This document shows positions 1 through 64,000 of a stretch of 64,000 bases of DNA, piece by piece. The DNA is from Chrysophaeum taylorii (lineage: Eukaryota; Sar; Pelagophyceae; Pelagomonadales; Pelagomonadaceae): positions 184,262 to 248,261 of the forward strand of contig JAQMWT010000037.1 in assembly GCA_029834535.1 (NCBI GenBank), given 5' to 3'. Below the pieces are notes generated by a model. That model had not been told where the DNA came from. It saw only the letters and a list, made by a program, of their open reading frames with translations, and did no database searches. Positions within the stretch are counted from its first letter, which is position 1. Every line of letters begins with the position of its first letter. The translations under genes were made by a program, and so were the position numbers.

Positions 1-476
1 ACCATCCAGAGTCGAAGCTCGCTCTCCGACTCGTCAAGGCTCTCTGTGGCCTCAAACAGTCAGATTTGTTGTGGAACATCAAACTCGACTCGTTCCTTCG
101 ACAACATGAGTTCGGAGGCTCACAAGTCGACACTTGCCTCTATATCAATTGGGATCGATCTATCAACAACTGGGTATTACTATCCGTTTCAGTCGATGAC
201 CTATTGATCACTGGTACCAACACTGCCAAAATCGCGTCTCTTCGCACCGCTCTGGAGACTGAATATGGCAAAGGTACGTGGCATGACAACATCAGATCCT
301 TTCTTGGCATCGATGTTCACTACAATGTCTCCGCTGGTCATCTCACTATGAATGTAGCAGCGAAGATCACTAAGATGCTCGCTGAGCATAAGCTCAACCT
401 ACATAGTCTAGATGTCCCCTATTTGGACATCCTCGCCCAAAAGCCTTCTACGAAATTTCTCTCCGACTTGGCAAAG
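1..476 (+). pseudogene. Family B copia reverse transcriptase fragment
   Basis: C-terminal half of a Ty1/copia RT (RVT_2), open from the window edge. It reads HPESKLALRLVKALCGLKQS, then the catalytic box SVDDLLITG near 193-220, then GIDVHYN and the connection to RNase H. It is closely similar to B1 at 37937-38400. The frame ends where the A1 LTR begins at about 477, so RNase H is missing and this is a remnant broken by insertion. The N-terminal RT would lie outside the window. Confidence 0.92.
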
Positions 477-878
477 TCCAGAGCGCTACACTACATTGTG
501 TACGACACTGGAACTCCTTACTCCTCTCACACCTTTTTCTACTTGAGGGTTTTCTCTCCGTAGTACGGCTTTCCCGCTTCCTTCCTTACCCTTCCGCAAT
601 TATGATTTCCAGATTATGAAGTATTAGATCTGCAGTTCACTTCCAACAAGGAGTAGGCCTCCAGGTGCGTACCGTCAGGTATGGGGTTTTCTGTTTAATT
701 AACAGAGACTTCGTTCCTCGTTGTCAGTGTAAACGCTTCTATGGGACCTAATGTCCTTAAGTAGTTAGGGCCTAAATCCCTACCTTGTGTAGTAGCACGT
801 GACAAGCGGAATGGTCTGTACACGCCTAAGACTGCACGCAGTCTCTACCATGTACCCGGAGAGGGTCAAATCTCTCCA
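477..878 (+). repeat. A1 5' LTR (family A, ~400 bp)
   Basis: Long terminal repeat starting TCCAGAG and ending CTCTCCA, directly followed by the primer-binding site. Homologous LTRs occur at 4083-4847 (inverted), 24039-24833, 26006-26418 and 52889-53289. It contains small inverted repeats able to form hairpins at 690-706 and 829-844, and one around TACCGTCAGGTA. The start was placed by comparing flanks of all five copies and by the polypurine tract next to the inverted copy. No convincing TATA box was identified. Confidence 0.85.
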
Positions 879-892
879 GGTTATGGGCCCAG
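879..892 (+). promoter_or_regulatory. Primer-binding site, half iMet-tRNA type
   Basis: GGTTATGGGCCCAG immediately after the LTR. It is the exact complement of the initiator-Met tRNA anticodon arm (CUGGGCCCAUAACC), the primer used by Drosophila copia as a cleaved half tRNA. The same 14 nt follow LTRs of all three families in this window. Confidence 0.85.
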
Positions 893-1361
893 ATGCGTAG
901 TTGTGTCAGCCCAACTGTGTTGTACGTCTAAATGGAGTGATCAATTTACGCCTGATCTCGAGTACAATGCGACAATGTGTTTGGCGGTGGTCTACTGTAC
1001 ATATTTGTTGTGTGGCGGTATGTGCCCACCAGTTAATTTGGTTTGTGACCGAGTTGGGTCGGCCACTGGTCATGTGCACTCGCATAACCAATAAAATTAA
1101 ATTTTCCCCTACACAAGCCGCGGAAACTTGTACGGGTTTTTCCTTCTATTCCCCAACAAAAGACTGACTGCTCGAGAACTAATCCATTCTTCAGTCTCAA
1201 ATCATCATGTTTAAATGGCATATTGATTTGTTTGGTCTTGTAAATAAGCCCACGCTTAAAATAGCGAACTGTACATACGCATCCGCATGTTAGAAACCCT
1301 TCATTCGAACATGTCAAGTTGCTTTATCACTCCTTTAACCTACCTTGAACAGGTCATGATC
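893..1361 (+). other. A1 5' leader
   Basis: Untranslated stretch between primer-binding site and gag. It is conserved with the leaders of A2 (23510-24024), A3 (25521-25991) and A4 (53304-53771). Short open frames in it are not conserved, and no gene is supported. Confidence 0.7.
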
Positions 1362-4079
1362 ATGTCAAAGCCTAAGCCGATATCCACTACGGATATCTAT
1401 AAGCAGGAACAAATTCTCGTTGATAAGGTCAATGATGGTTTACGTTTCCAAGACAATTCAACTAAGGTCAGTTTGCAACTCGAAGTGCTTCGTAGGCACA
1501 TGACAAGTCCATACGCGGACGCGTTGTTCTCCTTCGATTCGTATGACGCGTATACGCGGAATGCCCCAGAATATAACCAACTTCTCGAACACGAAGTTGA
1601 TATCATTTTCTCCCAATGGAAAGCCGAGAAAATTAACGAACTACATCTACCTAACGAAGATGCCCTGCCTGACTATCTCAAGACATGGCACATCAATCAT
1701 ACACATCAACTATCAGTCGATGCACGTAATGATCTCGAACGACTTTTCTATCAAGAGTCATATAATCTTGTTCGACCCGAATTAAACGAGGATGTTAAGC
1801 GTGTCCTCACTCTTTTAAATACCCGATTCCATAAATCAATTGTGTATGATTCGTCTCTAACCAATATATCCTTCTCCGGTCTTTCTAATGCCGACTGGAT
1901 TAAACACTGCGAAACCTATGCGTTTTTTTTGTACACGTTTTTCAACTTGGAATCTCAAGATCGCCCTGCCCTCGCCATGTGGCCGCAGTTGAAGAAAATT
2001 TACTCGTTTACAGCGCATCCCAATAAAACGCGTGCTTTGATGCTGTTATCCTATCATTATTATGAAACTGTATCCTGTACGGATGTCACTGAACTTAAAT
2101 CTCAATTCAATCGAATGTCCTTAAATGTCAATTGGTATGCTCATGTATTTGTCGAACAACTTCTTGCTTTCCAAACTCAGGCAAGTCAATTGAACACAGA
2201 CGAAGCATCAATTCAATTTAATGATTCCATAATCGCACTTAAAGCTCATGAAGAGCTTTACCGTCTTTACGCAAATCTATCTGACCACGAGCGCTACTCT
2301 CAGTCCCTATTAGAATGGTGCAAACTTCACGAAACACGCTCGGGAAACAACTCGACTCGTGATCCTGACGTTTTAAAGCTAGTTGATCCCAATGATGTTC
2401 GCCCGTTATTGGAGTTCTTGTTATAGATATACAATGAGACAAAATTCTCATCTAACCGACGCTTGGATAAACCCGCATCATGGATTCCATATATCCCTGG
2501 TACTACCGCTACCAAGCCACCTAAAGTATTGCGGATGGACACCATTCATCAGTCCCACGACTCTCTAAACAACGCTTATTCATTGTTAGCTACCGTCGCT
2601 GGACAGTCTAGCTTTAATGCTCGTAAGCTTCGTAACGCAAAAGACAAGGCGTCGACAATTTCACCTCGGGGCACATCCTACTATCGCCCACCTTCTAATT
2701 ATAATGTCAAAGGTACCAGTTTTGATCGTCCTGTCTACTCACAATCCACTAATCGCAATTCACGCTCTAACATGTCATTAATGGATCGAGCTACTTATCA
2801 AGTAGACCGTCTTCGCCATCTGTTTAATAAGTTACAGGAAGCAAATCCCAATCCCAAATCCTTCAACCAATTCTAAAATAGTACAAGAAGAAATGAAGAG
2901 CTTACTAAGTACTCTCTGGACCACTGCTTCTCAAGCTTCTACACAGACTCTCGATCCAGAAGAAGCCACCCAAGTTCACCTATACCTATCACGAGTTGAT
3001 ACAATGTCCAACACCATCTCGAACCTTCTAGAGACAGATAAAGAGTCTCACATCGTAGAAGAAAAGGATCAAGTTGAAATTTCTGCTCCTGCAGCGTCCC
3101 CCAGTGATGCGGATCAGAGGGGGACTGCTGAAACTGAAAAGATGTTTCACACTTTTCTATCTATCAAAGATGATGAAATCGACAATATTCCTCAACCGCT
3201 ACAGCAGCATATAAATGCTAAAGCACAGAATGCTGTCGTTCGTCGTCAAGCTCGGGAAACTTCTTTGCACTCTGAGCTTCCCAATAATCAACAAAACGAA
3301 GAAAACGAGGATGGTACAGATCCCCCTGTGTTGCTCCCGAAATTAAAGAATGGTCTTACACTTTTTGTGGTACCTTCCGAACAAACGCAAAGTTTCATGA
3401 CTCAGTATGTGTTTGGTCAAAGTTCTACACATGCTTGTTATGCAACAATGCTTAAACTGTATAATGAATACAACTTACCATTAATGACTACGCCTGGATA
3501 TGCTGATACGTGCGCTTCTCAACATGTGGTTAACTTTAAACGTTACGCCGACCCACTACATATCGTTAAACTGCCCGAATCCTTGTCACCCGCAATCCAG
3601 ACGGCTACAGACACCCAAAGTATCACTCATGCCATGATAATGAGAACAGTCATCCCTGCTCTTCCAAAGCATCCTAACGTTGGATATGAAGCTAGATGTT
3701 GCTCTTTTCCTACCCAAACAAAATCAACATAGCGATCCTGATTTGCACATCATCAGCATGACTCAATGGGGAGAAGACAATCTTGGTTCACACCTCTATG
3801 GGGTTGATTTAAAGGACAATCATCTATCCAGAGCAAGATTGACGACAACGTCAAGATTACTTTGTTTAGATTAAACAATTTTTTACCTACTCTCCCAATT
3901 TATTCGTTACAGCAAGCTAAAGCTCGAAAAATGGAACTACGCTCTTTACAGTTCAGATTGAGTGCTTTTAACGAACAACGTGAGATGCTTAAACTATATG
4001 CCAAACTTCTTGAACGTGTAATTTACGTCCCGTGGTCTAAAACTATTTTGGAGTCCATGCACTCACAGTTGCCTTGTGT
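1362..4079 (+). pseudogene. A1 gag-protease, decayed
   Basis: Gag starts at ATG 1362 (MSKPKPISTTDIYKQEQ); A4 begins at the same codon, which decided the start. The protein is alpha-rich with no CCHC zinc knuckle. A TAG at 2424-2426 replaces the Lys codon seen in A4. Frameshifts follow near 2855, 3690 and 3800. The retropepsin motif is DTCAS at 3505-3519, with Cys where Gly is usual in DTGAS. The reading frame then enters the region preceding the methyltransferase in A2 (SMHSQLP) but is cut at about 4080 by an LTR in opposite orientation. Gag would form the capsid and PR would cut the polyprotein. Identity rests on position and on similarity to A2 and A4. Confidence 0.8.
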
Positions 4080-4082
4080 TCG

Positions 4083-4847
4083 TGGAGAGATTTGACCCTC
4101 TCCGGGTACATGGTAGAGACTGCGTGCAGTCTTAGGCGTGTACAGACCATTCCGCTTGTCACATGCTACTACACAAGGTAGGGATTTAAGCCCTAACTCC
4201 TTAAGGACATTAAGTCCCATAGAAGCGTTTACGCTGACAACGAGGAACGAAGCCTCTGTTAATTAAACAGAAAACCCCGTACCTGACGGTACGCGCCTGG
4301 AGGCCTACTCCGTGTTGGAAGAGAGCTTCAGACTGTATTCTTCATAGTCATGAGTAAGTAATTGCGGAAGGGTAAGGAAGGAATGAGGGAAAGCCGTATT
4401 AACCAACTTCAGACCTCTCCCGAGCATGGGAGCCAGGCCGGACCGACAGGAGCCAGTCCGGAATCACGGGCCTGTAGACGAGGAGCGCCGAAAGGTCGGT
4501 CGGCGGAGAGTGACCATCAAGCTTGTCGCCATGCGACGAGGAGACCGCGATGTGACTGACAACCAACTCGTCGATAACCTTCCGTCTTCGCCCCCCGGCC
4601 ATACCCCGTCCCACTGCGAACGTTCCGGCTGCCAACCGGCCCGCCCGGGAGGCGAATAGGTGCCAACCTACGCCGGGAGGGCGGATGCCCTCGCAAGGCT
4701 CAGGATTCATGAGGCACCGTCCTCCATCGCAACCGCAGTCGGCGATCAGGGTAAGCCGTATTACGGAGAGAAAACCCTCTTGCAGAGATATGTGTGAAAG
4801 GCGTGAAATGTTCCAGTGTCGTACACATAATAGTGTAGCTCTCTGGA
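4083..4847 (-). repeat. Family A LTR, inverted, split by a SINE
   Basis: Reverse complement of the 477-878 LTR, about 400 bp once the SINE at 4402-4752 and one duplicated target are removed. No primer-binding site flanks its left end. On the right (minus-strand upstream) it is preceded by GAGGGGG at 4848-4854, so it reads as the 3' LTR of a minus-strand A element whose ORF3 end is at 4965-5690. Together with the LTR at 477 it forms a long inverted repeat around A1 gag-PR. Confidence 0.85.
4402..4752 (-). mobile_element. SINE-like retroposon S1
   Basis: Copy of a ~370 bp interspersed repeat inserted in the inverted A LTR. It is flanked by an 11-bp target duplication AAGCCGTATTA at 4391-4401 and 4753-4763. 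On the minus strand it begins ACCCTGATCGCC and ends GGTCTGAAG plus a degenerate TTGGT tail. Five other copies are at 14630, 24175, 33808, 37202 and 46217. Confidence 0.85.
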
Positions 4848-4854
4848 CCCCCTC
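4848..4854 (-). promoter_or_regulatory. Polypurine tract of an A-type element
   Basis: GAGGGGG on the minus strand, next to the LTR start. The same heptamer precedes the C-family 3' LTRs at 6004-6010 and 55507-55513. It is the expected plus-strand primer for reverse transcription. Confidence 0.6.
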
Positions 4855-4964
4855 AACGTGTGAAAACGGTTTATGCATTTCAGACGTTCTTGAGGCGGAA
4901 CTTGTGCAATATACATGAGAACAGTGAACAATGGAACAAACAACAACAAAACAAGACAAATTAA

Positions 4965-5690
4965 TTATGATGTCGAGCGTGTTGTGATGTTGCGTAAAGA
5001 AGCGGTATCGGTATCCACAAAATCAGATGTGTGGTCGAATTCATACTTGCTATTATCGTCCAGTTCTTTTAACTCTGGAGAAGACGAGTTGTGATCATCG
5101 GAGGATAGGTCGTTAACAGTATTGTGCGTAGTCATTGCATCACTCAAGGTGACCAAGGGTGCCATAACAGACGAGAGGAAGGACATAGCAGCATCTGGTG
5201 TAAGAGCATGTAGATTCAGAGCAGGAATAACACGATCCTGTACATCAGAAATAGCTGCATGTGAACTGTGAGCTGCTTCGTCGATTAGAGCTCGCTGTGC
5301 CTCATTATACGTATCTGGAGGGAACTGTCCAATGGACGAAATCAGCGAACGAGATATTATATGGACAAAGACAGCAAAGGTTGGGATTATAGTGTCCTGA
5401 TGCATCTGAAGACTCGACAGTATGTTGTCTAACAGAGACACATGCTTTATGTTCTCGGTCACTAGCGTATTTAAAGTTTCGCAAGCCTCTTGCATCTGTG
5501 CGAGAGAAGTTAGTGCAAGCGATAGTTGTTGATCTCGTGCCATCAATTGCTGTGCGGTGTTAGTGCGACGTAAGGATAAAGACCGAGCCTCCACTTTTAA
5601 TTGACGTAAAGCTTCAGTCATATTGTCGTTAGCATTGTCTGGCGTGGGTTCAGAGGGTGGATTATCGATGGGTGTGGGTGTTGCATTTTC
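4965..5690 (-). pseudogene. ORF3 C-terminal part, family A
   Basis: Open frame of about 240 codons from the end of the C1 LTR to a TGA at 4965. The N-terminus is cut off by C1. It starts Pro/Thr-rich, then is helical with coiled-coil-like leucine spacing, and ends in an acidic Ser/Asp-rich tail. It aligns loosely with C-family ORF3b: PALNLHALTPDAAMSFLSSV here against TFQIDSLSPSILNALLALTL at 6151-6804. Its place between RT-RH (lost) and the polypurine tract matches ORF3 in C. Function is unknown; similarity across two families argues for a real product. Confidence 0.6.
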
Positions 5691-6003
5691 TGCAGAGCAT
5701 TTAGCAGGCAGTGGTAAGTCACCTGGGAAACTATCCCGTCTCATCGTGTACGTCTGGAAAGGTTAATTCGGGGAATGAAGGTTATGTTCCCTATATCCTC
5801 AGAACACGACAGGCGGCATCTAGAACTACACGATAAAGGTTAAGTGTATAGTGCTACATACCTCGGGGCGCGCTAAACCATGATGATGAGCGTAGGCACA
5901 AATCAGAGGACTATTTGATTGTGTAGAAAGGAAGAAGAAGGGTGAGGAAGAGATCACGTTCTCAACGGACGGATAAGGGTAAGAGGCAGCAGATTTCTCT
6001 GCA
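5691..6003 (-). repeat. C1 3' LTR (family C, 313 bp)
   Basis: On the minus strand it starts TGCAGAG and ends CTCTGCA, perfect 7-bp terminal inverted repeats with canonical TG...CA ends, preceded by GAGGGGG. The same LTR is at 29076-29393 (D, followed by a primer-binding site) and 55197-55506 (C2). It contains ATGGTTTAG (5873-5881) and, just downstream, GAGGTATGT, which resembles a 5' splice site. Confidence 0.88.
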
Positions 6004-6010
6004 CCCCCTC
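6004..6010 (-). promoter_or_regulatory. Polypurine tract of C1
   Basis: GAGGGGG directly before the LTR start TGCAGAG on the minus strand, repeated at the same place in C2. Confidence 0.75.
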
Positions 6011-6150
6011 GAGATGTCTTAAGCGCAAGGTGCGACTGTAGAGCATCTCTTGAGAAAGATGATGATGAAGAGAAAAAGAAAAAAAAGGAAGGAATACAGT
6101 CTTGATGGTCACAGAGGTCACATACGAAGCATCAAGAGTGTAGAAGGGTC
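6011..6150 (-). other. C1 3' untranslated segment
   Basis: Between the ORF3b stop and the polypurine tract, conserved with C2. No gene seen. Confidence 0.5.
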
Positions 6151-6804
6151 TTAGGACTTGGACTTGGACTTGGTGGAGCTGAGAGTCGACTTGACCCTTT
6201 TGAACAGAACATTTAGAAACACAGATACAACAGACAGTGAGTTAGGATTATTAATCATCGTCAGCTTCTGCTGTAGGTGGTGAACACCAATAGCTGAACG
6301 ATGTGGTGGCAAGAGAAGGGTGAGTGCAAGTAGAGCATTCAGTATGGATGGCGATAGAGAATCTATTTGAAAGGTGTCCAGTTGGTTTTCCAAAAAATAA
6401 AAGGTTGGACTTGGCGAACGAAGGACGAAGATAGAAGAGTCTTCAGATTCACATGTTCACATGAGAGCGGACGGAATGCTCTGAAGCATGAGAGCAACTT
6501 GTCACGTAGATGAAGGAGGTGATCGTCCGGGGAGGAGTAGTTGGTAGCATGTTGATCATGAGCGGTGAGTATTAAGCGAGACAACAGCTCTGTGATCTTG
6601 TACAGTGTACAAGTAACAAGTGGGTGTTGGCTGTAGGAGGGAAGAGCCGGTTCTCCAGGGTGGTGTTTCCTGGAGTTGGTCGACTTGTTGGCACAAGAAG
6701 TCGGAATCAGCAAGCGAAGCAGAAGGCGTAGGTAACGGTGGCGAAGATATCTCCAGAATAGCGTCTAGCGTGGAGTGTGAGTAGTTTAATGACGTTTCGG
6801 TCAA
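6151..6804 (-). pseudogene. C1 ORF3b, function unknown
   Basis: Begins at the SLNY motif (TETSLNY, 6781-6804) and ends with a basic repeat KSKSKS. Predicted helical protein with a Pro/Ser-rich N-terminus; DFLCQQVDQLQET starts the helical part. The frame is broken against C2 near 6690 and 6420. C2 at 55624-56316 is the homologue, and a distant one from family A is at 4965-5690. No enzyme motif or membrane segment is recognised. Confidence 0.55.
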
Positions 6805-7971
6805 CGTTAAAAAAAGGGGTGCAGGAAGCCTTAATGTTCTGCCTGAACATAAGTGTGGCCGAACATTACATTCCGGAGTGATAGCGGTTCTGTATCATCA
6901 GAGGATGATGCGTAGTTGTTAAGATGTTGTATACGCGATCGGATAACAGTATGAATCACATGGTGGTATTTGATGGGCTTGAACATAGCCTGAGTTTTAC
7001 GAGCTTGTGTTCGCTCGAGCGTTACAAGAAAGTTAAGATGCTCCAGGTGCATCTGAGTAATAAGCCGAAGATCCAGTGCCAATGGTAATTGAATAGTGGA
7101 GTCTGTGGCTGCATCGGTTACTGATAAGACTAAATGAGCAAGTGACGAATGTTGTGTTAGATTGCTGGTCAAGAGATGTAGCTCCTTTGGCAAATGATAC
7201 GTGCGTATGATGGTTGCGCGTATATGACCAGCTGAGCACCCGTTACAGGAGGGTTGGAAGGAAGTAGCATTACGTGCACATACGTTAGGTTGTATGGGCG
7301 CCTGATCGGTGTTGTGACAAGCACAACAAATGTTAGTGGTGATAGTTGAGATGGGAATATGACCATTCTTCTTGTGGTCATCTGTGTTAAGGTGACTCAG
7401 CACTTCAGTGGGGAGTTCACTAGGTGCTTGTGACTTCGAATTATATGTGGTAGAAGCAAGAAATGTAGGATGACAGGATGAAACGTTCACGTTTGGGGCC
7501 TCTGTAGCAGCCAATAGAAGTAATAGCAGGAGCAGCTTCCCAAAATGTAGTAATGGGTAGGCGCATGGATATGAGCGTCGTAAGTTCCACAAACAGTAAA
7601 GAGTCAGCAGAGTCATATATCGAGTTGAGTGCCGTAGAGATTTCCGCTCGCATAACAGAAGAGAGAAAGGGCGTGGCAGGAGTACGGAGGCTCTCAGAAC
7701 GAGCGAATCCTCGTTCAATCAGGGCAAAATCCATGTTGAGGCCATCGCTGGTGTCGGTGAGATAGTAGCAGCCTGGGAGGTAGTAGGAGTGACAGTGGTT
7801 ATGGGTTGTCGCTTTTGAAACAACTTGGGAGAGATGCCACGGCCACGGGAGTGTCAAGAAGACATGAACAACACTCGCCCGTGTACAAAAAAAATGTGGC
7901 AAGAGAAGGAAAGGCCAACGATAGTTTAACGACGCTGCGGTCACTAGAGTTAGGTATCGAGTTAGGTATCT
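6805..7971 (-). pseudogene. C1 ORF3a, Cys-rich accessory protein
   Basis: Follows the RT-RH stop TGA (7972-7974) in the same frame and begins with TAASLNY at 7921-7944. It reads on through FVELTTLISMRLPITTFWEA to GCYRGPKRERFILSSY, then a frameshift near 7460 relative to C2. The next part has Cys pairs (CCACH, CARN, CNGCSAGH) that look zinc-binding, and it ends FGHTYVQAEH, TAA at 6831. A T7 tract lies just downstream (T21 in C2). Not a known retroelement domain; env is possible by position, but no signal peptide or membrane anchor is visible. Confidence 0.55.
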
Positions 7972-9858
7972 TCAATCCTGTAAAGGATTGTCGTGGGAGG
8001 CATGATGCATACCGAGTAGAGAACGAAAAGTTGAGAACTCAGCCGCAAGTGGTTTTGTAAAGCCATCCGCCACGTTCAGCTTGCCGGGAACATGATGGAC
8101 TCGTATTTTCTGAAGCGATATGTACTCACGAATCTTAAACCATCTAGTCGACAGTGCCTTGGATCGAGAGGACCCATCTGGGTTATTAGAGGTGTGAACA
8201 GCGGCAGCATTGTCAGACAAAAGAGGTAGGCTTCTGATGAAGCGCATATCTTCAGCAATTGGGTTGTCATTGTCATCGAAGTCAACAGGGTCAGCAGTGT
8301 TCTCACCATTAGCATTGTTGACGTAGAAGGTGGGGTTGACGACAAAGGAGAGTTCCAACACCAGCTTGCGTAGCCAAACAGCTTCATCAGCACAAATACT
8401 GAGGGCAATCAACTCAGCTTCGTGAGTTGAGCAGGAGACAATCGGTTGAAGTTTGCTTTTCCAACCAATAAGGCAGTTGAAAAGATAGAAGACAAACCCG
8501 GTGGTAGATTTCCTATCTTCCTGTGCTAAGGAAGGGGCATTGTCAGCGTCAACCATGGCAACTAAGGAGTCAAACTGTCCAGTAGATACATCCTGTGGTT
8601 GGTAGTCGACCACAGTGGATAGATCTATTCGATTAGCGGAGACAGTGCGAGGGTGAGCTTCGATGGCATTACCTTTAGGGTGAAACCAGAGGCGAAGTGA
8701 GCGGTTTTCCGGCTTCTTGAGGTAGCGAAGCTCTAGCATTTGGACGTGAACATATGTGGGTGCATGCATACCACGCGAACATCTGCCCAAGGCTTGCGAG
8801 AAGTCAGGTCTGCAGGCAACTTGCATGAACACCAGCTTGCCAAGGAGGGTGGCAAAGTGCGAGTTGATGTACAACTCTGTTTCAGTGCTGGGAGTGCCAT
8901 CTTTATACTTGAAGGACGATGACATAGGATATTTAAGCGGGGTCAGTTGCTGCAAGACTGGGTGATCAGCGAAGAGTTCATCCAGCTTGGCTTGCACATC
9001 CAGTGAAATGGAGCCGTCAGATGTGCGACACACACGCATGCCTAGGAGGGTATGGACAGGTTCAAACTGCTCTACAGCATACCGTTTGTGGAGGGCATCC
9101 TGTAATTCAGTACGAAGAGGGTCGTCATTGGACACAATAACAATGTCGTCTACAGACAGACTGCATACGACGAACTTAGCATGTGCGGATACTCGAGCAT
9201 ATAGGCAAGAGTCCGGGTGCAGGTGTTTGTAACCAAGGCTACGGAAGAAGCCGTCTATCTCTTTGTTCCAAAGGGATGGTGATTGCCTAAGTCCATAAAG
9301 TGACTTCAGCAGTTTCGGTAGACGTCGGCCCTTGTACTTAGCGTCATCGGGGTCGATAAGCTTGATGCCGTCTGGTAACTGAACATAGACATTGGCATCG
9401 ATGTCAGACTGAACGAAGGCGTTCGGGACGTCTGCATGGTAGACAGGCAATTGCTTGTATGCTGCGATAGCTAGTAGTACCCGGATTGCGGTCATGGTGG
9501 CCATGGGGCTGAAGGTACCTAAGAAATCGGCGCCAAGAGATGCTAGGAAGCCACGTAGTACGAGGCGAGCCTTGTGCTTAAGGTATTTGCCTGCAGAGTC
9601 TGTTTTAATCTTCAGCACCATCTTGCTGTCAATAGGACGAGAGACACCGTCGGGTAAGGAAAGTTTGAAGCAGCCAAAGCGGATAATGTCGTGGAGTTCC
9701 TTGGCGATGGCCTTGAGGTAGGCGTGCCTGTTTTCAGGCGACAAACCGTGGAGGCACTTAAGTTTATATTCGTCAATGGAAACGTCCGCTTCTTGGGCCT
9801 TATATTCGTCAGGACCAACAGTGGCTGGTGAATTATAGTTTAGCGACGTTGCGGTCGA
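7972..9858 (-). CDS. pol: C1 reverse transcriptase-RNase H
   Basis: Intact copia RT-RH, starting after the TATSLNY motif. RT: KMVLKIKTDSAGKY, KARLVLRGF, DVPNAFVQSDI, SLYGLRQSPSLW, catalytic SVDDIVIVSND near 9130-9160. RNase H: DADNAPSLAQEDRKSTTGF, SCSTHEAELIAL, LSDNAAAV, and the terminal VADGFTKPLA typical of copia. It shares one open frame with the upstream spacer from 10464. It copies the element RNA in cytoplasmic particles. Two residues in LELRYLKK are missing relative to C2 (LEHLLRYLKK), which could affect activity. The stop is TGA, followed in the same frame by ORF3a. Confidence 0.95.
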   Translation of the reverse strand, partial: STATSLNYNSPATVGPDEYKAQEADVSIDEYKLKCLHGLSPENRHAYLKAIAKELHDIIRFGCFKLSLPDGVSRPIDSKMVLKIKTDSAGKYLKHKARLVLRGFLASLGADFLGTFSPMATMTAIRVLLAIAAYKQLPVYHADVPNAFVQSDIDANVYVQLPDGIKLIDPDDAKYKGRRLPKLLKSLYGLRQSPSLWNKEIDGFFRSLGYKHLHPDSCLYARVSAHAKFVVCSLSVDDIVIVSNDDPLRTELQDALHKRYAVEQFEPVHTLLGMRVCRTSDGSISLDVQAKLDELFADHPVLQQLTPLKYPMSSSFKYKDGTPSTETELYINSHFATLLGKLVFMQVACRPDFSQALGRCSRGMHAPTYVHVQMLELRYLKKPENRSLRLWFHPKGNAIEAHPRTVSANRIDLSTVVDYQPQDVSTGQFDSLVAMVDADNAPSLAQEDRKSTTGFVFYLFNCLIGWKSKLQPIVSCSTHEAELIALSICADEAVWLRKLVLELSFVVNPTFYVNNANGENTADPVDFDDNDNPIAEDMRFIRSLPLLSDNAAAVHTSNNPDGSSRSKALSTRWFKIREYISLQKIRVHHVPGKLNVADGFTKPLAAEFSTFRSLLGMHHASHDNPLQD

Positions 9859-11491
9859 GGCAGTGTGCGCAACTTCGGGATAAGCGGAAACAGCGTCGGT
9901 AGGAGTAGTAAGGGCAGATTCCAGTTGGATATGGATAGTAGGGTCGGTACGTACGACCTGGGTGATAAACTCTGTAGAGACCAGAAGGTATTCCTCCAAG
10001 TCAGCCAGAGATGCAGAGGTAGCGCCAAAGTCGGATGAGTTTTGATCAATAAAGCTGGTCGGCGCCAGGTACGTAATGCATATATAGCCAGATTCGTCGG
10101 CGGTAGCGTCAGAAGATGGAGAAGAGGCCGGAGTAGGGGACGAAGAAGGAGGAGCTGAAGGAGGTGGGGAGTGCCCCCTCTGAGCATGAGAAGTCCTTGT
10201 CCCCCTCTGAATGACATGGTCTTGTATAGTGGTGTGGGGTGTGAGCGAGAAAGGCGCGGAAGGAGCATGTGGCGGAGGAGCTAATTCAGGATCAGGAGTA
10301 GGATGCTGCAACATGTAGAGGAATTGCAGCTTGGACGAAACACGGATTTGTCCGTTTTCAGGGTTGAGGACGACGTCAGCGCGATGGTCGACGCGTGGGG
10401 AGACGAGCGGGTTTGTGCGTTGGCGCAACAGAGATACAGATATTTGCGGCGGCACGGTTCCCACTTGTGGTGTTCATGGGGCTCCAATAGAGGTAACATT
10501 CAGCGCCAAAAATCTTGAGCATATCGTGTTGGGGAGTGCTGAGTTGGTTGTAGAGTAGCTGTTGCGGACTCAGAATAGCATGATGAATGCGCTCGAGCGT
10601 GGCGTTCGGGAGAAGGTTATAGCTTTGAACGGTGTGTATCACCGCCCATGGGAACATGATGGCGGGTTCCACGATCTTGGCGCCACGATAGTGAGCATTA
10701 AGGAGAGAACGAAGGCGAGTTGAGGAGGCGGAGGCGATGAAACCGATGGCAGACTCAACTTCAAAGTTAAAGTGGTGCATGTACGGCGGGAAGGCAATGA
10801 GTTGAATGCCCTTATCGACGCGGTACGGGGAGGTAATGTGCTGGCTAAAGTAAGGCTTGAATGCATCGGAGTAGAGGTGCGCATGTGCACATTGAGTTGT
10901 GTACGACAGAGTCATACACAAAATCCAGAGTGTTGAGCTTGAACTCCGTGGCGTTGGTGGTGCGTGTAAAGTACACCAAGAGAAATTTCGAAATGAGTTC
11001 CTTGAAGACGATGATATGTGTGAAGCCTCCCATTCGGATGGGATGGTCACATAGCCGCCGTCGCACGCCCAGACTTCGCCGGCTTTGTGGGTTTGCTCAA
11101 AGAAGCTTGGTCGCATTGAAATGCTTGTGCGGGTGGCGCTTGTTGTGTGCGATGCAGTCGGTGCATAAGTCGCGATATGGTATGTCAGAAGCAGAGAATC
11201 CAGGGCGAGTACGTTGGGGGCCTTGGCAGCGACGTTGTCGGGGCAGTGATGCACCCGGTGAAAGCGATTAGCACGTTCTTTGGCATTGAGATATTCGGTG
11301 GATCCGTGTGCGAGGGACTTACGAGGAATTGGATGAGCGGGAATGTGCCGTTTGCGCCGAACATCGAACTTGAGTTCGGTGTCTAAGGCAGGGGAAGGCG
11401 GTGCGTCGTCATCCTGGTGCACAGCAGGGTCACTTGGAGGTGCATCCTCATTATCACGAGTAGCGAGAGTATCTTCGTAGGACGACGATAT
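9859..11491 (-). pseudogene. C1 integrase and linker
   Basis: Starts after TEMSLNY. An HHCC zinc finger (FHRVHHCPD, then Cys pair) is followed by the rve core: D in ACDGGYV, D in YSDAFKPYF, E in FNFEVESAIG. Next come the copia-type LSPQQLLYNQL and a Pro/Ser-rich linker (PPPSAPPSSSPTPASS). A 1-bp deletion near 10490 and others shift frame relative to C2. About 450 bp of linker present in C2 (59,700-60,200) is deleted at about 10080. IN would insert the cDNA into the genome. The first Asp, second Asp and Glu are all present. Confidence 0.85.
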
Positions 11492-11515
11492 ATAGTTTAA
11501 CGACATTTCGGTCAA

Positions 11516-13427
11516 GCAGTTGCTGGAAATAGACATCATAAAAGCTTGTGCCAAAGACAAGGTATCTGTGCTGCACGTGGTGGAGGCTTGGTCAACGGTC
11601 ATGAAATTGGATACATAGGATTTCTTCGTCACGGCAGCAGTATGTTGGAAGGTAGGGTCCAACATAAGGGATTTAATATCGGCGACGATGAGCGAAAGGT
11701 GCTTGTACAGAGTGCTGTACGTACCGGCAGGCAGAGCATTGCTGAGCATGTCACAGCAAAGGTCATGGCGTAGAGACAAGAGGGAAGATTCCTGTTGTTT
11801 GGTGTGGTTGTTAGCACGAATCAACTCCGGTCGAGTGGGGTAGCGTAATTTCCCGTTGCGAGGGTCGAGTAAAATAATATTGGCATACCCTCGGACGGTT
11901 GGCAATGGAGCAAGCATTGAGTGGATTTTAGAGCCGAGTTTGCGGTCACTTCCACGAAGGTACCCTATATAGCGACTATGAGATAGGTGGTGATCTTCCA
12001 GAGCAAAAAGAGAATCCTTGTAATCGAAAGAGTTGTCGGTGGCCTTGTAGGTAAGGCAGCCAGGCATCACGAGAGCGCATCTGGACACGAGGTTTTGTAT
12101 GGCGGTGCCATAGGTGGTAGCGGAGCCAACTTGGGGAAGGGCTTGGACTATCCACAAGTAACCCATAAACGGCTCCATATATGGACCTGTCCCGGTCGCG
12201 GGGGATGTCGGAAGCAGTGAACGTATACGTGCTCCCAAAGGCGTTGATGGGGGTCTTTTTTGTGGTGGCGTTCTCTATGGTGAGGTTGCCGTCGGAATGG
12301 TGGCCACCAGTTAAGAAGTAGGAGTTGTGTGATGTTGATGAGGTTGTAAGTAATAACCTGTGTGACGGTTGGTTAGTTTCGAAAACGGTTATGTAATAGG
12401 ACACAGGAGTGGGTGAGTTAGTATGTAAGCTTGCAAACACGTTATAGAGGATTGTAAAAATCTTGACGTGTATAGGATGTGTTGCATTGGGTAATGGCTC
12501 CATAGAGGAGCGTTTAAAGCACAACTGATGGTAAGTACACTCGGATTGAACAGAGTGAGTACGTTGCTCGTGAGCCTGTTGTGAGTGAAGGCGAAGCAGT
12601 AACATATTGAGGGATTCAAGGTCAGCCAGAGTAAGCTGAGCAGAACCTGTGCGAGAGTAAGGTGCCAGCGTTTTAGGAACGGATATATATGGAGGATCGG
12701 GGAACACCCGGATCCAGTCTTTGGATATGTGGTTAGGTAGCCAAAGGCGCTTGGGAATAGCTTGTAGATCATCCACGATCTTTAGGAAGGGGCGTGGATG
12801 GAGGATGGGCCACGATGATAGTTTAATTGGTCCAGTAGAGTATCTGCGTGCGATGCATATCCGCCTTTCTCTAGATTGGTAGTCGCCACATAGGTAGGTC
12901 GGGAACCTATCAACAACATCGACACAGTAATAAAGGGCAGTATAGATAAGGTTGGCCACTGTGATGTGGTCTTGGTGACAGTACTTATGCGGAGGCGTCA
13001 TCTCAGCCAGTAGTACCAAGGGCTGGAGTAGTTTGATGACAGACAGCATGCTGTCGAAAAGAGAATCGTCCAGCAGGCTGTGTAAGTCTTCTGACTTTTG
13101 TTGTTTTCGTAAATTCCTGTTTGTGCAGGGAGGGGTGATCTCAATTATATCACAATAGAATGTGCGCCTTTCCTCTGGTGAGATTAGGTGAAGATGGTTA
13201 ATAAAGGCGGGGAGAGATTCAAATAATAGTACAGTAGGAAAACGGTGGCGTAACATACGAACAAGCGTATCATCAGACTCAACAACAACTTTTACATTGA
13301 TATTTAAGCCTAAGTCATTAGTGGCTTGAGACAGGAACGCCGGAGTTGACAAACCAGAACAAAGTAACATGACAGAGGGTTTGCGGAGATTGGACTCTTG
13401 TGAGAGAAAATCTGGCCGTGAGAGTAG
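11516..13427 (-). pseudogene. C1 C5 cytosine DNA methyltransferase domain
   Basis: C5-MTase motifs in order: I (MLLCSGLSTPAFLSQ, ~13370), II (VVESDD), IV (DIIEITPPCTNRN; Cys codon 13125-13127), VI (LLAEMTPPH, Glu kept, Asn to Met), VIII (DYQSRERRICIARR). A target-recognition-like region of ~250 aa follows, then IX (YPTRPELIRANN) and X (LSNALPAGTYSTLY, ~11730). It would transfer methyl groups from AdoMet to cytosine, plausibly on the element's own cDNA. A 2-bp deletion near 12175 separates motifs I-VIII from IX-X. It follows PR across an in-frame TGA (13428-13430) and ends before the SLNY motif preceding IN. SPC/PPC plus E resembles DNMT3-like and bacterial enzymes; exact class is not resolvable by eye. 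Confidence 0.85.
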
Positions 13428-14629
13428 TCAATTTAATGGCTGCGTATTTTGCTGAACAAATTTGTTATGTTTCCGAAGGTTGAGAACCAAAGGGCGAATC
13501 CACGGCCGATCTGGTAAAACTCGTTGGAGTAGGTAATTGTAGTATGCTAGTAGGTCCCTGTTTTCATGGTATCGCTTGAGGGGAAATGCAAGGGAGCGAA
13601 GTTCCAGCCGCTTGTCGCGCGCGATGTTGTAAGTGATACAAGGGAGAGCGGGTAAATTAGCTGCTACATAGTGTATGGGTATACGTACATCTTTGTCTAT
13701 GCGGCTCGTGACAGCGCTGAGCTTTGGCTCAGCTCGATCGTTGAACACGGTGGTAAGATTAGTCTGGTTCCATTCGAGCATGCTCAGGATAGCGAGATGT
13801 CGGTCATGCACTGGTTGAAGACATAAAGCGAAGTCGATCTTAACGTAGCCAACTTGTTGGTGATCTGGTACGGGAATAACGATGTTGCGTGTTAACATCA
13901 TGTGTGATGCCCGTTGTTGTCCTGTTGCCGTCTGAATAACAATCGGAGCGTATGTGGAGTTCAATGGAATTATATGATTGGGTATTGCGAAATCGTAGGT
14001 GGACATCAATGAGATGGTAGCACAAGAGTCAAAGTATAGAAAAGAGCAATGTGGAGGGACACTGTTTACCTTCATGTAGTTGGTGAGGAAGGCGTTTTCC
14101 GAATGTGGGCAAGTAGCGGAGAGGCTGGCGGTAAAGAAGTTCTTCAGCAGTAACAGATTCGTTGGAATAATGATCGGTTGGACAGGTGGTGATGGCTCGT
14201 CAGCCTCATCAGCCATGCCGTGCTTTTCGTCAAATGACGATAGAGAGGTGTGATCGGCATCCCTTTTGGTTTCGGCTTGTGATGGTAGGTTGAGGGCAGA
14301 TTGGACCTGTGAAGATAGCGAGGACAATAATGCTGGTGGTAAAGCCGAGATGGCGGAAGCGGTAAAGAGGTTAGACACAGTACTGGAAGGATCACCCTGT
14401 GTTTTTGTAGTAGGAGGAGTTGTTGTTGGAGTGGGAGCAGTAACGACAGCATGGTGTTGTGGCTCCACGTAGTTTAACGACTTTTCGGTCGAGGATAGAT
14501 GAACGTCTACATCATAAATGATGTCTTCTGCAAACATGAGCTGTTCGTTTAGACGAAGTAAACTACTGTTGTCCTCCGTAGATGTCGTTGACAGGATGTC
14601 AGCTGATTGTAACAGAGTCTCAAATAACT
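13428..14629 (-). CDS. C1 gag C-terminus and retropepsin
   Basis: Open frame from the SINE junction to TGA 13428-13430. Gag end (AEDIIYDVDVHLSSTEKSLNY; motif at 14469-14492), a Pro/Thr-rich spacer, NLFTASAISALPPALLSSL, then PR with DSCAT at 14016-14030 (Cys for Gly of D[ST]GA) and the flap region VIQTATGQQRASHMM. It continues through IDKDVRIPIHYVAANLPALP to RSLAFPLKRYHENRD. The TGA is followed by CTA, a context known to favour readthrough, and the MTase continues in the same frame. PR would cleave the polyprotein, perhaps at SLNY. Confidence 0.8.
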
Positions 14630-15000
14630 AACTTAACTAACTAACTAACTTCAGACCTCTCCCGAGCATGGGAGCCAGGCCGGACCGACAGGAGCCAGTC
14701 CGGAATCACGGGCCTGTAGACGAGGGGTGCCGAAAGGTGGGTCGGCGGAGAGTGATCATCAAGCTTGTCGCCATGCGACGAGGAGACCGCGATGTGATTG
14801 ACAACCAACTCGTCGATAACCTTCCGTCTGCGCCCCCCGGCCATACCCCGTCCCACTGCGAACGTTCCGGCTGCCAACCGGCCCGCCCGAGAGGCGAATA
14901 GGTGCCAACCTACGCCGGGAGGGCGGATGCCCTCGCAAGGCTCAGGATTCATGAGGCACCGTCCTCCATCGCAACCATGCGGTCGGCGATCAGGGTAAGG
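14630..15000 (-). mobile_element. SINE-like retroposon S2
   Basis: 371 bp, inserted in C1 gag. The 13-bp target duplication GTCTCAAATAACT is at 14617-14629 and 15001-15013. The tail on the minus strand is GTTAGTTAGTTAG. Full length, starting CCTTACCCTGATCGCC. Best-preserved duplication of the six copies. Confidence 0.92.
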
Positions 15001-15233
15001 GTCTCAAATAACTTGTTGATATTATGTTGTAGCTGAGTCGTGGTATCATTATCTGTCACATGCTTCGTGAGTTCGCTACACTGTTCTCGCAGGGTGTTTA
15101 AGGTGTGGTTTGTTCGATCTAATAATTTCATGTTAGACCGAGAGGACCTGTCAAAGGTGCGGGGGTAAATTGGACGGTCATGGGACTGTCCGGCAGTTTT
15201 CTTGGTGACGTAAGAATCACCAGGACGATAATA
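15001..15233 (-). pseudogene. C1 gag, middle segment
   Basis: Reads YYRPGDSYVTKKTAGQSHDR, then MKLLDRTNHTLNTLREQCSE and a helical stretch up to FETL at the SINE. It matches D at 41140-41290. Separated from the gag N-terminal part by the insert at 15234-16234. Confidence 0.75.
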
Positions 15234-15249
15234 CGATACAAGTGCAGGC

Positions 15250-15565
15250 CAGTAAGTTCACCTAGTCCCAATCTCTAACCCCAGCAAGTTCACCTGTTTC
15301 TGTTAAGTTCACCTAGTCCCAATCTCTAACCCCAGCAAATTCGGCGTAAACCCACTCGTGCTCACACCACTCCTTCGAGCTCGTCGCTCTCGCCTCCGCC
15401 AATCTAGGCTGCTTTGATCCGCACACGCCGCTAACCTTTGAGTTTACTCTAAAACCCCCAGTAAGTTCACCTGGTCCCAGTTAGTTCACCTGGTCACTAT
15501 ATTCACCTAGTCCCAATCTCAAACCCCAGTAAGTTCACCTGGTCCCAGTAAGTTCACCTACAGTG
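15250..15565. repeat. TTCACCT interspersed short repeats
   Basis: At least seven copies of a ~20-bp motif AGTAAGTTCACCTRGTCCCA, spaced irregularly (about 15252, 15288, 15304, 15459, 15481, 15502, 15528, 15547), some with the spacer AATCTCTAACCCCAG. No gene here. Probably subterminal repeats of the Helitron-like insert. Confidence 0.7.
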
Positions 15566-15589
15566 CGCGTGTAGACGCCGTGAGGGGGC

Positions 15590-16152
15590 TTATCGGTATT
15601 GTGCAGCACGTGTGGGGTAGAGTGGAGTCGTCGACCCAGAAGAGCAAATCCTCGGGGTTGCCGATCGACAGAGAGCCACGTAGAGCTGGACGTGACAGAA
15701 GACGGGCTTGGGCGAGAGGACGCCGACCTCGCGGGGCGTCTGGCCCTGGCTCTTGTTGATCGTTTGGCGTAGGCGGGCCTTAAGGGATACAGGTTGGAGG
15801 AGCCTCGGCGACACGACACGATCGATCATGTATCTGGCTGGTACCGTTGCAGTGGCCGTGCGACGGGTCGAGGTTGCGAAGACTTTAAGCTCGCGATCAA
15901 AGTCAGCATGCCGTTGGTTGTCAGGGAGTCGAAAACTCGACCGTAAAGAGCGCGGCGTCGGCTTCCGACCCAACCTAGTCGGCCGAAAAGAACTCCGACG
16001 CCTCGTCTCCGGGAAAAAAAGGCCGCGGTCACGCGCGCGTTGTCAGCATCGACAACATCGTTTCGACGGGGCGTGAGAATGGCGCGCTGAAAGAGCCGCC
16101 GCGGGTCGTGGAAACAGTCTGCGAGGTCGCCGTAGACGGCTTGGAGGATCAC
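15590..16152 (-). pseudogene. Helitron-type PIF1 helicase, C-terminal remnant
   Basis: Pieces in different frames: ILQAVYGDLAD, RAILTPRRNDVVDADN (normally RAILTPRN..VD.IN), FPGDEASEFFSAD (normally LPGxExxYxSAD), YGRVFDSLTTNG (normally EFLNSLxxxG), ATVPARYMIDR, and finally TINKSQGQTPREVGVL with PKPVFCHVQLYVALCRS, close to the Helitron signature TINKSQGQT...PVFSHGQLYVALSR. Frameshifts near 16020 and 15970. The N-terminal Rep part is absent. Confidence 0.8.
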
Positions 16153-16234
16153 TGTCTGGCTCGCGCGCCTACATGATCCTTACCCTAAATCGGGGGACAA
16201 ACAAACAAACAAACAGACAAACATCTGTCGATTA

Positions 16235-17360
16235 GTAGTAAGGAAATCGCTGCGAGAGAAAGGCGAAAGGCTGGCGAGCATCATTCGAGTTACGCAAGCG
16301 TCTAGCATTAAACGTGGAGGATGTACCAGGTTGGGGCGCAGTGATGAAGGCGAGTGTGTTAGCAGTTTGAGTCATACTTTTGTCCCACGAGTCCAAAGTA
16401 TGTGTAAGTAGTAACTTTGGCTTTGGTTGAGATGATAAACCTTCGACATAGGGTTGCCAAGAAACAGGGCGTTCCAAGCGTCTTTTGTTCTACCCATTTG
16501 ATGCGACATTGTAAAGGTCTAATGCGTATTCTAAAATGTAGCTAGGGTTGGTAGGGTGACACAATCGTTCAGCTTCTGGCACAGGTCGAGATGAAGATCG
16601 GGTTTCGTACATATAACACCTATATACCCAACAACGATCGTAACGGCTGTTGCTGGTATTATCGGTATAATGCCGATGTATCTCTTCATAGATTTTTCTG
16701 CAAAGAGTGCCAAAGTCGAATTGAAGGTCAGTCTCTTCCTGGTTAAGTTGGTAAGAGATTTGCCTAAATGCTAGGACAGCTTCGATAAATACATGGACAT
16801 ACCAGTTAGGATTATAAACAACAGAGTTAAATTGCTGTTTCAAATAAGACACATCAGTAGTCGCAACAGACTCGTAGTGACGAAAGGCGATGAGCATGCT
16901 CGAGCCTTGTTGGGTAAATAACTTTCGTTGTATACCTCATTGATGGCGGGCCAGGCCGCAAGTGCCGGTTTTCCAACACTTTCGAGATTGAAGTAAGTAT
17001 GCAAGAATGTAGCGTACGTGTTATGGTAAGTGTGCTAGTCAGCTGCAGTAAACGAAAACATGGCAACCGGGGCACGAACACGGGTGTCGAAAGCTAGTGC
17101 CTTCGGGTGCGCGCGATTTAAGATTCGTTCCTCTTCTAAGAAACGAGCGTTGATTTCAGGACGTAAGGCCTTGACTTCATAGTCGTAACAGACGGTAGTT
17201 AGCTGAGCTACTTCTGCATCAGGTAAGTGGGGGAAAGCTTCGTTGGTGAAATGCCAACAAAAAAAAAAAGGTTAAGAAACTCAGCTACAGGAGCTTCGAG
17301 CTTCAATATATCCGCACCTGTGATCGCCTTAGGTGCGGCTCGTGCTGCGTGTTCTGCCAT
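16235..17360 (-). pseudogene. C1 gag N-terminal part
   Basis: Start chosen at ATG 17360 (MAEHAARAAPKAITGADILK), which lines up with TTDIYKQEQ of family A gag. A T10 run at about 17261-17270 breaks the frame. A TAG interrupts after FSFTAAD (~17038), and another frameshift near 16900 precedes MLIAFRHYESVATTDVSYLK. It ends FNARRLRNSNDARQPFAFL. Clear similarity to A gag: NWYVHVFIEAVLAFR against NWYAHVFVEQLLAFQ. Confidence 0.75.
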
Positions 17361-17735
17361 AGCAGTTGACGGGGAGCCTGTGGGTTCAGTCACGCGGTTG
17401 ACACTGTCGAGACATTCAAAGGGGGTCTGTCTCTCGGTGTCTATGTACACTCATCGTTTTCGATGGAAAGATGTGTCTATATGACGACTGTGCAAGCTGT
17501 GAGTCCAGAGTAGTGTCGCTAAGCGTAGTCACACAGGCAGCTGGTTAGTTTTGGTGCTCTCAAGGAGCTTGTTAAGTGCATTGCCATGGAATGTACGAGT
17601 GGACGTACCCAAAATATTCCATAACATGTGTGCAAGAGTACAGGTTGGCCAATTACACACACATCAACATTGACATGACAATACGATGCTATGAAGAGGT
17701 GCACACAAGGTTACACGATCACGTGTGCAAAAAAG
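17361..17735 (-). other. C1 5' leader, truncated
   Basis: Similar to the D leader (39520-39860), for example GGAATATT(T/A)TGGGTA(C/T)GTCCA. The matching LTR and primer-binding site are missing: the sequence stops at about 17735 against A2 integrase. No gene. Confidence 0.6.
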
Positions 17736-18999
17736 GGTATATAACGTTAGCACCACATAAGTAGATGTAGGGACGACATCGGGGTTCATATTTATGAAAT
17801 TCGTTAGGTTCCAAATGCAGATAACAAACAGAACCAAAAGGTTTGAGGTAGTCCTGTTGGGGAACATTACATTGGTCCAACAAAACTTGTTGGGGGCTTA
17901 GGACTTTATTGTAAATACGTTCGAGGGGGACGTTAGGGAGGAGATTATACGATTGGATAGCATGTATAACAGCCCACGGGTAGTGTGGTGCCGGATCTGT
18001 TAGGGGTGACCTTTATAGGATACATTAAGCATATGCCGGTGTCGTGTAGACGTGGTAGTGGCCATGTGACCAACAGCGGCTTCTACTTCATGATTAAAGA
18101 CATGTAAGTAAGGGGGGAACGCGGACATATTAATACCATGTTCCACACGGAAGGGGGTTGTAACATGCCGAGAGAAATAGGGTTTAAAGGAATCACAATA
18201 GATTTGTTTGAGTTGTACATGAACATAAGTAGAGCAAAAATTGCGGACAAACTCAAGGGCGTTACAAAATTCGCTGGAGTTAGTGCTACTACAAAAGTAC
18301 ACTAACAGCAATTTAGAAATGAGACACTTGAAAACAATGATATGTCGAAAGGATCCCCATTCCGAGAGCACAGATACGTAACCACCGCCACATGCCCAGG
18401 CTTCACCAGGTTGAAATTTTTTGTTCGAATGATGGTTGCTTGGTAAGGTGATGTGGATGAGGAAAGCGTTTTTTGTGAATCGTACAATCCACACAGAACT
18501 TACGGTAGGGTACGTCAGATGGGTGGTGTCCAGGACTGGCAATAACCTGAACAGTCCATGACTGGCAATAACATGAACAGCTTTTATAGCTTGAGAATCA
18601 CTAGAATGGTGGATGTTGTGACAATTGGTGGCTCGTTGTTGCGCATCTCGAAATGCAAGGGTGCCTCTGGCATAGACTTTCTTATCGAAGGGCGCATGCT
18701 TTTCATGGAGCTGTCTTGGCGTTATAAGAGGAGTGTGTTTTTCTTTAGTAGGAGATGATGTATCTGCGGATGAGGTGTTAGAGAGGAAGACATGAGCTAC
18801 TGAATCGAGATGAAAAGATGGAAGTTCGTGGTTAGAGGCAGGATTATCACAACATGAAAGTTTTTTATTGGAGATGTAGAACACTGTAATGGAACTCTGG
18901 TGTAATAATAAGGATGTATCTGTTGGGAATATATTTGTGAAGAAAGTTGACCTATAGTTTTTGGTTAGAGGAGCGTGATCAGGGTCAAACGATGGTGAT
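17736..18999 (-). pseudogene. A2 integrase
   Basis: Copia-type IN with GEAWACGGGYVS (first catalytic Asp replaced by Gly; C family has ACDGGYV), D in YCDSFKPYF and E in FNHEVEAAVG, then LSPQQVLLDQ in another frame to LCGANVIYPF. The zinc finger is NCHNIHHSSD plus a Cys pair reachable only after a frameshift (~18510). A stop at 18000 breaks the C-terminal part. RT-RH of this element is absent: it is cut at 17735. Confidence 0.82.
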
Positions 19000-20764
19000 A
19001 GTGTTAATATACGCAAGTCATAAACAAGCAGACACAAATGTTTATAAATTGTATGATATGTTCCAGCTGGAATAGCATTTGCGATGATATCACAGCATAG
19101 GTCAGGGGACAAAGACAAAAGAAAATTGATTTGGTACGCTGTGAAGTTATTGGCGCGTGCCAATTCGCGAGTTGAGTAGTGTCGAATGCGATCGAGTCGT
19201 GGATCGTACACGAGCATATTAGCAAATCCACGAATGGTAGGAGTATGAGTGTATATAGAATGAACTTTGGCACCCATCTTCCTATCGCTTGATGTAATAA
19301 AGCCCAGATATCTGCTTTGGGACAGATGCATGTCACTTAAAGCAAACACTTTATCGATAAATTCGAGACGATTTTCCTGAGGGTAGAAGACAAAAGAATC
19401 GTGAAATACAGGAGAAGTATAGGTGACCAGTGCTTGTACTAAACGACGCGTGTCTTGATTTTCATTATTATGATGGTATGCTTGGCAAAGCCAAAGAAAA
19501 CCAGTAACAGGTTCGAGAGAAGCAGTCTTATCGATTCGGGCATCATGCGTTAGGAAGGTATAGGTTTCACCAAAAGCATTTATATGTGCCTGGTATTAGA
19601 AGAGGAGCTAGAAACTGTTATGTCTCCGCCTGTATGTCTTCCACCGGTGATGTAAATGATGGAGGAAGTAGAGGATTTATTAAGAAATAACCTATGAGGT
19701 GGTTGGTTAGGTTCGATAGTTGTAATACGAAAGGACACAGGTAATGTGATGGATTTAGGGAATAATCGTCCCATAATATTATAGAGGAGCACGAAAGCTT
19801 TGAGTTCAATAGGGGATCTCATGCAAGCAAGTGGTATTCTTGAATTAGTCAAGAATCCCAGGCGAAAGTTAGAAATGCCCTCCATTTCACATTGACTGGG
19901 ATGTTCGACTGTTTTATTAGAGTGCAGACGAAGGAACAGCATAGTTAAGGTTTCAAGCTCAGTCACAGTTAAGCGCACGGATCCTGTACGACTGAAAATA
20001 TTGTAGGTTTTAGGTGTGGACACAAATGGTATGTCAGGAAAGACCTGCGTCCAAGGTTCGTCGACTATTAACATGCGACTGATGGAATTAGTATGGTCTG
20101 CAATATCCAGAAAAGAAGTGACTCGTTTATTAGGCCATGAAAGCAGATCAAGAGGGCCGGTGTTATATTTACGTGCAACGAGGATCCATCTTTCTCTGGC
20201 TTGATAATCTCCGCATAGATAGCATGGAAATCGGTCACATACATCCACCGTATAGTGCATCGTTGAGAAGATGAGATTAGCAACTCGTATATGATCTTCG
20301 TATGATGCGGAGTGTGGTGGAGTCATTTCCATGAAGAGAACAAGCGGCTTTAAAAGCTCAAGTACACTTAGAGCACTTGGAAACAAGGAATCGTCCATAT
20401 CACGGTCGAAGGTGGAAATGGATCTCCCATTGATTATGTTGCGATTTGTGCATGGTGATGTCAATTCCACGATATCGGTGTAATATCGTGCACGTTCAAC
20501 GTCCGATGCTCGATGGAGGTATGTCAGAAACTTAGGTAGGGATGGGAAAATTTCGATGGAATTACCAAAACGTCTTCGTAGCATGTGCGTTATATTGTCA
20601 TCGCTCTCAACAAGAACTTTAACGTTGATGTTGATTTGCAAGTCATTAGAAGCGCAAGCCAAGAATGCAGGAGTGGACATCCCAGAGCAAAGGAGAGTTA
20701 CAGTAGGTGTTCGTGGGCTAGGAGACGAAGTTACTGTGTGAAGCAATCGTGTGGTAACCTTGCG
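19000..20764 (-). pseudogene. A2 C5 cytosine DNA methyltransferase domain
   Basis: Motif I (TLLCSGMSTPAFLACAS), II (LVESDDN), IV (DIVELTSPCTNRN; Cys codon 20450-20452), VI (LFMEMTPPH), VIII (DYQARERWILVARKY), IX (HYSTRELARANNFT), X (IIANAIPAGTYHTIY, ~19079). One frameshift near 19580-19350 lies in the target-recognition region. It is divergent from C1 yet keeps the same key residues, which supports selection on the domain. It is separated from PR by one in-frame TGA (20765-20767). Confidence 0.85.
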
Positions 20765-23509
20765 TCATACGGGAGGTGGGAAATGCTTGCGTATGTAAGG
20801 CAGCTGCGAATGCATTGACTCCAGGATGGTTTTAAGCCATGGGACGTAAATTACTCGTTCCATGAGGGTGGAATATAGTTTAAGCATTTCGCGTTGTTCA
20901 TTAAAAGCACATAGTCTGAACTGTAGTGAGCGAAGTTCCATTTTACGCGCTTTTGCTTGTTGTAGCGAATAAACTGGTAGAGTTGGCAACAGGTTACTGA
21001 GTCTAAACAAAGTAATTTTGACATTATCATCAATTTTACTCTGGATAGATGATTGTCCTTTAAATTCAACTCCATAAAGATGTATACCAAGTTTATCTTC
21101 TCCCCATTGAGTCATACTGATGATGTGCAGATCGGGATCGTTATGGTCGTTTTGCTTGGGTAGAAAAAGCGCAACGTCTAGCTTTACATATCCCACATTT
21201 GGATGCTTTGGGAGAGCGGGAATGACGGTCCTTATAATCATAGCATGTGTGATTCTCTGCGTATCCGTAGCAGTCTGGATAGCAGGTGATAAGGACTCGG
21301 GTAGCTTTACGATGTGGATAGGATCAGCATAACGTTTAAAGTTAATTACATGTTGAGAAGCACATGTCTCAGCATATCCTGGTGTAGTAATTAGCGGCAA
21401 ATTGTACTCGTTGTACAGTTACAGTTAAGCATTGTTGCATAACAGGCATGTGCTGAGCTTTGACCAAACACATACTGTGTCATGAAACTTTGCGTTTGTT
21501 CGGAAGGCACAACGACTAGTGTAAAACCAGTGTTTAATTTTGGTAGCAACACAGGGGGATCTGTACCATCTTCATTATCTTCATTGGGTAGATTACTGGG
21601 GAGCTCCGAGTGTGAGGAAGTTCCCCGAGCTTGACGACGAACGATTGCATTCTGAGCTTTAGCATTTATGTGCTGCAATAGCGGCTGAGGGATGTTATCG
21701 ATTTCATCATCTTTAATGGACAGAAAAGCGTGGAACATTTTCTATGTATCAGCAGTTCCCCTCTGCTCCGCATCACTGGGGGCGCTTCAGGAGCAGAAGT
21801 TTCAGCTTGATACTTTTCTTCTATAACATGAGATTCTTTATCGGCTTCTAAGAGGTTCGATATAGTATTGGACATAGTATCAACTCGAGATAAGTATAGA
21901 TGAACTTGAGTAGCTTCGTCAGGATCTAAAGATTGTGTCGAAGCTTGAGAAGCGGCTGTCCAGAGGGTACTCAGTAAGCTTTTCATTTCCTCCTGTACCA
22001 TTTTAGAGTCGGTAGAGGGGTTGGGATTCGCTTCCTGTAATTTACCAAACAGGCGGCGAAGACGATCAACTTGATAAGTAGCCCGGTTCATAAGAGACAT
22101 ATTAGAGCGCGCATTGCGGTTAGAAGAGGGTGAGTAGACAGGACGATCGAAGCTGGTACCTTTGACGTTATAATTTGAAGGTGGACGATAGTACGACGTG
22201 TCGCGAGGTGAAATTGTCGATGCTTTATCTTTTGCATTACGAAGTTTACATGCGTTGAAGCCAGACTGTCCATATACAGTAGCTAACAACGAGTAAGCGT
22301 TGTTTAAAGAGTCGTGGAATTGATGAATAGTATCCATCAATAATACTTTAGGTGGCTTGGTAGCGGTAGTACCAGGGATGTAAGGGATCCAGGAAGCGGG
22401 CTTATCCAAGCGTCGGTTAGAGGAAAACTTTGTTTCATTGTATATCTTTAACAAGAATTCCAGTAACGGACGAACGTCGTTAGGATCAACTAGCTTTAAC
22501 AATTCAGGATCGTGAATCGAGTTGTTCCCAGAGCGTGTCTCGTAGAGTTTACACCATTCCAATAAAGATTGAGAATAGCGCTCGTGATCCGAGGGATTAG
22601 CGTATAGACGGTAGATCTCCTCGTGAGCTTTAAGAGTAATTATGGAGTTATTAAATTGGATTGATGCTTCATCATTATTTAATTGCTTTGCCTGAGATTG
22701 GAAAGCAAGAAGTTGTTCGACGAATACATGGGTATGCCAATTAACATTTAAAGACATTCGATTAAACTGAGATTTAAGCTCAGTAACATCTGTACAAGAC
22801 ACTGTCTCATAGAAATGGTAAGACAAAAGCATTACTGCACGTAGTTTATTAGGATGTGCAGTAAGTGCATATATCTTCTTTAATTGAGGCCACATAGCGA
22901 GAGCTGGTCTGTCTTGTGATTCCAAGTTTTAAAATGTGTACAAGAAACCAGCATAAGTTTCGCAGTGTTTGATCAAGTCGGTATTAGAGAGACCTGTAAA
23001 GGATATGTTAGTTAGAGAAGAATCATACACAATTGATTTAGGGAATCGGGTATCTAATAGATTAAGGACACGTTTAACATCCTCATTTAATTCGGGACGA
23101 ACGAGATTATAGGACTCTTGGTAATAAAGTCGTTCGAGATTGTTACGGACATCGACTGTTAGTTGATGTGGTGAATTGACATGCCAAGTTTTAAATGGTC
23201 AGGCAGGGCATCTTCATCAGGCAAGTTTAAATCGTTTACCTGTTCAGCTTTCCATTGAGCGAAGATAATATCAACTTCTTGTTCAAGAAGTTGATTATAC
23301 TCCGGAGCATTCCGGGTGTAAGCTTCGTATGAATCGAAGCAGAATAACGCGTCCACATATGGACTTGTCATATGCCTGCGAAGCACCTCAATTAGCACGC
23401 TCACCTTGGTTAAGTTGTCTTGGAAACGCAATCCTGCGTTAATTTTATCAACGAGGATTTGTTCTTGTTTGTAGATATCCGTGGTGAATATTGGCTTTTG
23501 TTTTGACAT
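20765..23509 (-). pseudogene. A2 gag-protease
   Basis: Gag starts at ATG 23509 (MSKQKPIFTTDIYKQEQ). A 1-bp deletion near 23190, a stop near 22929 and frameshifts near 21740 and 21400 follow. PR carries AETCASQH: catalytic Asp is Glu (codon 21368-21370), probably inactive. Last part: IDDNVKITLFRL, SLQQAKARKMELRSLQFRL, ending TGA at 20765-20767 followed by CGC, with the MTase in the same frame. Confidence 0.82.
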
Positions 23510-24024
23510 GACTGTGGCCTATTAAGAAATAGGTTATAGGATTGATAGACATATTCGACACATAAGAATGAAGGGTTTATCGAGTGCGGGCTCTATGTAC
23601 AGTACGCTATTTTAAACGTGGGCTTATTTACAAGACCAAACAAATCAGCATGCTATTTAAACAGGATGACTTGAGACTGAAGAATGGATTAGTTATCGAG
23701 CAGTCAGCCTTTTGTTGGGGAATGGAAGGAAAAACCCGTACAAGTTTCCGCGGCTTGTATAGGAAAAATTTTTATTTTTATAAGTACAAGTTTCCGCGGC
23801 TTGTATAGGAAAAATTTTTAATTTTATTAGCTATGCGAGTGAATATGACCAGTGACCGACCCAACTCGGTCACAACCAATTTAACTGGTGGGCATATACC
23901 GTCACATAACAAATATATACAGTAGACTACCGCCAAACACATTGTCGCATTGTACTCGTGATCAGGCGCAAATTGATCACTCCATTTAGACGTACAACAC
24001 AGTTGGGCTGACACACCTACGCAT
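23510..24024 (-). other. A2 5' leader
   Basis: Conserved with other A leaders. It contains a local duplication of about 45 bp (AAGTTTCCGCGGCTTGTATA repeated near 23744 and 23788). No gene. Confidence 0.65.
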
Positions 24025-24038
24025 CTGGGCCCATAACC
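24025..24038 (-). promoter_or_regulatory. A2 primer-binding site
   Basis: Same 14-nt half iMet-tRNA complement as at 879-892, adjoining the LTR end. Confidence 0.85.
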
Positions 24039-24833
24039 TGGAGAGATTTGACCCTCTCCGGGTACATGGTAGAGACTGCGTGCAGTCTTAGGCGTGTACA
24101 GACCATCCCGCTTGTCACATGCTACTACACAAGGTAGGGATTTAAGCCCTAACTCCTTAAGGACATTAGGACCCAGCGATCGCTAACCGTTGGTTGCGAT
24201 GGAGGACGCCTAACACGCTTGCTCCCTGCGGCGGCCCCGGCCGTCCCGGAGTGAGACGGTGCCTGCTCGCCTCCCGGGCTGGCCGGTTAGCACCCGGAAA
24301 GTCCGCGCTGGGATGGGGTTCGCTCGGTTGGGCAGAACGCGACGGACAGGTCGATTGTTCGTGGACCAACACGTTTGCGGCCTGCGACGCTTTTGCACGA
24401 CTTCGCACAAGACCGCGCGCAGTGGCGGTCCGTCATCAACGAGTCCTCGTCCTTCGCCTCTGCCCCAACTGCGTGATTTTCCTCTGTGATTCCGGATCGG
24501 CTCCTGCCTGTCCGGCCTGGCTCCCATGCTCGGGAGAGGTCTGAAGTTAAGTTAGTTAGTTAGGTCCCATAGACGCGTTTACACTGACAACGAGGAACGA
24601 AGCCTCTGTTAATTAAACAGAAAACCCCGTACCTGACGGTACGCACCTGGAGGCCTACTCCATGTTGAAGAAAAGAGCTTCAGACTGGGTTCTTCATGGT
24701 CATGAAAAGTATAATTGCGGAAGGGTAAGGGAGGAAGGAAGGAGGGAAAGCCGTATTACGGAGAGAAAACCCTCGTGTAGAGATAGGTGTGAAATGTTCC
24801 ACTGTCGCACACATAATAGTGTAGCTCTCTCGA
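24039..24833 (-). repeat. A2 5' LTR, split by SINE S3
   Basis: About 400 bp after removing S3 and its duplication. It ends against A3 gag at 24834, so A2 inserted into A3. It retains the hairpin AGACTGC/GCAGTCT. Confidence 0.85.
24175..24559 (+). mobile_element. SINE-like retroposon S3, divergent
   Basis: Target duplication TTAGGaCCC / TTAGGtCCC at 24166-24174 and 24560-24568. The middle is very different from the other copies, but the first ~60 bp pattern and the 3' end (CTGTCCGGCCTGGCTCCCAT through GGTCTGAAG) are nearly identical. Tail TTAAGTTAGTTAGTTAG. A second subfamily sharing the 3' end. Confidence 0.8.
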
Positions 24834-25520
24834 ATATTAGAGCGAGAGTTGCGGTTGGTGGACTGTGAGTAAACAGGACGGTCGAGGCTAGTGCCTTTAA
24901 CATTATAATTTGAAGGTGGACCATAGGAGGACGTGTCCCGCGGAGAGAATGTAGACGCTTTATCTTTAGCGTTACGCAGTTTACGAGCGTTAAAACCAGA
25001 TTGTCCAGCAACTGTTGCTAGCAATGAATATGCATTGTTTAATGAGTCGTGAGACTGGTGAATAGTATCCATCAGCAGTACTTTAGGAGGCTTGGTTGCA
25101 GTGGTACCTGGGATGTAGGGAATCCAGGACGCTGGTTTATCCAGGCGTCGGTTGGTTGAGAACTTCGTCTCAGTCGATGGGTATGGTTTATGCGCCATGT
25201 CTTGAGGTGGTCTGGCAGTGCATCTTCATCTGGAAGATGGAGTTCATTAACTTTTCAGCCTTCCATCTGGAAAAGATGATATTAACTTCGTGGTCGATGA
25301 GTTGATTGTATTCCGGAGCATTCCGGGTATATGCATCATACGAATCGAAGGCGAACAACGCGTCCGCGTATGGGCATGTCATGTGCCTACGAAGCATTTC
25401 AAGTTGCAAACTGACCTTAGTTGAATTGTCCTGAAAGCGAAGACCTTCTTGGAGCTTATCAACTAGAGTTTGTTCTTGTTTATAAATATCCGTAGTGGAT
25501 ATTGGTTTTGGTCTTGACAT
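24834..25520 (-). pseudogene. A3 gag remnant
   Basis: Starts at ATG 25520 (MSRPKPISTTDIYKQEQ). An internal deletion near 25190 removes the middle of gag and joins to TKFSTNRRLDKPASWIPYIP. It is broken at 24834 by A2. The rest of A3 is not found in the window. Confidence 0.8.
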
Positions 25521-25991
25521 TGTTGTGACCTACTCAAGGTAGGTTAGAGGATTGATAGACAGGTTCGACACATAAGAATGAAGGGTTTCTTGGGTGCGGG
25601 TGCATATATACAGTACGTTATATTTAAACGTGGATTTATTTACAAGACCAAACAAATCAACATGCCATTTAAACATGGTGACTTGAGACTGAAGAATGGA
25701 TTAATTCTCTAGCAGTCAGTCTTTTGTTGGGGAATGGAGGGGAAAAAAACCCACACAAGTTTCCGCAGCTTGTGTAGGAAAAATTTAATTTTATTAGTTA
25801 TGCGAGTGCACGTGACCAATGGCCGACCCAACTCAGCCACGAACCAACTTAACTGGTGGGCACGCACCGTCGCATAACAAATATGTACAGTAGACCACCG
25901 CCAAACACATTGTCGCGTTGTACTCGTAATCAGGCGCAAACTGATCACTCCATTATACGCACAACACAGCTGGGCTGACACACCTACGCAT
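25521..25991 (-). other. A3 5' leader
   Basis: Leader conserved with A1, A2 and A4. No gene. Confidence 0.65.
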
Positions 25992-26005
25992 CTGGGCCCA
26001 TAACC
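25992..26005 (-). promoter_or_regulatory. A3 primer-binding site
   Basis: Half iMet-tRNA complement, perfect 14 nt, next to the LTR. Confidence 0.85.
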
Positions 26006-26418
26006 TGGAGAGATTTGACCCTCTCCGGGTACATGGTAGAGACCGCGTGCGGTCTTAGGCGTGTACATACCATTCCGCTTGTCACATGCTACTACACAAG
26101 GTAGGGATTTAGGCCCTAACTCCTTAGGGACATTAGGATCTATATAAGCGTTTACACTGACAACGAGGAACGAAGCCTCTGCTAATTAAGCAGAGAACCC
26201 CGCACCTAACGGTACGCACCTGGAGGACTTCTCCTTGTTGGAAGAGAGCTTCAGACTGGTAACTTCATAGTCTTGAAATAAATAATTGCGGAAGGGTAAG
26301 GGAGAGGGAAGATATAAGGGAAAGCCGTATTACGTAGAGAAAACCCTCGTGTAAAAGGAGTATGAAAAGAGATGCGAAGAACTCCAGCGTCGTACACATT
26401 ATAGTGTAGCTCTCTGGA
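26006..26418 (-). repeat. A3 5' LTR
   Basis: Uninterrupted family A LTR. Two stem sequences differ from A1 by paired changes that keep base pairing (26040-26055 and 26178-26194). It ends next to the Ty3/gypsy fragment, so A3 probably inserted there. Confidence 0.85.
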
Positions 26419-26420
26419 AT

Positions 26421-28166
26421 TTGATCTTCCAAGAAATCCCCACCGATGTACCTGACACAGCCTGTTTTACCTTCTCTTCGGTGACGATGCCTATACCGAC
26501 GGACAGCGGACCCACCGCAGCTATGGCAGCAGTTAGTACGCGACAGAATTTACAACCGCCTCAATTCTCGTACGAGTCTGAGCCAGTTGACTCCGTCGAA
26601 CGTCTTCCTTTTGCGGATCAAGCTGAGGATGAGATCACTCTCGATGAGATAGCGAAAGAACAAGCTGAAGACGACACATGCAAACGAATCAGACGAAATC
26701 TCGATTCTGAACAGAAAGATCAAGACGAGCAGTCATCCGTACCGTATGAAGTTGACAACAACGTGTTGTATAAGATCGATGATTCGGATTCTCAACGTCT
26801 TATTGTGGTCCCTCCGTCGATGAGAAAGCGAGTAATCGCCATGCATCATCGAGGATTGTTCAGAGGCCATGTAGGACGAGACTCCACGGCGAATCAAATC
26901 TTAGAACGGTATTGGTGGCCAAACGCCTCATCGTCAGTTGATGAGTTTGTCAGTGCCTGCATTATTTGCCAGAAGATTCGATCCACCATGCCTAAGCGTC
27001 ATGGGTTTCTCTGTCAACCGAATCGCGTCGGAGGTTGCTATGTCCTAGGTATGGATCTGATTGGACCTCTGCGAGGTGCTGGCTTGTAGACGTACATACT
27101 TGCGATGTACGATGGAGCGTCGCATTTATTGAAACGGGCTCTGATCAACACCAAACATGATTATTCAATTTTGAACGCGTTTGTGGACAAGATTTCACTT
27201 GAGGGAAGTCTCCCACGATGCATAGTCACGGATAATGGAAATGAGGTCGCGAACATTTTATTTCGCACGTTCGTTCGTCAATTCAACGTACGTTATCGTA
27301 CTACCCTTCCATATCACCCTCAGAGTAACCACACTGAACGTGTCAACCGATTTATCAAAGCCTTCTTGAGAGCTGCGATCGATGAACAGCGTCAGCCAGA
27401 TTGGTGCAATTTCCTCCCATATGTTGCATTCATGTACAATAGGATGTACATTCCGGGAACGAAGATTTCACCTTTCATGATGCGTACCGGCACGCAACCC
27501 CTGTTACCACCCGATTACAATCTTTTGAGTGAACAGCGTGATCTACCGCAATCGCGTCAGCCGATTTTGATGGACTTTAAGAACAAGTTTGAATTTTACA
27601 GTCCACTCGTTACACGAGCTCACCAAAAGGCCCATGAGAGCCAGAAACTCAACTATGATGCCCACCAAATTGACATCCAGTTCCCCCCGGGTGATTATGT
27701 TTTGCGTTTCGTGCCTAAGACGCGCCACAAGCTACGGCCTATTTGGCGCGGACCTTACATAGTTACCAGACTAATCTCTCCCGTCGTTTGCGAAATTCAA
27801 GACGTCAACGACGATGATGCTGAATCGGTTGTAGTATCTGAACAGCAGATTGTGCCTTTGAAAGTGCCAACCATCGACACTTCTTCAGCCCCGCTGCATT
27901 TACCTTCAGACCGCGACCGTTTCGAACATGGCAAGTTCGCAATTTTCAGGGTTAAAGGACGATCCAACGCGTGGAAGAAGCGTATCTACGTTGCTGAAGT
28001 CTACGAAGAATATGACCACGACAATGATACCGTTGCGCTCCACTACTATACCGATTTGGGACCGCGCGATGATCCTCGTGTTTTTGATCCTACTAAGCCA
28101 CTGGCCGAGCGACGCTTAAGACCAGAATACAAGGACCCTGACGGAGGTAGCTTCACACGCCTATGA
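26421..28166 (+). pseudogene. Ty3/gypsy integrase
   Basis: The frame runs through one in-frame TAG at 27087-27089. Order: tail of RNase H spacer, H2C2 zinc domain (HHRGLFRGHVGRD ... CIICQK), rve core with D (GMDLIGPL), D (CIVTDNGNEV), E (HTERVNRFIKAFLRA), then the GPY/F-like module (PGDYVLRFVPKTRHKLRPIW), and a C-terminal domain (KKRIYVAEVYEEYDHDND ... VALHYYTDLG) that resembles a small beta-barrel reader such as a Tudor or chromo-barrel fold (inference). Ends TGA at 28164-28166. RT is absent upstream, lost at the A3 LTR. Only the TAG breaks the frame. Confidence 0.9.
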
Positions 28167-28172
28167 CCAAAT

Positions 28173-28331
28173 ATGGAGGGCTGTGAACCCTGTGTGACTG
28201 ATTTTCGCCCGGATGAAATCGATGTCCTCGTCCTCGTCAGTAACTTCGGCCTCCACAGCAACAAAGTTCCTGCTGATGTAGCTGACCGAGCTTATCGTAC
28301 CATTCGTGAGCGTGACCTTCGTCACCCTTGA
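28173..28331 (+). CDS. 52-residue frame after gypsy integrase, doubtful
   Basis: ATG 28173 to TGA 28331, in the same frame as the integrase and 6 bp after its stop. Begins MEGCEPCVTDFRPDEIDVLV. It could be a readthrough extension or the former C-terminus. No family recognised. Confidence 0.3.
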   Translation: MEGCEPCVTDFRPDEIDVLVLVSNFGLHSNKVPADVADRAYRTIRERDLRHP

Positions 28332-28450
28332 AGTCGAGGACGACTTCATCTCAAGTAGGGGGCTCCTGTGGCAGTAACGCCCATCCCCCACTGCCTGCCA
28401 GCCTGCCACCTGACTTACCCTGATTGTTGCCCTGTTACTGACCTTGCAAT
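28332..28450 (+). other. gypsy 3' untranslated segment
   Basis: No gene. Includes CCTGCCAGCCTGCCACCTG repeats just before the polypurine tract. Confidence 0.5.
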
Positions 28451-28461
28451 TATGGGGGGGG
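28451..28461 (+). promoter_or_regulatory. gypsy polypurine tract
   Basis: TATGGGGGGGG directly followed by TGTCATC, the typical border of a Ty3/gypsy 3' LTR. Confidence 0.75.
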
Positions 28462-29075
28462 TGTCATCTTGAAACCCTCACCTGCGCTTCTACTGAACCC
28501 AATGCACCAGGCATTTGTATTGTTTTCTAGCTGTCTTCTTGCTATTACCCTCATTTTATTGTCCGATTTTGAGATGGCGTGAGTGTTTACGCTGAGATCG
28601 GGCGTGTAATGGGTTTCACCCGCGGTTCGGGTTGGGAGAAAGGGTTGTTGAGGCCTCTGGTCCGGCCAAGAGGGGCGGGTATCTGAGAGAAAACCACTAC
28701 AGGGGTCCGAGGTCAGTCCGGAGTCCTTGGTCAGTTCCGGAGTCATTGCGGGGTCCGGAGTCCGCGGTCGGTCCGGAGTCCTTAGTCAGTCCGGAGTCCG
28801 CGGTCGGTCCGGAGTCCTTGCGAGGTCCGGAGTCCTCGCGGGGCCCGGAGTCCTTGCGGGGTTCGAAGTCCTTGCGGGGTTCGGGGTCCTTGCTGGGCCC
28901 GGGGTCCTTTGCCGGTCCGGAGTCCTTGGTCGGTCTGGAGTCCTTGCGGTGCCCGGAGTTCTCCGAGGTCCCCTTGGTCGTTCCGCGGACTCCGTGCGAG
29001 GTCCGGAATGCTTGCGGGGTCCTGAGTCCTCCGCGGCCCGAGGTCCTTGGTCGGCCGAAGCCCCTTTAGTCTCCT
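28462..29075 (+). repeat. gypsy 3' LTR, incomplete
   Basis: Starts TGTCATCTTG after the polypurine tract. Its 3' end is not seen because the D LTR begins at 29076. It contains the minisatellite at 28703-29062 and no gene. Confidence 0.6.
28703..29062 (+). repeat. 18-bp minisatellite
   Basis: About 20 imperfect copies of GGTCCGGAGTCCTTGCGG. The plus strand is open through it (repeating GPESLR), but this follows from an 18-bp unit without stops and is not taken as a gene. Confidence 0.85.
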
Positions 29076-29393
29076 TGCAGAGAAATCTGCTAACTCATAC
29101 CCTTATTCCGCCCGTCGAGAACGCGATCTCTCCTTACCCTTCTTCCTCCCTTTTACACAGTCAAATAGTCCTCCGATCTGTGCTCACGCTCATCATCATG
29201 GTCTAGCGCGCCCCGCAGGTACGTAGTAATTACATGTTACACTGATGTGTTGCTATGTATCGTCTGTCGTGTGCCGAGGCTAGGGGGAACCCTACCTTTG
29301 TTTCCCTGGAACCTACTTATCCTTGCCAGCCTCGCGCGGTGAGACGGGATGGTCTCTCAGTGATCTAACCACTGCCTAGCGGAATTCTCTGCA
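29076..29393 (+). repeat. D 5' LTR (family C)
   Basis: 318 bp, starts TGCAGAG and ends CTCTGCA. Homologous to the C1 and C2 3' LTRs. It contains ATGGTCTAG (29198-29206) and a splice-donor-like CAGGTACGTAG (GT at 29219). Confidence 0.85.
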
Positions 29394-29407
29394 GGTTATG
29401 GGCCCAG
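29394..29407 (+). promoter_or_regulatory. D primer-binding site
   Basis: GGTTATGGGCCCAG directly after the LTR, half iMet-tRNA complement. Confidence 0.85.
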
Positions 29408-29521
29408 CGGGGTCCTGAGGGATCATGTGTTGCATGCACTTATTGGGTTTTGGACCGTTACCGCGCCGGTCTAGCCTCGCCATGCAACACAATTGTTTGT
29501 ATGCGATTCAACATGAATTGT
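29408..29521 (+). other. D leader, first part
   Basis: No gene. Interrupted at 29521 by B1 and resumes at 39514. Confidence 0.7.
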
Positions 29522-29718
29522 TAGAGATAGAAAATTCGAATTAGGGTTAGTACCCCCTATTCTAGGGTTAGTTCCCTTAACTTTAGCACCTTTTGATTTA
29601 AGAAAACGCCGTGTTATTCACACCGGCTGTCCTCGTTCTAGGAGACAGATTCGAGGGCAGACTACCACTGCTCTCTCGCTCTGCTGAAGGGTAACATAGT
29701 GGAAATTGCTGTTCTCTA
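29522..29718 (+). repeat. B1 5' LTR (197 bp)
   Basis: Starts TAGAGATAG and ends TTCTCTA: inverted TAGAGA/TCTCTA ends instead of TG...CA. Matches 39318-39513 and 44631-44826. Confidence 0.92.
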
Positions 29719-29732
29719 GGTTATGGGCCCAG
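29719..29732 (+). promoter_or_regulatory. B1 primer-binding site
   Basis: GGTTATGGGCCCAG, perfect half iMet-tRNA complement. Confidence 0.85.
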
Positions 29733-29800
29733 TCCCGGTATCAGCAGAGCCCCAGGATTTCCAGAAGAGTCCCACCGCTCCCTGACTGAACCCAAGCAAA

Positions 29801-31909
29801 ATGCTAACCAATCAAGAACTCGAAACGGAGATAAGAGAACAAGAAGCTCGCTTAGAAGCCAAGTACCAAAGAGACATGCAACAACAAGCTGAATTGTACG
29901 AAACTCGGCATCGAAGCGAGATGGCAGCACAAAAACAAGACAACGACGCTCGCTTCCAAGCACTCGACGAGAGATTTATTGCCATACAGGCACCACCACC
30001 TGCCGTCGCTGCTGCGGCTCCACCCCCCACTCCAGCTCAACAAGACCCCAAGACCAAGGCTAACACCTTTAGTGACCAACCTAGCGCCGTCCTCAAGTCA
30101 ATGGACTCAGCGCAAGTCACGCCCCAAATGCACTCGTTTCGTGTTATGCAGGTGTTCGTTGAACATCTGATGCCGGAAACAGGCATAACACAATATTCTT
30201 TGCAGGGCTTCTACACGTGGGAATCCGTCTTGCGCGGATCAAACGATCTCGCTGACGCTCTTCTCAGCCACTGCATCAAGGAATACGACAAGGACCCCGA
30301 CTACAACTCTACCGCCGGGAACACGCAAGATTTCCAAGGCCGTTACGTCTACTACAAGGGCACTTACCGCAAGTTCGGCAGACACTTCTTGGCGAACGTC
30401 TACGAGCCAAAGCCCCAAGAACTTAAAGACCAATACAAGGACGCGACCGATACGACGAAAGGCAAGTTGTATCCGATCACCCAACATCACCTCCAAGGAA
30501 AAGAAGCCGACTTCATCGTGTACCTCCGCGAGACCGTGCACCCCCCCTTTCGTCGTTTCCTGCATGCCGGTAGCGACTCCGTCAAGCACCCTGCATACGA
30601 CGAAATTGACGCGCTCGGATCTTCCCATCCGATAGGACTTGAATCGTACTACAAGCTCGCCTCGCACTCGACAAGCACACGGGCCAGAACCACGTCCACC
30701 ATGCGCATTGTGTCTATAATGCCTTCCTGGACACGCCGTTCAACCCGGAGATCCACGAGCCTGCGCATTATATCGACTATATGCGCCATGTTCAGCAGCA
30801 ACTCCGCCAAATCACCAACGATTCCTCTCTCCAACTTTCCGACGACAAGATCCTCGAGGAAATCCACCAACTCCTTCGCTTCAAGTACCCCCCAAGCTTG
30901 CTTGACTCCCGCACCCCAACACACATCAAAGGCTTCGCGCGTCTTGCCGATTGTCTACGTACTCCAAACGACTCGCTATTACTCGACGAAGACAAGGAAG
31001 CCATCCATCACCTTCCCAAGCTAATCGCTCGCATCACAGTCATCTCCACCTTCGAGCGCAACTTTTGGGCTCACCTTAAGCCTCATCCCACCCTCAATTT
31101 CAAGCCGTTGCGATTCGTCACTGACTTTGGTCGTCTACCGCTCCGGATCCCAATGAAGCCTCCTACGACGACACCGACCCTGTTGCCGTCTTTCTCACGG
31201 AAGCCGACCTAGATCAAGATGACGACAATGATCTCATCCAACATCTTCACGCCTATCGCAAGAAACAGCTCACGCGACATCCCAAGAAGCCCCCCCCAAA
31301 AAAGCCTCCGAATCCTCGCTCTCCGTCGTACTATCGTCATAACATCAACGACAGTCCAAAGCCCAAAGCCACCCCTGTCACCACAACGAAGACCAAGCAA
31401 AATCCCCGTGCTGCTCCTGTCACCTCCGACAAACGCGAGCACCCGCACCTCCGCAAGGTCACCTTTCCAACCCAACCGCATCCACCCAACCCATCTACTC
31501 CTGACCAGCTATTGAAGGTCCCCCTTCGTGAAGTCCGTCGCAAGCTCCAAACCATACGGAATCTCAGCCAAGCCGGTCGCCAACACACGTCCAGCTCCGA
31601 GCGCATGAGCAAGCTAATCAACCTCATCACCACCATCTCCGACGAGATACTTCTCTCCGAAGCCGACGGCGATGCCGCAGAGTTTCTTCAGGTGCTATCG
31701 TCCGATCCTCAGGATGATCCACCTGATGAGGGCGAAACTGACGAAAAAGATGACCAAGGCCATCTCGGTTTCTATGATGATCACGGCAGCTAGGCCTCTA
31801 CGACGACACCATCCCCGAAATCCGCGATGAGGATGATTCCGCCGAAGACTACGCACAACGTCACAGTAACTACATGCGTGCTCTCCACCAGAGTCAGCTT
31901 TTTCGCTGA
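29801..31909 (+). pseudogene. B1 gag
   Basis: ATG 29801 (MLTNQELETEIREQEARLEA); B2 starts at the same codon. An N-terminal Gln/Glu-rich coiled coil (~70 aa), a Pro/Ala linker (APPPAVAAAAPPPTPAQQD), a helical capsid-like region (GFYTWESVLRGSNDLADALL), then a basic and acidic C-terminal tail (REVRRKLQTIRNLSQAGRQ). No CCHC knuckle. Frameshifts near 30640, 31140 and 31790. The stop TGA overlaps the pol start as TGATG. Confidence 0.78.
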
Positions 31910-32790
31910 TGGTTGCCGACGACGCCTGTGCCGCCAACCACATCTTACTCAATCAGGCACCAAGCCTCACGATGACGAATTTCACCACCTCATCCACAAT
32001 ATCTCCCAGAGTCGCTGATTTTCTTTGTGCAACTTACACTCCAGGAAAGACATCAAAGAAGACTAACTCGCTGCACGGATGCAATGGACCCGGCACTGAA
32101 ACTTCATTAATTGACGGTGGCGCATCCTTCTGCTTCACACGCACAATTCAACACTTTGTTCCCGAGTCCATACGCCGGATTCCCGAACACACCATACGCA
32201 TGGGAAGAGGCACCTTGACCAGCCATTTCATCGGCGTCAAATCGTTGTACTTGCAGGCCGCAGGTCCCTTCCCCAAGGATATCAAACAGTCAACTGGTTA
32301 CGCATTATATCTTGTATTGTTGGTCGTCCCGCAATTCCGCTAAGGTCTACAGGTTATCGCGACATCTCAGCTCAAAGCTCTGAATGTCCAAGCAACCGAC
32401 CCGCCATTGCCACACGAACCATATCTGTACGAACTTATGAACACGTCGACCGCGGATCCCCACGATTATAAGACGCTTATAGGAAAAACAGCAATAGTTC
32501 TCGCCAATCGCCAAACCAATGGCCTGTTGTCCCTGCCGTCTCATCCAAAGCAAACATTCCGCGCTGTGGTTAGTTTTCACACCGGAACACGAATGTCACT
32601 CAAGGATGAACTTGCACACATCACACAGCATGTCGCAAAGACACGCTCGCAATCTCACATGTTAGATTTTGCTAAGCTACAGCATCACTCAATATTCTTA
32701 TCGGACCTCATTAGTCTCCCGCGTACTGTCGTCCAATATGCATTCACTACCTCAGCGGACCTCTCTGTGCAAGCACAACCCCCTCCGCTA
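31909..32790 (+). pseudogene. B1 protease region
   Basis: pol starts at ATG 31909, overlapping the gag stop. Retropepsin motif LIDGGASFCF (Asp codon 32113-32115), Gly-Gly where Thr-Gly is usual, with RIPEHTIRMGRGTLTSHF after it. TAA at 32341-32343 replaces the Gln codon of B2; the frame otherwise continues into the methyltransferase. Confidence 0.78.
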
Positions 32791-34680
32791 AAAACAGCTA
32801 TTATTGCAGGTGGACTTCACCAAGAAGGTTTCATCTCTTTTCGCAAACGCTTCGACAGCCGTATTACTGTCGTGGTCACCTGTGAAATTCACCCTATTAT
32901 GCGCGCCCGCGCGCAACAACTCTTCCCGCACGCTCAGCATTATGCGGATCTAAGAAAGCTCAATGCCGCTCTGCAAACCGGCAAAATACGACTACCTCAT
33001 TTTGACTTAGCAGTTTTCACACTGCCATGTCAACATTTGAGTGTAATGAAAGAATACGACGGCTACGCCACTCCGGTGACCGCCGACCTTTTCGTCAAAG
33101 AACAAATCCGCTTTGTTCGTTGCACGCTCCCGACCTACGCCATTGTCGAGAACGTACCTCCCAACCCCCGAACTCATCACGAGTACACTCAACTCACCAA
33201 ATGCTATCAGCGCTTAGGTTACTTCAGACACTCCGGTGTCTACAATGCCTCCGCTTTTCGCGGCGTCATAAGCAAGACCCGCTGTCTCGCTGTCTATGCC
33301 CGACACCCGCTCACCGATTACAACCTCGAGAAAACCGCTTCTCCTTGGTTAATATCTCCTCCGAGCATGGTTCCCCTCCTGGACCCCAGTCACACTATCC
33401 CCGACGATCTCTGGATCGCCAACCCCGCCCTTCGTGGCACCGTGGCCCGCTCCACCTTGGCTTATTACCAGCACGAGGCCACCTTTTCCTACAAACCCGC
33501 CCACGCCTCTAAACTCTCGATTCCCGAAAACATCCGCATCTGTCAAATGCTTGCGCGCTTCACCAAGCCCTTGCGGATATCGGTCTATATGCCGACGGCA
33601 CCCCCTACGCTACCATGACGTACATCTCCTGGTTTTTTTCGCATTGCTGCACAATCACTCGTCGCAACATCCAACTCTCGCCGCTTGGAACACCCTCCGC
33701 TGTTTTCATGCCTCAGAGTCCCAATGTGCTTATCATCTGGATGGAGCCATCACCGGCACCGTCGCTACTGCCGTCGCCTGTGGCTACTTTCCCCGCGCTT
33801 CCCTCGCTCGGCGTAGGTTGGCCTAGTCGCCTCCCGGGCGGGCCGGTTGGCAGCCGGAACGTTCGCAGTGGGACGGGGTATGGCCGGGGGGCGAAGACGG
33901 AAGGTTATCGACGAGTTGGTTGTCAGTCACATCGCGGTCTCCTCGTCGCATGGCGACAAGCTTGATGGTCACTCTCCGCCGACCGACCTTTCGGCGCTCC
34001 TCGTCTACAGGCCCGTGATTCCGGACTGGCTCCTGTCGGTCCGGCCTGGCTCCCATGCTCGGGAGAGGTCTGAAGTTAGTTAGTTAGTTCCCTCGCCCTC
34101 CACTCCAGGCCCCCTCGGATATTGGACTGTTCACATCAACCCGCAGTCTTCTCCCCAACGCACGCCTTTTCCCTGGACGTTCCCAAAGGCACCGCCCTTC
34201 TGGTCGTCGCCTACACCACCTCCTTGGCCGCCGCTCGCAGCTGTTCGCGCCCGTCCACTTGAGCCCACTACATGAATCGTTCGCATCCTGGCTTTGCCGC
34301 GATCGACTCACGAGAGCGAATTACTCTCGATGACCCCAAGGGACTCATTATGTCCAAAGCACGTCCCACTTACGCGGACTATGTCGGCCACATCGGAGAC
34401 ACGCTTCAGAAAAGCACCAAGTGCTACTCGGTCACTGGCTCGTACCCAACCAACACGAGCTACTCCAACGCCTTGCTGCTGATCTCTCCAGACCACATCC
34501 GCTATGCGACCCTCAACGAAATCGCAAAGTTTGGACACCACTCGGACCCGGAACTGCTCCGTCTGTTCCAACAGCACCCGCCGTACTTCGCGTTTAAGGC
34601 ACTGGCCAACGCCGTCCCGCACCACATGCTGCAGGCAAAGTACAGCGCTGTCCTCGCACTCCACGAATCGCACCACCACG
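32791..34680 (+). pseudogene. B1 C5 cytosine DNA methyltransferase domain
   Basis: Motif I (TAIIAGGLHQEGFISF), II (VVTCEIHP), IV (FDLAVFTLPCQHLS; Cys codon 33028-33030), VI (YAIVENVPPN), VIII (VISKTRCLAVYARHP). After a long target-recognition region come IX (HIRYATLNEIAKFGHHSD) and X (LANAVPHHMLQ, ~34602). PCQ and ENV are canonical. A frameshift near 33575 and SINE S4 at 33808 split it after motif VIII. Downstream order and motif IX-X spacing agree with A and C, so one ancestral capture is likely although the catalytic motifs differ. Confidence 0.86.
33808..34087 (+). mobile_element. SINE-like retroposon S4, 5'-truncated
   Basis: 280 bp, lacking the first ~90 bp. Flanked by the 9-bp duplication TTCCCTCGC (33799-33807 and 34088-34096). 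Tail TTAGTTAGTTAG. Truncation with an intact duplication is typical of LINE-type reverse transcription. Confidence 0.9.
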
Positions 34681-37193
34681 TGAACTTTCACATCGAATGG
34701 GCAACAATACGCAATGGCATCCCCAGCCCCGGAGACATCAACCAGGTTGCAGAATTCTTCCTGAGCATCTCCAGCCGTCTCTTAGCAGAGGAGGACCTCA
34801 ACCTCACCTCCCTCTTCAATGCCGTAGCAGATGCTCACTATGATGCGATCCGCAAACCAAGCAAATCGAAAAACCTCGAGACGCTTCTTGCCGAGGCAAC
34901 CGTTGCTAAAGTCCGAGTTGACAAGCGACCCAGCCCCCCCCGCGCTTCGACTGCCGCTCTGCCCCCCTTGCACAAGCCCGGCACCATTCAGCACGCCAAA
35001 AGAGTACTTTTGGTCACTCGCTGGCACCACATCACCAGCAACCAGAGATTCTTCGCCGCACGATTGCCGCCAATGTAACGAATCTCCGCCCAGGTGATGA
35101 TCGGTATCTGCAAGACTGCAGTGAATGCAAGCGCTGCCAATCGCATGTAAGCTTCAGTCACTAGAACAACTCCTGGTCACAGGATGAACTGGCCTATGCT
35201 CCTGGCCAACATCTCCACATGGATGTCTCATACCCGAGCATCAGCAAATGCTATGGTGGCTTTCGCTACATCATGCACTTTGTGTGTATTATCTCAGCAC
35301 ACAAGTGGGTCTATTTCCTGCGGAAACTAGACGCACAGGACGTTCTGGCTGGCATCCTCTACGTGGTCAATGTGATTAAGGTCGAATTCGATGTAAACGT
35401 GAAAATTATATCATCCGATGCATTCTCAACTTTCCGCTCCGAAGCATTCCACCCGCTCAAGGTGCAACTCGGTATCCAGTTTCAAATCATTGGTCGCCAC
35501 CTCCACCAGCGGAACTTTGCGGAAAACATCATCAAGGAAAACACCCGAGGCACTGTAGTTCGCCTCCTCAATCTGCGCAGTGTCCGCATCGAAGGAAAGT
35601 CCATTGCCGCCGAGTACTATCACCCATTTGCTCTGCTGCATAAGATCCAAGCCGACAATCAGCGCTCTCATGGACTGCCCTCGCGCACAAACATGACTTG
35701 CACCGTCCCCCGGCGCATCATGCCACCCATGGCACCGCTCTTGAAGGTCCTTCCCTTTGGTGAACCTGTCACCTTTGTCTATCCTCCAAGTCACAAGCTG
35801 GAACCCTCCAGCGTCTCCACCTGCTATCTCACAAGCAACAATTACGTCCCAAACCTCCCCGGCACGGACCGATTTATCCGTGATGTTCATAGCTCTCTCC
35901 TGCTTGTACATCAGGGGCGATATGGAAAAATCGTCACCTCTAACGACTTCCACGTTGATGCAGACATCCCAGTCAACCGCAACAAGGAGACCGAACGGAT
36001 CAAAGCACTCACGAAGATCCCAACAGAGGCACGGCAAGAGGACCCGCTCCCAGCTATAAGCGAACAGCAAATGCCGGAAGCTAGACAGGAATCGAAACGT
36101 GAGGGCGAGACTCAAGATGACGACCAGGATGACAAACCTGAAGATGACGACGAGCACAAAGAACCGGATCCAACCTCCGCTGCCGATCCAAGTCCCGTCA
36201 GCGACGAGACACCTGAACAGGATTTTTCGTTTCTCATCCGGCCATCTCCGCCGGATGGTAGCATTCCGATGCCCAAACGAAAAGATCGCCTAGAGGTTGT
36301 TCTCGACGATTCAGGTTTTACCCCAGTTCTCGTGCATCGCAACCAAAGCGACAAACTCAAGGCAGATCTCAAGGACGAGCGCGGATTCCGCATTCCCAAG
36401 GATCAACACTATATCGCGAAACGTGTCGACGATAGAAAACTTTCCACCAGACGCATTATCGCTTCAGAGTATGGTCGCAACTGGAAATACCAGCAGGAGC
36501 AATCCACGGCTCGCGCCACAGCCAACATGTCCAGCACATTGATGTTCCTCATCAGTGTCAGCGCTCTGCACCAGGGCCATGCCGTCAGCATCGCATCTGA
36601 TCTCAACATTCGAAGGGATGCTAAGCCGCCAAATGATGTCCCGAAAGGATGTCTCCTGGCAAATACCACACAAGACTATGGTATCATGGGCGGCACTGCA
36701 CTGGATCTGCAGAGAGAAACCGACGCAGAACTCTTGTGCGTCGACTTCCCAAGGAAGCCGTACCACTCATATGTATTGGTCGACCACCTGGACAACGACG
36801 ATTCTGTTCTCGAGAACTATGTGTGCCACGACGAACTGTCACCGGCAGAGTATTATGCGCGTCAATGGAACCAAGAATTCTGTTGTATGAGCTCCTCTCT
36901 TTTATGGGACATCTCAGCGCATCAGCACTACCACTTAGCTTCTCGTCACAGACATGCCTTCATGCAGGATTATGGCGAACTCGGACGCCTCTTCCTAAGT
37001 CAAAGTGATCCGAATCAAGATATTCTCCAAGAAGTCATGGACTATGACTTGCAGCACATCGACCATGTCGTGTTACAACTCGTGACTGCTGAATATGGTG
37101 TCTATGAGCCTGAGAAGATTGTCGAACTCAAAGGACTCAGCGAAGAAGACAAGTTAAAGCATATCGCTTCGATTCGCAAAGAAATTGAAGGCT
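34681..37193 (+). pseudogene. B1 integrase and acidic linker
   Basis: Zinc-binding part DCSECKRCQSH near 35114, rve core with D (DVSYPSI, codon 35222-35224), D (IISSDAFSTF), E (RNFAENIIKEN). The C-terminal domain is followed by an acidic linker (DDDQDDKPEDDDEHKEPD) and a conserved ~330-aa region of unknown role before RT. Open from 35219 to the SINE. A frameshift near 35070 and a TAG near 35161 interrupt the N-terminal part. Confidence 0.87.
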
Positions 37194-37201
37194 TTTGCTC
37201 C

Positions 37202-37570
37202 ACTCCTACCCTTACCCTGATCGCCGACTGCGGTTGCGATGGAGGACGGTGCCTCATGAATCCTGAGCCTTGCGAGGGCATCCGCCCTCCGGCGTAGGTT
37301 GGCACCTATTCGCCTCCCGGGCGGGCCGGTTGGCAGCCGGAACGTTCGCAGTGGGACGGGGTATGGCCGGGGGGCGAAGACGGAAGGTTATCGACGAGTT
37401 GGTTGTCAGTCACATCGCGGTCTCCTCGTCGCATCGCGACAAGCTTGATGGTCACTCTCCGCCGACCGACCTTTGGGCGCTCCTCGTCTACAGGCCCGTG
37501 ATTCCGGACTGGCACGTGTCGGTCCGGCCTGGCTCCCATGCCCGGGAGAGGTCTGAAGTTAGTTAGTTAG
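37202..37570 (+). mobile_element. SINE-like retroposon S5
   Basis: 369 bp, full length, in the B1 linker before RT. 8-bp duplication TTTGCTCC (37194-37201 and 37571-37578). Starts ACTCCTACCCTTACCC, ends GAAGTTAGTTAGTTAG. Confidence 0.92.
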
Positions 37571-39274
37571 TTTGCTCCAACGGTGTCTTTCAGCTTGAAA
37601 CTTTACCGCCAGACCGTTCGTCTATCTCGACGAAACTCGTGCTGAAGATCAAGTATTTTGCTGACGGCACCCCAGACCGCTATAAAGCTCGTATAGTTGC
37701 CCGAGGTTGCTTGGCACGTGTAGGCATTGACTTTTATGCCACATCATCACCAACCGCAATGCTCGCCACCAACCGGTTATTGCTCACCATCGCTGTGAAG
37801 CACAAACTCCCGGTCGCGCACGCGGACATTCCGCAGGCATTCATCCAATCGGCACTCGATCGCCCGGTATGGATTGACATACCTCGAGGAATACGTGTCT
37901 CGCAAAATCTTATCCGGCAGATACAGAAGAACCACCCAGAGTCGAAGCTCGCTCTCCGACTCGTCGAGGCTCTGTATGGCCTCAAACAGTCAGCTTTGTT
38001 GTGGGACATCAAGCTCGACTCGTTTCTTCGACAACATGAGCTTGAACGCTCACAAGTCGACACTTGCCTCTATATCAGTTGGGATCGATCTATCAACAAA
38101 TGGGTTCTACTATCCGTTTCAGTCGATGACCTATTGATCACTGGTACCAACACTGCCAAAATTACACCTCTTCGCACCGCTCTGGAGAAAAAATATGGCA
38201 AAGGTACGTGGCATGAGAACATCAGACCCTTCCTTGATATCGATGTACACTACAATGTCTCCACTGGCCACCTCACTATGAATGTAGCAGCGAAGATCAC
38301 CAAGATGCTCGCCGAGCATAAGCTCAACCTACATAATATGACGTCCCCTACTCGGACATTCTCACTCAAAAACCTTCTGCTAAGCTTCCCTCCGACTTGG
38401 CTCCTACTTTAGACGTATCACGCAAAGATTTTCCTCACTACTGTGGCACTAGTATTTACTTGTCTGTCACATGTCGCCCCGATATTACCACTTTGTGCAA
38501 CAATGCTGCAAGGGTATGCACAACCCTGAGCAGACCCACCTTCTGCACTTATATGTTTTACTTCGCTACTTGAAGGGTACTCCGAATGATTCACTCGACT
38601 ATTCATCCGACAGCCCCTCTATTGCGGCCTTTATTCTGCATCTGATTAGCACCTATTCTGAACTGCATCACCTTCGTTCGCCTATTATTTGTTTTAATGA
38701 TGCCAGTTTTGCTGGCCGTTCTGACCCTCGCTTACGATCCAATTCTGGTGCATGTATTTTCGTCTTTGGCAGCCTCGTATTCTGGTGTAGCAAACGCCAA
38801 ACTCTTACTGCCAAAAGCACCATGGAAGCCGAACTCATCGCCGCCAGCGCCGCCGCTGATGAATGTCACTGGTCCCACAAGCTCTTCTCCTCTCACGATT
38901 ATTTGTTTTCATGTGATCAAGCTCACGCTATTCCCCTGCTTATTGATAACGCTAGCGCACTACATGTCGCTAATCACCCTAAAGTCAGTGCTCCCTCTCG
39001 TCATATCAACTTACGAGAATTTCGCATTCGTGATTACCAAGCCAACTCGGTCATTCGTCCTCTCTGGTGTCCTACTCACTACCAGGTCGCTGATCATTTT
39101 TCGAAGCTCCTTCCACGCAATTTATTCCACAAGTTCAAAAACGCCTACGGTGTTCACTCAACCTCTTCTTCACCGCCATCTCATCAAGTTACTCTTTCTG
39201 CTACTCTTCCATCGTACGACTCTGTCCACAACACTCTCTATGTTCTTGTCAATGGTAAGGCGCTTCCTGCTTAG
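37571..39274 (+). pseudogene. B1 reverse transcriptase-RNase H
   Basis: RT: LVLKIKYFADGTPDRYKAR, ADIPQAFIQSAL, ALYGLKQSALLW, catalytic SVDDLLITG (~38120), GHLTMNVAAKI. A frameshift near 38340 separates RNase H: FNDASFAGRSDPRLRSNSG, KSTMEAELIAAS, LLIDNASALHVANHP, YQVADHFSKLLP, stop TAG 39272. A truncated RT of the same family is at 1-476. Confidence 0.92.
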
Positions 39275-39310
39275 TTTGATCCAGATTTCGCTCACCGAGT
39301 TCAATCTGTG

Positions 39311-39317
39311 AGGGCGT
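39311..39317 (+). promoter_or_regulatory. B1 polypurine tract (GAGGGCG)
   Basis: Purine-rich GAGGGCG next to the 3' LTR start, resembling GAGGGGG of A and C. Confidence 0.5.
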
Positions 39318-39513
39318 AGAGATAGAAAATCCGAATTAGGGTTAGTAACCCCTATTCTAGGTTTAGTTCCCTTTACTTTAGCACCTTTTGATTTAAGAAA
39401 ACGCTGTGTTATTCACACCGGCTGTCCTCGTTATAGGAGACAGATTCGAGGGCAGACTACCACCGCTCTCTCGCTCTGCTGAAGGGTAGCACAGTGGAAA
39501 TTACTGTTCTCTA
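39318..39513 (+). repeat. B1 3' LTR
   Basis: 196 bp, near-identical to 29522-29718, TAGAGA...TCTCTA ends. Confidence 0.92.
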
Positions 39514-40089
39514 GTTGTATATAGCTACACCGCACACGTTAAAGACTGCGCACCCCTGTGTGCTTGGTTATAGTATCATATTGTCGTGACAGTGTCGGTG
39601 TACTAGTCTTGTACTGATTGCACGCGCGCTTGGAATATTATGGGTATGTCCAATAGGACACTCCACGATAGTACAAACCTACCGCTCTCCGAGCACCACC
39701 TTGCACAACTGCCTGTTCAGTGCATGCCCTTTCACACTGGCAGGAACCACAGTTTGTACAGTTGGCATATAGGCGCCTCCATTGTTTACCTGATGAGAGT
39801 ACATAGACACCGCTAGACAGAGCCGCCTACAATGTTCTAGAATGTGTCAGTTCTGCTCTCTGACAGCCCACAGGTTCAGTCACAGTTCTCTTGCAGAACG
39901 AGCAGTATAGGTCGCACCCAAAGCAGTCTGGGTGCTGACATTCCCTTACCTAAGGTTCCCGTTGAATTTCACAGCGAGAACAACCATTCCAACACCAGAG
40001 TGGCGGTGTTAACCTTGGTTATGTTGAAGATTGGCCTTCGAATACCAGGTGCCTCATATCTGAGGCGTCCCCACTCATATCAGACCATC
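39514..40089 (+). other. D leader, second part
   Basis: Continues the D leader after B1. Similar to 17361-17735 of C1 (minus strand). No gene seen. Confidence 0.65.
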
Positions 40090-41401
40090 AAGTAGCACAG
40101 TTAGCTACTGTTTGCTACGCTAACGAGGCAAAGGCTTTTCCGCCTGAAATTAACGATCGCCTTGAGGATGGTGAATGCAACCTTAACCTCACCCATTCTT
40201 GCGAACTTGCTCTCGGCGTAGCCAGCTATTACCAAGAAATACTTAACCTTTTTTTCGACGCAGTGTCTCCGAATGATGTCCCGTATTTGAATCGACAATT
40301 AAACGCTGTTGTGTATAATTGGTGTGTACATGTTGTTCATTAAATGTGTGCATTCTTTCAAGCATCTCCTGTTTCAACTCAACTGTTGGACACCCACGGA
40401 TCTGAACTTGACCTCATGCGGAACTCTCTCCCACATCTGCTTCCGACCGAAATGTCGTTAAACTATGGGCCAGAACGTTTTACTGAGTCTGGACCCAGCG
40501 CCATTCTTCCTACTGATTCCAATGGCCGGCTTTCCTTATGCCACACTACCGAGTCGGTAAACTTTACTGAAGCTGCCCTTGCCCAGCTTTCTCAGGAGCA
40601 GCTAAAATGAACTATCCTCTGACAATACCAGCAGCAATCGCCACGATAGAGGATGGGTCGACTGGTGCCTTATCTACGAAACACGCTCGCCTACCAGAGC
40701 ACAACCGGAAGCTAACAGGCTGTGCCATCCTTCTGACTCTTCAGCCATTCTTGAGTTCACTTTGGACCTCTACAGCTTAGTGTCCAATACCACAAGTGAT
40801 AAAGGACGTCTTGAACCGCCAGTCTCTTGGATCCCTTACGTTGAAAGACTGTCCACACATCAAAAAACCCAAATTCCTGTCAACCCAGCTGTTGGACTCT
40901 ACGGACACTGAACTGGCGCACACAGCACATGTATTTGCGTCGCTTACCAATTCAGCCAACGGACAACAGCCGAAACCCGCGTTTAACGCACGACGCCTGT
41001 GTAACTCAAAAGACGCTAGCCAGCCCTTCTCTCCTAATGATCTTAGCTACTACCGGTCCGGTGACTCCTATGTATCCAGAGCTCGCAGCCCTGGTCAATC
41101 TAACGATCGACCTGTGTATGCACACACCTTCTTGATCGGATATGAAATTGTTAGATCGCACAAAGCATGCCATGCATGCACTCAAAGATCAATTTCGCGA
41201 ACTCTCCAAATATACTGACCAAAGTGCCACTACGTCTCAGCTGCAAGATAAGATTACAAAGCTATTTGAAACGTTGTTGCAATCTGCTGATATTATTGCC
41301 ACTACGTCTAACCCAGACGATAATACAGATTTGCTCCGCCTAAACGATCAACTTTCCTATGCCGACGATATCGTTCGGAACGTTGACATACATCAGCTTT
41401 C
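40090..41401 (+). pseudogene. D gag with an extra SLNY segment
   Basis: Degenerate family C gag: CYANEAKAFPPEIND, PYLNRQLNAVVYN, later DNTSSNRHDRGWVDWCLIYE and PPVSWIPYVERL. At 40344-40608 a segment carrying TEMSLNY and ESVNFTEAALAQLSQEQL replaces the gag stretch that C1 has there. It resembles the normal gag/PR border of D at 41402-41580. The last part KLLDRTKHAMHALKDQFREL is intact. Confidence 0.7.
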
Positions 41402-42535
41402 GACCGCAACGTCGCTAAACTATGGGGCAGACCAACCTATTGTGTCTGCACCCACCTCCTCTACTCCATCTAATGCAAGTGGCAACAGTTCATCATCCAC
41501 CACTGTTCCCGCGGAATCAGTCAATTTTACTGCGGACGCTATAGCAAAATTATCACCTGAGCGGCTGACTGAGCTCTCGTCACATGTCACTGCAGCTATG
41601 TGCCGTAGGAGCTCCGATCAAGCAGCGGCCGATACTACATCGTCGAGTAACCTACAAGATCTCTCACCATTCGATCTTAACAACGGTCTCAGCAAGGACA
41701 ACGGCGAACCTACTGCGCCCGTCGTCCCTATTACCTTTTCACAAGTTGTGGTCACCTCGAAGCTACTTACACAAACCAACTTGTTCGCAGCCAGCATTCC
41801 CTCTACCAGTGTCACAAGTGTGCCTCGCGAAAACGCGTTTCTCACCAAATATCGGAGAGACCATAATCTCCCCCTTCATTTCCAATTCCTATACCTGGAC
41901 AGCTGTGCATCCATCTCTTTGATGACCACATTTGATTTCGCCCTGTCGAATCATATTGTCCCCATAGACCCTAAGTGTGCCCCAGTTGTCCAAACTGCCA
42001 CTGGACAACCGCAGGTGTCGCATATCATGATCACGATAAATATCGTATCTCCACTACCTGATCACCCTGGTATCGGCTACGTAAAGCTGGACTACGCACT
42101 GTTCCTCAAACCTGTCAATGGTCGACATCTATTTATCCTCAGCGCTCCCGAGTGGAACAAGGCCCAACTGACTGTCACCCTTAATGACAGCGAACAACCA
42201 AATATGCCACATCTCACAGTTTGATTGACAGGGATGTGCAAGTACCTATTCACTTTGTGGATCACTACCTACCGGCACTATCCTGTCCGCCTTACGCCCT
42301 GGCACGTGACAGGAACATTGAATTACGTTCGTTGGCTTTTCCATTGAAGAGATACATCAGGGACGTGCGTCATTATTACAATTACCTGGTGACAAAACTT
42401 TCCGCACGCCCATGCTTGCGCAACCTACTACTTGATCATCGGAAGCAAAACGAGTACGTTATACAAAATACCCCTCCTCTTGCTCGACTGCGCACTCGAC
42501 CAGCATTCCTCTCGATTACAACCAACGGTTCTCGC
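41402..42535 (+). pseudogene. D protease region
   Basis: Starts with TATSLNY (41402-41423), spacer rich in Ser/Thr, AESVNFTADAIAKLSPERL, then retropepsin DSCAS (41898-41912) and VQTATGQPQVSHIM. A frameshift near 42222. Where A2, C1 and C2 have TGA before the MTase, D has CGA, so the frame runs straight into the methyltransferase. Confidence 0.8.
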
Positions 42536-44455
42536 AAACCAACGGTCCTGCTATTATGTTCTGGATTGTCAGCACCTGCGTTTCTGTCACAAGCCACTAA
42601 TGACTTGGTTCTGAACATCGATGTTATGATTGCTGTTGAGTCCGACGAAACTCTTGTGCGCATGTTACGCAAAGAATTCCCAAATGTTATTACCTTTCAA
42701 TCTCTTCCTTCTTTCCTCAATCATCTCCATGCCATTTCGGAAGAAGAAATACGGACCCTAAGTTGTGACATCGTTGAGCTTACACCCCATATTATCAGCG
42801 AATCATCTACATGCTACCATCCTTCGTGTCTATTTCCTTCCTTTGGACTTACAGCCACTGCTGCGACCGAAACGTCGTTAAACTACCCGCCAACGGCACC
42901 TACTGCCTCGGCACAAGTTACAACTGCGTGTAGCAATCGCAATCTGCTCAATAACACCAAAACATCCGACTTGGTTAGTTTGCTCGACGACTCTCTCTTT
43001 TACGGTATTCTACCTGTCAGCAAATTATTGAAACCCCTGGTTCTGCTTGCGGAGATGACGCCTCCACACAAGTTGATCCACCGAGATGACTATACCATTG
43101 ATGTAGTCGACCGCTTCCCTACTTACCTTTGTGGCGACTACCAATCTCGGGAGCGATGGACCTGCATTGCGCGCAGGTACAACACTGGACCCACAAACAT
43201 ATTGTCCTAGCCGAACCAGCACCCGAAGCGCTTCTTGGACATCGCTGATGACATCCATTCTGTCCCCAAAACACTCTGGCTGCCTAAGCCGTTAGCTCAA
43301 AATTGGATTCGAACTTACCCAGATCCACCGCTTGTTCCTTCACCCAAAACATTTCCTTTATATTCTCGCACAGGTTCTGTTCGACTAAGCTTCTATGAGC
43401 TTGAGACTCTGAACCTCCTGTTTCTCAGGCTTCATTCACAGCAAGCCCTTGAACAAAATACCCACAAATCGCACTCTGAATGCACGTATCACCATCTAGG
43501 TTTTAGAAGATCCTCAAACCAACCACTACCTGGATCATCAAATGCCATCCGCCTCAAGGCATTCGTCACTCTATACAATTTGTTCGCCAGAATCTCGCCG
43601 AACAACCCCACACCTGTGTCCTACTATGTTGCGATTTTCGAAACTAACCAGCCCGCACCTAGGTTGTTTCTTGCAACTTCCTCGTCTACCTTCAACATCC
43701 ACATCCTTGCGGGTGGACATCACTCCGAAGGCAACCTACTCGTCGAAAATAAGAGCAGTAAATACCATGCCTCCATTGGCGCATTTAGATCTACCCACAT
43801 CCTAACTGCCAGCGACAATCCCGCTGATAAGACGCTCCACCTCGATTCGTATCAAGGCTATCTGTGGCTCGTGCAAGCCTATCCACCTGCCAACACAGTC
43901 CACGGTACGTTTCCTGCCATCCGCAATCTGCTCCATGAATGCGCCCTTGTCATGCCCAACTGTGTTGTTTATAACCAACCCTCCGATCGACTCTATTACC
44001 AAGACAGATACTTTGCCTTGGAAGATTACCATCTCTCTCATGCCCGATATATTGGCCACTTACGCGGCAGCGACCGCAAGCTTGGATCCAAAAGCCATTC
44101 CATGCTAGCTCCACTGCCTACCATACGGGGATATACAAATATGATCTTGCTGGACCCTCGAAACAACAAACTCCGTTGCCCTACTCGCCCTGAGCTTATC
44201 AGAGCCAACAATCATACCCGTTCCCAGGCAACTTCTTACTTGCACTGAAGAAAGATTTATGCTGCGACCTTCTCAGCAATGCGTTGCCTGCAGGCACTTA
44301 CCATGCTCTGTACATACACATCTGCCGTATAGTCGTCGATATGAAGTCCCTTATATGTGTCGTACAGCGTCGAGCTCCGAACCACCTTCGCCTTGCTTTC
44401 CCCCACCATCCTCTCGTACGTGGCAATGATGACGAAAACTTGCCCGGGTGGCCTG
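42536..44455 (+). pseudogene. D methyltransferase, motif IV split by an insert
   Basis: Motif I (LLLCSGLSAPAFLSQ), II (AVESDET), IV interrupted: DIVELTP, then 45 in-frame codons including TETSLNY (42865-42886), then CSNRN (Cys codon 42929-42931). VI (LLAEMTPPH), VIII (DYQSRERWTCIARR), stop near 43208, frame resumes 43235. IX (CPTRPELIRANNHT), X (LSNALPAGTYHALY) after a frameshift near 44246. The insert should separate the catalytic Cys from its Pro. The element stops at about 44455; IN, RT and RH are missing. Confidence 0.83.
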
Positions 44456-44630
44456 GGCGTTGATCATCACTAGAGAACAGTAATTAAAGGAAGCAACGAA
44501 CCCAGGGTTCGCGTTCGTTTTGAGTTCGAGTTCGCTGCCGGTTCGCGTTCGCCGCGAGTTCGGGTTAGCTACTGGTTCGCGTTCGCGGCGAGTTGGGGTT
44601 CGCTACTGGTTCGCGTGCGCGGCGAGTTTG
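44456..44630. repeat. TTCGCG-rich minisatellite
   Basis: GGTTCGCGTTCGCGGCGAGT-type units repeated at 44503-44628. Preceded at 44473 by TAGAGAACAGTAATT, the reverse complement of the last 15 bp of a B LTR. No gene. Confidence 0.65.
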
Positions 44631-44826
44631 TAGAGATAGAAAATCCGAACTAGGGTTAGTACCCCCTGTTCTAGGGTTAGTTCACTTAACTTTGCCACCT
44701 TTGATTTAAAGAAAGCGCCGTGTTATTCACACCGGCTGTCCTCGATTAAGAGACAGATTCGAGGACAGACTACCACTGTTCTCACGCTCTGCTGAAGGGT
44801 AACACACTTGTGATTACTGTTCTCTA
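44631..44826 (+). repeat. B2 5' LTR
   Basis: 196 bp with TAGAGA...TCTCTA ends. It is followed by a mutated primer-binding site (GGTACTGGGCACCAG). Confidence 0.9.
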
Positions 44827-44911
44827 GGTACTGGGCACCAGTCCCGGTATCAGCAGAGCCCCAGGATTTCCAGACAAGTCAAGCTTACTGACGTTCCTGA
44901 ACCCAAGCAAA

Positions 44912-47480
44912 ATGCCGACGAACCAAGAACTCCAAAAGGAGATGAAAGAACAAGAAGTTCGTTTCAAAATAGAAATGCAACAGCAAGCTCAAGCGTACGA
45001 AGCTCGGCATAAACAAGAAATGCAAGACCAAGAAAATCGCATGATGGCTCGAATAAGCGCTTTATCCACCCAAATGCAAGCAACGCAAGCACCACCACCT
45101 GCCGTCGCTGCTGCGGCTCCGCCTCCCACTCCGGCTCAACAAGATCCCAAGTCCAAGATCAACACCTTTAGTGACCCTCCAAGTGCCGTTCTCAAGTCCA
45201 TGGACTCGGCGCAAATCACACCGCAAATGCTTTCGTTTCGTGTCATGCAATTGTTCGTCGAACATCTGATGCCTGAAACAGGTATAAGTCAGTACTTCCT
45301 ACAGGGCTTCTACACGTGGGAATCCGTCCTGCGCGGATCTAACGATCTCGCTGACGCTCTCCTAAGCCATTGTATTGACGAATACGACAAGGACCCCGAC
45401 AACCACTCTACCGCCGGGAACACGCAAGATTTCCAAGGCCGTTACGTCCACTACAAGGGTGTCTACCGCAAGTTCGGCAAGCACTTCCTGGACAACGTCT
45501 ACGAGCCAAAGCTCCAAGAACTCAAAGCCCAAGACAAGGACCCAACCGATATGACAAGAGGCAAGTTATATCCGATCACTCAACCGCATCTCCAAGGAAA
45601 AGAAGCCGACTTCATCGTATATCTCCGCGAGACCGTACACCCCCTCTTTCGCCGTTTCCTACATGCCGGTAGCGACTCCGTCAAGCACCCAGCATACGAC
45701 GAAATCGATGCACTCGGATCCTCCTACCCGATAGGACTCGAATTCGTGCTTCAAGTTCGCCTCGCACTCGATAAGCATACGGGCCAGAACCACATCCATC
45801 ATGCGCATTATGTTTACAATGCCTTTCTGGACACGCCGTTCAACCCTGAAATCCATGAGCCAGCTCACTACATCGACTACATGCGTCATGTCCTGCAGCA
45901 ACTCCGCCAGATCACCACGGACGCTTCTCTCCAACTTCCCGACGACAAGATCCTCGAAGAAATTCACCAAATTCTCCGCTTCAAGTACCCCCCAAGCTTG
46001 CTTGACTTGGCTCCCGCGCCCCAACACACATAAAGGGCTTTGCACGTCTTGCTAACTGTTTGCGCACTCCCAACGATTCGCTGTTACTCGACGAAGACAA
46101 GGACGCCATCCTCCACCTTCCTAAGCTCATCGCTCGCATCACCGTCATTTCAACGTTCGAGCGCAACTTGTGGGCTCACCTCAAGCCTCGCCCCACTCTC
46201 AACTTTAAGCCTTTGCCCTTACCCTGATCGCCGACCGCATGGTTGCGATGGATGACGGTGCCTCATGAATCCTGAGCCTTGCGAGGGCATCCGCCCTCCC
46301 GGCGCAGGTTGGCACCTATTCGCCTCCCGGGCGGGCCGGTTGGCAGCCGGAACGTTCGCAGTGGGACGGGGTATGGCCGGGGGGCGCAGACGGGAGGTTA
46401 TCGATGAGTTCGTTGTCAGTCACATCGCGGTCTCCTCGTCGCATGGCGACAAGCTTGATGATCACTCTCCGCCGACCCACCTTTCGGCGCCCCTCGTCTA
46501 CAGGCCCGTGATTCCGGTCTGGTTCCTGTCGGTCCGGCCTGGCTCCCATGCTCGGGAGAGGTCTGAAGTTAGTTAGTTAGTTAGTTACTTTGCGCTTCGT
46601 TGCGGACTTTGGTCGTCTGCCAACAAAGGATAAAGACAATCCCCGCTTTCGCTCCCGCCGTCATGGTCTCCACCTCACCGAAGACGATGATGACACCTCT
46701 CCCTCTGAAGACGACACCCCACCGGACCCCATTGAAGACACCGACCCCGTCGCCGTTTTTCTCACGGAGGCCAATCTCGATCAAGAGGAGGACAATGACC
46801 TCACTCACCAACTACACGCCTACCGCAAGAAGCAAATTTCGCGGCACGTCAAAAAGCCCCCTCCCGGCAAAAAGCCTCCTAATCCTCGCCCCCCGTCTTA
46901 CTACGACGTCAATGACAGTCCTAAACCCAAGGCCACCCCTGTCACCCCACCGATGAACAAGCGCCGTCCCCGCGCTCCTGCTGTCACCCCTGACAAACGC
47001 GAGCACCCGCATCTTCGAAAGGCCACCTTCCCAACACAACCTCATCCACCCAAACCGTCTACTCCAGACCAGCGCTTCAAGGTCCCCCTTCGTGAAGTTC
47101 GTCGCAAGCTCCAAACCATACGGAATCTTAGCCAAGCCGGTCGCCAACATACGTCCAGCTCCGAGCATATGAACAAGCTAATCAACCTCATCACCACCAT
47201 TTCCGACGAGATACTTCTTTCCGAAGCCGAAACTGACGCCGCCGAATTCCTCCAGATGTTAACGTCCGATCCCCCAGACGATCAACCTGATGAGGACGAA
47301 GCCGAAACCGATGAACAAGACGACAAAGGACATCTCGGCTTATATGACGACAAAGGCCAGCTAGGCCTATACAACGACGCCATTCCCGAAACCCAAGATG
47401 GAGAGGACTCCGCCGAAGACGACGCCAAATGTCACAAAGACTACATGCGTGCTCTCCACAAGAGTCGGCTTTTTCCCTGA
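44912..47480 (+). pseudogene. B2 gag, split by a SINE
   Basis: ATG 44912 (MPTNQELQKEMKEQEVRFK). Same layout as B1 gag. A frameshift near 46000 and SINE S6 at 46217 interrupt it; the C-terminal half is open from 46590 to TGA 47478-47480. A basic segment (KKPPPGKKPPNPRPPSYY) and an acidic tail (DEDEAETDEQDDKGHLG). The stop overlaps the pol start as TGATG, as in B1. Confidence 0.8.
46217..46587 (+). mobile_element. SINE-like retroposon S6
   Basis: 371 bp, full length. Short duplication CTTTGC (46211-46216 and 46588-46593). Tail of four TTAG units. Confidence 0.88.
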
Positions 47481-48350
47481 TGGTTGCCGACGACGCCTGT
47501 GCCGACAACCACACCTTACTTCATCAGGCACCACACCTCCAGATGACGAATTTCCCGACTTCATCCACTATTTCCACGCGAGTCGCAGATTTTCTTTGTG
47601 CAACTTACACTCCAAACAAGACCTCAAAGAAGACTAGCTCCTTGCACGGCTGCAATGGCCCCGGCACTGAAACCTCATTGATCGACGGTGGCGCATCTTT
47701 TTGCTTTACGCGCACAATTCAAAATTTTGTTCCCGAGACCATCCGCCGAATTCCCGAACACACCATTCATATGGGACGAGGCACTCTCACCAGTCACTTT
47801 ATCGGCGTTAAACGCTGTATCTGCAGGCTGCAGGTCTCTCTTCAAATGATACTAAAGACAACACAGGTTGCGTTTTATATCTCGTATTTATGGTAGTCCC
47901 GCAATTCCGACAAGGTCTTCAAGTTCTTGCAACATCCCAGCTCAAAGCTCTGCATGTACAAGCAACAGACCCGCCACTGCCCTACGAGCCCTACCTTTAT
48001 GAGCTCTTAAAATCCTCGACCTCAGACCCCCACAATTACGCAACACTTCCAGGAAAGACCGCCGTCGTACTTGCCGCTCGCAAGCCTAACGGCCTGTTGT
48101 CCCTGCAATCCCATCCCCGGCAAACATTCGCCACTGTTGTTAGCTTTCACACAAGAAAGCGAATGTCACTCCACGATGAGATTGCACACATCACACAGCA
48201 TGTCGCAAAGACACGCTCAAAATCGCACACGCTCGACTTACAAAATCATTCCATGTATCTTACCGAACTGCTCAACATCAAATCTCCTGTCGTCCACTAC
48301 GCCTTCAATGGCTCCGCAGACCTCTCTGTGCAAACACAAGCCCCTCTGCT
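47480..48350 (+). pseudogene. B2 protease region
   Basis: Starts at ATG 47480 (MVADDACADNHTLLHQAP). Retropepsin LIDGGASFCF (Asp codon 47694-47696). A frameshift near 47820 separates it from VVPQFRQGLQVLATSQLKAL. Confidence 0.78.
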
Positions 48351-49990
48351 CAAAACAGCCATTATTGCGGGTGGACTTCACCAGGAAGGTTTCGACACTT
48401 TTCGCAAACGCTTCGACAAACGCCTAACTGTCGTAGTCACTGTGAAGTCAACGATATCCTGCGCACCCGTGCGCAACACCTGTTCCCACATGCCAAGCAC
48501 TATGCGGACCTCAGAAAACTCAATGACGCACTCCAAACCGGCAAAATCGACTCCCCACATTCGACCTGGCAGTTTTTACATTGCCCTGCCAACACCTCAG
48601 TGTAATGAAGGACTACGACGGTTATGCCACTCCGGTCACCGCGCCGACCCTTTTGTCAAAGAACAACTCCGCTTCGTTCATTGCACGCTCCCGACCTATA
48701 CCATTGTCGAGAACGTCCCTCCCAACCCCCGAACTCACCATGAGTATGCTCAACTCGCCAAAGGCGATCAGCGCTTAGGCTACTTCCGCCATTCCGGCGT
48801 CTACAATGCCTATGCTTTTGATGATGTCATCAGCAAGACACGCTATCTCGCTGTGTATGCCCGGCACCCGCTCATCGGCTACAACCTCGAGAAAACCGCC
48901 TCCCCTTGGTTAACCTCGCCTCCGAGCATTAGTCCTCTCCTGGATCCCAGTCACACCATCCCTGACGACCTCTGGATCGCCAAACCCGCCCTTCGTGGCA
49001 CAGTGTCCCGTTCAACATTGGACTACTACCAGCACAAGGCCACCTACTCCTACAAGCCCGCACACGCCTCGAAACTCTCGATTTCCGCGAATGCCCGCAT
49101 CTGCCAAATGCTCGCACGTCTCAACAAGCCCTTCACGGACCTCGGTCTCGATGCCGACGGCACCCCCTACGCCACCATGGCGTCCATTTCCAACCTACTG
49201 GTTTTCACGCTCCTGCACAACCATTTGTCGGAACACCCCACTCTCGCCGCTTGGAACACCATCCGTAGTTTTCATGCCTCAGAGTCTCAATGTGCTTACC
49301 ATTTGGATGGAGCCATCACCAGCACCGCCGCTACTGCCGTCGCCTGCGGCTACTTCCCGCGCGCCTCCCTCACCCTCCATTCCAGGCCCCCTAAGACTTT
49401 CGACTGTTCCCATCAACCCGCAGTCTTCTCCCCAACGCACTCCTTTTCCCTGGATGTTCCCAAGGGCACCGCCTTTCTGGTCGTCGCATCCACCACCTCC
49501 TTGGCCGCCGCTCACAGCTGCTCGCGCCCGTCCACTTGGGTCCACTATATGAGTCGTTCGCATCCTGGCTTTGCCGCGATCGACTCACAAGGGCGAATTT
49601 CTCTCGATGACCCCAAGGGACTCGTAATGTCCAAAGCACGTCCCACTTACGCGGACTATGTCGGCCACATCGGAGACACACTTCAGAAGAGCACCAAGTG
49701 CTACTCGGTCACTGGCTCGTACCCAACCAACACGAGCTACTCAAATGCCTTGCTGCTGATCTCACCAGACCACATACGTTACGCGATCCTCAACGAAATC
49801 GCAAAATTTGGACACCACTCGGACCCGGAACTGCTCCGCCTGTTCAAACAGCACCCGCCGTACTTCGCGTTCCAGGCACTGGCCAACGCCGTCCCGCACC
49901 ACATGTTGCAGGCAAAGTACAGCGCTGTCCTCGCATTCCACGAATCGCACCACCACGTGAACCTTCACGTCGAATGGGCCATGATACGCC
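48351..49990 (+). pseudogene. B2 C5 cytosine DNA methyltransferase domain
   Basis: Motif I (TAIIAGGLHQEGFDTF), then two compensating indels (about 48440 and 48640) that throw motifs II-IV out of frame; the DNA still encodes PCQ (Cys codon 48587-48589). VI (YTIVENVPPN), VIII (VISKTRYLAVYARHP), IX (RYAILNEIAKFGHHSD), X (LANAVPHHMLQ, ~49878) are open. This copy has no SINE in the target-recognition part and shows the full spacing. Confidence 0.85.
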
Positions 49991-52469
49991 ATGGCATCCC
50001 CAGCCCCGGAGACATCAACCAGATTGCAGAATTCTTCTCAGCCATCCCCAGCCGTCTCTTAGCAGAGGAAGACCTGAACCTCACCTCCCTCTTCAATGCC
50101 GTTGCAGATGCTCACCATGATGCGATCCGCAAACCAAGCAAATCGACAAACCTCGAGACGCTTCTTGCCGAGGCAACCGTTTGCTAAGATCCGAGTCGAC
50201 AAGCGACCCAGCCCCCCCCAGCGCTTCGACTGTCGCACTGCCTCCCTTGCACCAGCCCGGCACCACTCAGCACGCCAAAAGAGTGCTTTTGGTCACTCGC
50301 TGGCACCGCATACACCACCAGCAACCAGAGATTCTTCGCCGCACGATTGCCGCTAATGTAACGAATCCCCGCCCAGGTGATGATCGGTATCTGCAAGACT
50401 GCAGCGAATGCAAGCGCTGTCAATCGCATGTCAGCTTCCGTCACAAGAACATTTCCTGGTCGCAGGACGAACTGGCCTATGCTCCTGGCCAACACCTCCA
50501 CACGGATGTGTCATATCCGAGCATCCACAAGTGCTACGGCGGATTTCGCTATATCATGCACTTCGTGTGTATCATCTCAGCACACAAATGGGTCTATTTC
50601 CTACGGAAATTATACGCACAGGATGTTCTGGTCGGCATCATCTATGTGGTTAACGTCATCAAAGTCGAATTCGATGTCCATGTGAAGATCATATCCTCTG
50701 ACGCATTCTCGACTTTTCGCTCCGAAGCCTTCCACCCTCTCAAGGTGCAGCTTGGTCTCCAATTCCAAATCCTTGGTCGCCACCTCCACCAGCGGAACTT
50801 TGCTGAAAACATCATAAAGGAAAACATCCGCGGCACCGTGGTTCGTGTTCTCAACCTTCGCAGTGTACGCATCGAAGGAAAGTCTATTGCCGCTGAGTAT
50901 TATCACCCATTTGCTCTACTGCATAAGATCCAAGCCGACAACCTGCGCTCTCACGGCCTGCCTTCGCGCACGCACATGCCATGCACCGTTCCCCGGCGTA
51001 TCATGTCGCCCACGGCACCGCTCTTGAAGCTTCTCCCCTTTGGCGAACCTGTCACTATTGTCTACCCTCATAGTCCCAAACTGGAACCCTCCAGCGTCTC
51101 TGCCTCTCACTTTCATAGTAACAACTATCACCCGAACCTCCCCGGTACGGACCGATTTATCCGTGATGTTCACAGCTATATCCTGCTTGTACATCAAGGG
51201 CGATATGGAAAAATCGTTACCTCAAACGACTTTCGCGTCGACGCGGACATGCCAGTCTACCGAAACAAGGAGATCGAGCGGATCAAAGCACTTGCACAGA
51301 TCCCGCCAAAGGCACGACAAGAGGACCCGCTACCAGGCATAAGCGAACAGCAACTGCCGGAAATTAGACAGGAATCAAAAAATGAGGGCGAGACTCACGA
51401 AGACGAGCACGATGACCAACCTAGCGATGACGACAACCACAAAGAACAGGATCCAACTCCCGATGCAGATGCAAGTCCCGTCAGCGACGCGACGCCTGAA
51501 CAGGATTTTTCGTTCCTCGACCGGCCACCTCCGCCGGATGGTAGCATTCCGATGCCGAAACGAAAAGATCGCCTAGAGGTTGTTCTCGACGATCCCGGTT
51601 TTACTCCAGTTCTCGTGCATCGCAACCAGAGCGATAAACTCAAAGCAGATCTCAATGACGAACGTGGATTCCGCATCCCTAAGGATCAACTCTACATCGT
51701 GAAACGTGTTGACGATGGAAAACTCTTCACCAGACGCATTCTCGCCTCAGAGTATGGTCGCAACTGGAAATACCAGCAGGAGCAATCCACGGCTCACGCC
51801 ACAGCCAACATGTCCAGTACATTGATGTTCCTCATCAGTGTCGGCGCTCTGCTCCAGGGCCACGCCGCCAGCATCGCCTCTGCTCTCAACATTCGAAGAG
51901 AAGCTAAGCCGCCTAATGATGTCCCGAAAGGATGTCCTCTAGCAAGTACCACACAAGACTATGGTATCATGGGCGGCACCGCACTGGATCTGCAGAGAGA
52001 AACCGACGCAGAACTCTTGTGCGTCGACTTCCCAAGGAAGCCGCACCACTCATATGTATTGGTCTACCACCTGGACAACGACAATTCTGTTCTCGAGAAC
52101 TATGTGTGCCACGACGAACTGTCACCGGCAGAGTACTATGCGCGTCAATGGAACCAAGAATTCTGTTGTATGAGCTCCTCTCTTTTATGGGACATCTCAG
52201 CGCATCAGCACTACCACTTAGCTTCTCGTCACAGACATGCCTTCATGCATGATTCTGGCGAACTCGGACACCTCTTCCTCAGTCAAAGTGATCCGAATCA
52301 AGACATTATACAAGAAGTCATGGACTATGATTTGCAGCACATCGATCATGTCATGTTACAACTTGTGACCGCTGACGATATGATCTATGAGCCTGAAAAG
52401 ATTGTCGAACTTAAAGGTCTCAGCGAAGAAGATAAGCTAAAAGCATATCGCTTCGATTCGCAAGGAAAT
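49991..52469 (+). pseudogene. B2 integrase and acidic linker
   Basis: A 1-bp insertion near 50180 shifts the frame. From 50181 it is open: zinc part DCSECKRCQSH, rve D (HTDVSYPSI), D (IISSDAFSTF), E (RNFAENIIKEN), acidic linker and the conserved pre-RT region (GLSEEDKLK). Closely parallels B1 and is the better copy for IN. Confidence 0.88.
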
Positions 52470-52888
52470 TGAAGGACTGTGCTCCAATGGTGTATTCAAG
52501 CTTGACCCTTTACCACCAGGCCGTTCGTCCATCTCGACAAGGCTCGTGCTGAAGATCAAGTATTTTGCTGACGGCACTCCAGACCGCTATAAAGCTCGTC
52601 TAGTCGCCCGAGGTTTCTTGGCACGTATAGGTATTGACTTTTATGCCACATCCTCACCAACCGCAATGCTCGCTACCTACCAACCGGCTACTGCTCGCCA
52701 TTGCCGTGAAGCACAAGCTCCCTGTCGCGCACGCGGACATTCCTCAGGCATTCATCCAATCTGCACTCGATCGCCCGGTATGGATCGACTTCCCTCGAGG
52801 AATACGTGTCTCTCCAAATCTTGTCCAGCAGATACAGAAGAACCATCCAGAGTCGAAGCTCGCTCTCCGACTCGTCAAGGCTCTCTAT
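52470..52888 (+). pseudogene. B2 reverse transcriptase, N-terminal fragment
   Basis: LVLKIKYFADGTPDRYKAR to LALRLVKALYS, with a frameshift near 52680. Cut by the A4 LTR before the catalytic YVDD-like box, so RT is inactive. Confidence 0.9.
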
Positions 52889-53289
52889 TCCTGAGAGCTA
52901 CACTACTGTGTGTACGACACTGGAACGTATCACTCCTTTCACACCTATCTCCTCAAGAGGGTTTTCTCTCAGTAATACCGCTGTCCCTCTTTCTTTCCTT
53001 ACCCTTCCGCCCTTATATCTCAGATTATGAAGAATTAGATCTGCAGTTCACTTCCAACAAGGTGTAGACCTCCAGGTGCGTACCGTCAGGTATGGGGTTG
53101 TCTGTTTAATTGATGGAGGCTTCATTCCTCATTGTCAGTGTGAACGCTTCTATGGGACCTAATGTCCTTAAGGAGTTAGGGCCTAAATCCCTACCTTGTG
53201 TAGTAGCATGTGACAAGCGGAATGGTCTGTACACGCCTAAGACTGCACGCAGTCTCTACCATGTACCCGGAGAGGGTCAAATCTCTCCA
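52889..53289 (+). repeat. A4 5' LTR
   Basis: 401 bp family A LTR inserted in B2 RT. The hairpin AGACTGC/GCAGTCT is kept; the TCTGTT stem is broken here. Confidence 0.88.
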
Positions 53290-53303
53290 GGTTATGGGCC
53301 CAG
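53290..53303 (+). promoter_or_regulatory. A4 primer-binding site
   Basis: Perfect GGTTATGGGCCCAG adjoining the LTR. Confidence 0.85.
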
Positions 53304-53771
53304 ATGCGTAGGTGTGTCAGCCCAACTGTGTTGTGCGAATAATGGAGTGATCAGTTTACGCCTGATTACGAGTACAATGCGACAATGTGTTTGGTGGTAG
53401 TCTACTGTACATATCTGTTGTGTGACGGTATTTGACCCCCAGTTAATCTGGTTTGTGACCGAGTTGGGTCGGCCACTGGTTATATGCACTCGCATAGCCA
53501 ATAAAATTAAAATTTTTCCTACACAAGCCGCAGGAACTTGTGCGGGTTTTTCCTTCCATTCCCCAACAAAAGACTGACTGCTCGGTAATTAGTCCATTCT
53601 TCAGTCTCAAATCATCATGTTTAAATGACATGTTGCTTTGTTTGGTCTTGTACATAAGCTCACGCTTAAAATAGCGAATTGTACATATTCTTCTACATGT
53701 TAGAAACCCTTCATTCAAACATGTCAACCTGTTTTATCCTTCCTATAACCTATTTTCCATAGGTCACGACT
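53304..53771 (+). other. A4 5' leader
   Basis: Conserved with the A1 leader. No gene. Confidence 0.65.
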
Positions 53772-55196
53772 ATGTCAAAACCAAAACCAATATCCACCAC
53801 GGATATTTACAAACAGGAACAAATCCTTGTTGATAAACTCACAACTGGATTACGCTTCCAAGACAACTCAACCAAAGTAAGCCTCCAAATTGAAATGCTT
53901 CGCAGACATATGACAAGTCCATACGTGGACGCGTTGTTCTGCTTTGATTCGTATGACGCTTACACCCGGAATGCTCCGGAGTATAACCAACTTCTCGAAC
54001 ACGAAGTTGATATCATTTTCGCTCAGTGGAAAGCTGAAAAGGCCAACGAATTACAATTACCTAATGAAGATGCCTTGCCTGATCATCTTAAAACTTGGCA
54101 CGTTAATTCTTCGCATCAACTATCAGTCGATGTTCGTAATAATCTCGAACGACTGTTCTTTCAAGAGTCATACAATCTTGTTCGTCCCGAATTAAATGAG
54201 GATGTTAAACGTGTTCTCACCTTATTAGATTCCCGATTCCCTAAATCAATTGTGTATGATTCATCTCGAAATAACATATCCTTTACAGGTCTCTCCAATG
54301 CCGACTGGATCAAACATTGTGAAACTTACGCCGGTTTCTTGTACACATTCTTCAATCTAGAATCGCAAGAACGCCCTGCCCTCGCCATGTGGCCTCAATT
54401 AAAGAAGATTTATGCACTTACTGCACATCCTAATAAACTACGTGCAGTAATGCTTTTAGCTTACCATTACTATGAGACAGTGTCATGTACAGATGTCACT
54501 GAGCTTAAATCTCAGTTTAATCGAATGTCCTTAAATGTTAATTGGTATGCTCATGTATTTGTCGAACAACTCCTTGCTTTCCAAACTCAGGCAAAGCAAT
54601 TAAATTATGACGAAGCATCAATCCAATTTAATGCTTCCATAATCACACTCAAGCTCACGAGGAGATCTATCGTCTCTATGCTAATCCTTCTGATCACGAG
54701 CGCTACGCTCAGTCTTTATTATAGTGGTGTAAACTGTACGAGACACGCTCTGGGAACAACTCGACTCACGATCCTGAAGTTTTAAAGCCAGTTGCTCCTA
54801 ACGACGTTCGTCCGTTATTGGAGTTCTTGTTAAAGATATATAATGAAACAAAATTTTCATCTAACCGACGCTTGGATAAACCCGCATCATGGATTCCATA
54901 CATCCCTGGTACTACCGCTACCAAGCCACCTAAGGTATTATTGATGGATACTATTCATCAATCCCACGACTCTCTAAACAATGCTTACTCATTGCGGGGT
55001 ACTGTGGCTGGACAGTCTGGCTTTAACGCTCGTAAGCTTCGTAATGCAAAAGATAAAGCATCGACAATTTCACCTCGTGATACGTCTTACTATCGTCCAC
55101 CTTCAAATTATAACGTTAAAGGCACCAGTTTCGACCGTCCTGTCTACTCACACTCCTCTAACCGCAACTCACGCTCTAACATATCTCTTATGGACC
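53772..55196 (+). pseudogene. A4 gag, truncated
   Basis: Best-kept A gag N-terminus: ATG 53772 (MSKPKPISTTDIYKQEQ), open for ~295 codons to a 1-bp loss near 54650. It continues in another frame from 54818 (EFLLKIYNETKFSSNRRLDK) until C2 begins at 55197. PR and everything downstream is missing. Confidence 0.83.
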
Positions 55197-55506
55197 TGCA
55201 GAGCATTTAGCAAGCAGTGGGAAGTCACCTGGGAAACCATCCCGTCTCATCGTGAACGTCTGGAAGTATTTAATTCGGGGAATGAAAAGGTATGTTCCCT
55301 GTATCCTCAGAACACGACAGGCGGCATCTAGAACGAGAAAGGTAAAGTGTATAGTGCTACATACCTCGGGGGGCGCTAGACCATGATGATGAGCGTAGGC
55401 ACAAATCAGTGGACTATTTGATTGTGTAGAAAGGAAGAAGAAGGGTAAGGAAGAGATCACGTCCTCAACGGACGGATAAGGGTAAGAGGCAGCAGATTTC
55501 GCTGCA
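55197..55506 (-). repeat. C2 3' LTR
   Basis: 310 bp, TGCAG...CTCTGCA on the minus strand, preceded by GAGGGGG (55507-55513). It abuts A4 gag directly, so this is the true 3' end of C2. It contains ATGGTCTAG and a GAGGTATGT donor-like site. Confidence 0.9.
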
Positions 55507-55513
55507 CCCCCTC
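55507..55513 (-). promoter_or_regulatory. Polypurine tract of C2
   Basis: GAGGGGG on the minus strand, immediately upstream of the LTR start TGCAGCG, as in C1. Confidence 0.75.
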
Positions 55514-55623
55514 GAGATGTCTTAAGCGCAAGGTGCGACTGTAGAGCATCTCTTGAGAAAGATGATGATGAAGAAAAAAGAGGGAATACAGTCTTGATGG
55601 TCACAGAGGTCACGTACGAAGCA

Positions 55624-56316
55624 TCAAGAGTATAGAAGGGTCTTTGACTTGGACTTGGACTTGGTGGAGCTGAGAGTCGATTTGACCCTTTTGAACAGAA
55701 CATTAAGAAACACAGATACAACAGACAGTGTGTTAGGATTATAAATCATCGTCAGCTTCTGCTGTAAGGTGGTGAACACCAATAGCTGAATGATGTGGTG
55801 CCAAGAGAAGGGTGAGTGCAAGTAGAGCATTCAGTATGGATGGCGACAGAGAATCTAGTTGAAAGGTGTCCAGTTGGTTTTCCAAAAGAAGGTTGGACTT
55901 GGCGAACGAAGATAGAAGACTCTTCAGATTCACATGAGAGCGGACGGAATGCTCTGAAGCATGAGAGCAACTTGTCACGTAGATGAAGGAGGTGATCGTC
56001 CGGGGAGGAGTGGTTGGTAGCATGTTGATCATGAGCGGTGAGTGTTAAGCGAGACAACAGCTCTGTGATCTTGTACAGTGTATAAGTAACACGTGGGTGT
56101 TGGCTGTAGGAGGGAAGAGCCGGTTCTCCAGGGAGGTGATTGAAGCAATGGCAGCCTCGGTAATATAGATACGAAGAGTTTCCTGGAGTTGGTCGACTTG
56201 TTGGCACAAGACGTCGAAATCAGCAAGCGAAGCAGAAGGCGTAGGTAACGATGGCGAAGATATTTCCAGAGTAGCGTTTAGCGTGGAGTGTGAGTAGTTT
56301 AACGACGTTTCGGTCA
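55624..56316 (-). pseudogene. C2 ORF3b
   Basis: TETSLNY at 56294-56316, then Pro/Ser-rich and helical. It keeps LRIYITEAAIASITSLENRL that C1 lost. Frame broken near 56045 and 55750. The original stop of C1 (after KSKSKS) is mutated here. Function unknown. Confidence 0.55.
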
Positions 56317-56342
56317 ACGTTAAAAAAAAAAAAAAAAAAAAA

Positions 56343-57590
56343 GGGGTGCAGGAAGCCTTAATGTTCTGCCTGAACATAAGTGTGGCCGAACATTACATCC
56401 CGGAGTGATAGCGATTCTGTATCATCAGAGGATGATGCGTAGTTGTTAAGATGTTGTACACGCGATCGAGCAACAGTAGTAATCAAATGCTGAATGGATG
56501 GCTTGTATAGCCTGAGCTGTGCGACTCTGTGTTCGAACACGAGTTACAAGAAAGTTAAGATGCTCCAGGTGTATCTGAGTAATAAGCCGAAGATCCATGC
56601 GAATGGCAGTTGAGTGGTGGAGTCTGTGGCTGCATCGGTTACTGATAAGACTAAATGAGCAAGTGACGGATATTGCGTTAGACTGCTAGTCAAGAGAGTA
56701 TGTAGCTCCTTTGGCAAATGATACGTGCGTATGATGGTTGCGCGTATATGACCAGCTGAGCACCCATCACAGGGGGGTTGGAAGGAAGTAGCATTACGTG
56801 CACATACGATAGGTTGTATGGGCACCTGATCGGTGTTGTGACAAGCGCAACAAATGTTAATGGTGATAGTTGAGATGGGGATGTGACCATTCTTCTTGTG
56901 GTCATCTGTGTTGAGGTGACTCAGCACTTCAGTGGGGAGTTCACTAGGTGCTTGTGACTTCGAATTATATGTGGTGGAGGCAAGAAATGTAGGTTGCCCC
57001 AAATCGTTGAGGCATTGCGTACAGTAGGATGACAGAATGAAACGTTCGCGTTTGGGGCCTCTGTAGCAGCCAATAGAAGCAATAGCAGGAGCAGCTTCCC
57101 AAAGTATAGTAATGGGTAAGCGCATGGACATGAATGTGGTCAGGTCTACAAACAATGAAAAGTCAGTAGACTCATAGGTCAGTGTGAGTTCCACTCGCAT
57201 AAAAGAAGAGAGAAATGGGGTGACAGGGACACGGAAGTTCTCAAGGAGAGAGATTCCTCGCTTGTAAGCAGCATAGTCAATACTGAGGCCGTCCTGGAAC
57301 GTCGTCAGCGAATGAGGTGAGATATGCACGGCTAGTGTCGGTGCAAACGCAGCAGCCAGTGTGGTTGCAGTTGTAGCAGTCATGGTTCGTTGCTTTTGCG
57401 ACAACCTGGGGGAAGGTTCGGCCGTGGAGAGCGAGAAAGGACTGTCCTTCAACCGACTAGTGAGATGCCGCGGCCACGGGAGTGTCAAGAAAAGATATGA
57501 ACAACACTCGCCCGTGTACAAAAATTGTGGCAAAAGAAGGTAAGGCCAGGGCTAGTTTAACGACGTTGCGGTCACTAGAGTTAGGCATCT
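56343..57590 (-). pseudogene. C2 ORF3a, Cys-rich accessory protein
   Basis: In frame after the RT-RH TGA. It carries TATSLN followed by TAG (C1 has TAT), then a long open stretch 57533-56544: SSYCTQCLNDLGQ, NICCACHNTDQ, VCARNATSFQPPCDGCSAGH. The CxxC pairs suggest zinc binding. A frameshift near 56590 precedes the last part ending TYVQAEH. A T21 run lies between it and ORF3b. Confidence 0.58.
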
Positions 57591-59483
57591 TCAATCCTGT
57601 AAAGGCTTGTCGTCAGAAGCATGATGCATACCGAGTAGAGAACGAAAAGTGGAGAACTCAGCAGCAAGTGGCTTTGTAAAACCATCCGCCACGTTCAGCT
57701 TGCCGGGAACATGATGGACTCGTATTTTCTGTAGCGAGATGTACTCACGGATTTTAAACCATCTGGTCGACAGTGCCTTGGATCGAGAGGACCCATCTGG
57801 GTTATTAGAGGTGTGAACAGCGGCAGCATTGTCAGACAAGAGAGGTAGGCTTCTGATGAAGCGCATATCTTCAGCAATTGGGTTGTCATTGTCATCGAAG
57901 TCAACAGGGTCAGCGGTGTTCTCACCATTAGCATTGTTGACGTAGAAGGTGGGGTTGACGACAAAGGAGAGTTCCAACAGCAGCTTGCGTAGCCAAACAG
58001 CTTCATCAGCACAAATACTGAGGGCAATCAACTCAGCTTCGTGAGTTGAGCAGGAGACAATCGGTTGAAGTTTGCTTTTCCAACCAATAAGGCAGTTGAA
58101 AAGATAGAAGACAAACCCGGTGGTAGATTTCCTATCTTCCTGTGCTAAGGAAGGGGCATTGTCAGCGTCAACCATGGCAACTAAGGGGTCAAACTGTCCA
58201 GTAGATACATCCTGCGGTTGGTAGTCGACCACAGTGGATAGATCAATTCGATTAGCGGAGACAGTGCGAAGGTGAGCTTCAATGGCATTACCTTTAGGAT
58301 GGAACCAGAGGCGAAGTGAGCGGTTTTCCGGCTTCTTGAGGTAGCGAAGCAAATGCTCTAGCATTTGGACGTGAACATACGTGGGTGCATGCATACCACG
58401 CGAACATCTGCCCAAGGCTTGCGAGAAGTCAGGTCTGCAGGCAACTTGCATGAACACCAGCTTGCCAAGGAGGGTGGCAAAGTGCGAATTGATGTACAAC
58501 TCTGTTTCAGAGCTGGGAGTGCCATCTTTATACTTGAAGGACGATGACATAGGATATTTAAGCGGGGTCAGTTGCTGCAAGACTGGGTGATCAGCGAAGA
58601 GTTCATCCAGCTTGGCTTGCACATCCAGAGAAATGGAACCGTCAGATGTGCGACACACACGCATGCCTAGGAGGGTATGGACAGGTTCAAACTGCTCTAC
58701 AGCATACCGTTTGTGGAGGGCATCCTGTAATTCAGTACGAAGAGGGTCGTCATTGGACACAATAACAATGTCGTCTACAGACAGACTGCATACGACGAAC
58801 TTAGCATGTGCGGATACTCGAGCATATAGGCAAGAGTCCGAATGCAGGCGTTTGTAGCCAAGGCTACGGAAGAAGCCGTCTATCTCTTTGTTCCAAAGGG
58901 ATGGTGATTGCCGAAGTCCATAAAGTGACTTCAGCAGTTTCGGTAGACGTCGGCCCTTGTACTTAGCGTCATCGGGGTCGATAAGCTTGATGCCGTCTGG
59001 TAACTGAACATAGACATTGGCATCGATGTCAGACTGAACGAAGGCGTTCGGGACGTCTGCATGGTAGACAGGCAATTGCTTGTATGCTGCAATAGCTAGT
59101 AGTACCCGGATTGCGGTCATGGTGGCCATGGGGCTGAAGGTACCAAAGAAATCGGCGCCAAGAGATGCTAGGAAGCCACGTAGTACGAGGCGAGCCTTGT
59201 GCTTAACGTATTTGCCTGCAGAGTCTGTTTTAATCTTCAGCACCATCTTGCTGTCAATAGGACGAGAGACACCGTCGGGTAAGGAAAGTTTGAAGCAGCC
59301 AAAGCGGATAATGTCGTGGAGTTCCTTGGCGATGGCCTTGAGGTAGGCGTGCCTGTTTTCAGGCGACAAACCGTGGAGGCACTTAAGTTTATATTCGTCA
59401 ATGGAAACGTCCGCTTCTTGGACCTTATATTCGTCAGGACCAACAATGGCTGGTGAATTATAGTTTAGCGACGTTGCGGTCGA
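57591..59483 (-). CDS. pol: C2 reverse transcriptase-RNase H
   Basis: Part of one open frame of 1200 codons (61193-57591) that also covers most of IN. RT: KMVLKIKTDSAGKY, DVPNAFVQSDI, SLYGLRQSPSLW, SVDDIVIVSND; RNase H: DRKSTTGF, STHEAELIAL, LSDNAAAV, VADGFTKPLA. No break seen; LEHLLRYLKK is complete. Starts after TATSLNY (59460-59483). Stop is TGA followed by AGA, as in C1. Confidence 0.96.
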   Translation of the reverse strand, partial: STATSLNYNSPAIVGPDEYKVQEADVSIDEYKLKCLHGLSPENRHAYLKAIAKELHDIIRFGCFKLSLPDGVSRPIDSKMVLKIKTDSAGKYVKHKARLVLRGFLASLGADFFGTFSPMATMTAIRVLLAIAAYKQLPVYHADVPNAFVQSDIDANVYVQLPDGIKLIDPDDAKYKGRRLPKLLKSLYGLRQSPSLWNKEIDGFFRSLGYKRLHSDSCLYARVSAHAKFVVCSLSVDDIVIVSNDDPLRTELQDALHKRYAVEQFEPVHTLLGMRVCRTSDGSISLDVQAKLDELFADHPVLQQLTPLKYPMSSSFKYKDGTPSSETELYINSHFATLLGKLVFMQVACRPDFSQALGRCSRGMHAPTYVHVQMLEHLLRYLKKPENRSLRLWFHPKGNAIEAHLRTVSANRIDLSTVVDYQPQDVSTGQFDPLVAMVDADNAPSLAQEDRKSTTGFVFYLFNCLIGWKSKLQPIVSCSTHEAELIALSICADEAVWLRKLLLELSFVVNPTFYVNNANGENTADPVDFDDNDNPIAEDMRFIRSLPLLSDNAAAVHTSNNPDGSSRSKALSTRWFKIREYISLQKIRVHHVPGKLNVADGFTKPLAAEFSTFRSLLGMHHASDDKPLQD

Positions 59484-61622
59484 GGCAGTGTGCGCAACTT
59501 CGGGATAAGCGGAAACAGCGTCAGTAGGAGTAGTAGGGGCAGATTCCAGTTGGATATGGATAGTAGGGTCGGTACGTAAGACCTGGGTGATAAACTCTGT
59601 AGAGACCAGAAGGTATTCCTCCAAGTCAGCCAGAGATGCAGAAGTAGCGCCAAACTCGGATGAGTTGTGATCAATAAAGCTGGTCGGCGCCAGGTACGTA
59701 AGTGCATATTGTAAGGAAGAAGTGCCGAAGGCAGCAGCGTGTTCAGTGAACGCAGATAAAAGGGGCTGAGGAATAGGGCACGCAGGTGAACCATCAGCAG
59801 TTAAAAAGGTTGCAGCTGGGATGCTGGATGCGCACTTGGCGTGGGCGAAGTAACCATCGACGTGCGGGTAGCGGGCAAGTAAGTCAGTGCGCAACGGGAG
59901 AAGAAGACGAGCTAACAACGCATGTTCCCCCTCTGAGCAGATAGCAGACCAGAGGATACCACCACGGAGATGAAGGGCGGAGAGGGCGGGAGACTTGAAC
60001 GTAAGAAAGTGGTGGCGAAGATCCCAGCGGAAATCGGCGAGCTTGCCACCAGCGGCTTTGTAAGCACCAATAGTAGACGCTTGTAACCGGGCTCGGATAG
60101 TTTTCATAGAAGTGGCCTTGCGAGTGTTAGGCTGTTTGGAACCTGGGACAAGAATGAGGTCATCTTGTGCAAAAAGGTCTTTGTAAGAAGGAAGCAAGGG
60201 CGGCGGTGACATAGAGCCAGATTCGTCGGCGAGAGCGTCAGAAGAGGGAGAAGAGGCAGGAGTAGGGGACGAAGAAGGAGCTGAAGGAGGTGGGGAGTGC
60301 CCCCTCTGAGGATGAGGAGTCCTTGTCCCCCTCTGAATGACATGGTCTTGGATAGTGGTGTGGGGTGTGAGCGAGAAAGGCGCGGGAGGAGCGTGAAGCG
60401 GAGGAGCTAGTTCAGGATCAGGAGTAGGATGCTGCAACATGTAGAGGAATTGCAGCTTGGACGAAACACGAATTTGTCCGTTTTCAGGGTTGAGGACGAC
60501 GTCAGCGAGATGGTCGACGCGTGGGGAGACGAGCGGGTTTTGCGCGTTGGCGCAACAGAGATACAGATATTTGCGGCGGCACGGTTCCCACTTGTGGTGT
60601 TCATGGGGCTCCAATAGGAGGTAACATTCAGCGCCAAAAATCTTGAGCATATCGTGTTGGGGAGTGTTGAGTTGGTTGTAGAGTAGCTGTTGCGGACTCA
60701 GAATAGCATGATGAATGCGCTCGAGCGTGGCGTTCGGGAGAAGGTTATAGCTTTGAACGGTGTGTATCACCGCCCATGGGAACATGATGGCTGGTTCCAC
60801 GATCTTGGCGCCACGATAGTGAGCATTAAGGAGAGAACGAAGGCGAGTTGAGGAGGCGGAGGCGATGAAACCGATGGCAGACTCAACTTCAAAGTTAAAG
60901 TGGTGCATGTACGGCGGGAAGGCGATGAGTTGAATGCCCTTATCGACGCGGTACGGGGAGGTAATGTGCTGGCTAAAGTAGGGCTTGAATGCATCGGAGT
61001 AGAGGGTGCGCATGTGCACGTTGAGTTGTGTACGACAGAAGTCATACACAAAATCCAGAGCTTGAGTGAACTCCGTGGCGTTGGTGGTGCGTGTAAAGTA
61101 CACCAAGAGAAATTTCGAAATGAGTTCCTTGAAGACGATGATATGTGTGAAGCCTCCCATTCGGATGGGATGGTCACATAGCCGCCGTCGCACGCCCAGA
61201 CTTCGCCGGCTTTGTGAGTTTGCTCAAAGAAGGCTTGGTCGCATTGAAATGCTTGTGCGGGTGGCGCTTGTTGTGTGCGATGCAGTCGGTGCATAAGTCG
61301 CGATATGGTATGTCAGAAGCAGAGAATCCAGGGCGAGCAAGTACGTTGGGGGCCTTGGCAGCGACGTTGTCGGGGCAGTGATGCACCCGGTGAAAGCGAT
61401 TGGCACGTTCTTTGGCATTGAGATATTCGGTGGATCCGTGTGCGAGGGACTTACGAGGAATTGGATGAGCGGGAATGTGCCGTTTGCGCCGAACATCGAA
61501 CTTGAGTTCGGTGTCTAAGGCAGGGAAGGCGGTGCGTCGTCATCCTGGTGCGCAGCAGGGTCACTTGGAGGTGCATCCTCATTATCACGAGTAGCGAGAG
61601 TATCTTCGTAGGACGAAGATAT
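59484..61622 (-). pseudogene. C2 integrase and linker
   Basis: A 1-bp deletion near 61515 breaks the frame just after TEMSLNY and another lies near 61200. Zinc finger (VHHCPD ... LCTDC), D (ACDGGYV), D (YSDAFKPYF), E (FNFEVESAIG); the core from 61193 on is open. A linker of ~120 aa (SMSPPPLLPSYKDLFAQDD to SLQYALTYLAP) is absent from C1. Confidence 0.87.
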
Positions 61623-61646
61623 ATAGTTTAACGACATTTCGGTCAA

Positions 61647-63562
61647 GCAGTTGCTGGAAATAGACATCATAAAAGATTGTGCCAAAGACAAGGTATCTGT
61701 GCTGCACGTGGTGGAGGCTTGGTCAACGGTCATGAAATTGGATACATAGGATTTCTTCGTCACGGCAGCAGTATGTTGGAAGGTAGGGTCCAACATAAGG
61801 GATTTAATATCGGCAACGAGGAGCGAAAGGTGCTTGTACAGAGTGCTGTACGTACCGGCAGGCAGAGCATTGCTGAGCATGTCACAGCAAAGGTCATGGC
61901 GTAGAGACAAGAGGAAGGATTCCTGTTGTTTGGTGTGGTTGTTAGCACGAATCAACTCCGGTCGAGTGGGGTAGCGTAATTTCCCGTTGCGAGGGTCGAG
62001 TAAAATAATATTGGCATACCCTCGGACGGTTGGCAATGGAGCAAGCACTGAGTGGATTTTAGAGCCGAGTTTGCGGTCACTTCCACGAAGGTACCCTATA
62101 TAGCGACTATGAGATAAGTGGTGATCTTCCAGAGCAAAAAGAGAATCCTTGTAATCGAAAGAGTTGTCGGTGGCCTTGTAGGTAAGGCAGCCAGGCATCA
62201 CAAGAGAGCATCTGGACAAGAGCTTTTGTATGGCGGTGCCATAGGTGGTAGCGGAGCCAACTTGGGGAAGGGCTTGGACTATCCACAAGTAACCCATAAA
62301 CGGCTCCAGATATATGGACCTGTCCCGGTCGCGGGGGATGTCGGAAGCAGTGAACGTATACGTGCTTCCAAAGGCGTTGATGGAGGTTTGTTGGTTGGTG
62401 GTGGCGTTCTCTATGGTGAGGTTGCCGTCGGAATGGTGGCCACCAGTTAAGAAGTAGGAGTTGTGTGATGTTGATGAGGTTGTAAGTAATAACCTGTGTG
62501 ACGGTTGGTTAGTTTCGAAAACGGTTATGTAATAGGACACAGGAGTGGGTGAGTTAGTATGTAAGCTGGCAAACAAGTTATAGAGGATTGTAAAAACCTT
62601 GACGTGTATAGGATGTGTTGCATTGGGTAATGGCTCCATAGAGGAGCGTTTAAAGCACAAGTGATGATAAGCACACTCGGATTGAACAGAGTGAGTACGT
62701 TGCTCGTGAGCCTGTTGTGAGTGAAGGCGAAGCAGTAACATATTGAGGGATTCAAGGTCAGCCATAGTAAGCTGAGCAGAACCTGTGCGAGAGTAAGGTG
62801 CAAACGTTTTAGGAACGGGACATATGGAGGATCGGGGAACACCCGATCCAGTCTTTGGATACGTGGTTAGGTAGCCAAAGGCGCTTGGGAATAGCTTGTA
62901 GATCATCCACGATCTTTAGGAAGGGGCGTGGATGGAGGATGGGCCACGATGATAGTTTAATTGGTCCAGTAGAATATCTGCGTGCGATGCATATCCACCT
63001 TTCTCTAGATTGGTAGTCGCCACATAGGTAGGTCGGGAACCTATCAACAAACATCGACACAGTAATCAAGGGTAGTATAGATAAGGTTGGCCACTGTGAT
63101 GTGGTCTTGATGACAGTACTTGTGCGGAGGCGTCATCTCAGCCAGTAGTACCAAGGGCCGGAGTAGCTTGATGACAGACAGCATGCTGTCGAAAAGAGAA
63201 TCGTCCAGCAGGCTGTGTAAGTCTTCTGACTTTTGCTGTTTTAGTAAATTCCTGTTTGTGCAGGGAGGAGTGATATCAATTATATCACAATAGAATGTGC
63301 GCCTTTCCTCTGGTGAGATTAGGTGAAGGTGGTTATTAAAGGCGGGGAGAGATTCAAATAACAATACAGTAGGAAAACGGTGGCGTAACATACGAACAAG
63401 CGTATCATCAGACTCAACAACAACTTTTACATTGATATTTAAGCCGAAGTCATTAGTGGCTTGAGACAGGAACGCCGGAGTTGACAAACCAGAACAAAGT
63501 AACATGACAGAGGGTTTGCGGAGATTGGACTCTTGCGAGAGAAACACTGGGCGTGAGAGTAG
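61647..63562 (-). pseudogene. C2 C5 cytosine DNA methyltransferase domain
   Basis: Motif I (MLLCSGLSTPAFLSQ), II (VVESDD), IV (DIIDITPPCTNRN; Cys codon 63260-63262), VI (LLAEMTPPH), VIII (DYQSRERWICIARR), IX (YPTRPELIRANN), X (LSNALPAGTYSTLY). Frameshifts near 63050 and 62840. The target-recognition part, motif IX and X are in one open frame (62906-61515), which C1 lacks. Preceded by in-frame TGA-CTA (63563-63560). Confidence 0.85.
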
Positions 63563-64000
63563 TCAGGTTAATGGCTGCGTGTTTTGCTGAACAAACTTGT
63601 TCTGTTTCCGAAGATTGAGAACCAAAGGGCGAATCCGCGGGCGATCTGGTAAAACTCTTTGGAGTAGGTAGTTGTAATATGCCAGTAGATCCCTGTTTTC
63701 ATGGTATCGCTTGAGGGGAAATGCGAGAGAGCGAAGTTCCACCGCTTGTCGCGCGCGATGTTGTAATGAGACAGGGAGAGCGGGTAAATTAGCTGCTACA
63801 TGTGTATGGGTATAACGTACATCTTTGTCTATGCGGCTCGTGAGCGCGGAGCTTTGGCTCAGCTCGATCATTGAACACGGTGGAGTGATCAGGTTCGTCT
63901 GGTTCCACTCGAGCATGCTCAGATAACGAGATGTCGGTTCCATGCACTTCTGAAACATAAAGCGAAGTCGATCTTAACATAGCCAACTTGTGGATGATCT
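63563..64000 (-). pseudogene. C2 protease region, partial
   Basis: IDKDVRY, VAANLPALP, ELRSLAFPLKRYHENRD to TGA at 63563-63565. Many small indels relative to C1 above 63750. The catalytic Asp lies beyond the window. Confidence 0.75.

Follow-up and report, generated by a model that had tools for sequence, protein, structure and literature searches.

The window, the whole 64,000-nucleotide stretch of Chrysophaeum taylorii DNA analysed here, contains copia elements with a putative C5-cytosine methyltransferase (MTase) domain, which we named as families C (copy C1, 5.7-14.6 kb, and copy C2, 55.2-64 kb), G (18.0-22.9 kb), D (41.1-44.3 kb) and E (29.5-39.5 and 44.6-52.5 kb). C1 lies on the minus strand. 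The 3' part of gag and a retropepsin (13431-14627) were assigned by motif and position, with no significant Pfam match in this part, and the protease motif FDSCAT (14016-14033) lies upstream of the MTase. An in-frame UGA stop followed by CUA (13428-13430) separates gag-PR from the MTase-pol frame. The MTase domain itself, motif I to motif X, spans 11723-13367 and was recognized by its motifs and, in its N-terminal part, also by fold: motif I LLCSGLSTPAF (13335-13367), II VVVESDD (13269-13289), IV EITPPC (13125-13142), VI AEMTPPH (12987-13007), VIII GDYQSRER (12864-12887), the motif IX region PLPTVRG...RYPTRPELIRANN (11807-11908) and X NALPAG (11723-11740). Downstream follow a linker and integrase motifs (10376-11722, with frame changes within), including the zinc-knuckle motif CTDCI (11151-11165) and the core motif ACDGGY (11051-11068), and then a Ty1/copia reverse transcriptase (RVT_2, Pfam E 5.5e-41; 7972-10473), after which an RNase H is presumed. 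Standard names are used for motifs I-X, as they are for the motifs of the protease, the zinc knuckle and the integrase core.

The original prediction had placed a full C5 MTase between the protease and integrase of such copia elements, and the positions of the C1 motifs agree with it in order and placement. 'Full' holds for C1 in that all motifs occur in order, but they are split over two overlapping frames, with motifs I-VIII in ORF 13427-11976 and IX-X in ORF 12274-10376, so that a frameshift falls between VIII and IX.

The same claim had been made for C2, D and a copy A2, apparently the family-G copy. In C2 (57591-63565, minus), which has its own UGA-CUA (63563-63565), motifs I-X could be located (I 63470-63502, VIII 62998-63021, X 61854-61871), but the frame is broken inside the MTase, as ORF 63562-63044 ends before motif VIII; SH3 and RVT_2 (E 9e-42) matches follow in ORF 61223-57591 (Pfam). 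The family-G copy (18000-20767, minus) carries UGA-CGC (20765-20767) and retains motifs I (20663-20695), IV as ELTSPC, the predicted SPC form (20450-20467), VI (20312-20332) and VIII (20189-20212), but stops and a frame change precede IX-X; family-G frames holding motifs I-X are present elsewhere in the genome. Copy D (42551-44295, plus), apparently the D of the original prediction, has the MTase from motif I (42551-42583) to motif X (44278-44295), but an insertion of about 46 residues splits motif IV, separating ELTP from CSNRN. This insertion, at 42776-42925, comprises about 46 codons and leaves the frame open.

Family E is a further MTase-bearing family that the original prediction did not include. 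Its motifs read AGG-EGF, CEI, TLPC, ENVPP, SKxR, NEIAKFG and NAVPHH, and both window copies are on the plus strand. Copy 1 (29522-39514), interrupted by short repeat insertions, is bounded by LTRs of 198 bp (29522-29719 and 39317-39514, 95% alike) and contains the protease motif (32110-32127), MTase motifs I (32797-32832), II (32872-32889), IV (33019-33036), VI (33142-33162), VIII (33271-33282), IX (34515-34547) and X (34605-34628), an integrase motif (35219-35236) and reverse transcriptase motifs (37822-38130). Copy 2 (44628-52753), with frame changes inside the MTase, has the protease motif at 47681-47698, MTase motifs I (48358-48393), IV (48578-48595), VI (48703-48723), VIII (48832-48843), IX (49792-49824) and X (49882-49905), and integrase and reverse transcriptase motifs at 50502-50519 and 52733-52753.

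Several of the copia elements contain or adjoin an inserted repeat of some 290-370 bp (4400-4755, 14642-14999, 33801-34089, 37209-37572 and 46216-46582); its occurrences are 94-98% alike, and it looks like a short non-autonomous element. Frames at 26355-28166 resemble a Gypsy-like zinc knuckle and integrase core, as judged by their residues.

Intact copies elsewhere in the genome

Elsewhere in the 70.8-Mb genome, the family-C copy L049 holds MTase motifs I-X, integrase and reverse transcriptase in a single frame of 1691 codons. Because this frame is uninterrupted, the whole protein is visible without joining frames. RVT_2 was matched in it at E 7.7e-42, and the rve and SH3 matches were weak, below the Pfam cut-offs; its gag-PR frame carries one additional stop. 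In the family-G copy L047, a frame of 1464 aa opens with the MTase it shares with L049. In the intact family-E copy L093, protease, MTase, integrase and reverse transcriptase are joined in a single frame of 1801 codons or more (PF00145 E 1e-7; RVT_2 E 1.3e-17, truncated at the locus end), and gag lies in a different frame that overlaps it by about 40 nt. A CTTTTTC run immediately ahead of the L093 gag stop (L093:1080-1160) is a possible frameshift site. Integrase comes before reverse transcriptase: ahead of RVT_2, and in one frame with it, lie the zinc-knuckle motif, an rve match below its cut-off and, for families C and G, SH3.

The flanks of family-E copy 1, ATTGT and GTTGT, agree at four of five positions, and the family-E locus L052 has a pair of 127-nt direct repeats 8.3 kb apart. 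We found no terminal direct repeats around C1 or in L047, L049 and L051.

Assignment of the domain to C5 methyltransferases

PF00145, the Pfam model for C5 MTases, was proposed as a check on the domain, with the lack of a significant match named as refuting it, and in C1 this is the outcome: neither of its two MTase ORFs had any Pfam match at E<=1. L049 and L047 likewise lacked a PF00145 match. Among ten window ORFs scanned, a set that left out the family-G ORF and took in the frameshifted family-E copy 2 (no match), the sole PF00145 match was family-E copy 1 (E 2.5e-7). No NCBIfam model matched L049 or P0006. Searches of PDB sequences returned no MTase for the C/G or family-E profiles, the C/G profile giving one chance proteasome match, and nothing for L093. 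The C/G MTase profile is, however, homologous to the family-E MTase, which PF00145 detects, and motifs I, IV (PC), VI (E), VIII (QxRxR, in family E SKxR), IX and X occur in order.

The second proposed check, structure prediction, pointed to a Rossmann MTase fold. With the second AlphaFold model, covering the N-terminal 205 residues at a low mean pLDDT of 57.2, every one of the 36 PDB structures matched by Foldseek at E<=0.001 was a C5 MTase, going by entry titles. The first model (mean pLDDT 43.6) was weaker: Foldseek gave eight matches at that cut-off, six of them C5 MTases by title, as were 23 of 50 VIA rows, and other Rossmann proteins scored near the C5 MTases. The modelled part has a class I Rossmann MTase fold whose nearest neighbours are C5 MTases.

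Two relatives exist outside this genome, at 41% and 37% identity, in the transcriptome of a marine protist and in a metagenome; P0006 is a relative transcribed in a marine protist. The catalytic cysteine and the motif-VI glutamate are kept in both. A protein search with P0008 at E<=0.001, whose length window left out P0006 and P0007, found nothing, nor did one with the family-E profile at E<=0.01. IMG/VR scans, using two short peptide patterns for each profile, gave 29 (C/G) and 30 (E) pattern matches with no relative confirmed. Taken on sequence and modelled structure, the domain is supported as a C5-cytosine MTase, and the other evidence overrides the missing PF00145 match in C1. The broader prediction, that copia elements had captured a C5 DNA methyltransferase, is supported as to the identity and position of the MTase by the order of its motifs, conservation across species, purifying selection (below) and structural similarity.

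DNMT2 was the top single Foldseek match with both models. Copia particles hold RNA and the tRNA primer. Both points favour an active C5 MTase that acts on RNA, either the tRNA primer or genomic RNA, as DNMT2 does, and aids packaging or priming. SymbioLINE-Dnmt, for which RNA methylation has been suggested, showed no DNA methylation in yeast, a result that its authors called inconclusive (PMC5890265). The structure scores for DNMT1, DNMT2 and DNMT3 are close together, which weakens the DNMT2 match as an argument; in that comparison, again read by entry titles, one further row is titled DNA modification methyltransferase. The motif CFTxxY is a hallmark of DNMT2; it is present in the host P0001 and absent from the MTase parts of L047, L048, L049 and L093; the single CFT of L093 falls in the protease. 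We consider an RNA substrate unlikely.

Profiles compared with the host DNMT2-like protein gave no convincing match (probability 0.3% for E and 2.5% for C/G). Between motifs VIII and IX lie about 300 residues in L049 and L047, and a longer alignable stretch in L093, with no Pfam match at threshold; this is probably an enlarged target-recognition region.

Copy number and selection

Genome searches found at least 108 places with the C1 domain, at least 105 with P0006 (families C and G together) and at least 135 with the family-E domain. These counts are not exact, as the P0006 and C1-domain lists overlap and a few places are fragments of one copy. RVT_2 places were taken from the best 150 of 1670 candidates. 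Places on contig pairs such as C10/C297 and C25/C521 also have near-identical coordinates, suggesting duplicated haplotype contigs, which likewise makes the counts inexact.

The original prediction had proposed dN/dS between A2 and C1, but saturation at synonymous sites (pS 0.89) left no usable value; comparisons among families C, D and G in general gave pS 0.81-0.89 and were likewise unusable. We compared copies within families. For the family-G pair L047 and L048, dN/dS was 0.035 in MTase motifs I-VIII, 0.073 in the VIII-IX region, 0.096 in IX-X, 0.081 in the linker, 0.024 in the integrase core and 0.188 beyond it. The MTase is kept nearly as strictly as the integrase in this pair, while young pairs show decay. 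Across family G (24 loci and the window copy, picked for open frames; 287 of 300 pairs within four dS bins), pooled dN/dS was 0.096 at dS<=0.05 (29 pairs), then 0.095 (43 pairs) and 0.075 (71 pairs), and 0.055 at dS 0.2-1 (144 pairs). In family E, over 169 codons, 17 of the 21 pairs had dS >0.4 and gave 0.09-0.17, the remaining four gave 0.22-0.36, and C1 against L049 gave 0.29 at dS 0.1. Values of 0.22-0.36 for young family-C and E copies are expected if many copies decay.

The frames compared comprised 24 of the 30 loci L009-L038, together with three window sequences and L049 named by hand. Inclusion required a frame of at least 360 aa with SG[LM]STPAF and YLCGDYQ, which six of L009-L038 lacked, so conservation of these two motifs is partly circular; motifs II, IV and VI lie outside the test. 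The catalytic cysteine and the motif-VI glutamate were invariant in all 28 frames.

These values bear on whether the domain could be a catalytically inactive leftover, retained in some other function, for example to bind DNA or to serve as a Pol scaffold. In favour of this, its sequence is remote from every known DNMT, family G has SPC as motif IV, and C and G have EMT in place of ENV in motif VI. A leftover of this kind nevertheless seems improbable to us: both catalytic residues persist in every frame compared and in the two foreign relatives, and dN/dS of the catalytic part is near that of the integrase core in L047/L048.

The in-frame UGA

Between gag-PR and the MTase-IN-RT frame, families C and G have a UGA in frame. 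UGA was present at all 68 scored sites of the two families, and UGA-C at 66 of them. For family C, 40 of the at least 108 C1-domain places were taken and 39 could be aligned; all had TGA, followed by CTA in 36 and by CTG, ATA and ATG in one each. All 29 family-G loci had TGA then C (25 CGC, 4 CAC), and in six copies checked 482-486 open codons preceded the UGA, reaching the locus end.

Type II readthrough is described for a UGA with CUA or CGG directly after it (PMC11166343). Family C has the exact triplet CUA in those 36 of 39 copies, and family G has UGA-C without the exact triplet. Type II contexts in many cases include a 3' stem-loop 6-12 nt past the stop; in six copies, no structure clearly exceeded shuffled sequences in stability (z -0.64 to 1.75). 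If readthrough occurs, the MTase should be made solely as part of Pol.

A comparable junction is known from Tca2 of Candida albicans, which is also a copia element. Like families C and G, Tca2 has an in-frame UGA separating gag and pol, and the surroundings of this UGA alone failed to direct readthrough in yeast (PMC2194720). It differs in that the part of that source seen does not mention an MTase, and in that in families C and G the protease precedes the stop. The Tca2 junction also contains a weak promoter (PMC2194720), which lends something to the alternative that the copies merely share a common nonsense mutation, passed on by one defective master, with pol expressed from an internal start or a subgenomic RNA. 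Copies within a family share descent, copy D has the sense codon CGA at the position of the C/G UGA, and the six copies lack a 3' stem-loop, all of which would suit such a mutation. Yet the UGA is at the same place in two families whose MTase proteins are only about 49% identical, C follows it at nearly every site, and the downstream frame is under purifying selection. We consider a nonsense mutation unlikely and rate readthrough above it.

Host methyltransferases

PF00145 alone identified at least 57 places in the genome (the best 123 of 474 candidates scored), and 55 of the 57 listed overlap family-E elements. The other two listed places are host genes: L001, which is DNMT2-like and holds CFTKSY, and L002/L050, a DNMT5-like frame of 2086 aa in which PF00145 is accompanied by an SNF2 domain. 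In a fungus, DNMT5 only maintains methylation. Could the elements then supply the one de novo cytosine methyltransferase that the alga has, as judged among the PF00145 matches listed? This is very unlikely in our estimation, and host DNMTs with introns or outside the best 123 of 474 candidates may have escaped. If it were true, and DNMT5 were restricted to maintenance, new 5mC would come solely from retrotransposon Pol leaked by readthrough, and a parasite would write the host methylome.

The host genes also matter for a target other than element cDNA. The MTase might act on host chromatin, silencing competitors or restraining the element itself and so limiting harm to the host, and the DNMT5-like gene could maintain such marks. 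A host benefit through slower retrotransposition has been suggested for DNMT elements (PMC5890265). We judge this improbable as well, as the UGA stop would keep the amount of MTase down to that of Pol and its place inside particles.

Elsewhere in the genome we noted 84 places for light-harvesting proteins, some partial and several in tandem arrays (C88, C539 and others); one such protein matches antenna proteins named LHCI, FCPI, VCPI and ACPI. These places point to a photosynthetic alga, perhaps one whose plastid is of the red type, and the small genome speaks against a dinoflagellate; a search for 5.8S rRNA yielded nothing.

Proposed role and comparison with known systems

The domain, its position, the frame structure and the selection on it were obtained by computation. 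Because families C, G and E have homologous MTase, integrase and reverse transcriptase domains, arranged alike, a single capture before their split is the simplest origin. For readthrough, packaging, DNA as the substrate and a benefit to the element, we infer the following course. An ancestral Ty1/copia element would have taken up a C5-cytosine MTase gene as a Pol domain, placed after the protease and ahead of the integrase. Translation in families C and G would mostly halt at UGA-C and produce Gag-PR, and occasional readthrough would yield Gag-PR-MTase-IN-RT-RH; in family E, PR-MTase-IN-RT would come from one frame overlapping gag in another. The MTase would be packaged at low amounts in the particle alongside integrase and reverse transcriptase, and could methylate cytosines of the new double-stranded cDNA inside the particle or the pre-integration complex. 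The cDNA would then enter a methylated host genome pre-marked, either shielded from foreign-DNA responses or imposing a chromatin state at the insertion. As a whole, the proposal of one capture pre-dating the C/G/D/E split, with an MTase kept functional, made by readthrough, packaged and methylating the element's own cDNA, has in our view an even chance of being right.

Self-methylation of retrotranscribed DNA has been put forward for DNMT elements (PMC5890265), and we suggest, as the original prediction had as a possibility, that the elements here may likewise methylate their own cDNA. The observed/expected CpG ratio is only mildly lower in the elements (0.90-1.05) than in host gene loci (1.27-1.41), with TpG/CpA higher in the elements; this fits methylated elements, and is confounded by their lower GC content.

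An enzyme type normally used against retrotransposons is thus carried by Ty1/copia elements in well over a hundred copies. As the Pfam model found no family-C or family-G copy, surveys based on PF00145 may undercount such MTases. A well-preserved MTase in several old element families suggests, from sequence, that these elements mark their own DNA copies. The same position in distant families, strong purifying selection and a UGA that places the MTase with Pol together make its use to the element testable.

Retrotransposons that have captured a DNMT, either Dnmt3 or an orphan, are described from dinoflagellates (LINE and DIRS elements) and from a charophyte (an LTR-Gypsy element) (PMC5890265). 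In yeast, CG methylation was obtained with two SymbioDIRS DNMTs and not with the LINE and Gypsy enzymes tested, a negative that the authors considered inconclusive (PMC5890265). 'LTR Copia' and DIRS elements are named as DNMT3 carriers in streptophytes and dinoflagellates in one sentence of another paper (PMC12344493), which, in the part seen, gives no anatomy and cites the 2018 paper whose LTR element is Gypsy; the element MTase here could be assigned neither to DNMT3 nor to another DNMT class. In the literature searched, which was thin on subscription journals, we found no description of Ty1/copia elements with the order PR-MTase-IN and UGA-C. Measured against that literature, the placement of an MTase after an in-frame UGA in copia elements is new.

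The likeness to the dinoflagellate and charophyte cases (PMC5890265) is one of kind only, the elements here being Ty1/copia. KnitGypsy-Dnmt3 of Klebsormidium nitens resembles them in having a C5 MTase in the Pol polyprotein of an LTR element, in multiple copies and under purifying selection (Ka/Ks <0.2), but it is a Gypsy element with a DIRS-like repeat arrangement and a recognisable Dnmt3, and the part of the source seen does not mention UGA readthrough (PMC5890265). SymbioDIRS-Dnmt3 and SymbioLINE-Dnmt of Symbiodinium share an element-borne C5 MTase, hundreds of copies and retained catalytic residues; they differ in being tyrosine-recombinase or LINE elements (PMC5890265). Their MTases are Dnmt3 or orphan (PMC5890265), whereas that of families C and G escapes PF00145. 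What we describe is a very divergent and abundant version of the known DNMT capture, in Ty1/copia elements.
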